From contig OY987232.1 of assembly GCA_963920705.1 (NCBI GenBank), positions 12,277,726 through 12,341,725 on the forward strand: a stretch of DNA of 64,000 nucleotides, written 5' to 3'. The number at the start of each line of letters is the position of its first letter. Within the stretch, counting starts at the first letter, position 1. The notes under the pieces are model-generated. The model was not told the origin of the DNA, searched no databases, and saw only the letters and a program-made list of their open reading frames with translations. The position numbers and the translations under genes were made by a program. Positions 1 to 64,000 of this stretch are shown here, in pieces. This stretch comes from Odiellus spinosus. Its lineage: Eukaryota; Arthropoda; Arachnida; Opiliones; Phalangiidae.

Positions 1-18
1 CAACTGAGCTATCGACGG
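1..18 (-). tRNA. tRNA-Tyr: tRNA-Tyr, array copy 0, cut by window edge
   Basis: Only the acceptor 5' strand and part of the D arm (18 bp, the gene's 5' end) are inside the window; what is visible matches the consensus. Confidence 0.85.
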
Positions 19-88
19 TTGAACTAGACACCACTTTCATAGATTAGTATGATTGTTCCACTTTTAAAATGTTAAAATATATTGTGCC

Positions 89-181
89 TCCGTCGAGCTG
101 GTTTAGAGCCAGCGACCTAATGATATCAACAGTTTTTAGGCCCTCTACACTCCTCCGCTGTACCAACTGAGCTATCGACGG
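89..181 (-). tRNA. tRNA-Tyr: tRNA-Tyr (GUA), copy 1, degenerate
   Basis: It has G22C, C32G, C41A and an altered T loop (CTCTAAA), so the B box is lost while the T stem is repaired by G63A. It is probably a pseudogene or a weakly transcribed copy. Confidence 0.55.
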
Positions 182-251
182 TTGAAAAACACTCCACTTT
201 CATAGATTAGTATGATTGTTCCACTTTTAAAATGTTAAAATCCATGGTTTC

Positions 252-344
252 TCCGTCAAGCCGGATTTGAACCAGCGACCTAATGATATCAAGAGTTTTT
301 ACGCCCTCTACAGTCCTCCGCTCTACCAACTGAGCTATCGACGG
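252..344 (-). tRNA. tRNA-Tyr: tRNA-Tyr (GUA), copy 2
   Basis: C67U makes a G6-U67 wobble and C41A breaks one anticodon-stem pair; both promoter boxes are intact. Confidence 0.75.
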
Positions 345-414
345 TTGAACTAGACACCACTTTCATAGATTAGTATGATTGTTCCACTTTTAAAATGTTA
401 AAATCTATTTTTTT

Positions 415-507
415 TCCGTCGAGCCGGATTTGAACCAGCGACCTAAGGATATCAACAGTTTATGCGCCCTCTACAGTCCTCCGCTCTACCAACTGAGCTA
501 TCGACGG
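415..507 (-). tRNA. tRNA-Tyr: tRNA-Tyr (GUA), copy 3
   Basis: The mature sequence is the exact array consensus; the intron is 20 nt. Its terminator spacer has an unusually long T run (plus-strand sense). Confidence 0.93.
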
Positions 508-569
508 TTGATATAGACATCACTTTCATAGATTAGTATGATTGTTCCACTTTTAAAATATATTGTGCT

Positions 570-662
570 TCCGTCGAGCCGGATTTGAACCAGCGGCCTA
601 AGGATATCAACAGTTTTTACGCCCTCTACAGTCCTCCGCTCTATCAACTGAGCTATCGACGG
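570..662 (-). tRNA. tRNA-Tyr: tRNA-Tyr (GUA), copy 4
   Basis: U47C and G19A; G19 normally pairs with C56 in the elbow, so folding may be weakened. Confidence 0.8.
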
Positions 663-732
663 TTGATATAGACATCACTTTCATAGATTAGTATGATTGT
701 TCCACTTTTAAAATGTTAAAATCTATTGTTTT

Positions 733-825
733 TCCGTCGAGCCGGATTTGAACAAGCGACCTAAGGATATCAACAGATTATACGCCCTCTACAATCCTCC
801 GCTCTACCAACTTAGCTATCGACGG
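733..825 (-). tRNA. tRNA-Tyr: tRNA-Tyr (GUA), copy 5
   Basis: C13A disrupts the D stem, C32U alters the anticodon loop and G52U breaks the T stem and B box; activity is doubtful. Confidence 0.65.
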
Positions 826-895
826 TTGATATAGACATCACTTTCATAGATTAGTATGTTTGTTCCACTTTTAAAATGTCAAAATATATAATGCT

Positions 896-988
896 TCCGT
901 CGAGCCGGATTTGAACCAGCGACCTAAGGATATCAACAGTTTATGCGCCCTCTACAGTCCTCCGCTCTACCAACTGAGCTATCGACGG
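896..988 (-). tRNA. tRNA-Tyr: tRNA-Tyr (GUA), copy 6
   Basis: Exact consensus mature sequence; the intron carries a GCATAAA variant. Confidence 0.93.
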
Positions 989-1050
989 TTGATATAGACA
1001 TCACTTTCATAGATTAGTATGATTGTTCCACTTTTAAAATATATTGCGCT

Positions 1051-1143
1051 TCCGTCGAGCCGGATTTGAACCAGCGGCCTAAGGATATCAACAGTTTTTA
1101 CGCCCTCTACAGTCCTCCGCTCTACCAACTGAGCTATCGACGG
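1051..1143 (-). tRNA. tRNA-Tyr: tRNA-Tyr (GUA), copy 7
   Basis: Only U47C in the variable loop departs from consensus, which should be neutral. Confidence 0.9.
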
Positions 1144-1213
1144 TTGAATAACACACCACTTTCATAGATTAGTATGTTTGTTCCACTTTTAAAATGTTAA
1201 AATATATAATGCT

Positions 1214-1306
1214 TCCGTCGAGCCGGATTTGAACCAGCGACCTAAGGATATCAACAGATTTTACGCCCTCTACAGTCCTCCGCTCTACCAACTGAGCTAT
1301 CGACGG
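1214..1306 (-). tRNA. tRNA-Tyr: tRNA-Tyr (GUA), copy 8
   Basis: Exact consensus mature sequence. Confidence 0.93.
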
Positions 1307-1368
1307 TTGATATAGACATCACTTTCATAGATTAGTATGATTGTTCCACTTATAAAATATATTATGCT

Positions 1369-1461
1369 TCCGTCGAGCCGGATATGAACCAGCGACCTAA
1401 GGATATCAACAGTTTTTACGCCCTCTACAATCCTCCGCTCTACCAACTGAGCTATCGACGG
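1369..1461 (-). tRNA. tRNA-Tyr: tRNA-Tyr (GUA), copy 9
   Basis: A58U hits an invariant T-loop and B-box base, and C32U changes the anticodon loop. Confidence 0.7.
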
Positions 1462-1531
1462 TTGATGAAGACATCACTATCATAGATTAGTATGATTGTT
1501 CCACTTTTAAAATGTTAAAATCTATAGTTTT

Positions 1532-1624
1532 TCCGTCGAGCCGGATTTGAACCAGCGACCTAAGCATATCAACAGATTATACGCCCTCTACAGTCCTCCG
1601 CTCTACCAACTGAGCTATCGACGG
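1532..1624 (-). tRNA. tRNA-Tyr: tRNA-Tyr (GUA), copy 10
   Basis: C40G breaks the G30-C40 anticodon-stem pair; the rest is consensus. Confidence 0.8.
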
Positions 1625-1686
1625 TTGATATAGACATCACTTTCATAGATTAGTATGATTGTTCCACTTTTAAAATATATTGCGCT

Positions 1687-1779
1687 TCCGTCGAGCCGGA
1701 TTTGAACCAGCGACCTAAGGATATCAACAGTTTTTACGCCCTCTACAGCCCTCCGCTCTATCAACTGAGCTATCGACGG
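1687..1779 (-). tRNA. tRNA-Tyr: tRNA-Tyr (GUA), copy 11
   Basis: It belongs to the recurrent A31G + G19A class; A31G leaves a G-U pair at the foot of the anticodon stem. Confidence 0.82.
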
Positions 1780-1849
1780 TTGAACTAGACACCACTTTCA
1801 TAGATTAGTATGATTGTTCCACTTTTAAAATGTTAAAATATATTGTGCC

Positions 1850-1942
1850 TCCGTCGAGCTGGTTTTGAACCAGCGACCTAATGATATCAACAGTTTTTAG
1901 GCCCTCTACAGTCCTCCGCTCTACCAACTGAGCTATCGACGG
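1850..1942 (-). tRNA. tRNA-Tyr: tRNA-Tyr (GUA), copy 12
   Basis: G63A makes a better T-stem pair, U60A changes the T loop and C41A breaks one anticodon-stem pair. Confidence 0.75.
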
Positions 1943-2004
1943 TTGATATAGACATCACTTTCATAGATTAGTATGATTGTTCCACTTTTAAAATATATTG
2001 TGCT

Positions 2005-2097
2005 TCCGTCGAGCCGGATTTGAACCAGCGACCTAAGGATATCAACAGTTTTTACGCCCTCTACAGCCCTCCGCTCTATCAACTGAGCTATCGACGG
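2005..2097 (-). tRNA. tRNA-Tyr: tRNA-Tyr (GUA), copy 13
   Basis: A31G + G19A class. Confidence 0.82.
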
Positions 2098-2167
2098 TTG
2101 ATATAGACATCACTTTCATAGATTAGTATGATTGTTCCACTTTTAAAATGTTAAAATCTATTGTTTT

Positions 2168-2260
2168 TCCGTCGAGCCGGATTTGAACCAGCGACCTAAG
2201 GATATCAACAGATTATACGCCCTCTACAGTCCTCTGCTCTACCAACTTAGCTATCGACGG
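2168..2260 (-). tRNA. tRNA-Tyr: tRNA-Tyr (GUA), copy 14
   Basis: G26A at the D/anticodon junction and C13A in the D stem. Confidence 0.75.
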
Positions 2261-2322
2261 TTGATATAGACATCACTTTCATAGATTAGTATGATTGTTC
2301 CACTTTTAAAATATATTGTGCT

Positions 2323-2415
2323 TCCGTCGAGCCGGATTTGAACCAGCGACCTAAGGATATCAACAGTTTTTACGCCCTCTACAGTCCTCCGCTCTACCAA
2401 CTGAGCTATCGACGG
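2323..2415 (-). tRNA. tRNA-Tyr: tRNA-Tyr (GUA), copy 15
   Basis: Exact consensus mature sequence. Confidence 0.93.
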
Positions 2416-2485
2416 TTGAATAACACACCACTTTCATAGATTAGTATGTTTGTTCCACTTTTAAAATGTTAAAATATATAATGCT

Positions 2486-2578
2486 TCCGTCGAGCCGGAT
2501 TTGAACCAGCGACCTAAGGATATCAACAGATTTTACGCCCTCTACAGTCCTCCGCTCTACCAACTGAGCTATCGACGG
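2486..2578 (-). tRNA. tRNA-Tyr: tRNA-Tyr (GUA), copy 16
   Basis: Exact consensus mature sequence; last unit of the first duplicated block. Confidence 0.93.
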
Positions 2579-2648
2579 TTGATGAAGACATCACTATCAT
2601 AGATTAGTATGATTGTTCCACTTTTAAAATGTTAAAATCTATAGTTTT

Positions 2649-2741
2649 TCCGTCGAGCCGGATTTGAACCAGCGACCTAAGGATATCAACAGATTATACG
2701 CCCTCTACAGTCCTCCGCTCTACCAACTGAGCTATCGACGG
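2649..2741 (-). tRNA. tRNA-Tyr: tRNA-Tyr (GUA), copy 17
   Basis: Exact consensus mature sequence; it lies between the two duplicated blocks. Confidence 0.93.
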
Positions 2742-2803
2742 TTGATATAGACATCACTTTCATAGATTAGTATGATTGTTCCACTTTTAAAATATATTGT
2801 GCT

Positions 2804-2896
2804 TCCGTCGAGCCGGATTTGAACCAGCGACCTAAGGATATCAACAGTTTTTACGCCCTCTACAGCCCTCCGCTCTATCAACTGAGCTATCGACGG
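2804..2896 (-). tRNA. tRNA-Tyr: tRNA-Tyr (GUA), copy 18
   Basis: A31G + G19A class; its gene 5' end is the counterpart of the copy cut by the window edge. Confidence 0.82.
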
Positions 2897-2966
2897 TTGA
2901 ACTAGACACCACTTTCATAGATTAGTATGATTGTTCCACTTTTAAAATGTTAAAATATATTGTGCC

Positions 2967-3059
2967 TCCGTCGAGCTGGTTTAGAGCCAGCGACCTAATG
3001 ATATCAACAGTTTTTAGGCCCTCTACACTCCTCCGCTGTACCAACTGAGCTATCGACGG
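2967..3059 (-). tRNA. tRNA-Tyr: tRNA-Tyr (GUA), copy 19, degenerate
   Basis: Duplicate of copy 1 with the same lost B box, G22C, C32G and C41A. Confidence 0.55.
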
Positions 3060-3129
3060 TTGAAAAACACTCCACTTTCATAGATTAGTATGATTGTTCC
3101 ACTTTTAAAATGTTAAAATCCATGGTTTC

Positions 3130-3222
3130 TCCGTCAAGCCGGATTTGAACCAGCGACCTAATGATATCAAGAGTTTTTACGCCCTCTACAGTCCTCCGCT
3201 CTACCAACTGAGCTATCGACGG
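3130..3222 (-). tRNA. tRNA-Tyr: tRNA-Tyr (GUA), copy 20
   Basis: Duplicate of copy 2 (C67U, C41A). Confidence 0.75.
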
Positions 3223-3292
3223 TTGAACTAGACACCACTTTCATAGATTAGTATGATTGTTCCACTTTTAAAATGTTAAAATCTATTTTTTT

Positions 3293-3385
3293 TCCGTCGA
3301 GCCGGATTTGAACCAGCGACCTAAGGATATCAACAGTTTATGCGCCCTCTACAGTCCTCCGCTCTACCAACTGAGCTATCGACGG
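3293..3385 (-). tRNA. tRNA-Tyr: tRNA-Tyr (GUA), copy 21
   Basis: Duplicate of copy 3; exact consensus. Confidence 0.93.
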
Positions 3386-3447
3386 TTGATATAGACATCA
3401 CTTTCATAGATTAGTATGATTGTTCCACTTTTAAAATATATTGTGCT

Positions 3448-3540
3448 TCCGTCGAGCCGGATTTGAACCAGCGGCCTAAGGATATCAACAGTTTTTACGC
3501 CCTCTACAGTCCTCCGCTCTATCAACTGAGCTATCGACGG
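3448..3540 (-). tRNA. tRNA-Tyr: tRNA-Tyr (GUA), copy 22
   Basis: Duplicate of copy 4 (U47C, G19A). Confidence 0.8.
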
Positions 3541-3610
3541 TTGATATAGACATCACTTTCATAGATTAGTATGATTGTTCCACTTTTAAAATGTTAAAAT
3601 CTATTGTTTT

Positions 3611-3703
3611 TCCGTCGAGCCGGATTTGAACAAGCGACCTAAGGATATCAACAGATTATACGCCCTCTACAATCCTCCGCTCTACCAACTTAGCTATCGA
3701 CGG
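3611..3703 (-). tRNA. tRNA-Tyr: tRNA-Tyr (GUA), copy 23
   Basis: Duplicate of copy 5 (C13A, C32U, G52U). Confidence 0.65.
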
Positions 3704-3773
3704 TTGATATAGACATCACTTTCATAGATTAGTATGTTTGTTCCACTTTTAAAATGTCAAAATATATAATGCT

Positions 3774-3866
3774 TCCGTCGAGCCGGATTTGAACCAGCGA
3801 CCTAAGGATATCAACAGTTTATGCGCCCTCTACAGTCCTCCGCTCTACCAACTGAGCTATCGACGG
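3774..3866 (-). tRNA. tRNA-Tyr: tRNA-Tyr (GUA), copy 24
   Basis: Duplicate of copy 6; exact consensus. Confidence 0.93.
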
Positions 3867-3928
3867 TTGATATAGACATCACTTTCATAGATTAGTATGA
3901 TTGTTCCACTTTTAAAATATATTGCGCT

Positions 3929-4021
3929 TCCGTCGAGCCGGATTTGAACCAGCGGCCTAAGGATATCAACAGTTTTTACGCCCTCTACAGTCCTCCGCTC
4001 TACCAACTGAGCTATCGACGG
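3929..4021 (-). tRNA. tRNA-Tyr: tRNA-Tyr (GUA), copy 25
   Basis: Duplicate of copy 7 (U47C). Confidence 0.9.
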
Positions 4022-4091
4022 TTGAATAACACACCACTTTCATAGATTAGTATGTTTGTTCCACTTTTAAAATGTTAAAATATATAATGCT

Positions 4092-4184
4092 TCCGTCGAG
4101 CCGGATTTGAACCAGCGACCTAAGGATATCAACAGATTTTACGCCCTCTACAGTCCTCCGCTCTACCAACTGAGCTATCGACGG
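4092..4184 (-). tRNA. tRNA-Tyr: tRNA-Tyr (GUA), copy 26
   Basis: Duplicate of copy 8; exact consensus. Confidence 0.93.
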
Positions 4185-4246
4185 TTGATATAGACATCAC
4201 TTTCATAGATTAGTATGATTGTTCCACTTATAAAATATATTATGCT

Positions 4247-4339
4247 TCCGTCGAGCCGGATATGAACCAGCGACCTAAGGATATCAACAGTTTTTACGCC
4301 CTCTACAATCCTCCGCTCTACCAACTGAGCTATCGACGG
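4247..4339 (-). tRNA. tRNA-Tyr: tRNA-Tyr (GUA), copy 27
   Basis: Duplicate of copy 9 (A58U, C32U). Confidence 0.7.
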
Positions 4340-4409
4340 TTGATGAAGACATCACTATCATAGATTAGTATGATTGTTCCACTTTTAAAATGTTAAAATC
4401 TATAGTTTT

Positions 4410-4502
4410 TCCGTCGAGCCGGATTTGAACCAGCGACCTAAGCATATCAACAGATTATACGCCCTCTACAGTCCTCCGCTCTACCAACTGAGCTATCGAC
4501 GG
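4410..4502 (-). tRNA. tRNA-Tyr: tRNA-Tyr (GUA), copy 28
   Basis: Duplicate of copy 10 (C40G). Confidence 0.8.
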
Positions 4503-4564
4503 TTGATATAGACATCACTTTCATAGATTAGTATGATTGTTCCACTTTTAAAATATATTGCGCT

Positions 4565-4657
4565 TCCGTCGAGCCGGATTTGAACCAGCGACCTAAGGAT
4601 ATCAACAGTTTTTACGCCCTCTACAGCCCTCCGCTCTATCAACTGAGCTATCGACGG
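4565..4657 (-). tRNA. tRNA-Tyr: tRNA-Tyr (GUA), copy 29
   Basis: Duplicate of copy 11 (A31G, G19A). Confidence 0.82.
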
Positions 4658-4727
4658 TTGAACTAGACACCACTTTCATAGATTAGTATGATTGTTCCAC
4701 TTTTAAAATGTTAAAATATATTGTGCC

Positions 4728-4820
4728 TCCGTCGAGCTGGTTTTGAACCAGCGACCTAATGATATCAACAGTTTTTAGGCCCTCTACAGTCCTCCGCTCT
4801 ACCAACTGAGCTATCGACGG
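4728..4820 (-). tRNA. tRNA-Tyr: tRNA-Tyr (GUA), copy 30
   Basis: Duplicate of copy 12 (G63A, U60A, C41A). Confidence 0.75.
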
Positions 4821-4882
4821 TTGATATAGACATCACTTTCATAGATTAGTATGATTGTTCCACTTTTAAAATATATTGTGCT

Positions 4883-4975
4883 TCCGTCGAGCCGGATTTG
4901 AACCAGCGACCTAAGGATATCAACAGTTTTTACGCCCTCTACAGCCCTCCGCTCTATCAACTGAGCTATCGACGG
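4883..4975 (-). tRNA. tRNA-Tyr: tRNA-Tyr (GUA), copy 31
   Basis: Duplicate of copy 13 (A31G, G19A). Confidence 0.82.
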
Positions 4976-5045
4976 TTGATATAGACATCACTTTCATAGA
5001 TTAGTATGATTGTTCCACTTTTAAAATGTTAAAATCTATTGTTTT

Positions 5046-5138
5046 TCCGTCGAGCCGGATTTGAACCAGCGACCTAAGGATATCAACAGATTATACGCCC
5101 TCTACAGTCCTCTGCTCTACCAACTTAGCTATCGACGG
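5046..5138 (-). tRNA. tRNA-Tyr: tRNA-Tyr (GUA), copy 32
   Basis: Duplicate of copy 14 (G26A, C13A). Confidence 0.75.
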
Positions 5139-5200
5139 TTGATATAGACATCACTTTCATAGATTAGTATGATTGTTCCACTTTTAAAATATATTGTGCT

Positions 5201-5293
5201 TCCGTCGAGCCGGATTTGAACCAGCGACCTAAGGATATCAACAGTTTTTACGCCCTCTACAGTCCTCCGCTCTACCAACTGAGCTATCGACGG
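5201..5293 (-). tRNA. tRNA-Tyr: tRNA-Tyr (GUA), copy 33
   Basis: Duplicate of copy 15; exact consensus. Confidence 0.93.
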
Positions 5294-5363
5294 TTGAATA
5301 ACACACCACTTTCATAGATTAGTATGTTTGTTCCACTTTTAAAATGTTAAAATATATAATGCT

Positions 5364-5456
5364 TCCGTCGAGCCGGATTTGAACCAGCGACCTAAGGATA
5401 TCAACAGATTTTACGCCCTCTACAGTCCTCCGCTCTACCAACTGAGCTATCGACGG
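5364..5456 (-). tRNA. tRNA-Tyr: tRNA-Tyr (GUA), copy 34
   Basis: Duplicate of copy 16; exact consensus and last unit of the duplicated block. Confidence 0.93.
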
Positions 5457-5518
5457 TTGATATAGACATCACTTTCATAGATTAGTATGATTGTTCCACT
5501 TATAAAATATATTGTGCT

Positions 5519-5611
5519 TCCGTCGAGCCGGATTTGAACCAGCGACCTAAGGATATCAACAGTTTTTACGCCCTCTACAGTCCTCCGCTCTACCAACTGA
5601 GCTATCGACGG
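5519..5611 (-). tRNA. tRNA-Tyr: tRNA-Tyr (GUA), copy 35
   Basis: Exact consensus mature sequence. Confidence 0.93.
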
Positions 5612-5681
5612 TTGATACAGTCTCCACTTTCATAGATTAGTATGATTGTTCCACTTTTAAAATGTTAAAATCTATTGTTTT

Positions 5682-5774
5682 TCCGTCGAGCCGGATTTGA
5701 ACCAGCGACCTAAGGATATCAACAGATTATACGCCCTCTACAGTCCTCCGCTCTACCAACTGAGCTATCGACGG
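5682..5774 (-). tRNA. tRNA-Tyr: tRNA-Tyr (GUA), copy 36
   Basis: Exact consensus mature sequence; first unit of the second duplicated block. Confidence 0.93.
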
Positions 5775-5836
5775 TTGATATAAACATCACTTTCATAGAT
5801 TAGTATGATTGTTCCACTTTTAAAATACATTGTGCT

Positions 5837-5929
5837 TCCGTCGAGCCGGATTTGAACCAGCGACCTAAGGATATCAACAGTTTTTACGCCCTCTACAGCC
5901 CTCCGCTCTATCAACTGAGCTATCGACGG
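5837..5929 (-). tRNA. tRNA-Tyr: tRNA-Tyr (GUA), copy 37
   Basis: A31G + G19A class. Confidence 0.82.
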
Positions 5930-5999
5930 TTGAAATAGACACCACTTTCATAGATTAGTATGATTGTTCCACTTTTAAAATGTTAAAATATATTGTGCC

Positions 6000-6092
6000 T
6001 CTGTCGAGCTGGATTTGAACCAGCGACCTAATGATATCAACAGTTTTCAGCCCCTCTACACTCCTCCGCTCTACCAACTGAGATATCGACGG
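6000..6092 (-). tRNA. tRNA-Tyr: tRNA-Tyr (GUA), copy 38, degenerate
   Basis: G71A breaks the C2-G71 acceptor pair, G10U breaks the D stem and A box, and C32G and C41A hit the anticodon arm. It is probably non-functional. Confidence 0.55.
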
Positions 6093-6162
6093 TTGAAGTA
6101 GGCACCACTTTCATAGATTAGTATGATTGTTCCACTTTTAAAATGTTAAAATTTATTGTTTT

Positions 6163-6255
6163 TCCGTCGAGCGGCATTTGAACCAGCGACCTAAGGATAT
6201 CAACAGATTATGCGCCCTTTACAGTCCTCCGCTCTACCAACTGAGCTATCGACGG
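6163..6255 (-). tRNA. tRNA-Tyr: tRNA-Tyr (GUA), copy 39
   Basis: C61G and G63C damage the T stem and G37A changes the base next to the anticodon. Confidence 0.65.
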
Positions 6256-6317
6256 TTGATATCGACATCACTTTCATAGATTAGTATGATTGTTCCACTT
6301 TTAAAATATATTGTACT

Positions 6318-6410
6318 TCCGTCGAGCCGGATATGAACCAGCGACCTGAGGATATCAACAGTTTTTACGCCCTCTACAGTCCTCCGCTCAACCAACTGAG
6401 CTACCGACGG
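6318..6410 (-). tRNA. tRNA-Tyr: tRNA-Tyr (GUA), copy 40
   Basis: A58U, A21U, A7G (G-U with U66) and U43C (restores a G27-C43 pair). Confidence 0.65.
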
Positions 6411-6480
6411 TTGCTATAGACATCACTTTCATAGATTAGTATGATTGTTCCACTTTTAAAATGTTAAAATCTATTGTTTT

Positions 6481-6573
6481 TCCGTCGAGCCGGATATGAA
6501 CCAGCGACCTAAGGATATCAACAGACTATACGCCCTCTACAGTCCTCCGCTCTACCAACTGAGCTATCGACGG
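6481..6573 (-). tRNA. tRNA-Tyr: tRNA-Tyr (GUA), copy 41
   Basis: A58U is the only change in the mature sequence. Confidence 0.78.
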
Positions 6574-6635
6574 TTGATATAGTCATCACTTTCATAGATT
6601 AGTATGATTGTTCCACTTTTAAAATATATTGTGCA

Positions 6636-6728
6636 TCCGTCGAGCCGGATTTGAACCAGCGACCTAAGGAGATCAACAGTTTATACGCCCTCTTCAGTCC
6701 TCCGCTCTATCAACTGAGCTATCGACGG
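6636..6728 (-). tRNA. tRNA with GAA (Phe-type) anticodon in a Tyr body, copy 42
   Basis: U35A changes the anticodon from GUA to GAA, which reads UUY (Phe) codons. A38C sits at the 3' intron boundary and G19A is also present. Acceptor stem, C1-G72, A73 and both promoter boxes stay tyrosine-like, so if made it could be mischarged with Tyr or be a pseudogene. It is the only anticodon change in the array. Confidence 0.75.
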
Positions 6729-6790
6729 TTGATATAGACATCCCTTTCATAGATTAGTATGATTGTTCCACTTTTAAAATATATTGTGCT

Positions 6791-6883
6791 TCCGTCGAGC
6801 CGAATTTGAACCAGCGACCTAAGGATATCAACAGCTTTTACGCCCTCTACAGCCCTCCGCTCTATCAACTGAGCTATCGACGG
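6791..6883 (-). tRNA. tRNA-Tyr: tRNA-Tyr (GUA), copy 43
   Basis: C61U replaces the invariant G53-C61 pair by G-U; A31G and G19A are also present. Confidence 0.72.
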
Positions 6884-6953
6884 TTGAATTAGACACCACT
6901 TTCATAGATTAGTATGATTGTTCCACTTTTAAAATGTTAAAACCTATCGTTTT

Positions 6954-7046
6954 TCCGTCGAGCCGGATTTGAACCAGCGACATAAGGACATCAACAGCTT
7001 ATGCGCCCTCTACAGTCCTCCGCTCTACCAACTGAGCTATCGACGG
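6954..7046 (-). tRNA. tRNA-Tyr: tRNA-Tyr (GUA), copy 44
   Basis: G45U in the variable loop and A38G at the intron 3' boundary. Confidence 0.78.
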
Positions 7047-7108
7047 TTGATATAGTCATCACTTTCATAGATTAGTATGATTGTTCCACTTTTAAAATAT
7101 ATTGTGCA

Positions 7109-7192
7109 TCCGTCGAGCCGGATATGAACCAGCGACCTAAGAATATCAACAGCTTTTACAGTCCTCCGCTCTACCAACTGAGCTATCGACGG
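7109..7192 (-). tRNA. tRNA-Tyr: tRNA-Tyr (GUA), copy 45, 11-nt intron
   Basis: Nine bases are missing between two TAC repeats (plus strand), leaving an 11-nt intron and A in place of G37. A58U and C40U are also present. Confidence 0.7.
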
Positions 7193-7254
7193 TTGATATA
7201 GACATCACTTTCATAGATTAGTATGATTGTTCCACTTTTAAAATCTATTGTTTT

Positions 7255-7347
7255 TCCGTCGAGCCGGATTTGAACCAGCGACCTAAGGATATCAACAGAT
7301 TATGCGCCCTCTACAGTCCTCCGCTCTACCAACTGAGCTATCGACGG
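7255..7347 (-). tRNA. tRNA-Tyr: tRNA-Tyr (GUA), copy 46
   Basis: Exact consensus mature sequence. Confidence 0.93.
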
Positions 7348-7409
7348 TTGATATAGTCATCACTTTCATAGATTAGTATGATTGTTCCACTTTTAAAATA
7401 TATTGTGCA

Positions 7410-7502
7410 TCCGTCGAGCCGGATTTGAACCAGCGACATAAGGATATCAACAGCTTATGCGCCCTCTACAGTCCTCCGCTCTACCAACTGAGCTATCGAC
7501 GG
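7410..7502 (-). tRNA. tRNA-Tyr: tRNA-Tyr (GUA), copy 47
   Basis: Only G45U differs from consensus. Confidence 0.87.
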
Positions 7503-7564
7503 TTGATATAGTCATCACTTTCATAGATTAGTATGATTGTTCCACTTTTAAAATATATTGAGCA

Positions 7565-7657
7565 TCCGTCGAGCCGGATTTGAACCAGCGACCTAAGAAT
7601 ATCAACAGCTTTTACGCCCTCTACAGTACTCCGCTCTACCAACTGAGCTATCGACGG
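7565..7657 (-). tRNA. tRNA-Tyr: tRNA-Tyr (GUA), copy 48
   Basis: G30U and C40U together turn one anticodon-stem pair into a U-U mismatch. Confidence 0.75.
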
Positions 7658-7719
7658 TTGATATAGACATCACTTTCATAGATTAGGATGATTGTTCCAC
7701 TTTTAAAATCTATTGTTTT

Positions 7720-7812
7720 TCCGTCGAGCCGGATTTGAACCAGCGACCTAAGGATATCAACAGATTATGCGCCCTCTACAGTCCTCCGCTCTACCAACTG
7801 AGCTATCGACGG
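7720..7812 (-). tRNA. tRNA-Tyr: tRNA-Tyr (GUA), copy 49
   Basis: Exact consensus mature sequence. Confidence 0.93.
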
Positions 7813-7874
7813 TTGATATAGACATCACTTTCATAGATTAGTATGATTGTTCCACTTTTAAAATATATTGTGCT

Positions 7875-7967
7875 TCCGTCGAGCTGGATTTGAACCAGCG
7901 ACCTAAGGATATCAACAGTTTTTACGCCCTCTACAGTAATCCCCCCTACCAACTGAGCTATCGACGG
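7875..7967 (-). tRNA. tRNA-Tyr: tRNA-Tyr (GUA), copy 50, degenerate
   Basis: A23G, C25G, G29U and G30U disrupt both D and anticodon stems; probably a pseudogene. Confidence 0.5.
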
Positions 7968-8036
7968 TTGATGAAGACATCACTATCATAGATAAGTATG
8001 ATTGTTCCACTTTTAAAATGTTAAAATCTATAGTTT

Positions 8037-8129
8037 TCCGTCGAGCCGGATTTGAACCAGCGACCTAAGGATATCAACAGATTATACGCCCTCTACAGTC
8101 CTCCGCTCTACCAACTGAGCTATCGACGG
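8037..8129 (-). tRNA. tRNA-Tyr: tRNA-Tyr (GUA), copy 51
   Basis: Exact consensus mature sequence; the spacer on its 3' side has lost one T. Confidence 0.93.
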
Positions 8130-8191
8130 TTGATATATACATCACTTTCATAGATTAGTATGATTGTTCCACTTTTAAAATATATTGCGCT

Positions 8192-8284
8192 TCCGTCGAG
8201 CCGGATTTGAACCAGCGACCTAAGGATATCAACAGTTTTTACGCCCTCTACAGCCCTCCGCTCTATCAACTGAGCTATCGACGG
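8192..8284 (-). tRNA. tRNA-Tyr: tRNA-Tyr (GUA), copy 52
   Basis: A31G + G19A class. Confidence 0.82.
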
Positions 8285-8354
8285 TTGAACTAGACACCAC
8301 TTTCATAGATTAGTATGATTGTTCCACTTTTAAAATGTTAAAATATATTGTGCC

Positions 8355-8447
8355 TCCGTCGAGCTGGTTTTGAACCAGCGACCTAATGATATCAACAGTT
8401 TTTAGGCCCTCTACACTCCTCCGCTCTACCAACTGAGCTATCGACGG
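8355..8447 (-). tRNA. tRNA-Tyr: tRNA-Tyr (GUA), copy 53
   Basis: G63A, U60A, C41A and C32G; close to copies 12 and 30. Confidence 0.7.
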
Positions 8448-8517
8448 TTGAAGTAGGCACCACTTTCATAGATTAGTATGATTGTTCCACTTTTAAAATG
8501 TTAAAATCTATAGTTTT

Positions 8518-8610
8518 TCCGTCGAGCCGGATTTGAACCAGCGACCTAAGGATATCAACAGTTTATGCGCCCTCTACAGTCCTCCGCTCTACCAACTGAG
8601 CTATCGACGG
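8518..8610 (-). tRNA. tRNA-Tyr: tRNA-Tyr (GUA), copy 54
   Basis: Exact consensus mature sequence. Confidence 0.93.
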
Positions 8611-8672
8611 TTGATATAGACATCACTTTCATAGATTAGTATGATTGTTCCACTTTTAAAATATATTGTACT

Positions 8673-8765
8673 TCCATCGAGCCGGATTTGAACCAGCGGC
8701 CTAAGGATATCAACAGTTTTTACGCCCTCTACAGCCCTCCGCTCTACCAACTGAGCTATCGACTG
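8673..8765 (-). tRNA. tRNA-Tyr: tRNA-Tyr (GUA), copy 55
   Basis: C2A creates an A-G mismatch in the acceptor stem and C70U a G-U pair; U47C and A31G are also present. Confidence 0.65.
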
Positions 8766-8835
8766 TTGAATAACACACCACTTTCATAGATTAGTATGTT
8801 TGTTCCACTTTTAAAATGTTAAAATATATTGTGCT

Positions 8836-8928
8836 TCCGTCGAGCCGGATTTGAACCAGCGACCTAAGGATATCAACAGTTTTTACGCCCTCTACAGTCC
8901 TCCGCTCTACCAACTGAGCTATCGACGG
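8836..8928 (-). tRNA. tRNA-Tyr: tRNA-Tyr (GUA), copy 56
   Basis: Exact consensus mature sequence. Confidence 0.93.
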
Positions 8929-8990
8929 TTGATATAGTCATCACTTTCATAGATTAGTATGGTTGTTCCACTTTTAAAATATATTGTACT

Positions 8991-9083
8991 TCCGTCGAGC
9001 CGGATTTGAACCAGCGGCCTAAGGATATCAACAGTTTTTACGCCCTCTACAGTCCTCCGCTCTACCAACTGAGCTATCGACGG
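8991..9083 (-). tRNA. tRNA-Tyr: tRNA-Tyr (GUA), copy 57
   Basis: Only U47C differs from consensus. Confidence 0.9.
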
Positions 9084-9153
9084 TTGAATAACACACCACT
9101 TTCATAGATTAGTATGTTTGTTCCACTTTTAAAATGTTAAAATATATTGTGCT

Positions 9154-9246
9154 TCCGTCGAGCCGGATTTGAACCAGCGACCTAAGGATATCAACAGTTT
9201 TTACGCCCTCTACAATCCTCCGCTCTACCAACTGAGCTATCGACGG
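9154..9246 (-). tRNA. tRNA-Tyr: tRNA-Tyr (GUA), copy 58
   Basis: Only C32U differs from consensus. Confidence 0.87.
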
Positions 9247-9316
9247 TTGATATAGTCATCACTTTCATAGATTAGTATGATTGTTCCACTTTTAAAATGT
9301 TAAAATCTATTGTTTT

Positions 9317-9409
9317 TCCGTCGAGCCGGATTTGAACCAGCGACCTAAGGATATCAACAAGTTATACGCCCTCTACAGTCCTCCGCTCTACCAACTGAGC
9401 TATCGACGG
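9317..9409 (-). tRNA. tRNA-Tyr: tRNA-Tyr (GUA), copy 59
   Basis: Exact consensus mature sequence with a private intron change (CTTGTTGAT at the intron 3' end). Confidence 0.92.
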
Positions 9410-9471
9410 TTGATATAAACATCACTTTCATAGATTAGTATGATTGTTCCACTTTTAAAATACATTGTGCT

Positions 9472-9564
9472 TCCGTCGAGCCGGATTTGAACCAGCGACC
9501 TAAGGATATCAACAGTTTTTACGCCCTCTACAGCCCTCCGCTCTATCAACTGAGCTATCGACGG
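9472..9564 (-). tRNA. tRNA-Tyr: tRNA-Tyr (GUA), copy 60
   Basis: A31G + G19A; block partner of copy 37. Confidence 0.82.
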
Positions 9565-9634
9565 TTGAAATAGGCACCACTTTCATAGATTAGTATGATT
9601 GTTCCACTTTTAAAATGTTAAAATATATTGTGCC

Positions 9635-9727
9635 TCTGTCGAGCTGGATTTGAACCAGCGACCTAATGATATCAACAGTTTTCAGCCCCTCTACACTCCT
9701 CCGCTCTACCAACTGAGATATCGACGG
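9635..9727 (-). tRNA. tRNA-Tyr: tRNA-Tyr (GUA), copy 61, degenerate
   Basis: Block partner of copy 38 with the same acceptor, D-stem and anticodon-arm defects. Confidence 0.55.
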
Positions 9728-9797
9728 TTGAAGTAGGCACCACTTTCATAGATTAGTATGATTGTTCCACTTTTAAAATGTTAAAATCTATTGTTTT

Positions 9798-9890
9798 TCC
9801 GTCGAGCCGCATTTGAACCAGCGACCTAAGGACATCAACAGATTATGCGCCCTCTACAGTCCTCCGCTCTACCAACTGAGCTATCGACGG
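9798..9890 (-). tRNA. tRNA-Tyr: tRNA-Tyr (GUA), copy 62
   Basis: C61G breaks the closing T-stem pair and A38G lies at the intron edge; partner of copy 39. Confidence 0.7.
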
Positions 9891-9952
9891 TTGATATCGA
9901 CATCACTTTCATAGATTAGTATGATTGTTCCACTTTTAAAATATATTGTGCT

Positions 9953-10045
9953 TCCGTCGAGCCGGATATGAACCAGCGACCTGAGGATATCAACAGTTTT
10001 TACGCCCTCTACAGTCCTCCGCTCTACCAACTGAGCTACCGACGG
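9953..10045 (-). tRNA. tRNA-Tyr: tRNA-Tyr (GUA), copy 63
   Basis: A58U, U43C and A7G; partner of copy 40 without its A21U. Confidence 0.7.
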
Positions 10046-10115
10046 TTGCTATAGACATCACTTTCATAGATTAGTATGATTGTTCCACTTTTAAAATGTT
10101 AAAATCTATTGTTTT

Positions 10116-10208
10116 TCCGTCGAGCCGGATATGAACCAGCGACCTAAGGATATCAACAGACTATACGCCCTCTACAGTCCTCCGCTCTACCAACTGAGCT
10201 ATCGACGG
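10116..10208 (-). tRNA. tRNA-Tyr: tRNA-Tyr (GUA), copy 64
   Basis: A58U only; partner of copy 41. Confidence 0.78.
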
Positions 10209-10270
10209 TTGATATAGTCATCACTTTCATAGATTAGTATGATTGTTCCACTTTTAAAATATATTGTGCT

Positions 10271-10363
10271 TCCGTCGAGCCGGATTTGAACCAGCGACCT
10301 AAGGATATCAACAGCTTTTACGCCCTCTACAGCCCTCCGCTCTATCAACTGAGCTATCGACGG
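10271..10363 (-). tRNA. tRNA-Tyr: tRNA-Tyr (GUA), copy 65
   Basis: A31G + G19A; partner of copy 43 without its C61U. Confidence 0.82.
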
Positions 10364-10433
10364 TTGAAGTAGGCACCACTTTCATAGATTAGTATGATTG
10401 TTCCACTTTTAAAATGTTAAAACCAATTGTTTT

Positions 10434-10526
10434 TCCGTCGAGCCGGATTTGAACCAGCGACATAAGGATATCAACAGCTTATGCGCCCTCTACAGTCCTC
10501 CGCTCTACCAACTGAGCTATCGACGG
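10434..10526 (-). tRNA. tRNA-Tyr: tRNA-Tyr (GUA), copy 66
   Basis: Only G45U differs; partner of copy 44. Confidence 0.87.
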
Positions 10527-10588
10527 TTGATATAGTCATCACTTTCATAGATTAGTATGATTGTTCCACTTTTAAAATATATTGTGCA

Positions 10589-10681
10589 TCCGTCGAGCCG
10601 GATTTGAACCAGCGACCTAAGAATATCAACAGCTTTTACGCCCTCTACAGTCCTCCGCTCTACCAACTGAGCTATCGACGG
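10589..10681 (-). tRNA. tRNA-Tyr: tRNA-Tyr (GUA), copy 67
   Basis: Only C40U (G-U pair); partner of copy 45 but with the full 20-nt intron, so the 9-nt loss came after the block duplication. Confidence 0.87.
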
Positions 10682-10743
10682 TTGATATAGACATCACTTT
10701 CATAGATTAGTATGATTGTTCCACTTTTAAAATCTATTGTTTT

Positions 10744-10836
10744 TCCGTCGAGCCGAATTTGAACCAGCGACCTAAGGATATCAACAGATTATGCGCCCTC
10801 TACAGTCCTCCGCTCTACCAACTGAGCTATCGACGG
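10744..10836 (-). tRNA. tRNA-Tyr: tRNA-Tyr (GUA), copy 68
   Basis: Only C61U, which weakens the invariant G53-C61 pair. Confidence 0.82.
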
Positions 10837-10898
10837 TTGAAATAGACATCACTTTCATAGATTAGTATGATTGTTCCACTTTTAAAATCTATTGTTTT

Positions 10899-10991
10899 TC
10901 CGTCGAGCCGGATTTGAACCAGCGACCTAAGGATATCAACAGATTATACGCCCTCTACAGTCCTCCGCTCTACCAACTGAGCTATCGACGG
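10899..10991 (-). tRNA. tRNA-Tyr: tRNA-Tyr (GUA), copy 69
   Basis: Exact consensus mature sequence. Confidence 0.93.
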
Positions 10992-11053
10992 TTGATATAG
11001 ACATCACTTTCATAGATTAGTATTATTGTTCCACTTTTAAAATATATCGTGCT

Positions 11054-11146
11054 TCCGTCGAGCCGGATTTGAACCAGCGACCTAAGGATATCAACAGATT
11101 ATACGCCCTCTACAGTCCTCCGCTCTACCAACTGAGCTATCGACGG
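11054..11146 (-). tRNA. tRNA-Tyr: tRNA-Tyr (GUA), copy 70
   Basis: Exact consensus; first of four 155-bp units sharing private spacer changes, a very recent local expansion. Confidence 0.93.
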
Positions 11147-11208
11147 TTGATATAGACATCACTTTCATAGATTAGTATTATTGTTCCACTTTTAAAATAT
11201 ATCGTGCT

Positions 11209-11301
11209 TCCGTCGAGCCGGATTTGAACCAGCGACCTAAGGATATCAACAGATTATACGCCCTCTACAGTCCTCCGCTCTACCAACTGAGCTATCGACG
11301 G
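11209..11301 (-). tRNA. tRNA-Tyr: tRNA-Tyr (GUA), copy 71
   Basis: Exact consensus; unit identical to copy 70. Confidence 0.93.
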
Positions 11302-11363
11302 TTGATATAGACATCACTTTCATAGATTAGTATTATTGTTCCACTTTTAAAATATATCGTGCT

Positions 11364-11456
11364 TCCGTCGAGCCGGATTTGAACCAGTGACCTAAGGATA
11401 TCAACAGTTTTTACGCCCTCTACAATCCTCCGCTCTACCAACTGAGCTATCGACGG
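11364..11456 (-). tRNA. tRNA-Tyr: tRNA-Tyr (GUA), copy 72
   Basis: G49A unpairs the first T-stem position; C32U. Confidence 0.78.
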
Positions 11457-11518
11457 TTGATATAGACATCACTTTCATAGATTAGTATTATTATTCCACT
11501 TTTAAAATATATCGTGCT

Positions 11519-11611
11519 TCCGTCGAGCCGGATTTGAACCAGTGACCTAAGGATATCAACAGTTTTTACGCCCTCTACAGTCCTCCGCTCTACCAACTGC
11601 GCTATCGACGG
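11519..11611 (-). tRNA. tRNA-Tyr: tRNA-Tyr (GUA), copy 73
   Basis: G49A, and U12G in the D stem and A box. Confidence 0.72.
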
Positions 11612-11681
11612 TTGAATTACACACCACTTTCATAGATTAGTATGTTTGTTCCACTTTTAAAATGTTAAAATATATTATGCA

Positions 11682-11774
11682 TCCGTCGAGCCGGATTTGA
11701 ACCAGCGACCTAAGAATATCAACAGTTTTTACGCCCAATACAGTCCTCCGCTCTACCAACTGAGCTATCGACGG
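11682..11774 (-). tRNA. tRNA-Tyr: tRNA-Tyr (GUA), copy 74
   Basis: C40U, G37U and a changed first intron base, so splicing and decoding may be affected. Confidence 0.7.
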
Positions 11775-11844
11775 ATGAAATACACAGCACTTTCATAGAT
11801 TAGTATGTTTGTTCCACTTTAAAAATGTTAAAATATATTGTGCT

Positions 11845-11937
11845 TCCGTCGAGCCGGATTTGAACCAGCGACCTAAGGATATTAACAGCTTTTACGCCCT
11901 CTACAATCCTCCGCTCTACCAACTGAGCTATCGACGG
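11845..11937 (-). tRNA. tRNA-Tyr: tRNA-Tyr (GUA), copy 75
   Basis: C32U plus one intron change. Confidence 0.83.
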
Positions 11938-12007
11938 TAGAAATTGACACCACTTTCATAGATTAGGATGATTGTTCCACTTTTAAAATGTTAAAATCTA
12001 TGGTTTC

Positions 12008-12091
12008 TCCGTCTAGCCGGATTTGAACCAGCGACCTAAGGATATCAACAGCTTCTACAGTCCTCCGCTCTACCAACTGAGCTATCGACAG
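12008..12091 (-). tRNA. tRNA-Tyr: tRNA-Tyr (GUA), copy 76, 11-nt intron
   Basis: A second 9-nt intron loss keeps G37 here. C67A gives a G-A mismatch and C2U a U-G pair in the acceptor stem. Confidence 0.62.
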
Positions 12092-12171
12092 TTGATATAG
12101 ACACCACTTTCATAGATTAGTATGATTGTTCCACTTTTAAATTGTTGAAGCATATTGTGCTTCCGTAGAGC

Positions 12172-12264
12172 CGGATTTGAACCAGCGACCTAAGGATATC
12201 AACAGTTTATAGGCCCTCTACAGTCCTCCGCTCTACCGACTGAGCTATCGACGGTTGAGACTTC
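12172..12264 (-). tRNA. tRNA-Tyr: tRNA-Tyr (GUA), copy 77
   Basis: G68U breaks an acceptor pair; U17C in the D loop. Confidence 0.68.
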
Positions 12265-12321
12265 GCTTTCATATATTAGTATGATTGTTCCACTTTTAAA
12301 ATGTTAAAAATCTATAGTTTC

Positions 12322-12414
12322 TCCGTCGAGCCGGATTAGAACCAGCGACCTAAGGATATCAACATCTTTTACGCCCTCTACAGTCCTCCGCTCTACCAAC
12401 TGAGCTATCGACGG
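12322..12414 (-). tRNA. tRNA-Tyr: tRNA-Tyr (GUA), copy 78, edge of array
   Basis: A57U in the T loop is the only mature change. The sequence upstream of its 5' end is unrelated to the spacer, so this unit marks the array boundary. Confidence 0.8.
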
Positions 12415-12914
12415 CAAAGTACAACCGTTTTTCCGCTTTTGAAATGTTTAAAATATCATTTTCCCGTTTATGTTTCTAAATTTCAAATTCATCAATAATA
12501 ACTTGCCAGTAGAGTTTTGTTTCCCTTTAAATTCGGGATGATGATTATTTTAGGCCTTGCACTTGGCTTTGCCGTTAGGATGGGCGATGCATGGGGGATA
12601 GCTTGTTAAAGGATGCTGGCGTTAATGATCTCTAGAAACGGTGCGAAGTTTGAAGTTAACGCGAAGAGAGATAGATATGGTGGTATGCTGAGAGAAAGAA
12701 TGGAATTCAAGGCCCTCCCACTTCGTTCTTCTCGTTTGTCTTTTAAAGACATAGTACCACTAGTTTTAGACTTTATATTAATTGTTATTCTTTGTAATTA
12801 CTAAAAGAACCTGCGAGGAAAACCTGAAAGTGACTAAGCCTTGGCTTCTTTCTTAGACTCGGCAGACGTTTGATTTGTTTTTTCTCACTAAATTCAGCTT
12901 ATCCTATTTCCCTG
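12415..12914. other. Array flank, nothing recognised
   Basis: There is no repeat of the array spacer and no supportable gene. A 63-codon open frame at 12613-12804 has no recognisable motif. Confidence 0.6.
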
Positions 12915-13045
12915 GTTAAGTTTCAAATTTATTTCTAGATTAATATTTGTTCGCAAAAATTTTTATATGATGGATTAAGCCAATTTTAAAGACAAAGAAA
13001 CGATGAAAAAAAATGTATTTAGGTTGCATCCTCCCTATAAGAGAA
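12915..13045. mobile_element. Family C remnant (right arm)
   Basis: The stretch from TTTCAAATTTATTTCTAG to GGTTGCATCCTCCCT follows, with decay, the right arm of the TTAA palindrome at 48029-48462. No left arm is seen nearby. Confidence 0.6.
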
Positions 13046-13103
13046 AAATTTCAAACTTTTGTTTCATGAAACACAAAACCAATCTTATAGTATGCTTGTT
13101 CAT

Positions 13104-13419
13104 CAAGAATCCATTCAGGTTCCATAAGAATATGGGAGCATAGCTTTAGCCTCTGGTACCATCCTCCCAAACTTTGTAACAAAAGTTCGTCCGCAATTTT
13201 CGCAACATTTGTACGCTTAGATCTTTTTTCAGTCGGCTCCATTTTTATTACCCAAAATATTATGTCAAGGTCGTTAGTGGCGCGGGTTATTAATAGATGT
13301 CAGGAGCGATTTACTTGAAAAATCGATTCGAAGCGGATGAACTTTTGCTACAAAGTTTGGGAGGATGGTTATTGAATCGCGGCCCTCCCTTATTCTTATG
13401 GAACCTGAATGAATTCTTG
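13104..13419. mobile_element. Family A palindromic MITE, copy A1
   Basis: Ends are CAAGAATCCATTCAGG and its inverse. Outer inverted repeats of about 35 bp, a non-matching stretch of about 19 bp, then inner inverted repeats of about 35 bp (CATCCTCCCAAACTTTG). No target duplication is visible at this copy. Confidence 0.85.
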
Positions 13420-13716
13420 GCTAAAGTGATACAATCCCTTCATCCAGCTTTCATATATCTGGCTGGTTTTCTCTGGTGGTGTTGAGGGAATTGTTACACA
13501 CGTGAGAAATCAACTACGCCACCTTCATGTGTTGGGAGAAATGCACCTGCTTCACGATTGATAATGAAGCTAGCCAAGTCTGGCCTGCCAATGCCAGAAA
13601 TACTCCTCCCCTTAACTACCACCCATTCCTACTATACCTAGTTGCGTAGCTTCCAGAGCCTGGAGGTGTAAATGCATTATTCCAAGCCGGAGATAGATGG
13701 CCACGTCTTTGTGGTA

Positions 13717-14819
13717 CAGGGTGTTTTAAAAACATATGGCTTAAGATACGTAATTAGCTTTCAAACTAACTTTATGTATAAGTTTACATTCTTGGAAAGG
13801 GTTTATATTTCTTTGAGTTACTCGAGTTTCTAATGGGAATTTTGGTTCATGCTAAGGTTGTATTTGTAGTATTCAAGAAGGTTGTCCAAATTATTCTCTA
13901 ATTATCTCTAAATGATTGTAAGATCGGCTAATTATCCAAAATTATCTCTAAATGCTTGTAAGATCCTCAAATTATCTCTAAATATCACAAAATTGCTTGT
14001 AAGATCCTCTAATTATCTCTAAATGGCTGGAAGATCTTCTAATTATCTCTAAATGGTTGTAAGGTCCTCTAATTATCTCTAAATGATTGTAAGGTCCTCT
14101 AATTATCTCTAAATGATTGTAAGGTCCTCTAATTATCTCGAAATGGTTGTAAGATCCTCTAATTATCTCGAAATGGTTGTAAGATCCTCTAATTATCTCG
14201 AAATGGTTGTAAGATCCTCTAATTATCTCGAAATGGTTGTAAGATCCTCTAATTATCTCGAAATGTTTGTAAGATCCTCTAATTATCTCTAAATGGTTGT
14301 AAGATCCTCTAATTATCTCTAACTGGTTGTAAGGTCCTCTAATTATCTCTAAATGGTTGTAAGATCCTCTAATTATCTCTAAATGGTTGTAAGATCCTCT
14401 GATTATCTCTGAATGGTTGTAAGATCCACTAATTATCTCTGAATGGTTGTAAGATCCACTAATTATCTCCAAATGGTTGTAAGATCGTCTAATTATCTCC
14501 AAATGGTTGTAAGAATAGATCCTCTAATCATCTCCAAATGGTTGTAAGATCCTCTTATTATCGCTAAATGATTGTAAGATCCTCCAATTATCTCCAAATG
14601 GTTGTAAGATATTCTAATTATCTCCAAATGGTTGTAAGATCCTCTAATTATCTCCAAATGGCTGTAATATCCTCTTATTATCTCTAAATAATTGTAAGAT
14701 CCTCCAATTATCTCTAAATGACTGTAAGATCCTCTAATTAACTCCAAATGGTTGTAAGATCCTCTAATTATCTCTAAATGGCTATCCGATTCCAAGCACT
14801 AAAAATTAGTAACACCCTG
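13717..14819. mobile_element. TIR element carrying a 30-bp minisatellite
   Basis: It is bounded by CAGGGTGTT and its inverse AACACCCTG, with TA directly outside the left end as for Tc1/mariner-like elements; the right flank does not show TA. No transposase is encoded. Most of the inside is the 30-bp tandem repeat. Confidence 0.5.
13890..14785. repeat. 30-bp minisatellite, about 29 units
   Basis: The unit is close to AATTATCTCTAAATGGTTGT plus AAGATCCTCT. Because 30 is a multiple of three, long open frames appear on the minus strand with a ten-residue period; these are by-products, not a gene. Confidence 0.92.
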
Positions 14820-15239
14820 TGTATTTGCGAGATTGGGCGGGCGAGGCAAAGCAGTCAATAACGAGCTCCATCGAGTGTGAGTGAGAGAGAGAAGCTAACA
14901 ACAATCGACAATGCGGAGAAGGCAACTTGAAGGGGAAAAATTTCCTTGTATTAACACGTTTCTCCATTCAAGCGCGGGAACCTCACATCGGGAAGTTCCC
15001 GACTGCGAGGTGGACGGATGGACATTCGAATTTTTGTATATTAGTTGTTGAACATAATAGAATAGTGAAGGGAAACGGGGGAGAAGAGGGTTCCGCTTTC
15101 GTGCGCCGTCTTTTCAAAAGAGGATCCTACAAAGATAAAATGAAACCTAATACGTAATACCAGACAAAGATAATAGAAGAAGGGAGACATTGTGGAATTC
15201 ATAATGATTTAGTTGTGTAACCAACTGAAGAAGATACAA
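14820..15239. other. Intergenic, nothing recognised
   Basis: No repeat family or gene is recognised. An open frame at 14927-15157 has no motif. Confidence 0.5.
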
Positions 15240-15510
15240 AAAATGACAATTTAAAATATTTTTCTTATATTTTAGACTAATTCTGGAAATGTGAATCTTT
15301 TTATCCATCGTTATACGTTTGAATACGAGTAATTTGTTCGTAGATAAAGCGGCAATCGCTTATCTTCGGGTAAACCTTATACATTTTTTACAATTATACG
15401 AATATTCAAATTTAGTTACAATTTTATCCGAAAATAAAATATCTGAAAATATACGAATAACAGAAGATAATGGATATCCGATTCTAAGCTCTAAATATGA
15501 TTGGTCCGAA
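15240..15510. mobile_element. Family J repeat fragment
   Basis: It matches 28710-28965 and ends GATTCTAAGCTCTAA, close to the J terminus at 20852-20865. Confidence 0.65.
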
Positions 15511-15554
15511 TCTACATTTTCTTTTATTCAAATTATACCAAACTTTAGAAATTA

Positions 15555-15660
15555 ATTTAAACACCAAAAACGTGTTTGAAAATTGATATGGTGATTCCGA
15601 AAATTAATTCAAAAGCTCTTCCGTTTTTAGCTCCAAGTTTCCATTTAAACATTTTTTTTC
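15555..15660. repeat. Dispersed repeat K
   Basis: The AACACCAAAAACGTGT to TTTTTAGCTCCAAG segment recurs at 60145-60262 and, shorter, near 34990. Confidence 0.6.
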
Positions 15661-15961
15661 ACAGCCACAAAAACCTTTAATTTCCTTCTTAAACCGCCCA
15701 AATTTGTGGAGATGGGGGAGTGGCTAATTCCTGATAGATTAAAAATAGATTAACATAAAAAATCTGTCTCAATATCGTGAGAAAAACTAAGCAGTATCTT
15801 TTGGACTTTTGTATTTTTTTTTTTTTTTTTGAACCCAACAACAATGCCGGTTAATGATCAAAAACAAGTTGTCGTTCTAAATACTTTATCAGTTCAAGAA
15901 TTAAAAAAAAAATACGGGAAAATGCTTTGTTTGAAAATACATTTTTTGAGGAAAATGTTTT
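15661..15961. other. AT-rich intergenic stretch
   Basis: Only a poly-T tract near 15814 stands out. Confidence 0.5.
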
Positions 15962-16660
15962 CAAATGTCTATCACTTTATACCATAAAAGTAAACAACTA
16001 TCAGCAAAGGTCCAGGTAAATGTATCGGCAGATTCTGATTCTAGACACTCTAGCGGCCGCAGTCGCCGTGTAAATTATGAAAAAGGAAGCGCTACTCTGC
16101 GGAGAAATTCCGGAGTTAGGGCAGACAATATAGTCAAGGGTGGCCCGCCTAAATTCCGTCCCTCTCTCATGACTCAAAATATCGAGGAAGAGTCCAACTT
16201 ACTCGAGCCAGACAGGGGTGATGACTTTTTTTCGCTATTTTTTAAGTAATGGGCTATGACATAAAACTGGACCTTTGTTTATAGTATTAACAAGAATTCA
16301 TTCAGGTTCCATAAGAGTATGGGAGGGCCGCGATTCAATAACCATCCTCCCAAACTTTGTAGCAAAAGTTCGTCCGCTTCGAATCGATTTTTCAAGTAAA
16401 TCGCTCCTGACATCTATTATTAACCCGCGCCACTAACGACCTTGACATAATATTTTGAGTAATAAAAATGGAGCCGACCGAAAAAAGATCTAAGCGTACA
16501 AATGTTGCGAAAATTGCGGACGAACTTTTGTTACAAAGTTTGGGAGGATGGTACCAGAGGCTAAAGCTATGCTCCCATATTCTTATGGAACCTGAATGGA
16601 TTCTTGGTATTAAGCTACGGGGCGTTGTTTACTTTTATGTTTTAAAGTAATAGACTTTTG
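15962..16660. mobile_element. Family G palindromic-end element, copy G1
   Basis: Terminal inverted repeats of about 33 bp (TCTATCACTTT...AAAAGTAAAC) enclose a body seen again at 24108-25130 and 56293-57372. The body contains a 94-codon open frame (15965-16249) whose Ser/Arg-rich core is preserved in the other copies, possibly transposase remains; I cannot assign it. Element A2 is inserted inside. Confidence 0.75.
16291..16606. mobile_element. Family A MITE, copy A2, inside G1
   Basis: Full-length copy in the opposite orientation to A1. It is flanked by a perfect 7-bp duplication GTATTAA (16284-16290 and 16607-16613). Confidence 0.92.
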
Positions 16661-17184
16661 TTGTTGTTTATTTGGACCAGGAAATCGCCTGAATTTAAAC
16701 TTTGGGTTCAACTGGCAACCCTCAAAGTTTAAGGGTTGACGCAGACAACCATACAGTCGTTTCTAGGTGAAAAGGTTGGTCGGCGACTTTCCAAGGTTGC
16801 CCCCTCTCCCAATATCACCTTCTGACTCTATGTAATGTTGGTTCTGATATATATCCTATTGTCAGCTCTATAGATTTTGTTCAGTAAGGCTCCGGGCGCC
16901 TTAGGAAGCTTTCGGGCAAGCATAATACACCGAGATTAAGACTTTATAATAATTATAATGGACGAGGCTACTGATCTTAAAAGACTGTTTGTTTCCACCT
17001 ATAAAAATAAAGGCATATTGTCACTTGAATTTGGGTTAACCAAAATCTGAATATTTCCCATCTTTTTGCACAATTCAGAAATATTTTCCGAATGTTTTAA
17101 TAGGTATACAAATCTTATTTTTAATGGTAGAATCGTTGCGTCACCCGTCTCTTTTCACTTTTCCCCGGAGGGACATATCTCTAA
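16661..17184. other. Intergenic, nothing recognised
   Basis: No coding or repeat signal found. Confidence 0.5.
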
Positions 17185-17820
17185 CAAGGTTCGTACACGA
17201 CTTGTATAACCTGGAAAATCAGGGAATTTGAAATTGGCCTAAATGGTTTGGGAAAAGTCAGGGAATTCGAAAATTGTCCCCCAAAAGGTTAGGAAAAGTC
17301 ACGATATTTTAATATTGCCCCCGAAAGGTCAAGTAATTTTAAAATTGCCCCAGAAGGTCAGGGAATTTGGAAATTGACCCAAAAGGTCAAGGAAAGGTCA
17401 GGGAATTTGGAAATTGGCCCAAAACGGTCAGGAGAAAGTCAAGGAATTTGGAAAGTGACCCAAAAGGTCAGGGAAAAGTCAGGGAATTTGGAAATTGGCC
17501 CAAAACGGTCAGGGGAAAGTCTAGGAATTGGAAATTGACCCAAAAGGTCAGGGAAAAGTCAGGGAATTTGGAAATTGGCCCAAAAGGGCACAGAAATTAA
17601 ATGTTTTGGTGCGTGTCAAGGAACAGTTTATGATTGGTTGACCAATTAATTGTTACGTAATTATTTTAAATTGAAAATATTTGCATAAAGATTAAATTTG
17701 TTTCTCAAATTCTGAGAGTTCGCCAAGAGTTCGCTCGAAAGAATAAATTAAATAGAAAATTGATCAGGGAAACCTGGAAAAGTCAGTGAAATTCATTTCT
17801 AAGATTGTGTACGAACCCTG
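17185..17820. mobile_element. Family F hAT-like element with minisatellite, copy F1
   Basis: Ends are CAAGGTTCGTACAC and GTGTACGAACCCTG, the CAGGG...CCCTG-type termini common in hAT elements. The left half is degenerate tandem copies of a unit near AAAGTCAGGGAATTTGGAAA (17260-17590). The right half is a unique AT-rich segment shared with F2 and F3. Confidence 0.7.
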
Positions 17821-18275
17821 CAGCGTATAAGATAAGATCTCTAATATAGAAATAACTCTTTTAAAGTTTTATTCACGGTCAAGTTAACACTCATTTTTTA
17901 TTCACCTTATCGTTCAAGGGTAGTTGACATCGCGCACCCTATGTAAAGTGGCTTTCAAAGTTTTTTATTTCAAAATATATTTAGCTATTGCGAAGAAAAG
18001 AATTCTATATACCCTTTCATACATTTTACCCCTCCATAATTTGGCTCCTTTTTTTGGAGATTTCATTCCAAAGTACAGCCACTAGTGTGTAGTGCGTCGA
18101 TCGAGAACTAGAGAGAGTATTATCGCGTTTCTTAAAAGCACGAGAGCTAGGCGAAACGACGGAGTGGAAATACCATAATCAATTCTTCTTCAGTCAAACG
18201 CCTTTTATCTTACCCAACAAGTAACAAGTACCTAAAAAAGATTTTTGTACTAATATACACCTGTATCTATATTAG
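17821..18275. other. Intergenic, nothing recognised
   Basis: No gene or known repeat seen. Confidence 0.5.
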
Positions 18276-18592
18276 CAAGAATTCATTCAGGTTCCATAAG
18301 AATATGGGAGGGCCGCGATTCAATAACCATCCTCCCAAACTTTGTAGCAAAAGTTCGTCCGCTTCGAATCGATTTTTCAAGTAAATCGCTCCTGACATCT
18401 ATTATTAACCCGCGCCACTAACGACCTTGACATAATATTTTGGGTAATAAAAAATGGAGCCGACCGAAAAAATATCTAAGCGTGCAAATGTTGCGAAAAT
18501 TGCGGACGAACTTTTGTTACAAACTTTGGGAGGATGGTACCAGAGGCTAAAGCTATGCTCCCATATTCTTATGGAACCTGAATGGATTCTTG
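18276..18592. mobile_element. Family A MITE, copy A3
   Basis: Full-length, same orientation as A2; no matching target duplication visible. Confidence 0.88.
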
Positions 18593-18979
18593 GAAGAGGT
18601 ATATCTCTATACACGTACAAGTACACTTAAAAATAAAAAGGAAGGTACTCCACTTCTGTATTCCCCTATATAGCGAAGCCTTCTCCACTTGAATCTTGAG
18701 GATCGTTGGGAGCTAGAAGAACACACCTCGAAATTGTCTTTCTTTATCTCGAGTTCTCTTTTTTTTTTGAAAGCCTTATATATATATATATATATGTGCA
18801 AATACACTATGCCTATGATATTTTTTATGACAACGTTATGATACGGTAGTACCTTAAGTGTCAGAAAGCATGCAGCCCGTAAGACGAATGGTTATTACCT
18901 ATAGACAAACGGAAGCTACAAACTTGGATGAATCAAGTAGAGGGGTCATCCACTGTTTCAGGATTTGATATAATTATAT
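18593..18979. other. Intergenic with (TA)n
   Basis: A short TA microsatellite lies near 18777-18796; nothing else is recognised. Confidence 0.5.
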
Positions 18980-19295
18980 CAAGAATCCATTCAGGTTCCA
19001 TAAGAATATGGAAGGGCCGCGATTCAATAACCATCCTCCCAAACTTTGAAGCAAAAGTTCGTCCGCTTCGAATCGATTTTTCAAGTAAATCGCTCCTGAA
19101 ACCTATTATTAACCCGCGCCACTAACGACCTTGACATAATATTTTGGGTAATAAAAATGGAGACGACCGAAAAAAGATCTAAGCGTACAATTGTTGCGAA
19201 AATTGCAGACGAACTTTTGTTACAAAGTTTGGGAGGATAGTACCAGAGGCTAAAGCTATGCTCCCATATTCTTATGGAACCTGAATGAATTCTTG
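18980..19295. mobile_element. Family A MITE, copy A4
   Basis: Full-length with 7-bp duplication ATTATAT on both sides. A G-to-A change puts a stop into its MEPTEK-type open frame. Confidence 0.9.
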
Positions 19296-19340
19296 ATTAT
19301 ATGTAATTATAGGGACTCTGGATCCTTAAAAACACGAAAT

Positions 19341-19866
19341 GGCGTTGATTTTCATAATACGGTCTCATTTTTCTGGGGGTAAGGATTGTTTGGGAATGAT
19401 TTATTTCCCAGTGTACTGAACTCTCTCTTACCTCTTTCTCCAGTAACCCGATTCTCGCGCAAGCGGGTGGGTACGCTGTAGGCTAGACGGTGACGGGTTT
19501 CGGATAATAGGCTCTATTGTGGCGACATCTTCGAGTTTACGCGTAAAACACCCGTTATAATATACATTTCTTATCGTAACTAGAGAAAAATTAAACTTAA
19601 AATTGTCAAATTATACCACGAACTACGTCTGACTTTTATGGTTCGTCGGAAGTAAAGTTGAATAATCTAGCGATATTAGAACGTGAGATAGGTACGGAAA
19701 TGATAAAATTTTAATAAGTTACTTTTAAACAATCTCTCGCGTTATAATTATCAAAATTACGTCATGAACTAAAGAAGATTTCAATTGAATTTAAGTGAAA
19801 ACCGCGTTTGTGGTTCGTTTGATTATAGGTACGGCAAATGACCCTTTTTCGTGAGTACCCTCTTAA
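19341..19866. repeat. Dispersed repeat I, copy 1
   Basis: The sequence from GTTGATTTTCATAATA through GGATAATAGGCTCTATT and GACTTTTATGGTTCGTCGGA recurs at 50323 and 58357. Ends are not clear and no coding capacity is seen. Confidence 0.75.
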
Positions 19867-20316
19867 TTAATTATTTGATGGCTGTGGAGTTTTTATTTTG
19901 AAATTTGAAAAACTGTCAGGCTCACATTCCTTTTCATTATTCCTCCAAGTCTGAAGCAAACGAGTATGAAAGCCCCCCTAACAAAAAAAAAAAACTGAAT
20001 AAAGAAAGACTCAAATCATTTATCGTTTTTCCTTCAGAAATATTCGTTTTTTTTTTGTTTTTTTTTCCTTCCACACTTCTTAACTCGGATAGCGAAGTTT
20101 TTGAGTGCTATCAAATCTACATCCACTTAAGGTTTCATCTCCCCAATCTTATAATACAACACTTTTGATTTTTCGGTCGTTGTAGAAGCGTTATGATCGC
20201 GCTTTTACCATTCTAGTGTTCTTGCGAAATGTTGAAGAATTGTTAAAAAACCATTAAAGGAAAGGTCAAATGGAAAATTAAATAAAATCTGAAAATATTC
20301 AGCTTTCAAGATTAAA

Positions 20317-20865
20317 TTAGAGCTCGGAATTCGTTTAACTTTTGTTAATTGAATAAGATCATCGTGAATGTCAATCGGATATTATCCGTTCGCGAACAAC
20401 ATATCCATTTCATATTCGAGTTAACGGATACCCAAATGTAACGGCAAACTTACAATTCGTACTCATTGTTAGAGGAGATTGATACGAGTTATACGAGTTA
20501 TTCATTCGCCGATAAGAAACATTTGAAACTCGAGTTTCTTCGCTGATTTTAACCCAAATTGGGATCTCGAAGCTAGAATGTAGTGATTTAGTCGCTGTTC
20601 CTTTCAATTTAGATTAAAATATAATTATTATATTTCATTCTACACGGATTTCGAGAAACGTCGTATTTTTATCTTCGCATTATCCGTTTGAATAAACGCG
20701 TAATTTGTTTATTAATCGAGCTTAAAATTTTATCTCCGGGTCTAATTCTTATCCATTTGATACGCGTCTGTTTATATAATTTGTGGTGTTTATATTAACA
20801 AACAATTTATCCGAGATTAAAATATCTGAAAAAAAAAAGTCTAGTTATCCGATTCCGAGCTCTAA
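20317..20865. mobile_element. Family J element, copy with both ends
   Basis: Bounded by TTAGAGCTCGGAAT and its exact inverse ATTCCGAGCTCTAA. The inside is AT-rich with repeated ATCCGTTTG/ATCCGTT motifs, non-coding. Parts recur at 15240, 23715, 28425, 29441 and 60935. Confidence 0.7.
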
Positions 20866-21153
20866 CTTCATGTTCTCTTTTAACAAATCTTGTTTAGAAG
20901 AAATAAATTGTTTCGAAAGGCAATTACGTCACGACGTGGGGGTGTTGGAAAATAAGGAATATGTCAGTTAGGAAATGGCCCAAGAAAAACACTTATGCTA
21001 GTACAGATTTTAACCAATAAGGCCAGGCGTCGGGTTATAGTTGAAGCTGGTGCTTTTCTTCTTTCGTGCCCAGTGTTGATAAGCTGTCAGGTGCATCTGG
21101 GAACGGATTTAAGATCTAAACCAACTCGAGTTTGGCTTCTTTTTGCCCCATAC

Positions 21154-21490
21154 CAGAAGCCGATGAAACCCTCCTTTGAAGTGTATTACTCCCGGGTCTT
21201 GTCTACCCCTCTCTGTATGGGTTAGTTTCAAAAAGCGCGATTCGTACGCCTCCTAACGGTAGATATTTTCGGAGCGGGAGTTCGTCGAGCGAATATCTCT
21301 AGCAGCCTTGGAGTTTGTCAAAAAAACGTCGTCGTTTGTGGAGAGAGAGAATTTCCAATTTTCCGTAGACAGGGGGTATGAAGTAGGACCCCTCCGATCT
21401 CGTAATATTGGGAATTTTACCCATACAGAGAGGAGCGCTATATGGAACATTAGAGTAGTAGATTTCAAAGGAGGGTTTCATCTACTTCTG
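21154..21490. mobile_element. Family B palindromic MITE, copy B1
   Basis: Ends CAGAAGCCGATGAAACCCTC and CAAAGGAGGGTTTCATC...CTTCTG, inner inverted repeat CCTCTCTGTATGGGT. Flanked by 7-bp duplication CCCATAC. Confidence 0.92.
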
Positions 21491-21964
21491 CCCATACTCG
21501 TATGTGAATGCTTCTAGATGCCTGCCTTGCTATGTGGATACGAAGAAAAACGGAGGTTTCATAAAGACTCAAAATGAAACCCCATTTCTCTAGATATTAC
21601 GTTTGCTTTTTTGCCTTTCCCGCCAAATCTCATCGCTCTCTGAAGTCACAAAACGCCACATTTCACCCCCAACAACCTCTCTTACTATAAAAACTATACC
21701 AGTAAAGCTTAGCTTAGACGAGGAGAAATGATAGTAACGTATTTAATTTCAACCCGAACTCTTTAAGCTAGAAACCTTTCACGACCGCAGAGTAAATACA
21801 AAGAGGATTTTGTTTCCGTGATGTTATAATTTTTCCTCCACGAAATCACAGACGAAAATATTAAATCATTGGCCGAATTTAATCATAAACTTATTCACGA
21901 AATCAATGATGAAAATACGAAATTTTTGTAAAGAAGTCAGTTAATTACTGACGTAATTAAATCA
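21491..21964. other. Intergenic, nothing recognised
   Basis: AT-rich; leads into the minisatellite. Confidence 0.5.
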
Positions 21965-22600
21965 TAAACGAAATCACCAAGTCATCGACGAAATCATCGA
22001 AATCATCGAAGAAATCACCAAACCATTGACGAAATCACCAAATCACCGAAGAAATCACCAAATTATTGACGAGATCACCAAGTCATGCAGGAAATCATCA
22101 AATTCTCGACGAAATCACCAAATTTTCGACGAAATCACCAAATCATCGACGAAATCACCAAATTCTCGACGAAATCATCAAATTTTCGACGAAATCACCA
22201 AATCATCGACGAAATCACCAAATCATTTATGAAATTGCCAAATTATCGATGAAATCACCAAAATCTTGACGAAATCACCATGTCATCGAAGAAATCAATT
22301 AATCATCGGTCAAATCACCAAATCATCGATGAATCACGAAGTAATCGATGAATTAAATCACCAAATCTTCGATGAAATCACGAAATAATCGATGAAATCA
22401 CCAAATCTTCGATGAAATCACTAAATCTTCGATGAAATTGCCAAATCTTCGAGGAAATCACCAAATCATTGAGGAAAAAATCAAATCATCGAGAAAATCA
22501 CCAAATCATCGAAGAAATCACCAAATAATCGAGGAAAATCACCAAATAATTGATGAATCACCAAATCGATTAACGAAATCACGAAAAAATTGAGATAATC
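21965..22600. repeat. 20-bp minisatellite
   Basis: Unit close to GAAATCACCAAATCATCGAC, best preserved at 22080-22230 and decaying toward both ends. Open frames across it are by-products. Confidence 0.9.
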
Positions 22601-22997
22601 ACTGACGAAAAATCATTGACAACACATACACTGCCAAAATCACCATATCCCCATAAACATTTAATCACCTGTATTTTGACATCACAAGAATATCAAATCT
22701 ATCACAAATAAAATAATAGCTAATTGGTAATCTAAGCTAGGCTTTAAATTCTTTATACTGTACTCGGCGAGTTTATTTTGGCTAGTTCTTTTTATATGTT
22801 TAGCTTCAAATCTTTGAAATGAAAAGGTTTGTGTACAACAACATCGGCGGATTAAATATCACCGTGTATCGTATATCAAAAGAAATTACTGTTTCGGTCT
22901 TAATAGAAAGAGAGTTAAACTTAGTTATCGGTTTGCAAAACTTTTTTTTCTCCTATCGGTAGAAGAAAAAAAATCATTTTGATTGAAGGATACTTAA
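22601..22997. other. Intergenic, nothing recognised
   Basis: AT-rich with no gene; ends in the TTAA target of the next element. Confidence 0.5.
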
Positions 22998-23710
22998 AGG
23001 GAGAATGCAATTACCTAATAACAAGTGTTTTTTATCGATTCCTTATCGTTTAAATTGGCCTAATCCACCAATTAAAAGTTTACAAAACCAATATTAAACT
23101 GGAAATAAATTTAAAACTTACCCGAAAAATAGGCTTAGCTGGATTCATGGAGATCCTGAATTGCCTCCGTGTAAGGTCTAGCGACCAACGAGCAAAGATC
23201 TATACGAGACTTACAATCGCGTTCGATTGATTGGTCGCTAGGCCTATATATCGGTAAGGCTCCAATTGCGAAGTTCCCTTTTGCGAATTTCCCACAAGCG
23301 CATTTCCTTTTGCGCAGTTTTTCATTTGCGCAGGTTTCCATTTCCGCAGTTTCCATTTGCGCTTTTTTCATTTGCGCAGTGTTCATTTGCAGGTTATGTT
23401 AGGTTAGGTTAGTTAATCACTCGAACTAGCCTGTCCCTCTTGTGGACAGCTCGAATGGCAAACTGCGCAAATGGAAAACTGCGCAAATGGGAACCGCGCA
23501 AATGGAAATGCGCAAATGGGAAACCTCGCCAATGGCTACTGCGCAAATGAAAATGCGCAAGTAGGAAACTGCGCAAGCGGACGCAAACCTATATATCAGG
23601 ATCTATATATCAGCCTATTTTCCGTGTAAGTTTTAAATTTTTTTAGTTTAATATTTCTTTTGTAAACTTTTAAAATTAAACTTTTATTAGGCCTATTTAA
23701 ATTGTTTGTT
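22998..23710. mobile_element. Family C element, interrupted by D1
   Basis: Left end AGGGAGAATGCAA follows TTAA at 22994-22997. The left arm is typical, the centre holds D1, and the right arm (23625-23710) has lost its end. Confidence 0.75.
23253..23589. mobile_element. Foldback element D1 with 15-bp micro-repeat arms
   Basis: Starts GGTAAGG, ends CGCAAACC, and is flanked by a perfect 8-bp duplication TATATATC. The left arm is made of copies near TTTGCGCAGTTTCCA, the right arm of their inverse, and the centre has TTAGGTTAGGTTAGTTAATC. Confidence 0.85.
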
Positions 23711-23714
23711 AACA

Positions 23715-23860
23715 TAAAACCACAAATTTTATAAACAGATGCGTATCAAATGGATACTAATTGTCCGGAGATAAAATTTTACGCGTTTATTCAAACGGAT
23801 AATGCGAAGATAAAAATATGCTGTTTCTCGAAATCCGTGTAGAATAAAACATTTCGGTCG
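23715..23860. mobile_element. Family J fragment
   Basis: Matches 61025-61180 (GCGTATCAAATGGATAC, ACGCGTTTATTCAAACGG). Confidence 0.7.
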
Positions 23861-24107
23861 ATTTGTAGTTGGATCGAATGTGAATGTACATCATCCTTCG
23901 AATATATCAATACATCAGCTATACTAAAAATAAAATTAAAGTAGTTTTATCGACCGGGTATCTCTTATTGAAACTTTTTTGCAAACGAAGAGGAGTTTGG
24001 TTCATTTTCTTTCGAGGATGTCGTAGGCGGAAACAGAATCCTGGCTGCTTTCAGGGTGATGTTTCCTTAGGCCAAATGGGCCACCGACACACCTTACTTT
24101 CTCATAT
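23861..24107. other. Intergenic, nothing recognised
   Basis: An open frame at 23884-24153 runs into G2 and has no motif. Confidence 0.4.
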
Positions 24108-25130
24108 CAAAAGTTTATCACCTTATTCCTTAAAAGTAAACCACACCCCTTAGCAAATGTAACGGCGGATTCTGATTCTAGACACTCTAGCGGCCGCATT
24201 CGCCGTGTAAATGATGAAATCGGAAACGCCACTCTTTGGAGTAATTCCGGAGTTGAGGGGGAAGACAATATAGCCAAGCGTGGCCCGTCTAAATTCCGTC
24301 TCTCCCTCCAGACACAAAATATCGAGGAAGAGTCCAAACCACTCGAGCCAGACAGGGGTGATGACTTTTTTGACTATTTATAATTAGAGGACTATGACGT
24401 AAAACTGGACCTTTACTGATAGTATTAAGCTAATGGGCGTTGTTTACTTTTATCGAGGAAGAGTCCAAACCACTAGAGCCAGACAGGGGTGATGACTTTT
24501 TTGGCTATTTTTAATTGAAGGACTATGACGTAAAACTGGACCTTTACTGATAGTATTAAGCTACAGGGCGTTGTATACTTTTATCGAGGAAGAGTCCAAA
24601 CCACTAGAGCCAGACAGGGGTGATGACTTCTTTGGCTATTTATAATTGGAGGGCTATGACGTAAAACTGGACCTTTACTGATAGTATTAAGCTAGAGGGC
24701 GTTGTTTACTTTTATCGAGGAAGAGTCCAAACCACTCGAGCCAGACAGGGGTGATGACTTTTTTGGCTATTTATAATTGGAGGGCTATGACGTAAAACTG
24801 GACCTTTACTGATAGTATTAAGCTACAGGGCGTTGTTTACTTTTATCGAGGAAGAGTCCAAACCACTAGAGCCAGACAGGGGTGATGACTTTTTTGGTTA
24901 TTTATAATTGGAGGACTATGACCTAAAACTGGACCTTTACTGATAGTATTAAGCTAGAGGGCGTTGTTTACTTTTGTCGAGGAAGAGTCCAAACCACTCG
25001 AGCCAGACAGGGGTGATGACTTTTTTGGCTATTTGTAATTGGAGGACTATGACCTAAAACTGGACCTTTACTGATAGTATTAAGCTACATGGCGTTGTTT
25101 ACTTCTATGGAATAAAGTGATAGACTTTTG
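24108..25130. mobile_element. Family G element, copy G2, internally amplified
   Basis: Inverted ends of about 33 bp (CAAAAGTTTATCACCTTATT and its near inverse) and a perfect 7-bp duplication CTCATAT (24101-24107, 25131-25137). The body shares the GCGGCCGC-containing segment with G1 and G3. Confidence 0.88.
24320..25105. repeat. 131-bp tandem repeat inside G2, six units
   Basis: ATCGAGGAAGAGTCC recurs at 24320, 24451, 24582, 24713, 24844 and 24975, exactly 131 bp apart. The unit is the right part of element G multiplied. Confidence 0.93.
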
Positions 25131-25557
25131 CTCATATTTATTTCCGGAACAACCCTCTATATCTCCAATTCCTCTTACATCATTTTTACTAAGACATTTT
25201 AGGCCCCTAGCGTTTTTCCATTTGCTGTAAAAAAAAATACCTTTCGTTAGAGTTAACAAATACTACTTTCTTTTCTATGAGATTTACCATTGTGTATCAA
25301 TACGCCTCAACTTCTCTCCATAAAACCAAAAAATCTAAAGATACAGAAAATACATGTACATTATTTTCTCCATCTCCCATCTCATCTCGCATTCTTAGCG
25401 AAAGCTCGGAAAAGAATTATGATTATTTACAATCTTAGAAGATACTTAAAATTATAATGTCAGTTTGTCTATAGGGAATGGAACTTTCATTCTTCCTTGA
25501 TTGTAATTAAGTATAGAGTAATTATTGATTAGTAACGGAGATATATACGAATAGCAG
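25131..25557. other. Intergenic, nothing recognised
   Basis: AT-rich, no gene seen. Confidence 0.5.
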
Positions 25558-25894
25558 CAGAAGTAGATGAAACCCTCCTTTGAAGTCTACTACTCTAATG
25601 TTCGATATAGCGCTCCTCTCTGTATGGGTAAAATTCACAATTTTACGAGATCGGAGGGGTCCTACTTCATACCCCCTGTCTACGGAAAATTGGAAATTCT
25701 CTCTCTCCACAAACGACGACGTTTTTTTGACGAACTCCGAGGCTGCTAGAGATATTCACTCGACGAACTCCCGCTCCGAAAATATCTACCGTTAGGAGGC
25801 GTACGAATCGCGCCTTTTGAAACTAACCCATACAGAGAGGGGTAGACAAGACCAGGGAGTAATAGACTTCAAAGGAGGGTTTCATCGGCTTCTG
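25558..25894. mobile_element. Family B MITE, copy B2
   Basis: Opposite orientation to B1. Flanked by perfect 7-bp duplication ATAGCAG. Confidence 0.92.
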
Positions 25895-26461
25895 ATAGCA
25901 GAAATATTACAATCCTGCCCTATAGAGATATGACTGTTCCCATACCCTCCATGACGGAGATAATACGTGGCTTAAGAAACACCTCCCCTTTTCCACCACA
26001 CCTCGAGACTGGAGGTCACGTGTGATGCGTGCGTCGATATTATGCAAACTGATCTAATTTGCTAAAGTATGACGTGTTCCCCGCGAATTTTACATCTCTT
26101 AAGCCTTGAAAAACATATATTTGTGTCCGTTAATACCAGTTTTGGTAGATGGCGCCAGCTTTTGCGAGTAATTGACTTCGTCAGAGTGATGGAACCTACA
26201 AAGATGGAAATCTGGGTTTTTCCACAGATTATCCCCAACTCGTAGAAGGCGCCACATGTCTATATAAGTCATTTTTTTCCAAAGAAGCATCTCTATAGCG
26301 AGGCTTTGTAAGATGAGTTCATAGAGTGTTGTATTCTTGTTTTTTTTTTTTAAACAAAAGCCTGTAAAAGTGTTCCAGCCGTTTAGCTTCAATGTACAGA
26401 GTGAAGCCTATCTTATTGCACCTTTACCTTAGATTTTTAAGCTAGTAATTATTATTAATAC
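25895..26461. other. Intergenic, nothing recognised
   Basis: A 97-codon frame on the minus strand (26099-26392) has no recognisable domain. Confidence 0.45.
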
Positions 26462-26777
26462 CAAGAATCCATTCAGGTTCCATAAGAATATGGGAGGGCC
26501 GCGATTCAATAACCATCCTCCCAAAGTTTGTAGCAAAAGTTCGTCCGCTTCGAATCGATTTTTCAAGTAAATCGCTCCTGACATCTATTATTAACCCGCG
26601 CCACTAACGACCTTGACATAATATTTTGGGTAATAAAAATGGAGCCGACCGAAAAAAGATCTAAGCGTACAAATGTTTCGAAAATTGCGGACGAACTTTT
26701 GTTACAAAGTTTGGGAGGATGGTACCAGAGGCTAAAGCTATGCTCCCATATTCTTATGGAACCTGAATGGATTCTTG
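26462..26777. mobile_element. Family A MITE, copy A5
   Basis: Full-length with perfect 7-bp duplication TTAATAC. Confidence 0.92.
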
Positions 26778-27514
26778 TTAATACGTGTTAATGTATGTAA
26801 AGGTGACGCTTATTGTCCCACAATTTGTTGGTGTAAGACCAAGGGTTGATGTGGCAGAATATTGGCGCGATATCTTCCTTCAGCAATAATTTATTAATTG
26901 ATTAATTAAATTTTTATTATCTCTGATTAAAAGGTAAAAATTTGGTAGGAACATTCACCTTACTTACGATAACCCAATTATTACTTTGATTAAATCAGCT
27001 GCATTTAGAATATTTGGTGACGTCATGCGTCTGTAATCTTCTATAGGTCCCGTTCTAATTGAATCATTCGTGTATGACAGCAGTAACATGATTTAAATTG
27101 AAAATGGTGACCTAAACTTTTCAAATAGACAAATATGTAAGTTGTATCTTTCGGTTTTAATTTTCGATAAGGTCTTTGCTTACTGTCTGCTTGACGAATG
27201 AGTGGCGCTTCTCTCCGGAAGATATCCTCTCTACTTACTTTTAACTACTCCCACCGGATTTGACGGCAGCAACATTTTGCAGCCTTTTTCTAAAACTAAT
27301 ACTGTTCAAAGAGATAAGAAGTTTTATTCCACCGGGGAACACCAACACCGAATTCTCTTCCACGCTTTAAAGGGAGCCCGGAAACGAAATATCACCACTT
27401 CCTTTTTGTTTAAATTTCAAAACTATATGAGATATTACCAACTGGCTAGTCACATTCCAAAATTTTCTACAACTTATTTCATATTTCCCGATTTTTAGAT
27501 CGACTAAAATCCTT
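26778..27514. other. Intergenic, nothing recognised
   Basis: A 98-codon open frame at 27202-27498 lacks motifs and has no partner in the window. Confidence 0.45.
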
Positions 27515-28370
27515 GCTGATCCAGTGATTTACGTTGATTTCTGTAATATTTCTAGTAATTCCCGTTGATTTCTGTAATGTTTCCAGTAATTCTCGTTGAT
27601 TTCTATAATATTTCCAGTAATTTCCGTTGATTTCTGTAATATTTCCAGTAATTCCCGTTGATTTCTGTAATATTTCCAGTAATTCCCGTTGATTTCTGTA
27701 ATATTTACAGTGATTTTGGTTGATTTCTGTATTTCCAGTAATTTCCGTTGATTTATATAATATTTCCAGTAATTTCCATTGATTTCTATAATATTTCCAG
27801 TAATTTCCGTTGATTTCTGTAATATTTCCAGTAATTCCTGTTGATTTCGGTAATATTTCCAGTGATTTTGGTTAATTTCTGTATTTCCAGTAATTTCCGT
27901 TGATTTATGTAATATTTCCAGTAATTCCCGTTGATTCCCGTATAATTTCCAGTAATTCCCGTTGATTTCTGTAATATTTCCAGTGATTTTGGTTAATTTC
28001 TGTATTTCCAGTAATTTCCGTTGATTTATGTAATATTTCCAGTAATTCCCGTTGATTCCCGTATAATTTCCAGTAATTCCCGTTGATTTCGGTAATATTT
28101 CCAGTGATTTTGGTTAATTTCTGTATTTCCAGTAATTTCCGTTGATTTCTGTAATATTTCCAATGATTTTGGTTGATTCCCGTATAATTTCCAGTAATTC
28201 CCGTTGATTTCTGTAATATTTCCAGCGATTTTGGTTGATTTCTGTAATATTTCCAGTAATTCCCGTTGATTTCGGTAATATTTCCAGTGATTTTGGTTAA
28301 TTTCTGTATTTCCAGTAATTCCCGTTGATTTCTGTAATATTTCCAGTAATTTACTATAATTTCCGTATTA
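27515..28370. repeat. 31-bp minisatellite, about 27 units
   Basis: Unit close to CCCGTTGATTTCTGTAATAT plus TTCCAGTAATT; shorter variant units alternate, giving local higher-order order. Confidence 0.9.
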
Positions 28371-28424
28371 ATTCCAATATTTTACCAAACTGTTTCCTTC
28401 CTCCTTAATAGTCCTTTGTTTCTA

Positions 28425-28965
28425 AAGCTCGGAATTTGTATAACTTTTATTAATTGGATAGATCTATAATTAAATTCAGATATTATCCGTTTGATTAAAA
28501 ATAGACTATTTTTCATTCCAATTAACTTATTCGAAGATAAAATAAAAAACGTAATCCATATCCGTTTTTATCCAAAAAATGGCCTTATATTAGAATATTA
28601 TCCGCGTTATACGATCGGATAAAAAAATTCAAAATTTATTTTCGTGAAAAATAACGAATAAAATGATGATTTAAAATCTTAGTTTCGTTGTTTCATTTAT
28701 ATTCTTCAAATTAAAAGTCAATTTGAAATATTTTTCTTATATTTTAGACTAATTCTGGAAACGTGAATTTTTCTTATCCATCGTTATACGTTTGAAAACG
28801 AGTAATTTGTAGATAAATAAAGCGCCAAACGCTTATCTTCGGGTAAACCTTACACATTTAACAATTAAACGAATATACAAATTTAAATTTTTAGTTACAA
28901 ACAATTTATCCGAAAATAAAATATCTGAAAATATACGAATAACAGAAGATAATGGACTCTATTTC
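28425..28965. mobile_element. Family J element, right end damaged
   Basis: Left terminus AAAGCTCGGAAT is J-like and the body contains TTATCCGAAAATAAAATATC; the right terminus is missing. Confidence 0.65.
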
Positions 28966-29440
28966 TTTCCAAGAATCATACGTTTATTATATCTTTAATT
29001 TTTTTAAATACCTTTACACCTTCTCTTTAAATCCTCTGTAAATAGCGAGCTAAAGCCCAAAAGTTCAAAACCTAAAAATATATATTCTCGGGCCACATGT
29101 ATTAGCTTCTGTTATTTTTCTATACCCGTTTGACAGCAGCATCTAGGTCTCGCTTTTAGAAATTTTTCTCTCTTTGGAGTAGCGTGGCGCTAGTTTCCAA
29201 GCGTCCTTTTATTAGAGATCAAACGAATTTATGGGTTGTTATTATTAATTAGTAAACTTTCGGTTCCCGAATTTATTTACTGAGGTTCTACCATAAATTT
29301 TGCTTTTGTTACGACCCTACCTACCTTATGTTCAAATTTATTTCCTTATTTTTCTTTTTATCGTGTCGAGTATTAACTTTTAGGCACTATATACGTTTCG
29401 GTAAAATTCTACTTCTTCTGTTTTATGGTATACCTGTTGT
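28966..29440. other. Intergenic, nothing recognised
   Basis: No gene or repeat assigned. Confidence 0.5.
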
Positions 29441-30230
29441 AGAGCTCGGAATTGGATAACGAATAACTTAGAATATTCTTTTATAAATAGTATTTCTTCA
29501 GATATTTTAATCTCGGATAAATTGTTGTTAATATAATGGTAAGGTCCCAATTGCGCAGCTCCCTTTTGCGCAATTCCCACAAGCGCATTTCCTTTTGCAC
29601 AGTTTTTCATTTGCGCAGTTTTCCATTTCCGCAGGTTTCCATTTCCTCAGTTTCCATTTGCGCTTTTTCCATTTGCGCAGTGTTCATTTGCAGGTTATGT
29701 TAGGTTACGTAAGGTTAGGTTAGTTAATCACTCGAACTAGCCTGTCCCTCTTGTGGACAGCTCGAAAGGCAAACTGCGCTAATGGAAAACTGCGCAAATG
29801 GAAAACTGCGCAAATGGCTACTGCGCAAATGAAAATGCGCAAGTGGGAAACTGCGCAAGCGGACGCAAACCAATATAAACACCACAAATTATATAAACAT
29901 ACGCGTATCAAATGGATAAGAATTAGACCCGATTAATAAACAAATTACGCGTTTATTCAAACGGATAATGCGAAGATAAAAATACGACGTTTCTCGAAAT
30001 CCGTGTAGAATGAAATATAATAATTAGATTTTAATCTAAATTGAAAGGAACAACGACTAAATTCCTACATTTTAGCTTCGAGATCTCAATTTGGGTTAAA
30101 ATCCGCGAAGAAACTCGAAAGGTTTCAAATGTTTCTTATCGGCGAATGAATAACTCGTATCAATTTCCTATAACAATGAGTACAAATAATTACGACTTTC
30201 GATTTTATATTTCTTATATAATCTATTGAT
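29441..30230. mobile_element. Family J element interrupted by D2
   Basis: The J terminus TAGAGCTCGGAAT is at the left, and the right part is collinear with 61030-61345. D2 sits inside. Confidence 0.72.
29538..29871. mobile_element. Foldback element D2
   Basis: Same ends and arm repeats as D1, flanked by AATATAAT and AATATAAA (7 of 8 match). The centre reads TTAGGTTACGTAAGGTTAGG. Confidence 0.83.
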
Positions 30231-30524
30231 ATTCAATAAAATTGGTGAATTTATCTCTTTAAAATATACCATTCGCCTACAAATTTCTATATTTAAATTA
30301 CACGAAGTTGAAAGCGGGCATCCGTGACTTTTATCACGCATCGCCAAGGCTTAAAAGGTCCCTTTGATGTGCTGATATTTGCTTTTTATAATTTTAAAAA
30401 GAAAGAATCAAATGCGGCATGAAATTAAAAACCAACTTTTATTGTTGGGAACTCTTTCGGTGTTTCGTTTACCTGGTTAATCTAGGCAATTAAAGGGTTA
30501 CTGTAATGATGTGGTTGGTGTTAC
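30231..30524. other. Intergenic, nothing recognised
   Basis: No signal found. Confidence 0.4.
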
Positions 30525-31065
30525 CAATAATAAACTTTCCTTGGAAAGGTGTAGCCAATAATAGACTTTCCTTAGAAAGGTGTAGCCAATAATAAACTTT
30601 CCTTAGAAAGGTTGTAGCCAATAATAAACTTTACTTAGAAAGGTGTAGCGAATAATAAACTTTAATTAGAAAGGTGTAGCCAATAAAAACTTACCTTTGA
30701 AAGATGCAGCCAATAGAAACGTTTTCTTAGAAAGTGTAGCCTATAAAAAACGTTTCCTTAGAAGGGTGTAGCCAATAATTGTGGGTTATTATAATAACCA
30801 ATAGAAACCAATAGAAAGGTGTATATAATAGAAACGTGTGCTTATAAAGGTGTAGCCAATAGAAACGTTTCCTTAGAAAGGTGTAGCCAATAGAAACGTT
30901 TTCTTAGAAAGGTGTAGCCAATAGAAACGTTTACTTAGAAATGTGTAGCCAATAAAAACGTTTTCTTAGAAAGGTGTAGCCAATGAAAACGTTTGCTTTG
31001 AAAGGTGTAGCCAATAAAAACGTATCTTTACAAAGGTGTAGCCAATAAAAAGCGTTTCTTAAAAA
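30525..31065. repeat. Minisatellite of about 30 bp, about 18 units
   Basis: Unit close to GTGTAGCCAATAATAAAC plus TTTCCTTAGAAAG; later units change to AATAGAAACG. Confidence 0.88.
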
Positions 31066-31657
31066 CAAACTGATATTTTAAGTTGGTGTAACCATACATT
31101 TTATGGTTTTAAGTGCTCAAAATCTTGTGATGCTATCTCTTTAATATGAATGGTGGCACGTGTCTCGGTTAGAACGACATTTACGTGTTTGTAGAGGGGA
31201 GTTAGTCAGACCACGTTGGGAAAAGTCTATTTATCGACTTCCAAGCAATGAGTTAATAGTATGTAAGGCTATATTTCAAGGCCCAAAAGAACTGAAGTTT
31301 TTTTTATCCTTATATGGCTTTATTGATTCCGATTAGTTAAACAAATGGTGGTTTACCGTGACTATGGGAACGTATGGAATCTTGTGGGCTAATTTGTGTT
31401 GGGGAATTCGTGTTTGCTTTACTGCAAGGGTCGTTTTGATTCGTTCACGCGCTCACGGTAGCGATGAAACAGTTTTAAGAAATTAGATGCGAGAAGTTAC
31501 AGATTTGACACAGAATTGGACAGTCTGGGAATTTTGAAATTGTCCATAAAGTCAGGGTGTTTTGAAATTGTCCAAATCTAAATATTTGTTAAAGTATATG
31601 GTTAAATAATCAGAATTTACGAAATGGTTAGTGATGGCCAATGGGAACACCTATTAC
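31066..31657. other. Intergenic with F-like remnant
   Basis: A short stretch at 31525-31575 (GGGAATTTTGAAATTGTCC) resembles the family F repeat; the rest is unassigned. Confidence 0.45.
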
Positions 31658-31995
31658 CAGAAGTAGATGAAACCCTCCTTTGAAGTCTACTACTCTAATG
31701 TTCGATATAGCGCTCCTCTCTGTATGGGTAAAATTCACAATTTTTCGAGATCGGAGGGGTCCTACTTCATACCCCCCTGTCTACGCAAAATTGGAAATTC
31801 TCTCTTTCCACAAACGACGACGTTTTTTTGACGAACTCCAAGGCTGCTAGAGATATTCGCTCGACGAACTCCCGCTCCAAAAATATCTATCGTTAGGAGG
31901 CGTACGAATCGCGCATTTTGAAACTAACCCATACAGAGAGGGGTAGACAAGACCCGGGAGTAATAGGCTTCAAAGGAGGGTTTCATCGGCTTCTG
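31658..31995. mobile_element. Family B MITE, copy B3
   Basis: Flanked by CTATTAC and CTATTAT (6 of 7). Confidence 0.9.
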
Positions 31996-32334
31996 CTATT
32001 ATGCTAATATTTTAATATAAATAAAAATAATTATGTAAACCGGTATCTTATTTTATTTGGTTAGCACCGTTACCGTCATATACAAAGTTAGTGTAAATGG
32101 TTTTCGAAAAATAGTAAAGTTTTAAGGGAGTAGTAAGGAAGGTATTTTTTTGCGACCAACGAAAATCTTTTTATCTTTGAATAAGCCCCCCCCCCCCCCC
32201 CCCATTGCTTGAAAGTTGAAACCGACGAATCATTTTTTTAAACAAAAATAAAACATTTTTCGGCATCTGAACTTTGAAGCCTCTACATTTCAATGAACTG
32301 TTAACAGCCTTTGAGGGTAGAAGACGCGCAAACG
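31996..32334. other. 5' flank of first MATH-BTB gene
   Basis: Contains an 18-C homopolymer at 32186-32203. A short block before the start (AACAGCCTTTGAGGGTAGAA) is shared with the next paralogue; no TATA box can be assigned. Confidence 0.4.
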
Positions 32335-33473
32335 ATGGCCACTAAGAATAGCGAAGTAACAAAGGTAGAATTTAGCTTTATTTTGAGTCAGGCAAGGAGC
32401 AAATGGCATACATTAAATCATGGAGGAAGGTGCTGGAATTTTGCTGTTGAGTGCAATGATTTTTATGAATTCGACAGCGACCCCAGTTACGTGTCTTTGA
32501 CAGCGAGACAAACTTCCTCAAATCCCAATCTTCGTTGTGATCAAAAGATTAGTGCTAAAATTGAAATTCTAAACTTACGTGGAATCGCAGTTTTCTCAAT
32601 TATTGGTAAATGGCCTTTAAACTCCGAAGTGAAATGGACGGGATTTTGCAGTTCGTCATATCTGTATGAAAATCGTAGTGGCTTGGCCCATAATGAAATT
32701 TATAAAGCGATTTTAAGCGTTGGTCGGCTTCAATATCTTACGCCAGCATCACCAGATGTCGTTGTACTTAGCGTCCCGCGAGATAAATCACCAATGGAAT
32801 CCTTGAAATCAATGTTAGACAAAGGGATTTTGACCGACGTGGTCATCAAGACATCGACGAAGACATTTCCCTGTCACAAAGTGGTGTTGGCCGCGTCTTC
32901 CGAAGTCTTCAAGACAATGTTCGAGATTGAAATGAAAGAGAGTACCAATAACGAGGTCAAATTGGAAGGAGTTTTCGAGGCAGCGACAGTTCAAGATCTA
33001 TTGCACTACTTGTACACCAAGCAAACTCCGCCCAATATCGACAACACTTGTTCTACATTATTCGTGGCCGCTGACTACTTCCAGTTGCCTGTCTTGAAAG
33101 CCGTTTGCGAAGAAAAGTTACGTACCGTGATAAGAGTGGAAAATGCTGCTGATGTTCTGCAATTGGCTGAGAAATATGACGCCGATGCATTGAAGGTAAA
33201 TAAAAAGAAAGGCCACGCATATTTCAAAATTAACAAAAATCAATAGTTAGTTTTTTAAACTTGAATATTTTCATTTTGAAATATGCCTGCCATTATAAGC
33301 TACAATTATTTTATGGTTGGTGTTTCCATCTCAAGAAAACGGCCGTGAAGTTTATCGTGAGTCATTACAAGGATGTTATGAATACCGCAGGATGGAAAAC
33401 AATTCCAGATAAAATGGCTAAATATTTGTTGTCAACATTTTTGGTCATTGTCGCGGAAAAGATGAAAATCTAG
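32335..33473 (+). CDS. MATH-BTB protein 1 (SPOP/TDPOZ-like), two exons
   Basis: Predicted substrate adaptor of a cullin-3 ubiquitin ligase: in this family the MATH domain binds the target and the BTB domain binds CUL3 and dimerises. Exon 1 is 32335-33195 and exon 2 is 33336-33473, joined in phase 0 across a 140-bp intron (AAG|GTAAAT ... TCAAG|AAA); protein 332 aa. MATH covers about residues 10-133 (divergent), BTB 154-262 with FPCHKVVLAASSEVF and a CUL3-contact-like MFEIEM, then a 3-box/BACK-like tail ending in exon 2. The ATG has a strong context (AACGATGG). An upstream in-frame TTG is not needed. AATAAA lies at 33512. It is nearly identical to MATH-BTB 3 from residue 72 onward. Function of this copy is inferred from the family. 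Confidence 0.92.
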
Positions 33474-33660
33474 AAATACGTGCTAAGGTTTGTAGTTGCC
33501 TATGATAATGGAATAAAAATATAAATGTGCATAAAATTTCTTGAATTCTTAATTAAAATTATTGAGCCTATTTTCTAATAAAGAGTGGTATTATTTTAAA
33601 ATTATCTTCATTTGTTGTCAGATGTAATTTAATGTAACCTATCTCAATAGAACCTAGCGT

Positions 33661-33997
33661 CAGAAGCCGATGAAACCCTCCTTTGAAGCCTATTACTCCC
33701 GGGTCTTGTCTACCCCTCTCTGTATGGGTTAGTTTCAAAAAGCGCGATTCGTACGCCTCCTAACGGTAGATATTTTCGGAGCGGGAGTTCGTCGAGCGAT
33801 TATCTCTAGCAGCCTTGGAGTTCGTCAAAAAAACGTCGTCGTTTGTGGAAAGAGAGAATTTCCAATTTTTCCGTAGACAGGGGGTATGAAGTAGGACCCC
33901 TCCGATCTCTAAAATTGTGAATTTTACCCATACAGAGAGGAGCGCTATATGGAACATTGGAGTAGTAGACTTCAAAGGAGGGTTTCATCTACTTCTG
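33661..33997. mobile_element. Family B MITE, copy B4
   Basis: Perfect 7-bp duplication CTAGCGT; sits just 3' of MATH-BTB 1. Confidence 0.93.
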
Positions 33998-34596
33998 CTA
34001 GCGTTCATAAACGTCCTCTAATGGCAAACAGTGCGGGCAAAAGTAGGAAATAACGAACCTCGTGCCGTAGCTTCTATTGATAAAAAAGCAGACGAAAACT
34101 TAGTTTTGTTAGTTAAAACATTTGCGGGCATGCGGAGGGAAGAGAGATAGTTTTTCACCGCTCTGCTAAGATACGTAGACCGTCAATGTATTTTTTAAGG
34201 GCTTTTTATATCACATGTCTCAATGTTATCTATAAGCAGAGACAGGTGCCTGCCGTTGTAGTACTAGACTTTGATGTTATATTATTTATTTTTGATATCA
34301 ACAGTCGATGGTTTTTAATTTACGTTAGCATATCTATTTCGTCATGGAATTAAGGGCGTAATTCAACTTACACGAGTTTAGGCTTAGCTGAGATTAGATA
34401 CGTAATATCTAATCTTTTTTTGAAAAGGGATAGTGTACTTGCACGTAGGAATTGGAAAATACGAGCTAAAATTCATTTATAATCTTCACACAAAATAACG
34501 AATAAATTATATTTCCACTTAATTTTAATTTTCAAGTTGGGTTAAGTGAATATTCGAGCCAATTATATCTCGAATGAGTTTTTTTAAAACTACCAC
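33998..34596. other. Duplicated intergenic segment
   Basis: Parts (GTAGTACTAGACTTT, CATATCTATTTCGTCATGGA) recur downstream of MATH-BTB 2 near 37270-37390 and near 38610, so the tandem gene duplication included flanking DNA. Confidence 0.65.
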
Positions 34597-34912
34597 CAAG
34601 AATCCATTCAGGTTCCATAAGAATATGGGAGCATAGCTTTAGCCTCTGGTACCATCCTCCCAAACTTTGTAACAAAAGTTCGTCCGCAATTTTCGCAACA
34701 TTTGTACGCTTAGATCTTTTTTCGGTCGGCTCCATTTTTATTACCCAAAATATTATGTCAAGGTCGTTAGTGGCGCGGGTTAATAATAGATGTCAGGAGC
34801 GATTTACTTGAAAAATCGATTCGAAGCGGACGAACTTTTGCTACAAAGTTTGGGAGGATGGTTATTGAATCGCGGCCCTCCCATATTCTTATGGAACCTG
34901 AATGGATTCTTG
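34597..34912. mobile_element. Family A MITE, copy A6
   Basis: Flanked by CTACCAC and TTACCAC (6 of 7). Both outward open frames are intact in this copy. Confidence 0.9.
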
Positions 34913-35238
34913 TTACCACTAGGTAGATGGAGAGAACAACGCCGTCAGAATATATTGGTAATATTTACTGTTAGCCACCAACCTTTAGAAATTATTTAAA
35001 CACCATAAACGTGTCCAAACCAAGATAATCATAACTTTACTAAAAAACACCCGGTTAAGATTTTTCCAGAATGACAATGCTATAACGTCATTAAGTTGGT
35101 AAAGTTCAAAAATTCCATTTTTTACGATAACGACCGACAATTTGTTTGGAAATTATTTAATGAAGTTCACAAAAAACATGTATTATACCTTTACCTGTTC
35201 TATTGTTACATACGTAAAATTGATGAACATTTGTAGTA
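34913..35238. other. Intergenic, K-like trace
   Basis: AACACCATAAACGTGTCC near 35000 resembles repeat K; nothing else seen. Confidence 0.45.
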
Positions 35239-35338
35239 GTAAAACTAAAACTGCTATCGGTATAACTGAAGCCGAAACGTTTTTGAAGGATTTCATTGAT
35301 ATTGTAAACAGCCTTTGAGAGTAAAAGACGAACAAACG
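35239..35338 (+). promoter_or_regulatory. Conserved 5' flank of MATH-BTB 2
   Basis: About 100 bp (TATAACTGAAGCCGAAACGT is typical) are shared with the flank of MATH-BTB 3 at 38970-39070. This may be core promoter and 5' UTR, or simply undiverged duplicate; the sequence cannot separate these. Confidence 0.35.
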
Positions 35339-37025
35339 ATGGCTACTAACAATAGCAAAGTGACAAAAATACTAATAATCATTAGTGACAATCGTGTTAC
35401 CCCTAGTAGAAGCAGTGAGTTAATTCATGCATTTGATCATGGAGGAATGAGCTGGAAGTTGACTTTTTTATTTGAAAGGTCCGAATCCGGTCAAAATTCG
35501 AATTTAATCACCATTACCTCTTACTTGACTTTGACAACCAGTGGAGCTTCCAATGATTCCGTTGTTCGTACTGATGAAATTGATAACGCTAAAATAGAAA
35601 TTCTGGGCAAAAATGAAATACCAATTTTCTCATTTATTGGTAAATGGCCCTTAAATTGGATAAGAGTTTGCAATTTGACCTGTCTCTTTCAAAATCACAG
35701 AGACTCTGTTCCTGATGGTAAATATAAAGCGATATTAAGCGTTGGTCCACTTAAGTTACTTACGCCAGCGTCAAAAGATGCCGTTGCGCCTAGCGTCCCG
35801 CAAGATAAATCACCCATGGAATCCTTGAAATCAATGTTAGACGAAGGAATTTTGACTGACGTGGTCATCAAGACATCGACGAAGACGTTTCCCTGTCACA
35901 AAGTGGTATTGGCCTCCTCTTCCGAAGTGTTCAAGGCAATGTTCGAAACTGAAATGAAAGAGAGTACCGATAATGAGGTCAAATTGGAAGGAGTTTTTGA
36001 TTCAGCTACAGTTCAAGATTTATTGCATTACTTGTACACCAAGCAAACGCCACCAAATATCAACAACACTTGTTCGACATTATTCGTGGCCGCCGACTAC
36101 TTCCAGTTGCCTGTCTTGAAAGCCGTTTGCGAAGAAAAGTTATGTACAATGATAATAGTGGAAAATGCTGCGGATGTTCTACAATTGGCTGAGAAATATA
36201 ACGCCGATGCATTGAAGGTAAATAAAAATAATTGCTTTCTAAAAGAAATGCTACGCATAATTCAAAATTTACAAAATTAATAGTTAGTCTTTCTAACTTG
36301 TAAGTTAATTGCTTAAAAAGTTGCGGACGTCATAAAAATATTGTAGACTTCATGAATACGGCATTACGCATCTGTGTCCAATTATAATTGCTACTAGAAC
36401 ACAATGACGTTTTTAGTGACGTAAGATTGTCGTCATCGTCTCGATTTATTATGTGACCAGAATTTTTTAAATAGTTTTAATTTTGAAATATGCCTGTCAT
36501 TATAAGCTACAACAGAAGCCGATGAAACCCTCCTTTGAAGTCTACTACTCTAATGTTCCATATAGCGCTCCTCTCTGTATGGGTAAAATTCCCAATTTTA
36601 CGAGATCGGAGGGGTCCTACTTCATACCCCCCTGTCTACGGAAAATTTGAAATTCTCTCTCTCCACAAACGACGACGTTTTTTTGACGAACTCCAAGGTT
36701 GCTAGAGATATTCGCTGGACGAACTCCCGCTCCGAAAATATCTACCGTTAGGAGGCGTACGAATCGCGCTTTTTGAAACTAACCCATACAGAGAGGGGTA
36801 AACAAGACCCGGGAGTAATAGACTTCAAAGGAGGGTTTCATCGGCTTCTGGCTTCAATTATTTTATGATTGGTGTTTCCATTTAAAGAAAACTGCCGTGA
36901 ATTTTATCGTGAGTCATTATAAGGATGTTATGAATACTCCAGGATGGAAAGAAATTCCTGATGATATGACTAGATATTTGTTGTCAACATTCTTAGTCAC
37001 TGTCGCTGAAAAAATGAAAATCTAG
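35339..37025 (+). CDS. MATH-BTB protein 2 (SPOP/TDPOZ-like), two exons
   Basis: Same architecture and predicted role as its neighbours. Exon 1 is 35339-36217 and exon 2 36888-37025, phase 0; 338 aa. The 670-bp intron is long because a family B element is inserted in it. The MATH domain (about residues 10-140) is only loosely similar to those of the paralogues, while the BTB (about 160-268, with MFETEM) and the 45-residue exon 2 are close. The ATG context is AACGATGG. AATAAA lies at 37072. The exon 2 reading frame is intact, so the gene looks functional if the intron is removed correctly. Confidence 0.9.
36513..36850. mobile_element. Family B MITE, copy B5, in MATH-BTB 2 intron
   Basis: Flanked by GCTACAA and GCTTCAA (6 of 7). 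Its right end is 37 bp before the 3' splice site. The paralogues' introns show the empty site (TATAAGCTACAATTATTTTATG). Confidence 0.93.
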
Positions 37026-37847
37026 AAATTCATATGCTGTGGATTGCAGTTGTCTTTGATAACGAAATCAAAATAAATGTGCCTAAAATGGCTTGAATCT
37101 TTAATCCAACTTATCTTCCAATAAAGAGTGGTATTATTTTTAAGTTCTCTTCACTTGTTGTCAGTTGTAATATAATGTAACCTACTTAATATATATCTAA
37201 TAGCAAACATTGCTGGTAAAAGTAGGAACTAACAAAACCTCGGGCTGTGTCTGCTATTGATAATAATATACAAACCCTACCGGTGTAGTACTAGACTTTT
37301 TGTTATATTATTTATTTTTGTTATCAACATCGATGGTTTTAAAATATTGTTAACATATCTATTTCGTCATGGAACTAAGGTCGTAATGCTCGTTATAATC
37401 TTTGAGGAACTATAGATGGAGTAAACGACTGCTTCAGTGTTTAGTTTACGTGCAGGCGTTTACATATTCGTACTCCTACGCGCATGCGTGTATGGTTATG
37501 TTCGAAACTGCCCTTATGAACTTCTTAAATCGCACAATTTGGAGGGAATTAGTGACCTAGCTCTGCTTGTTTGTTAAAAAAAAATGTGTTATCATTGAAA
37601 AATCAGCCTCAGTTACGTTGGAAATGAAACTAGCTAGACTCTTTTGTATAGATGAGTTTTTTTTAATTCAAAAACAAATTGGGTTATAATTAAAAAAATC
37701 TTTGCTTTCCTAAATACTTTAAATTCAAGATAAAAAAATTCGACATTCTAGAATTACATGTTCAAAATTTGTTTATAATGTTTTTGATGGGATTGTTAAT
37801 TTTGTAATTTCAAAATTTAAAAGCTACCAAAAATCTGTATCTTTAAC
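37026..37847. other. Duplicated intergenic segment
   Basis: 37180-37390 corresponds to 33640-34370 without element B4; the remainder is AT-rich and unassigned. Confidence 0.6.
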
Positions 37848-38163
37848 CAAGAATCCATTCAGGTTCCATAAGAATATGGGAGCATAGCTTTAGCCTATGG
37901 TACCATCCTCCCAAACTTTGTAACAAAAGTTCGTCCGCAATTTTCGCAACATTTGTACGCTAAGATCTTTTTTCGGTCGGCTCCACTTTTATTACCCAAA
38001 ATATTACGTCAAGGTCGTTAGTGGCGCGGGTTAATAATAGATGTCAGGAGCGATTTACTTGAAAAATCGATTCGAAGCAGACGAGCTTTTGCTACAAAGT
38101 TTGGGAGGATGGTTATTGAATCGCGGCCCTCCCATATTCTCATGGAATCTGAATGAATTCTTG
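37848..38163. mobile_element. Family A MITE, copy A7
   Basis: Perfect 7-bp duplication CTTTAAC. Confidence 0.93.
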
Positions 38164-38969
38164 CTTTAACTTAATGTTTCAAGATTTGGGTTGACCTCTA
38201 GTTCTGTCGTCTTTATTGACGAATTAGAAATTACCATACTCATAAGCCAACTGATCCAGGGGCTACGCCATTGGGGGTACAAATATAATGATGAATTATC
38301 ACAATGGATGGCGCGCCTTCGCCTCGCTCTATCTCTCGCTGTCGTACCTATCCACATATTACACCCGTTGCTACGGAAAACGTGTCGAGTCTCGAAGCTC
38401 GAGGGTAGGGGTTACCGCGTAGTTTGTCTCTCTCGTCGTAGCTTAGCCAATCGGAATAGGATCAGATTGGGAACTACGATAGCGACATCTCTTAACAGAT
38501 CGGCGCGTAAAGAGTGTACCCCAATGGAACGCTGCCCTGAAAGTTCCTCTTCAATTTAGAATTCCTCAATTCGAGAAATGTTTGACGGCTATTCCTTCTA
38601 TAGTTTCTCCAAGCTCACACGAGTTTAAACGTGCCTGGTAGGCTGAGATAAGATACGTAATCTCTAAACTTTATTTTAAAGGGATAGTTTACTCGCACAA
38701 TGAAGAAATTGAAAAAAAAAAAAAAAAATACAAGTTCCTAACTTAAATTGGTCAACCGCAAAGATCTCGTGAAATTTAAAGACAATGTTTCATGACATCA
38801 CGAGCTAACTTTGCTCCAAACTGTAGCTTGATGCTTTCATTTATGCAGTGTTTTCCCGTGAAAATTATTTGTTTAAACATCTATAATACCTGCAATTCAG
38901 CATAATTATAAATTATCGTTCACAAGAATATGTGGTACTATTCCATTACATTTACATTATTGCATAATA
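38164..38969. other. Intergenic, unassigned
   Basis: A 122-codon open frame (38191-38559) lacks any domain I recognise and has an overlapping frame on the other strand. 38610-38700 repeats 34370-34440. Confidence 0.45.
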
Positions 38970-39070
38970 AGTAAAACTAAAAGTATTATCGATATAACTG
39001 CAGCCGAAACGTTTTTAAAGGATTTGATTGAAATTGTAAACAACATTTGAGGGTATAAGACGAACGAACG
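38970..39070 (+). promoter_or_regulatory. Conserved 5' flank of MATH-BTB 3
   Basis: Counterpart of 35239-35338 (GATATAACTGCAGCCGAAAC). Confidence 0.35.
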
Positions 39071-40424
39071 ATGGCTACTAACAATAGCGAAGTGACAAAG
39101 GTAGAATTTAGCTTTATTTTGAATACTAATCCGATTTTTATCGGGTGCAGTCCGAGTAGGTCGTTACCGCATACATTACAACATGGAGGAAGGAGCTGGG
39201 CATTTTCTGTTAACTGTGATTTGCCCGTCTCCAGAGATGGTTATGGTTATGGTTTCAACAGTAGCCCCGGTTTCGTGTCTTTGACAGCGAATCCAATTTC
39301 GCTTAATCCCAAACTTCTTTATGATCAAGTGATTAATGCTAAAATTGAAATTCTAAACTTACGTGGAATCGCAGTTTTCTCAATTATTGGTAAATGGCCC
39401 TTAAACTCCGAAGTGAAATGGACGGGATTTTGCAGTTCGTCATATCTGTATGAAAATCAAAGTGAATTGGCCCCTGATGGTAATTATAAAGCGATATTAA
39501 GCGTTGGTCCGCTTAAATATCTTACGCCAGCATCACCAGATGTCGTTGTACTTAGCGTCCCGCGAGATAAATCACCAATGGAATCCTTGAAATCAATGTT
39601 AGACAAAGGGATTTTAACCGACGTGGTCATCAAGACATCGACGAAGACATTTCCCTGTCACAAAGTGGTGTTGGCCGCGTCTTCCGAAGTCTTCAAAACA
39701 ATGTTCGAGATTGAAATGAAAGAGAGTACCGATAACGAAGTCAAATTGGAAGGAGTTTTCGAGGAAGCGACAGTTCAAGATCTATTACACTACTTGTACA
39801 CCAAGCAAACTCCGCCCAATATCGACAACACTTGTTCGACATTATTCGTGGCCGCTGACTACTTCCAGTTGCCTGTTTTGAAAGCCGTTTGCGAAGAAAA
39901 GTTATGTACCGTGATAAGAGTGGAAAATGCTGCTGATGTACTACAATTGGCTGAGAAATATAACGCCGATGCATTGAAGGTAAATAAAAAATAATTGCTT
40001 TCAAAAAGAAATGCCACGCATATTTCAAAATTTACAAACGTCAATAGTTAGTTTTTCTAACTGCTTAATAAGTTGCGTATGTCATAAAAATATTGTAGAC
40101 TTCATGATTACGGCCTTACGCGCCTGTGTCGAATTATCATTGCTACTAGAATACAATGACGTTTTTAGTGGCGTACGTTGTCATCATCGTTTCGATTAAT
40201 ATTGTGACAGGGATTTTTTTAAACAGTTTTCATTTTGAAATATGCCTGCCATTATAAGCTACAATTATTTTATGTTTGGTTGTTTCCCTTTAAAGAAAAC
40301 GGCCGTGAAGTTTATCGTGAGTCATTACAAGGATGTTATGAATACCGCAGGGTGGAAAGAAATTCCAGACGATATAGCGAAATATTTACTGTCAACATTC
40401 TTAGTCACTTTCGCTGAGAAATGA
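39071..40424 (+). CDS. MATH-BTB protein 3 (SPOP/TDPOZ-like), two exons
   Basis: Third tandem paralogue. Exon 1 is 39071-39979, exon 2 40296-40424, phase 0 across a 316-bp intron; 345 aa. MATH about residues 10-150, BTB about 170-278, then the 3-box/BACK-like tail. The first 60 or so residues are unlike MATH-BTB 1 and include a tyrosine/glycine-rich insertion, but from the KIEILNLRG motif onward the two are almost identical in DNA as well. A one-base loss near 40420 makes the protein end at AEK instead of continuing to MKI as in the paralogues; only three residues are affected. AATAAA lies at 40471. Confidence 0.92.
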
Positions 40425-40551
40425 AAATGTAGAAATATATGCTAAGGTTTGTAGTTGCGTATGATAATGGAATAAAAATAAATGTGCATACAGTTTTTTG
40501 AATTCTAAATCAATCTTAATGAACCTATTTCAAATTAAAGAGTGGTATTAT

Positions 40552-40868
40552 CAAGAATCCATTCAGGTTCCATAAGAATATGGGAGCATAGCTTTAGCCT
40601 CTGGTACCATCCTCCCAAACTTTGTAACAAAAGTTCGTCCGCAATTTTCCCAACATTTGTACGCTTAGATCTTTTTTCGGTCGGCTCCATTTTTATTACC
40701 CAAAATATTATGTCAAGCTCGTTAGTGGCGCGGGTTAATAATATAATGTCAGGAGCGATTTACTTGAAAAATCGATTCGAAGCGGACGAACTTTTGTTAC
40801 AAAGTTTGGGAGAATGGTTATTGAATCGCGGCCCTCCCATATTCTTATGGAACCTGAATGGATTCTTG
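40552..40868. mobile_element. Family A MITE, copy A8
   Basis: It interrupts the conserved AAAGAGTGGTATTAT motif found downstream of the other two paralogues. The right flank does not continue that motif, so some DNA was lost after insertion. Confidence 0.9.
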
Positions 40869-41219
40869 CTTATACGAATACCGCATTTCATTTAGATAGG
40901 CGATCTCTCTTAAAAGTTCATAGAAGATACGTTAAGTTTAGAAAATTGATTTATACGTTGTGATGTTCGTTTGAAATGAAATTATCATTTCAAATTTGAT
41001 TTTTAGCTCTAAGAAAGGAATATAATTTTTAATAATGTTTCATTTCGGAATAGTCGCCGTAGCCGGAAATATATTGCTCCCAACATATTAAGGGAAATGT
41101 CCCTGCCAGTAGCGTGGGACGGATGTCAAACCTCATGCCAGGACCCACGAACTAAGGCGGTGCTTGCAGTGCCATGAAGAAAAATTGCCAACAAGTTGCT
41201 TCCCCGAAACAATATCTGT
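40869..41219. other. Intergenic, nothing recognised
   Basis: No gene or repeat assigned. Confidence 0.5.
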
Positions 41220-42056
41220 GGGTGTATCATACTGTGGAATGGGAAATTTTGGTTGATTGCGATTCTGTCGAAAGGGAAATTTTCGGTCGATTAGGATTCT
41301 GTCGAATGGGAAGTTTCGGTTCATTGGGATTCTGTCGAATGGGAAATTTTTGTTCATTGGAATTCGGTCGAATGGAAAATTTCGATTCATTGTGATTCTG
41401 TCGGGTGGGAAATTTCTGATCATTCGAATTCTGTAGAATGGGGAATTTTGGTTAATTGGGATTCTGTAGAATAGGAAATTTCGGTTAATTGGGATTATGT
41501 GGAATGGGAAATTTTGTTTAATTGAGATTATGTAGAGTGGGAATCGTCTGTCCATTGTGATTCTGTAGAATGTGAAATTTATGTTCATTGGGATTCTGTT
41601 GAATGGAAAGTTTCGGTCCATTGGGATTCTGTTGAATGGAAATTTTCGGTCCATTGGGATTCTGTGGAATGGGAAATATCGGTCCATTGTGATTCTGTCA
41701 TTTGGAAAATTTCAGTTAATTGAGATTCTGTGGAACGCGAAGTTTTGCTTAATTGGGATTCTGTCGAATGGGAAATTTCTATCCATTGTGTTTCGGTCGA
41801 ATGGTAAATTGACTCCATTGTGATTCTATCTAATGAGAAATTTCTGTTAATTGGAATTCTGGCGAATTGGAAATCTCGTTTAATTGAGATTCTGTTCAAT
41901 GAGAAATTGAATTCCATTGAGATTCTGTCGAATGGAAAATTTCGGATAATTGGGATTCTGTCGAATGGGAAATTTCGGTTAATTGGGATTCTGTCGAATG
42001 GGAAATTTCGTTTAATTGGGCTTCTGTCGAATGGGAAATTTCGGTTAATTGAGATT
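41220..42056. repeat. 33-bp minisatellite, about 25 units
   Basis: Unit close to TTAATTGGGATTCTGTCGAA plus TGGGAAATTTCGG. The period is a multiple of three, so both strands show long open frames with an 11-residue period; not genes. Confidence 0.92.
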
Positions 42057-43783
42057 TGTACCGTATGGAAATATACCAATGCGAGGGGGTTCTGATATAA
42101 CTTGTTTTAGACAAACAATTTTTGCGAGCGCTATGTAAAAAAGGGAAAGAGAGTGGTTTGATACTTGGACACGGAAAGCCGGGTTGACGATTGGGTTTAG
42201 CCCCTTGACAAGATTTCATTCTACGCACGAATTCCAGCAACCATCAAATCTCGCCCAGGCTCGGTACCGCTCAGTGCCCAACCATAGTGGTCGCGCCTAT
42301 CAAATTCCATATATATATATAGGTATGTCTGGGGAAAAGGAAGAAAAAGAAGTCAAAAAGGCGGTGGACCAGTTTTTTTTTTTTTTCTTCGATTAAATGG
42401 CAGAGATTAACGGGTCACTCGCGCCCGCAATTTCGAATAAAATGACTTCTTTGCACTTTTCCAATCACTGACTAAAGTTACTCTGATTTTTTTAAAGGAA
42501 AAGTCTTACGATAACTCGTGATTTTGTGTGTTTTGTTTTACAATAAGAGATTGGTTATTTGAGCTCCAAGGTTTGTAAAGATACAGGACAGGTTACGAAG
42601 ACGTGACTGTTTGGAATCATGACTTGATTTCCATAGCGCTTCCATTTTAATATCTGCTGACTACCTATATTTCCTATATTTTTAGTGCCTTCCTGTAAAT
42701 TCCTATAATTGACGGTTTTCTCCTTTATTTTCCTATTTTTTCACTTTTTTTGGTTGTCATGTCATTCATTTTCAAGTAAAAGTATAATTTAAAACTTCAC
42801 GAAAATAAAAAAAAATTACCACCAATGGCATAAAGTCAAAAACGGAAGGAATTGTCGCCGTGGTAGGATAATTTTGTTTATAATTAAGCCTTTTAGCGTC
42901 TAGCTTCGAATCCAAAGAGTCTCTCGCGAAAGTTTCTATTATTAGCCTCACTTTAAAAACTACAAAAATTACCTGGGTTTGCTTATAATTAATTTAAATT
43001 AAAAATTACAGCTTTTTATACCTTCTACTCCTATAGCTATTAGTGTTAATACTCCATGGGATCCTAATTATTTGTTTAATATTCGTTTTCAATTAATTTT
43101 TATCAATTTTGAAACATTTTATAACAATTAACGTGTGTCAGGATAAATTTTAAAACTACTATAATTATTTTCAACCTTAGTTTAGCTTTAAAACACTTCA
43201 AAATGTTTTAATTATTCGTAGTTTTACATTTTTATTTATTTTTATTATTATGAATTTCCGCTCTAGAATATTTTTGCGTATTTCCAGTCTTGCACTCTCG
43301 TTACGCCCCCTTCGGGCCTCCCCCTTCTTCCCCGTCTACTAATAATATGGCGCCTGACAGTAACGATACTCCTGTGTTTTACTAAAATTAAACTCGGTTT
43401 AATTCACGTTTAAAATATCGTTAATCCTTGGATTACGTGAGCAAAGGATGTCTAAACTATCTGGAATTTAGGATGTAATCTCTTTTGGTCCTCCCAATTT
43501 CGGTGAGTTTAGAAAATTTCATTTTTTTAGGGGTAAGTGATGGTTACGATCTTTGACTTAAACGATCTACGAGGGGACGAGGCTTACCGATGAGGTAGGC
43601 GGGAACGGTCAAGATACGTTTTAGGGCTTCTTAATTTTCAACGAGTTGATTCAAAAAGGTCGCCATTTTTGATAAAATGGATTATAATGTCGTGGGGATC
43701 TGGGGGAGTTAAACACCTAGATGTAAGAACATAATTATGATAATTATATTATAATTATATAAGTGTTATAAAATGAATACTTT
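42057..43783. other. Intergenic, AT-rich
   Basis: No gene found in 1.7 kb. A short (TA)n lies near 42312. Confidence 0.5.
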
Positions 43784-43880
43784 CTCAGTGCAATTTATCC
43801 AACATAACAAATAAATTGGTATTTGTAAGATTTATCATACAATACCAATTTATTTGTTATGTTGGATAAATTGCACTGAG
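43784..43880. repeat. Perfect 40-bp inverted repeat (hairpin)
   Basis: Arms 43784-43823 and 43841-43880 are exact inverses (CTCAGTGCAATTTATCCAAC outermost) around a 17-bp loop. A TATG microsatellite follows at 43898. It could be a small foldback element or a hairpin RNA source. Confidence 0.9.
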
Positions 43881-46800
43881 ATAGTAAAGAAAGTCCTATG
43901 TATGTATGTATGTTAATTTCGGTTCATGAAAGCTCCGTTAACTGATACGTTAAACATTAGTTTCAATAAAAAACCTCCGGATCTCTCAACAGGTCAGGGA
44001 AAGTCAGGGAATTTTAATATTGTCCGAAATGTTAGGGAATCTTATTCGCCCGTTCCGTATTTATTTTTAGATGCTTGGAACTTTCGTAAAATTTGGGGGT
44101 CGGCTCTAGAGATTATTATCCAAAAACTATCCATCTATATAAATCAGTTCGGCTACACAATTCCGCAATTTTGCGTAGTCTGCTTGTTTCTGTAAGTTCT
44201 TCACACAGTCCACGGATGTAGAGCCCGGTTTTCAAAACTACATATCTATTTAAATCCGTCACGAGTCCGGCTACATAATCCATCAATTTAAAGTCGTCTA
44301 CTTGCTTATGTAAGTTCTTCACGTACGGTCTCCGGATGTAGAGTCTGGTTTTCAGTGTTTCTCGCGGTCTTAAAGTCTAATTTTACGATTATCGGTAATA
44401 TCAAGCGTAAGTCGTGCCTAATTATTAAAGTTTTGGTCATAATATTCGCTGGACTATCGCGAAATGATCGAAATAAGTTTCAAACGAATCTACGTGTTAT
44501 TGAGGAGGCATTGAATCGGCCGTTTTTCGCAACTGTTCTCGTGACGCGATTTAAGTTCTATGAAATTTTGCAACGCTACCTATGTCCCTAAGCCTATTTG
44601 GTGAGTGAATTTTAATTTTCGAATAACTTCCTTGCCCTAGTATCAAATTCAATTGTTTAAATTACTCGGAAAGTAGGCTTAACAATAATAATCCGTTGAG
44701 ATCTTATGATTTGAAGTTCACGCGCGGTTTCCGGATGCTTTCAAAGTGTTTCTCGCGGTCTTAAAGTCTAATTTTATGATAATCGGTAATATTTAGCGTA
44801 AGCTGTGTCTAATTATTACAGTTTTTTGTCATAATGTTCGTTGAACCTAGGAGGATGAAGGGGGACCTCTGGAGAAGAAAGCATGTGTTGCATGAACGGC
44901 ATACTGAAATGTGCGTGACATGACTATAGACTGCCACCTAATGGAAAGATTGAGAAACTATTTTACTATTTTCGTCCAGGTTTTTAAACTGGACGAAAAG
45001 TTAAATTCTTCTGGCAGCTAAAATCGCTACGACAATTATCGAAACAGCAATATCTCCTCATTTTAATTTGAAATACTAAATAGCAGACTAATTTTATTAC
45101 ATATTATATATTTTATTATATATTTCGAGCTTCTTACGCCTATCATATGATGGCGCTACCTACTATGTCCGTCGATTTTGGCTCGGCCGAGTCAGCCGTA
45201 GATGAATCGCGCAGCTCGTGTTGGGGGAATACAATTTTCTGTTCCAGAGGCACGAGTATTATATTCCTAGGTTGAACTATCGTGAAATGATCGAAATAAG
45301 TTTAAAATGATGCTAAGCGTTTTTGATGAGGTATTGAATCAGTGGATGGTATCATTTATCCTGCCACTACGTCTTGCAAATGCTCACTAAAACCGACGCT
45401 AGTTACTATTAGCTGATTCGTCGTTTCATAATTTTCATACCTTTTTGTAATCTGAATTTCGTTATTTTTTATTTGAAACAGCTTGCCTAATTCAAAGTCC
45501 AAACGTCGGTTCCTGAAAGCCACAACTAATTCGGATTATATGCCTGATTAATCTACAGTTTTACTTTGATTCAATAATCATCGTTTCTCTACATCATGGT
45601 TAATTGGAGATGAGGTTTTACGTCGGTGCAACGAGAACTTCCAGACCTTCGTGTTCGTAAGCTAAAGTTTAGACCAAAAGGTCAAATTTGGTTTTGTTGG
45701 CGACGAAATATATCCTACTTTTGGAGCTCATAGACCTAGATTTTAACTTAACCCTAAATTAACTTAACTTAAATTTAAAATTAATACGAGCCTCTTGGGA
45801 TTAGTGATAAGGATACTTGTAGTAGAGTCACCTATTTCTGTTTCTAGTTTTCAGTAGGGCTTCCCACTAATTATTTAATTAATGGCAGTCTCGCGGATAT
45901 TTCTTAAGGTTCAGTGTTCATTCTCGCCCTTTCTCATCTGCAATTTCAACCGTCGCTGGATTCTTCTGGTGTTTTTTTGCCGAATTGGTTAATTCCTTTT
46001 CGGTTATGTGTAGAACTGTTTAATTGTGGTTTGGGGGTTCGTCCATTAATGTCGGGCGAAGAGTCCGCCGTTTTTGGGCGAAGCGCGGTGGAGGCTAGCG
46101 TCTTTGTTAGGGTCAAACTGTAATTATTTTTGGTTCTCAAGGTGACTGCTGCGGGGGATCCAAGAGAAAGGGCGCAACGCTTGAGTTCAATCAATTGCGT
46201 GGGAGATCGTAAACGAGACTGCCCTAATTAGGCCCGTTAACTATAGGATACCGAGCGCGATGGTCTCGCGACCAAACTAGGGTCGCGTCGCGTTGGTCAC
46301 GAAGGACTTGAGCGAGCGGTATCATTTTATTTTCCCAGTGTTTTACAGTTCACCGTGGGATTAAAAATAACCCCCAAATTGGTCGGGTTTTTTTACTTCC
46401 GAGGTCGAGTAGCGACCCTAACGTGGACGTTGCTCGTAGCCTTAGTTCTAACAATCGCGGTCAAATTTGACGTTATGTTTAGGGAACTCGGAAGGTTTTT
46501 TTGGCTTCAATATTTACTAACTACACCCTAGATTTAAGCCTACCAGGCGGCACAACCGAGGTCGCGGTTAGCTCCCTTCGCCTGCATACGTTAGGGTTAA
46601 TGTTTAAGGTTTACTAACCCTTGACCTCGAAGTCATTTAATCATGACAATGAGGTCGAGTAATTAACTAAATTACTTTCACGGTTAAACGCGTAGATTCG
46701 CGCTCAAAATAATCGCGTTTCAATTAAGATATGAAGAAAATGGACATCTCTTAGTTTGAAAGGTTGGTATTAATTTATATTCAAATATAACCATCTCTTG

Positions 46801-47075
46801 TTAATTGTATTTTTGTTTATTTTCAGGTTTAGTCATGCTTTTGTTCTAAGCTTTTTTTTTTTTTCTTCTTCGTCTCTCGCTCTTTTTCAATTTTAATTTC
46901 AGTTTTCTTGTCCGAATTAGGGAAGAAATTCAAGATCATCTTCAGTCAAGGTATAAGTTTTCTCACGAGTGTTTTAAGCTTGATTTTGAGCTTCCTGATA
47001 GCAGAAAAAATAGAGAAAGTGGATTACTGTACCTTTGAGCCATACAAGTCGTCTCTTACCCCAGCTTAACAATAT
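43881..47075. other. Intergenic with diverged duplicated segments
   Basis: TTTCTCGCGGTCTTAAAGTC at about 44358 recurs near 44750, and the TCGTGAAATGATCGAAATAAG region near 45280 echoes 44455. 45360-45700 resembles 48510-49400. An F-like trace lies at 43990. 45900-46700 is less AT-rich but I see no gene. Confidence 0.5.
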
Positions 47076-47392
47076 CAAGAATCCATTCAGGTTCCATAAG
47101 AATATGGGAGCATAGCTATAGCCTCTGTTACCATCCTCCCAAACTTTGTAACAAAAGTTCGTCCGCAATTTTCGCAACATTTGTACGCTTAGATCTTTTT
47201 TCGGTCGGCTCCATTTTTATTACCCAAAATATTATGTCAAGGTCGTTAGTGGCGCGGGTAAATAATATAATGTCAGGAGCGATTTACTTGAAAAATCGAT
47301 TCGAAGCAGACGAACTTTTGCTACAAAGTTTGGGATGATGGTTATTGTATCGCGGCCCTCCAATATTCTTATGGAACCTGAATGGATTCTTG
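47076..47392. mobile_element. Family A MITE, copy A9
   Basis: Full-length, no clean target duplication. Confidence 0.88.
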
Positions 47393-47458
47393 TCATATCA
47401 CCCACCACCCCTAGAATTTGAATCTAACCAATCGGGACAAAGCTTAAAAAATCCTCCC

Positions 47459-47698
47459 CAGGGACGGAAATAAGCACAAGTCACTGGTCATTTGTCCGAT
47501 AAATTTTCCAAATGTCCGATAACTTTTTATTTTTAAGAGGGGGTCACTGGACAAATGTCCGATAAAAAAAAAGTACATTTTAATACAGGAAAAGTAGCAT
47601 TGTCCGGTAATTTTGTTAAATGTCCGATAACTTTTGAATTTTAAAGGGGGGTTACTGGACATTCGTCCAATAAGAAAATTTTCTTATTTCCGTCCCTG
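47459..47698. mobile_element. Short hAT-like MITE
   Basis: Ends CAGGGACGGAAATAAG and its inverse, with a perfect 8-bp duplication ATCCTCCC. The CAGGG...CCCTG ends and 8-bp duplication are hAT features. TGTCCGATAA is repeated inside. Confidence 0.88.
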
Positions 47699-48024
47699 AT
47701 CCTCCCTCGGAATATTTTTAAGGGAAGGCGCCACCATGTAGCGTGTTCTGGAAACAATCTTTAACCTTTGACCGGCAGCTGTAGTTCTGTCGTCTGCTCT
47801 TTAGGTCTTTTATTGCTTTGTAATCTTCCCTATCAGGGTTCAAAACCTCTGACAAATTCATTTTCAAATTAGAAATTCATAGTAAGTTTTTATTTAATAA
47901 TGAAACCTTATAAAATAATAAGATTAGTTAATTACTACTAGTAAATGGCGCGAAAAAAACAAAACGGGACGCCTCCCGATTAAGGCCAAGCAATCCACTT
48001 CCTCTATTTTCTTCTGCTGATAGT
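47699..48024. other. Intergenic, nothing recognised
   Basis: No signal seen. Confidence 0.45.
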
Positions 48025-48028
48025 TTAA

Positions 48029-48462
48029 AGGGAGAATGCAACCTAACAACAAGTGATTTTTTTATCGATTCCTTATTGTTTAAATAGGCCTAATCCACTA
48101 CTGAAAATATTTACAAGCAAATATTAAACTAGAAATAAATTTAAAACTTACCCTGAAAATAGGCTTAGCGGGATTCATGGAGGTCCTGTTTTCCTCGCGT
48201 GTAAGGTCTAGCGACCAATCGCGCGCGACGTAAGTCTCGTGGAGATCTCGCGTGAACGACGGGCCTTTGCTCATTGGTCGCTAGACCTTACAAGGACGCG
48301 ATTCAGGATCTCCATGAATCCCGCTAAGCCTAGTTTCAGGGTAAGTTTTAAATTTATTTCTAGTTTAATATTTGCATTGTAAACTTTTTATCGATGGATT
48401 AGGCCTATTTAAACGATAAGGAATCGATAAAAAATCACTTGTAATTAGGTTGCATTCTCCCT
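48029..48462. mobile_element. Family C palindrome, intact copy C2
   Basis: Flanked by TTAA on both sides (48025-48028, 48463-48466). The ends are AGGGAGAATGCAACC and GGTTGCATTCTCCCT; inverted arms extend most of the way to the centre. TTAA duplication is shared by piggyBac- and Kolobok-type elements; superfamily not settled. Confidence 0.88.
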
Positions 48463-48708
48463 TTAAAGGGAGTTTAACCCTCTGGCCTATATAAGATGGA
48501 TGGTATAAATTGTCATTACTGCTACTACGTCTAGCAAATGTAACTAAAATCAGTACTATAGTTACGTTAGTAAATCTGGACTGTTAGCAGACATGTTTCG
48601 TTTTGTTTTATACTCCCTTTTATCTGGTTCTTTGTTCTATGAATGGGTTGCCTCGTTCTAATCTGAATTTCGTTGTTTTTGTTATATTTGAAACAGGTTA
48701 ATCGATTC
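48463..48708. other. Repeat host segment
   Basis: Resembles 45360-45480, interrupted by element E. Confidence 0.5.
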
Positions 48709-49268
48709 GGCTTAGGTTCATTTGCTCGACTTCCAATTGATCGACAAGGAGTCCGTTTGATCGACTACCGTTTGATCGACTCCCATTTGATCGACTCCCA
48801 TTTGATCGACTCCCATTTGATCGACTCCCATTTGATCGACAAGCCATTCCAATTGATCGACAGCCCAGTTTTTTAGCGAGTAACGAGTATAGGTCAAAGT
48901 TTTTTTGCAAGAAACTATTAAAGGTTAAATTATGGTATATAAATAAGAACTAATTCAAATAATAATTATTCCGTGAAAATGGGGTCAGAGTACTCGTTTG
49001 TCGGTTAGGTTAGGTTAGGTTGGTTAATCTATTTATAATCGTTATTACGAAGTTGACCAATTGGGAAACGATCAAATGCACCCTTTGTTGTCGGTAATTT
49101 GGGATTAGGCATCAATCATTTGATCCCTTTGTCGATCGTTTGGGAGTCGATCAAGTGGACCTCTTGTCGATCATTTGGGAGTCGATCAATTGTGAGTCGA
49201 TCATTTGGGTGTCGATCAAGTGGACCTCTTGTCGATCATTTGGGAGTCGATCAAGTGGACCCAAATCC
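48709..49268. mobile_element. Foldback element E with 15-bp micro-repeat arms
   Basis: Left arm: repeated TTTGATCGACTCCCA. Right arm: its inverse. Centre: GGTTAGGTTAGGTTGGTTAATC, nearly that of D1. Ends GG...CC; flanks TCGATTC and TTGATTC (6 of 7) fit an insertion into the segment whose empty relative is at 45485. Confidence 0.75.
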
Positions 49269-49838
49269 TTGATTCTAAGTCCAAACATGGGTTCCTGTAA
49301 GCGATCTTGAATTATTGTTTTGATTCAAACATCATCATGTTTCCACGTCATTGCTAATTGGATAAAGTGCGACCTGAACTTAGAGACCTTCTTGATGGGT
49401 AAGCTATAGAGTTTAACATATAAGCACAGCTAAGTTCTTCTGTAAAAAGTTCAAGAAAACATCCATGTTTACTTAATTAATCGCTGAATTTCTAAATTGT
49501 TTTATGGTGACGACCTTTTCCTTTGAAATTAGCGTTAAACTAGGAACAAAGTGTTATCCGACGATAAACTCGAAGGCTCTAACACGTGAATAGACCCAAT
49601 TCATCCCACCTTAATTTTCTATTACGAACAATGCTACGTTACGCCTTATATCTATGATTCTTTATAGTTTGAATAGCTTCACTCTTCTTGACAATTCAAA
49701 GTGAAATAAGTTCAATAGCGATTGTATAAACGGTCAGTTTTGAGATTTAATGGTAGATTGGCGTTTTCAAGTAACCATGCCACCAATTTATAATTAAAAC
49801 TAAATTTAATTTAAGTAATAATATTTTCTGAAAATCCT
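49269..49838. other. Repeat host segment, continued
   Basis: 49275-49400 continues the similarity to 45495-45670; the rest is unassigned. Confidence 0.5.
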
Positions 49839-49842
49839 TTAA

Positions 49843-50285
49843 AGGGAGAATGAAAGGCCGAAACAACTTATTTTAAATCAATAAAGAATGCAAAAATAAT
49901 GAGAAAAACAATAATATAACTCACCAAAAATATTTCGTTATTTTATAATCAATTTCCAAAGTTCCGAAACTTGAAGATGCTAAGCCTTGGCTGCCTAGCT
50001 CGGTGAAATCACGAGCCAATCACGAGCGAGTACGCGTATTTTAAAAATACGCGTACTCGCTCGTGATTGGTTACTAGTTATTATGCGAATTTAAAAAAAA
50101 TACAGGTTGTGCTCGCCGATTTCACCGAGTTAGGCAGCCAAGGCTTAGCATCTTCAAGTTTCGGAACTTTGGAAATTGATTATAAAATAACGAAATTTTT
50201 TTGGTGAGTTATATTATTGTTTTTCTCATTATTTTTGCATTCTTTATTGATTTAAAATAAGTTGTTTCGGCCTTTCATTCTTCCT
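49843..50285. mobile_element. Family C-like palindrome, copy C3
   Basis: Flanked by TTAA (49839-49842, 50286-50289); inverted arms of roughly 200 bp. The centre at 50016-50070 is a perfect 27-bp inverted repeat around one base. Termini resemble C2 (AGGGAGAATG) but the interior differs. Confidence 0.88.
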
Positions 50286-50322
50286 TTAAGGGTTATTTAG
50301 TACGAAGTAAAAAAAAAAGATG

Positions 50323-50762
50323 TCACTGATTTTCATAATAGGGGTCTCAGTGTTTCTGGGGTTAAGGATTGTTTAGATTTATTTCCCAGTCTACCGAACT
50401 CTCTCTTACATCTTTCCCCGCCTCTCGCTGAAGCGTGTGGGCACCCTGTAGGCGATATGATATTAATAGGCTCTATTGTGGCGACATCTTCGAGTTTACG
50501 AGTAAATTTACATTTCTTATCGTAACTAGAGAAAAATTCAACTTAATATTGTGAAATTATACCACGAACTACGTCTGACTTTTATGGTTCGTCGGAAGTA
50601 AAATTGAATGATCTAGCGATATTAGAACGTGAGATAATAGGTACGGAAATGATCAAATTACGCCAAGTTATTTTTAAACAAGATTCGCTAATCTCTCGCG
50701 TTATAATTATCAAAATTACTTCATGAACTAAAGAAGATTTCAATTCAAATTTATGTGCCCGG
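50323..50762. repeat. Dispersed repeat I, copy 2
   Basis: Collinear with 19341-19866. Confidence 0.75.
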
Positions 50763-51100
50763 GTTTTGAATCGATAAAAAACGGAAAAAAAATTTGTGTT
50801 CGTGAAATCAACGTTATTCTAACGTATATTTATTCCATTGAGCTTCGTGCAGGGTTACTTTAAGGCTAATACGAGTAACCAGTGGCAACAAGGCGTTATG
50901 AATATATAACGCGAAGCCCGACCGACCAAACTCAGTAATAATCGGAAAGAGAGATTAATCTAGCCGATCGGTTATTTAACAAAGGCCGAATTTATGAGGT
51001 TGACCAAGCAACACCAATTATGTCGGTTGCTATACGTTAAAGGGATAGTTCCATTGATATAAGTAAAATTAACTTTGGATAACATCTTTCAAGGTATATT
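50763..51100. other. Intergenic, nothing recognised
   Basis: No signal seen. Confidence 0.45.
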
Positions 51101-51436
51101 CAGAAACCGATGAAACCCTCCTTTGAAGTCTATTACTCCCTGGTCTTGTCTACCCCTCTCTGTATGGGTTAGTTTCAAAAAGCGCGATTCGTACGCCTCC
51201 TAACGGTAGATATTTTCGGAGCGGGAGTTCGTCGAGCGAATATCTCTAGCAACCTTGGAGTTCGTCAAAAAATGTCGTCGTTTGTGGAGAGAGAGAATTT
51301 CCAATTTTCCGTAGACAGGGGGTATGAAGTAGGACCCCTCCAATCTCGTAAAATTGTGAATTTTACCCATACAGAGAGGAGCGCTATATGGAACATTAGA
51401 GTAGTAGACTTCAAAGGAGGGTTTCATCGGCTTCTG
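51101..51436. mobile_element. Family B MITE, copy B6
   Basis: Perfect 7-bp duplication GTATATT. Confidence 0.92.
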
Positions 51437-51994
51437 GTATATTCAAGAAAGTCTGATTTCATATCAATATAAGCACAAGTAAATCATCCTTCAAGTTTAT
51501 AAGACGACATACTGCGGGTGACAATGAAATAAGTCCAATTTTTCTCAGTCCATGGTTTCATCCGAAGTATTCCGAAATTTGTACAGAAAGGCGACCAAGC
51601 CCACGGTATTCTTTCTAGAGTAAATCAGACTTGCGACGGCCAGGCGAGACACGCTCCTTCGTTTCGCGAGAGAGAGATGGGAGAGTCGTTTTCCGTCGAT
51701 ACATTTTCACCCCCGTAAACGTCTAGACAGTTCAGCGCGATATTAGCACCGCCTACTTAGTTCCAATCTCAACCGCTAGAGAGGGCAATTTCGAATTCCA
51801 TATCTCGACCTTTTAGAGTTTTTTATTTTTCTCTTTCTCCTCGGACGAAAGCTCTGACGAAAAATATTTCAGAACCACATACCAATCGTAATATGCCTTG
51901 TTGTAAACTTGAATCATGATTTACCTGTGATATAGGTGATTGCGTAGGAAGACCAGTAAAATTACTGACTAGGAAATAATCTACTAAGATAGAA
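51437..51994. other. Intergenic, nothing recognised
   Basis: No gene seen. Confidence 0.45.
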
Positions 51995-52275
51995 CAAGGA
52001 GGATTAGACAAGGAGAAGAAATGTGGGGACGGCGCGGTTCCTACTGCGTCGGCCTAAACTCCCACTCTGGGAGAACGGGGGTAGAGACGTTTCGTGGTAA
52101 AATGTTGTCGCGTGGGTAAAACGAATCCTTTATGAGACGCGCTAGCTAGCGACCACGTGACAACAGTTTACCTCGAGAATTTCCTATCCCCCCTTTCCAC
52201 CCGAGTGGGAGGTTGGCTCTTCTCTCTCTAACTCAACGCAGCCCCACATTTCCTCTCCTTGTCTAATCCTCCTTG
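51995..52275. mobile_element. Family L palindromic MITE
   Basis: Ends CAAGGAGGATTAGACAAGG and its inverse (34-bp arms, one mismatch) and a perfect 7-bp duplication GATAGAA. Single copy here, but its termini and duplication length match families A, B and G. Confidence 0.85.
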
Positions 52276-52489
52276 GATAGAATTAGACAATATTTATTGT
52301 TTTAAATGATATTAACCCTTGTGTCTGATTGCTACGTTGTTCGATCTGCGCATTCAATTAAATCTTGTAACCTTTGGTGTAAGTATTATTATTATTATAG
52401 CTTGATCGAGCAATCTGATTGGATGCGCCCTAATCGTATTCGTTGAGATGTGGGAAAAGTGAGGCTCTCACCAATTTTTTCGAATGACT

Positions 52490-52545
52490 TTTTATCACTT
52501 TATTCATAAAAGTAGACAACGCCCCGTAGCTTACAACAATTATAG
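52490..52545. mobile_element. Family G terminal fragment
   Basis: ATCACTTTATTCATAAAAGTAGACAACGCCCC matches the G left end (given here only in part); nothing further of G follows. Confidence 0.6.
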
Positions 52546-52585
52546 AATTTGATGTCTACGAAAAACTATTATGATAGTTTCACTT

Positions 52586-53138
52586 CAGGGTTCGGAAAGT
52601 GACCCAAAGGGTCAGGGAATTCGGAAAGTGACCCAAAGGGTCAGGGAATTCGGAAAGTGACCCAAAGGGTCAGGGAATTCGGAAAGTGACCCAAAGGGTC
52701 AGGGAAAAGTCAGGGAATTTGGAAAGTGGCCCAAAATGTCAGGGAAAAGTCAAGGAATTTGAAATTAGCCCAAATGTGTCAAGGAACTGTTTATGATTGG
52801 TTTAGCAATCAGTTGTAACATAATTATTATAAACTGAAAATATTTGCCTAAAGATTCAAATTGTTTCTCATATTCTGAGTAAACTATTCTGACCCCGCTT
52901 CCTTGATAAACTATGTCAAATAAAATGCGGGAATTGCCAACAGCTCGCTCATAAGAATAAATTCGTGAAAAAATATTTAGAAATGGTCAGGGAAATTATT
53001 TAGAAATGGTCAGGGAAATTATTTAGAAATGGTCAGGGAAATTATTTAGAAATGGTCAGGGAAATTATTTAGAAATGGTCAGGGAAATTATTTAGAAATG
53101 GTCAGGGAAATTAACTTCCAAATTTTGTACGAACCCTA
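52586..53138. mobile_element. Family F element, copy F2
   Basis: Left end CAGGGTTCGG, right end GTACGAACCCT. The left part holds 29-bp units (GGAAAGTGACCCAAAGGGTC) and the right part six 23-bp units near 52980-53115. Confidence 0.7.
52978..53112. repeat. 23-bp minisatellite, six units
   Basis: AAATGGTCAGGGAAATTATT recurs every 23 bp almost without change, a young expansion near the F2 right end. Confidence 0.92.
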
Positions 53139-53764
53139 CACTTGAATTTAGTATTTTAGATAACATCTTTGGTGTTATTATCCATTTAAAATTGTCCGTG
53201 CCTTGGAGAGGAAGTAATACGAATTACTATGGGGTTTATATATTTTAATGAAATGTATCAATAGCTTGAATATAATAGCGTCGGATATCCAGTTCCTTAG
53301 AACTCCTCGTTTTCGGTTTCGATTAGATCTCGCATCACGCGCAATTAGCTTCGGTCTTTAAAAAGGTGAATTAACCCCCTCAAACCCCCCTCACCCCCGC
53401 ATGAAGGAGCTAATTTGACATTGACGGCTGCGCACCACTGCCCACTCGCTGAGCTAACGCCCAAATGGGACTTATTCGGACACAACACCCCCTTTCCCTC
53501 GCCCCTCTTGCTAGATTAGACCAAGACCAGCGAGCGTGTATACTCCCTCGTAAAAATCAATTTGTATCTAGATTTTCCCACTGACTACCTCCAAGTTGCA
53601 ACACACTGTTAAAGGGAAGGTACAAATGAAGAGAAAAATGAAAAAACAAATTTACGTGATTTGAACGATAAGTTTTTTTCAAATCTAGCAAAAAGCAGTT
53701 AAAATTCACAGGGACATATAAAAATGCAAGATTTTGAAGGTGAAAATTCATGAATAGAAAATTT
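53139..53764. other. Intergenic, nothing recognised
   Basis: 53290-53540 is C-rich and purine-poor on the plus strand; no gene seen. Confidence 0.45.
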
Positions 53765-54350
53765 CCTCAACTTTTCAGAATTTTCTAGATTTTTATTGAC
53801 TTTTCTAGAATTTTCCATAACTTTCTAGAACTTTTAAGCACTTTCCAGACCTTTCTAGAACTTTCAAGCACTTTCTGGACCTTTCTAGAACTCTACAGAC
53901 CTTTCTAAAACTTTCCAGACCTTTCTAGAACTTTCAAGCACTTTCTGGACCTTTCTAGAACTCTCCAGACCTATCTAGAACTCTCCAGACCTTTCTAAAA
54001 CTCTCCAGACCTTTCTAAAACTGTCCAGACCTTTCTAGAACTTTCAAGCACTTTCTGGACCTTTCTAGAACTTTCAAGCACTTTCTGGACCTTTCTAGAA
54101 CTCTCCAGACCTTTCTAAAACTTTCCAGACCTTTTTAGAACTTTCAAGCACTTTTTGGACCTTTCTAGAACTTTCAAGCACTTTCTGGACCTTTCTAGAA
54201 CTCTCCAGACCTTTCTAGAACTCTCCAGACCTTTCTAGAACTTTCCAGACCTTTTCTAGAATTTTCCAGACGTTTCTAAAACTTTCCAGAACTTTCTAGC
54301 ACATTCAAGCACTTTCTAGAATAATTTTAACATCTCCAGAGTTTTCTGGA
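53765..54350. repeat. Minisatellite of 20/30-bp units
   Basis: Built from CCTTTCTAGAACTTTCAAGC and CCTTTCTAGAACTCTCCAGA type modules in irregular alternation. Confidence 0.9.
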
Positions 54351-54885
54351 ACCTTGGTATTTCGTCGCTATGTTTTGATAAATTTAGCGATGAACTTCAA
54401 AAATTGATTAGTTAGAAAACTTTTTGAACTCTTTAGTTGAACTCATAGTTCACGGGAGTTCGAACTCGACTTTCCACTTTCATAGCTGTCTTCCCCCTTG
54501 ATCGGTTTACAGGCCCATATCTTTGTGAACCAATGATAAAATGACACGTCACGAATCCAATGCTCATCACATCGCCATAAAAACGGTATAGAGCAATAAT
54601 TATGTTAATAAGGTTAATTAAAAAAATACATATTTCTTTCCATTCTCCCTTTGTTTAAAGACAAAACGTTTCGACCCTTTTAGTGTCGTGTTTCAGTCAC
54701 GGGAAAGTAATTTTCATAAACGGATAACGTTAGGACAGTTACTGATAAGGCGTGACAACTCCTATGTGTTTACGATGTGTAGAAATAGCTTTACTATAAG
54801 ATTAAAAGCAAAGCTTAAAGCGTATAACAAGCCAATAAAAAGAGTCGTAATACCTAAAAATGGTTCTGAAGAACTTCTGGCACCT
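54351..54885. other. Intergenic, unassigned
   Basis: A 73-codon frame at 54688-54909 runs into element C4 and has no motif. Confidence 0.45.
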
Positions 54886-55195
54886 AGGGTTCAACCTAAC
54901 AACAAATGATTTGATAACTATTCCTTATCGTTTAAATAGTCCTAATCCACCAGTAAATATTAAACTAAAAATAAATTTAAAACTTAATTGCCATCAAAAT
55001 AGGCTTAGCGGGAATCATGGAGATCCTTAATTTCTTCGCATTGAAGGGTCTCATGGAGAATGTTATTGAAGGTCTCATGGAGATCTCGCCTTAACGTCGA
55101 CTATTTGCTCAGTGGTCGCTGACCCTTCAATGTGAATAATTTCAAAATCTTCATTAATCCAGCTAATCCTATTTTCCGCGTAAGTTTTAAACACG

Positions 55196-56069
55196 GTTTG
55201 TACACAACCTGGAAAACCTGGAAAACCTGGAAAAGTCAGGGAATTTGAAAATTGGCCCAAAAAGTCAGGGAATTTGAAAATTGGCCCAAAAAGTCAGGGA
55301 ATTTGGAAATTGGCCCAAAAAGTCAGGGAATTTGGAAATTGGCCCAAAAAGTCAGGGAATTTGGAAATTGGCCCAAAAAGTCAGGGAATTTGGAAATTGG
55401 CCCAAAAAGTCAGGGAATTTGGAAATTGGCCCAAAAAGTCAGGGAATTTGGAAATTGGCCCAAAAAGTCAGGGAATTTGGAAATTGGCCCAAAAAGTCAG
55501 GGAATTTGGAAATTGGCCCAAAAAGTCAGGGAATTTGGAAATTGGCCCAAAAAGTCAGGGAATTTGGAAATTGGCCCAAAAAGTCAGGGAATTTGGAAAG
55601 TGGCCCAAAAAGTCAGGGAATTTGGAAATTGGCCCAAAAAGTCAGGGAATTTGGAAATTGGCCTAAAAAGTCAGGGAATTTGGAAATTGGCCCAAAAAGT
55701 CAGGGAATTCGGAAAGTGGCCCCAAAGGTCAGGGAAAAGTCAGAGAATTTGAAAATAGCCCAAATGGTCCGAGAAAATAAATATTTTGGTATGTGTCAAG
55801 GAACTGTTTATGATTGGTTTACCAATCAGTTGTAACATAATTATTATAAACAGAAAATATTTGCCTAAAGATTCAAATTGTTTCTCATATTCTGAGTAAA
55901 CTATCCTGACTCCGATGTCAAATAAAGTGTGGGAATTGCCAGCAGCTCGCTCGTAAGAATATATTCATGAAAAAAGTATTAAAATTGGTCAGGGAAATTG
56001 TTTAGAAATGGTCAGGGAAAACCTGGAAAAGTCAGGGAAATTAACTTTCAAAATTTTGTACGAATCCTG
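55196..56069. mobile_element. Family F element, copy F3
   Basis: Ends GGTTTGTACACAA and TTTTGTACGAATCCTG. TTTAAA flanks both sides. The unique right segment matches F1 and F2. Confidence 0.78.
55234..55725. repeat. 29-bp minisatellite, about 17 near-identical units
   Basis: Unit AAAAAGTCAGGGAATTTGG plus AAATTGGCCC. All three plus frames stay open, giving proteins with a 29-residue period; these are artefacts of the repeat. Confidence 0.94.
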
Positions 56070-56292
56070 TTTAAATTTAATTCTAGTTTAATATTTGTTT
56101 GTAATTTTTTTCACTATTGGATTAAATCTATTGAAACGACAATGAATCGATAAAAAAATCACTTGTTGTTAGGTTGCATTCTCCCCCTTTACAAGAAATC
56201 TGCTAAGCCTTGGTTACTTTCTAAGATTTGACAGACAAGCAAGTGGGTTTGTTAATTACTACTTTTTGGTTGTCTCTCTTTCCGTATCGAGA

Positions 56293-57372
56293 TAGGCAAG
56301 TAAACAACGCCCAGTAGTTTAAATACTATCAGCAAAGGTCCAGTTTTACGTCATAGTCCATCACTTAAAACTGGCCAAGTATCCGTCGACAATTATTAAA
56401 ATTAAAACTGGCCAAAAAAGTCATCACTCCTGTCTGGCTCCAGTGATTTGGACTCTTCCTTCATCTTTTGAGACGGGAGAGAGGGACGGAATTTAGGCGG
56501 GCCAACGCTTGGTTATATTGTCTTCCCTCCCAACACCGCAGAGTGGCGCTTCCTATTTGACAATTTACACGGCGACTGCGGCCGCTAGAGTGTCTCGAAT
56601 CAGAATCTGCCGTTACATTTACTTGGACCTTTGCCATAAGCCTATTATTATCTCTAAGTAGCCAGCTAACAACGCTATCTATGCGAGGTATCTCTGTCTC
56701 AGTAAGACTTATACCAGGTATCAAGTTAAAGTTAACATAAACTTGAACGCCGATGCCGACATTTCTCTTATCTCGTATATTACCAAGCAAGCCTGAACAC
56801 CAACGAAGGGGGATATCTGGTTTTCACTTCAACAAAGCGTCCCCCCAAACCACTCTATACAAGGGGCTAAATCCCGAAAATTTAATTTTTTAGACCACCC
56901 TGACGGTCAGAATCCCTTTAGCCTTTCATTCCTTACGAATCTATTACCCCGTCTATCTCATAGAAAGCGACTTACGGAGGTGCAGGTGTATAATTAGCAT
57001 TAGACGTTCAGAAATCAGGGACTGGGGTCTGATAGAAGGTCTTCTGATAGGTCTTCTGATAGAGGGTCTTCTTTATTGATACAATAAATGGGGAGTTGTT
57101 GAAAAATAGAAAACCTGTTCTGTAAAGCCATTTCGGCGATAGAAAAAATAAAATAAACTGGTTTATTTTACTTCATACTCAACCAGTGGCGCTGGGTTCG
57201 AGAATATTTTCAAAATCGCGAGCTAGCCCTGACGAAACGTTTTGTAGACATAGATGCCTAATCGAGAGGCCTTATTTGGCTACTTAGAGATAATAATAGA
57301 CTTATGCCTTTGCTGATAGTATTAAGCTATGGGGCGTTGTTTACTTTTATGTCATTAAGTCATAGACTTTTG
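56293..57372. mobile_element. Family G element, copy G3, with unrelated insert
   Basis: G-type sequence at 56293-56640 and 57300-57372 (right end intact, GACTTTTG) surrounds about 650 bp absent from G1 and G2. A 109-codon minus-strand frame (56461-56790) carries the same Ser/Arg-rich core as G1. Confidence 0.7.
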
Positions 57373-57998
57373 TATTTACTTGTATCAAAGTAACTAATAA
57401 CGATGTGTTCCACGTTAGCAAAGAAATAAGTATAGGAATAATTTATGTACAGTATGTTTTTATGACTGGGAATGATTTGCAGTTTGTGTATAGAAATATG
57501 GTGGTAAAGACAGGCCCCATCTTATTTAAAAGAAAAAAACAAGTTCAACTAATAAATGGGGTTGCAACAAGTACCATAAAGGATGAATTAATGATCAGAC
57601 CTCGCCCAACAGAGGAAGGAAAAAAAAGACTTATATATAGAGAACAAAGTTAAAGCTATTAGTCTTACTACGCGCGGTAGTATCGGGTCGATTCGAAGGG
57701 GGAAAACCTCCGCGGAGCAATAAGAACTTCGCCAATTAGTTCAACGGAAGACAGCTCGTTACGTAAATGGCTCATACCAAATAGAAACGAAAATGCTCCA
57801 GAGATTAGAAATAGAAATCCGAATCCCCTAAATCGGCAAAATAAATAAAAAATAGCTACTTCGCCTGTTTCACCTTAATTAGCTACGATGGTCGAACTGC
57901 AATTTAAGCTTACTTGGTGGTCTGGCTCGTTATTTGTGGTACACATGGTCAATGTTAAACTTAAGAAGGTAGTAAAGGGTAAATTTATTTAGTACGAT
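57373..57998. other. Intergenic, unassigned
   Basis: An 82-codon open frame at 57405-57653 has no recognisable domain; it could be an exon but lacks support. Confidence 0.4.
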
Positions 57999-58315
57999 CA
58001 AGAATTCGTTCAGGTTCCATAAGAATATGGGAGGGCCGCGATTCAATAACCATCCTCCCAAACTTTGTAGCAAAAGTTCGTCCGCTTCGAATCGATTTTT
58101 CAAGTAAATCGCTCCTGACATTATATTATTAACCCGCGCCACTAACGACCTTGACATAACATTTTGGGTAATAAAAATGGAGCCGACCGAAAAAAGATCT
58201 AAGCGTACAAATTTTGCGAAAATTGCGGACGAACTTTTGTTACAAAGTTTGGGAGGATGGTACCAGAGGCTAAAGCTATGCTCCCATATTCTTATGGAAC
58301 CTGAATGGATTCTTG
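57999..58315. mobile_element. Family A MITE, copy A10
   Basis: Perfect 7-bp duplication GTACGAT. Confidence 0.93.
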
Positions 58316-58356
58316 GTACGATGATATGAAAAAACCTAATAAGGGTAGATCAGTTG

Positions 58357-58776
58357 TTCTTGGGTAAGGATTGTTTGGGAATGATTGATTTCCCAGTCTT
58401 ACCTATTTTCCCAGTATCCCGCCTCTCGCGGAAGCGGGTGAACACGCTGTAGGCCATACCGTGACTGGTCTCGGATAATAGGCTCTATTGTTGCGATATC
58501 TTCAAGCTTACGCGTAAAACACCGTTATAATATACATTTCTTATCGTAACTAGTGAGACTTTTATGGTTCGTCGGAATTAAAATTCTAGCGATATTAGAA
58601 CGTGAGATAATAGGTACGGAAAGATAAAATTTCGATAGGTTATTTTTAAATAAGATTAGCTAATCTCTCACGTTATAATTATCAAAATTACGTCATGAAC
58701 TAAAGATTTCAATTCAAAATTTAAGACCGCGAACTGATAGAGTTTGTGGTGCGCTGCTAATGACCCTTTTTGATGA
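58357..58776. repeat. Dispersed repeat I, copy 3
   Basis: Collinear with 19341-19866 with several short losses. Confidence 0.72.
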
Positions 58777-58825
58777 GTTACCCATTGACTACCGCCTTAA
58801 AGGTGATTTTTTTTTTAGCTATAAC

Positions 58826-59143
58826 CAAGAATCCATTCAGGTTCCATAAGAATATGGGAGCATAGCTTTAGCCTCTGGTACCATCCTCCCAAACTTTGTG
58901 ACCAAAGTTCGTCCGCAATTTTCGCAACATTTGTACGCTTAGATCTTTTTTCGGTCGGCTCCATTTTTATTACCCAAAATATTATGTCAAGGTCGTTAGT
59001 GGCGCGGGTTAATAATATAATGTCAGGAGCGATTTACTTGAAAAATCGATTCGAAGCGGACGAACTTTTGCTACAAAGTTTTGGGAGGATGGTTATTGAA
59101 TCGCAGCCCTCCCATATTCTTATGGAACCTGAATGGATTCTTG
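58826..59143. mobile_element. Family A MITE, copy A11
   Basis: Perfect 7-bp duplication CTATAAC. Confidence 0.93.
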
Positions 59144-59767
59144 CTATAACTGTTTTCAAATATACTGAAAACATTTTACAAGGTTTTAGATAGGGATGCA
59201 ACCGTCCCCTGAAATAATTTAAATCTTTTGCCAAAATTAAATGAATCAGAGCTAGTTTAAAAAAGGTTTTTTATTAGTCAATTGTTCCAATGCATGATAT
59301 TTTTGTATATTCTATATAGATTTATTTCTAACTTGACTGTTTTTATGCTTAAGATTTGATTAAATCCGAAACTTATATATTTAGCAGCACATAGCCTTGA
59401 ACAACAACCAAATTATTTCGGAATTAGATATATTTTACACGAAATTTATTTATATTTAAATTTAATCGCGATGATTATTCATTTTCAAACTTTTTGGAAA
59501 ATATATCGAGCTACGACGTTATATATATTTTTGTCATGATCTTTACAATTTTGGTTTTAAAGGGAAACTTGGAGCTAAAAATGAAACGGTTTGAATTTAT
59601 TTTCTGAATCGCCATGCCATTCAACGTATTCGAGAATTTTCAAGGAATTTTTAGACATATTTTTGCTGTTTAAATTAATTTATTGGTAAAGTTTGAATAA
59701 AAGTACATATAAATTTGAACCAATTATATAATTTCAGGCTTCAATAGCGGTTTTAATGTCCTAACAT
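59144..59767. other. Intergenic, AT-rich
   Basis: Nothing recognised. Confidence 0.5.
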
Positions 59768-60082
59768 CAAGAATTCATTCAGGTTCTATAAGAATATGGG
59801 AGGGCCGCGATTCAATAACCATCCTCCCAAACTTTGTAGCAAAAGTTCGTCCGCTTCGAATCGACTTTTCAAGTAAATCGCTCCTGCCATCTATTATTAA
59901 CCCGCGCCACTAACGACCTTGACATAATATTTGGGTAATAAAAATGGAGCCGACCGAAAAAAGATCTAAGCGTACAAATGTTGCGAAAATTGCGGACGAA
60001 CTTTTGTTACAAAGTTTGGGAGGATGGTACCAGAGGCTAAAGCTATGCTCCCATATTCTTATGGAACCTGAATGGATTCTTG
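59768..60082. mobile_element. Family A MITE, copy A12
   Basis: No direct duplication; instead the flanks TAATGTCCTAACAT and ATGCTAGGACATTA are inverted repeats of each other (13 of 14). Confidence 0.88.
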
Positions 60083-60144
60083 ATGCTAGGACATTACAAG
60101 CGCTGTTGAAGGCTGAATATGATTGGCCGGATTTTACAAAATTA

Positions 60145-60262
60145 ATTTAACACCAAAAACGTGTCTAAAAATTACGGAAAAATTCTAGAATACGTTTTTT
60201 GTCATGGTGATTCCAAAAATAAATTCAAAAGCTGTTCCATTTTTAGCTCCAAGTTTACCTTT
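60145..60262. repeat. Dispersed repeat K
   Basis: Matches 15555-15660. Confidence 0.6.
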
Positions 60263-60472
60263 AATTTAGTATAAAATATAGAAAATAATCATTTTCTAAA
60301 GTCTAAACTAACTAAGAAACAGTAAGAGATAGGACTATATCACAGTCATTATTGCATAACAGTAATTATCATTAATTATCTTGATTGATTAGATACGATC
60401 ATACAAATGAAGTTAAATTATAGAAACCATGAGCACATTCGTTAAAAAAAAACTCATTTTTATAATTAATTA

Positions 60473-60809
60473 CAGAAGCCGATGAAACCCTCCTTTGAAG
60501 TCTATTACTCCCGGGTCTTGTCTACCCCTCTCTGTATGGGTTATTCTCAAGAGGCGCGATTCGTACGCCTCCTAACGGTAGATGTTTTCGGAGCGGGAGC
60601 TCGTCGAGCGAATATCTCTAGCAGCCTTGGAGTTCGTCCAAAAAACGTCGTCGTTTGTGGAGAGAGAGAATTTCCAATTTTCCGTAGACAGGGGGGATGA
60701 AGTAGGACCCCTTCTAACTCGTAAAATTGGGAATTTTACCCATACAGAGAGGAGCGCTATATGGAACATTGGAGTAGTAGACTTCAAAGGAGGGTTTCAT
60801 CGGCTTCTG
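60473..60809. mobile_element. Family B MITE, copy B7
   Basis: Full-length; flanks are both AT-rich but no clean 7-bp duplication remains. Confidence 0.9.
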
Positions 60810-60934
60810 TTTTAACTAATTTACTAAATTAATACACTATCATTTTTAAGTTTATTTAGGGTAATAAAAATTAATTTATAGTTTATCTGTATTATTATCA
60901 AGAGTATATTTTTTTCAAACATAGAGGGAACGTT

Positions 60935-61345
60935 AGCGCTCGGAATCAGATAATGAATAACTTTGGTTATCCATTTATAACTAGGCTTTCTTTAGATATT
61001 TTAATCTCGGATAAATTAAATTATTATAAAACCACAAATTATATAAACAGACGCGTATCAAATGGATACGAATTATCCGGAAATAAAATTTTAAGTTAGA
61101 TTAATAAACAAATTACGCGTTTATTCAAAAGGATAATGCGAAGATAAAAATACTACGTTTCTCGAAATTCGTGTAGAATGAAATATAATAATTATATTTT
61201 AATCTAAATTGAAAGGAACAGCGACTAAATCACTACATTCTAGCTTCGAGATTTGGGTTAAAATCCGCGAAGAAACTCTAGTTTCAAATGTTTCTTATCG
61301 GCGAATGAATAACTCTGTTATCAATTTCCTATAACAATGAGTACG
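60935..61345. mobile_element. Family J element, partial
   Basis: Begins TTAGCGCTCGGAAT and is collinear with 29441-30230 without D2; right terminus not found. Confidence 0.68.
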
Positions 61346-62601
61346 AATAAATTAATTATTTTTTTCTCGGGTGGGACGGCTATTATAATATTATAATATT
61401 TCCAGATTGGTGGTCGAAAATTGTCTCCTATATTTAAATATATTTTCTTGGTGCAAATATTAAAATTAAAATGGTTAGATTTCTTTTATTGGTCCGTGTT
61501 ACAGGTCCGATCATAGTATTATAGATCTAAAGATAAGATGAAGCAACCTTTGTTTTATTACTGATTCTTGCCTCTGAGATATTCTGCCTATTTCCATATA
61601 TAAATTAAATTATTATGTTAAAATAGGATAATATAATCAGATTTATAAAATTAAACGTTCATAATTGTGGTTGAAAATGATATAATTATTAAAGTTGTCT
61701 ATTGGCCATTTCGTGCCATCATTTTTGGTGGCAAAATTTGTCCTTGACGGAATCTAATGAAGTAAACTCTACTGCGCATGACTCAAACGAAACGACTCCA
61801 CCTTTTCTCTCTCGCATACTTTACATCCAAAATTCGTCTGCTATTCGCTTTCGAAGATCTCTCTAAAAACGCTTTGGTGTTTCATTTTTATTCTTTTGCT
61901 GATTCTCTACGTTAGACTTTTTAATATTCTGCCGATAGTTATGGAATTTATGAATTTTTAATTAAAAATATTAACTTTATCACTGCCTTCTCAATTACTA
62001 GGCCACGAAGTTTTTTTCTTGGCATTTTTAATTTGCAATTTGTCCGAGATAGATGTCACTTTCCTGAGGAATCTGTCTGGGGATTACGTAATGAATAGCC
62101 AATCGGGAGTCTCGCGTCGCCAATAGCCAATTAGATAAGGCTCTATCGAAGTAAGATCGTAGAACTCCTAGCGCCATCTAGGTGATAATATAGAGATCTT
62201 AATTTAAATTTATGATTTGATTTAGAACTTGTTTTAAATGTAAATATTTTAAAATCACAGTTTAATTATTTGACACTTAAAATAAATCAAAATTAATTTT
62301 TTTCTCGATTATTAATCTAATATTCGTATCTATTTTTGAATTTTCCGTCTACATTTGAATTTCCGGCTTTTTTTATCCTCAAGAAAGCGACATCTAACGA
62401 TATTTTTGAAGTCAGTACAGCCACCCCCTTTTTTCCTTACGGATAGGCCTAGTATTAAAAAAGGCAGTGACTTCATCCTCATCAAGTATGAGAGGATTGG
62501 GTACTTAAAATGAGTTCTTGATATTAATTAAAATTAAATACAATTTTAAAAGAACTCCTTATGTATTAAATAATTGAATTCGCGAATCTCTGAGTCAAAA
62601 T
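61346..62601. other. 3' flank of the LRR gene
   Basis: AT-rich with no open frame worth reporting. Part of it should be the 3' UTR of the minus-strand LRR gene, but no convincing AATAAA is close to the stop. Confidence 0.5.
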
Positions 62602-63279
62602 TTAAAGTCTGGTACCAGTTCTGACATTAGAATTACCACTTAAAACCAATGGCACAAATTTTTCTTCTGGATATTCGGGACTTATGGCGCATCCAGAATG
62701 ATGATGATTATGATTATGGACCTTTTCGTCGGTATGATATTTGGCTTTGAGATGCGAAATCATTTTTGCCCTGTACCACATAACCAGGACCACGAAACAC
62801 ACCACAAATAATCCGGCTCCAACGCAAGACACGGCCCATATCTGAATGTAAAACAACCGATGACAACCAAGGTCGTCTTCACTCGCGTCCGCTAAGAAGA
62901 CGTCCCTTAGGTATGGTGGCTCGCGACATACCACCTTCTTGTAGTCCAAGACCGAATTCGAACTGTCTTCGCGTTCCGTCCAATTACCGACTCGCAAGTA
63001 GTCCCGCAACCACAGTAAACTGCAATTACATTCCAAGGGATTGTCTCGTCCGTCGAACCAATCTATACGATCCCATTCCAGTAGATGGCGGGGTATCGTG
63101 GACAGTCCGTTACCACGAACGCTGACTTCTTTAAGGTTGCTGAGTCCTTCGAAGACACCGGACTCTAAACGTGACAAGGCCTTGTTGTAACTTAATGATA
63201 AATGCTCTAATTGGGAGTTATCCGCGAAGGCTCCTCTCTTGATGGTGGTCAAGAATGGGGCGTCATCAACGGATAGGCT
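62602..63279 (-). CDS. Last exon of a leucine-rich-repeat transmembrane protein (partial)
   Basis: Type I cell-surface protein; LRR ectodomains of this kind serve in adhesion or recognition. The exon encodes 225 residues: two to three LRRs (1-70), a cysteine-flanked C-terminal cap (about 79-139, NPLECNCSLLWL with C84, C86, C118 and C139), one membrane helix (about 143-168) followed by basic residues, and a 55-residue cytoplasmic tail with a histidine cluster. The 3' splice site is TTTCAG|AGCC (minus strand) at 63280-63282, phase 0; earlier exons lie beyond the window. Tartan/capricious-like proteins are one candidate family, but the LRR part seen is too short to decide. Confidence 0.88.
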   Translation of the reverse strand, partial: SLSVDDAPFLTTIKRGAFADNSQLEHLSLSYNKALSRLESGVFEGLSNLKEVSVRGNGLSTIPRHLLEWDRIDWFDGRDNPLECNCSLLWLRDYLRVGNWTEREDSSNSVLDYKKVVCREPPYLRDVFLADASEDDLGCHRLFYIQIWAVSCVGAGLFVVCFVVLVMWYRAKMISHLKAKYHTDEKVHNHNHHHSGCAISPEYPEEKFVPLVLSGNSNVRTGTRL

Positions 63280-63354
63280 CTGAAATTTAAAAGTTTAGTT
63301 ATATTAAGTTTAATATTAAATGGTTACATGATTTTGGGCAAGTAATTTTTAACG

Positions 63355-64000
63355 TTCGAAATTATTAAAACGAAATAACGAAATTATTAAGACGAAGTAA
63401 CGAAATTATTAAGACTAAATAACGAAATTATTAAGACTAAATAACGAAATTATTAAGACTAAATAACGAAATTATTAAGACGAAATAACGAAATTATTAA
63501 GACGAAATAACGAAATTATTAAAACGAAATAACGAAATTATTCAGACGAAATAACGAAATTATTCAGACGAAATAACGAAATTATTAAGACGAAATAACG
63601 AAATTATAAGACGAAATAACGAAATTATTAAGACGAAATAACGAAATTATTAAGACGAAATAACGAAATTATTAAGACGAAATAACGAAATTATTAAGAC
63701 GAAATAACGAAATTATTAAGACGAAATAACGAAATTATTAAGACGAAATAACGAAATTATTAAGACGAAATAACGAAATTATTAAGACGAAATAACGAAA
63801 TTATTAAGACGAAATAACGAAATTATTAAGACGAAATAACGAAATTATGAGACAAAATAACGAAATTATTAAGACGAAATAACGAAATTATTAAGACGAA
63901 ATAACGAAATTATTAAGACGAAATAACGAAATTATTAAGACGAAATAACGAAATTATTAAGACGAAATAACGAAATTATTAAGACGAAATAACGAAATTA
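63355..64000. repeat. 22-bp minisatellite in LRR gene intron, about 29 units, runs off the edge
   Basis: Unit AACGAAATTATTAAGACGAAAT repeats almost without change (given here as 20 plus 2 bases: AACGAAATTATTAAGACGAA, AT). Variants cluster at the left end, and single-base losses occur near 63607 and 63849. Confidence 0.95.

Follow-up and report, generated by a model that had tools for sequence, protein, structure and literature searches.

A tandem array of 391 tRNA-Tyr(GUA) genes in an arthropod-like genome combines features of a gene bank and of a tRNA-born satellite

The window, a stretch of 64,000 nucleotides, carries one end of a tandem array of tRNA-Tyr(GUA) genes (Table 1). Using nhmmer, we found 78 complete genes and one cut gene in positions 1-12414, all on the minus strand. 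Rfam RF00005 at the gathering score returned 76 tRNAs (76/76 on the minus strand and within this interval), ARAGORN with introns also returned 76 genes (64 Tyr and 12 others: 8 Leu, 2 Phe, 1 Asn and 1 unnamed), and TRF detected a single array in the window, covering the same positions with periods of 163, 318 and 481 and about 78 copies. These results confirm the first-pass annotation, which had counted at least 78 genes of the same orientation, about 22 of them with an identical mature sequence (22/78 at consensus). The window cuts the array, however, and its full size is larger than had been described: an nhmmer search with the consensus gene as query placed 391 genes head-to-tail on one strand within 63.9 kb (C8:12226279-12290139).

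All 377 ARAGORN calls in the whole array coincide with Tyr genes found by nhmmer, including 40 without a Tyr label. Of the 391 copies, 383 have the anticodon GTA, 4 have GCA and 2 have GAA; in the last 2 it is deleted. The 390 gene-to-gene intervals measure 163 bp in 280 cases and 155 bp in 68, the remainder being 146-162 bp (39), 219 bp (2) and 963 bp (1). With this regular 163/155-bp spacing of same-strand copies, the locus is a tandem tDNA array, whose unit consists of a compact gene and a spacer of about 70 (or 62) bp, in which lie a terminator and a conserved stretch upstream of the gene. As a control, the tRNA patterns were also reversed; none of six genome-wide pattern searches found a match to them, and chance is thus no rival explanation for the array.

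Table 1. Features of the tRNA-Tyr(GUA) array in the window, with one copy dissected as an example.
Feature	Position	Strand	Source
Right-hand (5'-most) end of the array, which runs on left of the window to C8:12226279	1..12414	-	TRF, Rfam, ARAGORN, nhmmer
T4 terminator of the example copy, beginning 11 nt past the gene 3' end	400..403	-	Sequence reading
Example copy, both exons at consensus and separated by a 20-nt intron (Rfam 60.1 bits)	415..507	-	Rfam, ARAGORN
Example copy, leader from -1 to -15, where variation is fast	508..522	-	Variation profile
GAAAGTG element (-20 to -14) of the example copy	521..527	-	Sequence reading
Example copy, upstream block from -16 to -50, where variation is slow	523..557	-	Variation profile
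Last gene at the array edge, upstream spacer truncated and diverged	12322..12414	-	Rfam

The array consensus is that of a nuclear tRNA-Tyr(GUA) gene, a standard cloverleaf with a GUA anticodon and an intron after position 37; Rfam scores reach 60.1 bits, and ARAGORN labels it Tyr(gta) with an intron at 38. Its copies had been described as complete throughout, each with A and B boxes and a terminator. This is true of only a part of them: a filter for intact copies, based on stem-pair and invariant-base checks, was passed by 32 of the 78 window copies and by 191 of all 391, and G19A, which fails it, is present in 35. Both boxes match the consensus in 238/391 copies. Terminators are more regular, with a T4+ run within 40 nt downstream in 381/391 copies; its commonest starting point, 11 nt past the gene end, is used in 356/391. 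The GAAAGTG element at -20 is present in 374/391 array copies, and AAAG occurs near -20 in 10 of 13 flanks of tRNA-Tyr genes elsewhere in the genome. The anticodon-intron pair C32-G(-3) is found in 354/391 copies and T-G in 18 more, leaving the splice geometry mostly kept. The claim that many copies are usable gains from the 145/391 with a consensus mature sequence, from the terminators, from the splice geometry and from a variation pattern that follows the Pol III unit (see below); about half of the copies are broken. Overall, the array looks like a genuine but carelessly kept bank of genes, about half of them seemingly usable, and less like a store serving one tyrosine-rich product.

Five arrays of the genome (Tyr, Lys C4, Lys C5, Cys and Ala) were profiled for variation. 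Leader and trailer were more diverged than exons and spacer in all five, with a narrow margin for Cys (leader 0.045, spacer 0.033), indicating that the variation follows the layout of the Pol III unit. In the Tyr array, common variants (>5%) per site reached 0.67 in the leader, 0.64 in the trailer, 0.20 in the intron, 0.11 and 0.05 in the spacer and 0.03 in the exon; the exon had the lowest density in each of the five arrays. The low exon figure could partly reflect recent homogenisation, and the slow variation of the spacer would be compatible with promoter constraint or with a lower spacer mutation rate, two effects that the profiles do not separate. Comparing the consensus upstream blocks of different isotypes by eye, we saw no common motif. 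Mutation rates of tRNA genes were reportedly addressed by Thornlow in 2018.

With identical units collapsed, rare variants exceeded the spacer level in the transcribed unit for Tyr (p=0.0008), Lys C4 (2e-5) and Lys C5 (6e-4), but Cys (0.16) and Ala (0.4) did not follow clearly; these values are generous because sites were treated as independent. The excess is not uniform across the unit (Tyr trailer 0.36 against spacer 0.42; Cys trailer 0.19 against 0.28; Ala exon 0.57 against 0.62). Strand-asymmetric mutation lends no support to transcription, since in the transcribed part the rare variants show the same rate of C>T per C as of G>A per G (both 0.32).

Sparing of the tRNA structure was not found among the exon changes of the Tyr array: 19/116 non-consensus haplotypes were intact, compared to 24.4 expected at random placement, and a second count gave 20/113 compared to 26.3. 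Tolerated variant types were not enriched among these changes either (34/102 seen versus 36/117 unseen, p=0.77), and the other four arrays lay within 2 SD of random. Compensatory pairing as evidence of selection was rejected, the only two double changes at stem pairs both being still unpaired, and position 32 showed no covariation with intron position -3 in the Tyr array.

About ten tDNA arrays, the Tyr array among them, were seen in the genome. Lys, Cys and Ala tRNA genes form tandem arrays on other contigs, and pattern searches returned matches at regular spacing for His, Asp and Gly tRNAs and, in small number, for Glu. The five arrays that were read have one gene per unit and spacers of about 62-88 nt. 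Outside the Tyr array, a genome-wide pattern search found 12 tRNA-Tyr matches, and the exons of all ten genes read on C5 and C11 are identical to the array consensus. The array spacer resembles the flanks of two C11 loci (L036 and L037) and, marginally, of one C13 locus (L038).

Within the Tyr array, identical consecutive units recur in runs of 5-17 at lags of 11, 18, 21, 25, 46, 86, 107 and 132, and the 17 identical units at lag 18 span the window start. Altogether, 247 of the 391 units are distinct and 171 were seen once. In these block duplications, the array resembles a satellite, a tandem repeat presumably homogenised by exchange. CpG depletion, which would have hinted at methylation, was not seen (CpG o/e 1.19 in the array part of the window versus 1.17 in the rest), and the 80 kb searched, the array included, contain no N letters.

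The earlier suggestion of a satellite born from a tRNA gene is favoured by the broken copies, the structure-blind exon mutation and the block duplications, while a variation pattern that follows the Pol III unit argues against it. In its strict form it describes a silent array, expanded by unequal exchange, that leaves the work to the dispersed tRNA-Tyr genes. The perfect exons of all ten dispersed genes read fit this account, as do the near-random exon changes of the other four arrays. The contrast of leader and trailer with the spacer in 5/5 arrays, the few common variants in exons, the retained -20 element and terminator and the undepleted CpG speak against silence, and we regard this account as rather unlikely.

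A dosage expansion specific to tyrosine, serving a tyrosine-rich secreted product, has precedents: in root-cap cells of Arabidopsis, an extensin reporter rich in Ser, Tyr and Pro is supported by the SYY cluster, and the report in question, used here in excerpt, also cites a tandem tRNA-Ala cluster of the Bombyx silk gland (PMC12308677). This cause, raised in the first-pass annotation, is nevertheless not supported, given the Lys, Cys and Ala arrays and the His, Asp, Gly and Glu matches at regular spacing in the same genome, and we consider it improbable. Exact multi-unit duplications such as the 17-unit run could also come from an assembly that inflated a short array; the many distinct and singly seen units, the N-free 80 kb and the arrays on further contigs make such an artefact highly improbable. 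The same degree of doubt applies to a main function as chromatin boundary or replication-fork barrier instead of RNA source. Barrier activity of tRNA genes has been reported, and a CTCF-bound tRNA VNTR is described in man (PMC4041453, in excerpt), but the few common variants in exons fit an RNA role better.

Taken together, the evidence points to a position between dosage expansion and tRNA-born satellite. In our best reading, with a probability of roughly 0.6, the locus would be a tDNA array that duplicates in blocks, is competent for transcription and is subject to weak selection at array level. It probably originated from the tRNA-Tyr family on C11 and C13, which it resembles and some members of which stand in small tandems. 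Growth and turnover would proceed by exchange of multi-unit blocks, a mechanism suggested by the repeated blocks that we observed. New mutations would strike exons irrespective of tRNA structure, which accounts for the many broken copies, and the variant frequencies, with exon variants seldom becoming common, suggest that selection acts weakly and at the level of the entire array. Transcription of the good copies is probable, and they would supplement the dispersed tRNA-Tyr set.

A precedent for this reading is Xenopus, where oocyte-specific tandem tRNA genes are switched on at zygotic genome activation (PMC11500080; this and the following reports are used in excerpt). Both systems have animal tRNA genes in tandem, but expression is demonstrated in Xenopus, whereas the Tyr array is known from sequence alone. 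The ncRNA tandem arrays of Hydractinia (PMC11067881) are also among the closest systems, the spacers of the present genome being about 62-88 nt. Entamoeba shares tandem arrays of many isotypes, but there almost all tRNA genes are arrayed, in 25 unit types of up to five tRNA genes each with short tandem repeats between them (PMC2652664); here, a unit holds one Tyr gene and a simple spacer, and a dispersed Tyr set remains. In the Arabidopsis SYY cluster, intron-bearing tRNA-Tyr genes were likewise amplified in tandem beside dispersed ones, but Ser and Tyr genes are mixed and silenced in most tissues (PMC12308677), in contrast to 391 Tyr-only units here, in which 377/377 ARAGORN calls fall on Tyr-consensus genes. 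The human 1q23.3 VNTR is a tandem tRNA repeat too, in which each 7.3-kb unit has a CTCF site besides its five tRNA genes and alleles comprise 9-43 units (PMC4041453). Among arthropods, the expanding and contracting clusters of the Drosophila simulans complex are termed tRNA tandem arrays in the abstract; they are small and made of mixed or identical genes, in a genome total of about 300 tRNA genes (PMC7919458), compared to 391 in one array here. Among the matches listed, which leave most subscription journals outside their scope, no title or abstract opening mentions an arthropod array of this size. Tandem tRNA arrays as such are already known, but compact arrays of hundreds of single-gene units look new for a chelicerate- or myriapod-like arthropod. 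This placement comes from the mitochondrial sequence, which reads best under code 5, with AGR as Ser, and has the order M-nad2-W-(C)-(Y)-cox1-cox2-K-D, the ground pattern of arthropods other than Pancrustacea.

Tentatively, compact tDNA satellites, mostly with units of 146-164 bp, may house a large part of the tRNA supply of this genome. Their copies would decay near-neutrally, possibly faster through Pol III-raised mutation, while unequal exchange and whole-array selection would keep a pool of good genes, so that maintenance would act by array and not by copy. With hundreds of young copies of a single short Pol III gene, and with the arrays of other isotypes as replicates, the genome amounts to a natural experiment. 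It offers a way to study how multigene families are shaped by selection, exchange and transcription-linked mutation, and whether the copy number of tRNA genes is driven by dosage or by satellite dynamics.

The tRNA-Tyr(GUA) genes at the left end of the window, on contig C8 of the 443-Mb, 286-contig assembly, form a real and very large tDNA array. Positions 1-12414 of the window are a single tandem array on the minus strand. The 78 genes reported there by the first-pass annotation were all recovered as complete, together with part of one more, but this figure holds for the window only: the whole array extends leftwards to 391 genes in 63.9 kb, according to a consensus-gene search covering 60 kb left of the window and its first 20 kb, and no N occurred in these 80 kb. 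Spacing was 163 bp in 280 of 390 intervals and 155 bp in 68, with one 963-bp gap. The array is interrupted once by an insert of about 800 bp (locus L014, about 8870-9665), which by eye apparently has TTAA on both sides.

Counting His as one array, ten tRNA arrays or putative arrays, including Tyr, were found in the genome, with steps mostly of 146-164 bp and about 210 bp for Asp (table). The C5 Lys array is probably longer, because it starts at the edge of the fetched stretch. The Ala array combines two anticodons, 67 TGC and 67 CGC among 135 calls. The putative His, Glu, Asp, Gly and second Lys arrays were seen as regularly spaced pattern matches, with the isotype taken from the matched anticodon. 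Three tRNA patterns with mutually exclusive A-box letters gave 1025 + 745 + 297 = 2067 matches, which are not validated genes and include at least one gene matched twice (C4:15333897); the same patterns reversed gave 0 matches each. Leu, Ser, Met, Asn, Gln, Trp, Pro and Val lay outside the pattern searches.

Coordinates and counts of tRNA arrays and of other features in the window
Feature	Location	Strand	Count or step	Basis
Window	C8:12277726-12341725			
Tyr(GUA) array	C8:12226279-12290139			consensus-gene search
Lys(TTT) array	C4		172/174 calls	sequence fetched, genes called
Lys(TTT) array	C5		123/123 calls	sequence fetched, genes called
Cys(GCA) array	C16		150/150 calls	sequence fetched, genes called
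Ala array (loci L016-L018)	C17:8319825-8341414		134/135 calls	sequence fetched, genes called
His(GTG)	C13		160-bp steps	regularly spaced pattern matches
Glu(CTC)	C3		seven	regularly spaced pattern matches
Asp(GTC)	C13		at least 82, among 100 matches listed of 585; ~210-bp steps or multiples	pattern matches
Gly(GCC)	C2		at least 100, among matches listed of 297	regularly spaced pattern matches
Second Lys array	C4		21 matches	regularly spaced pattern matches
Three similar BTB/POZ-like open frames	window 32305-33246, 35300-36280, 39059-39994	+		Pfam BTB in first and third, the two scanned
Three open frames, almost one protein text	window 40539-40895 (+), 57930-58349 (-), 58825-59193 (+)			Pfam scan of second: no match
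Open frame with leucine-rich repeats	window 62602-63294	-		Pfam LRR_8
Minisatellites (examples)	window 55231-55736, 24320-25108, 63357-64000		29, 131, 22 bp	

In the remainder of the window, the three near-identical open frames are possibly a dispersed repeat, the leucine-rich frame has a membrane-like stretch by eye, and minisatellites are plentiful (13887-64000). Elsewhere, COX1-like pieces with in-frame stops in the nuclear contigs C17 (nine, at 1.1, 3.0-3.1 and 4.2-4.4 Mb), C14 and C198 are probably mitochondrial insertions.

As its consensus the Tyr array has a standard tRNA-Tyr(GUA), interrupted behind position 37 by an intron of 20 nt. Complete copies had been described throughout; this is largely true of the terminators (a run of at least four T within 40 nt downstream in 381/391), but the A and B boxes are both at consensus in only 238 genes, and 191 (32/78 in the window) satisfy all listed stem pairs and invariant bases. 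Because the invariant-base list is textbook knowledge, 'intact' denotes a filter rather than a proof. The full 93-nt length is kept in 364 genes, the remainder carrying deletions, and the anticodon-intron pair C32-G(-3) in 354, with T-G in 18 more. The mature sequence equals the consensus in 145/391 genes and in 22/78 within the window, in agreement with the earlier count of about 22. Anticodons are GTA in 383 genes and lost in 2; the six others, Tyr bodies with GCA (Cys, 4) or GAA (Phe, 2), could misread if expressed.

Among the 391 units 247 are distinct. Runs of identical units reach 17, at lag 18. Adjacent genes differ from one another as much as randomly paired ones do (4.0 differences in both cases). 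The ten genes at each end are more diverged from the consensus (3.3 and 3.5 differences; overall 2.16), and the edges are decayed or truncated pieces. This pattern fits a turnover by block-wise unequal exchange with decaying edges.

After removal of odd-length units (retained: Tyr 387/390, Ala 131/134, Cys 148/149, Lys 172/173 and 121/122), the mean non-consensus fraction in the Tyr array was 0.210 in the trailer, 0.164 in the leader, 0.039 in the intron, 0.016 in the exon and 0.015 in the spacer. In the other four called arrays, leader (0.045-0.185) and trailer (0.062-0.164) likewise exceeded exon (0.013-0.018) and spacer (0.017-0.035), narrowly for Cys (leader 0.045 vs spacer 0.033). A slow-varying stretch at about -50 to -16 upstream of the gene stood out clearly in the Tyr and Lys arrays and partially in the Ala array, while the Cys profile did not show it evidently. 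For such a register of variation with the unit, a plain silent repeat offers no reason.

In each of the five arrays, exons had the fewest common variants (0.03-0.08 per site). Rare variants per site in Tyr numbered 1.36 (trailer), 1.33 (leader), 1.15 (exon) and 1.10 (intron), and fewer in the spacer (0.42 and 0.81). This contrast may reflect either higher mutation in the transcribed part or constraint on the spacer. With identical units collapsed, the excess in the transcribed part persisted in three arrays, Tyr and the two Lys, and did not hold in Cys and Ala; the Tyr trailer lost it, and no C>T/G>A strand asymmetry was seen in the rare variants. Spacer constraint may be favoured by an upstream element: GAAAGTG stands at -20 in 374/391 copies, and AAAG lies within -22 to -15 in 10/13 other tRNA-Tyr flanks vs 5/169 background stretches. 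All ten such flanks are on C11 and C13 (0/3 on C5), where AAAG may be due to shared descent.

At the level of single copies, intact non-consensus exon haplotypes showed no clear surplus over random placement in the five arrays: Tyr 19/116 vs 24.4 expected (recount 20/113 vs 26.3), Ala 15/44 vs 11.1, Cys 13/37 vs 11.3, Lys C4 16/53 vs 13.3 and Lys C5 5/28 vs 5.6, three being slightly above expectation within 2 SD. Individual copies thus seem free to decay, with little copy-level selection.

Of 13 tRNA-Tyr pattern matches, 12 were outside the array (C5 3, C11 7, C13 2) and one inside; the pattern was keyed to another intron start and would miss genes with different introns. Ten genes on C5 and C11, four of them in tandem on C11 at 176-bp steps, share the exons of the array consensus and differ in their introns; besides these, two further copies, one each on C11 and C13, were seen and are defective. 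Flanks of the C11 loci L036 and L037 aligned to the array spacer with scores of 34-55, above 200/200 shuffles (maxima 27-29), and those of L038 on C13 with 26 and 27, barely above the maxima of 24 and 26; for L031-L035 no flank alignment exceeded all shuffles. This likeness at L036, L037 and L038 suggests that the C8 unit most likely derives from the C11/C13 family.

The array had been proposed to be either a dosage expansion, perhaps for a tyrosine-rich product, or a tRNA-born satellite. Since other isotypes are arrayed as well, the tyrosine-specific part is not supported; the satellite holds in part, with block turnover in its favour and the register of variation against it. The array is thus no tyrosine speciality, nor is it plainly a dead satellite, and any function is one that we infer from sequence. 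Tandem tDNA arrays are known from Entamoeba (PMC2652664), Hydractinia (PMC11067881), Xenopus (PMC11500080), Arabidopsis (SYY, PMC12308677) and others; unlike the cases compared here, the Odiellus spinosus array consists of hundreds of compact single-gene units.
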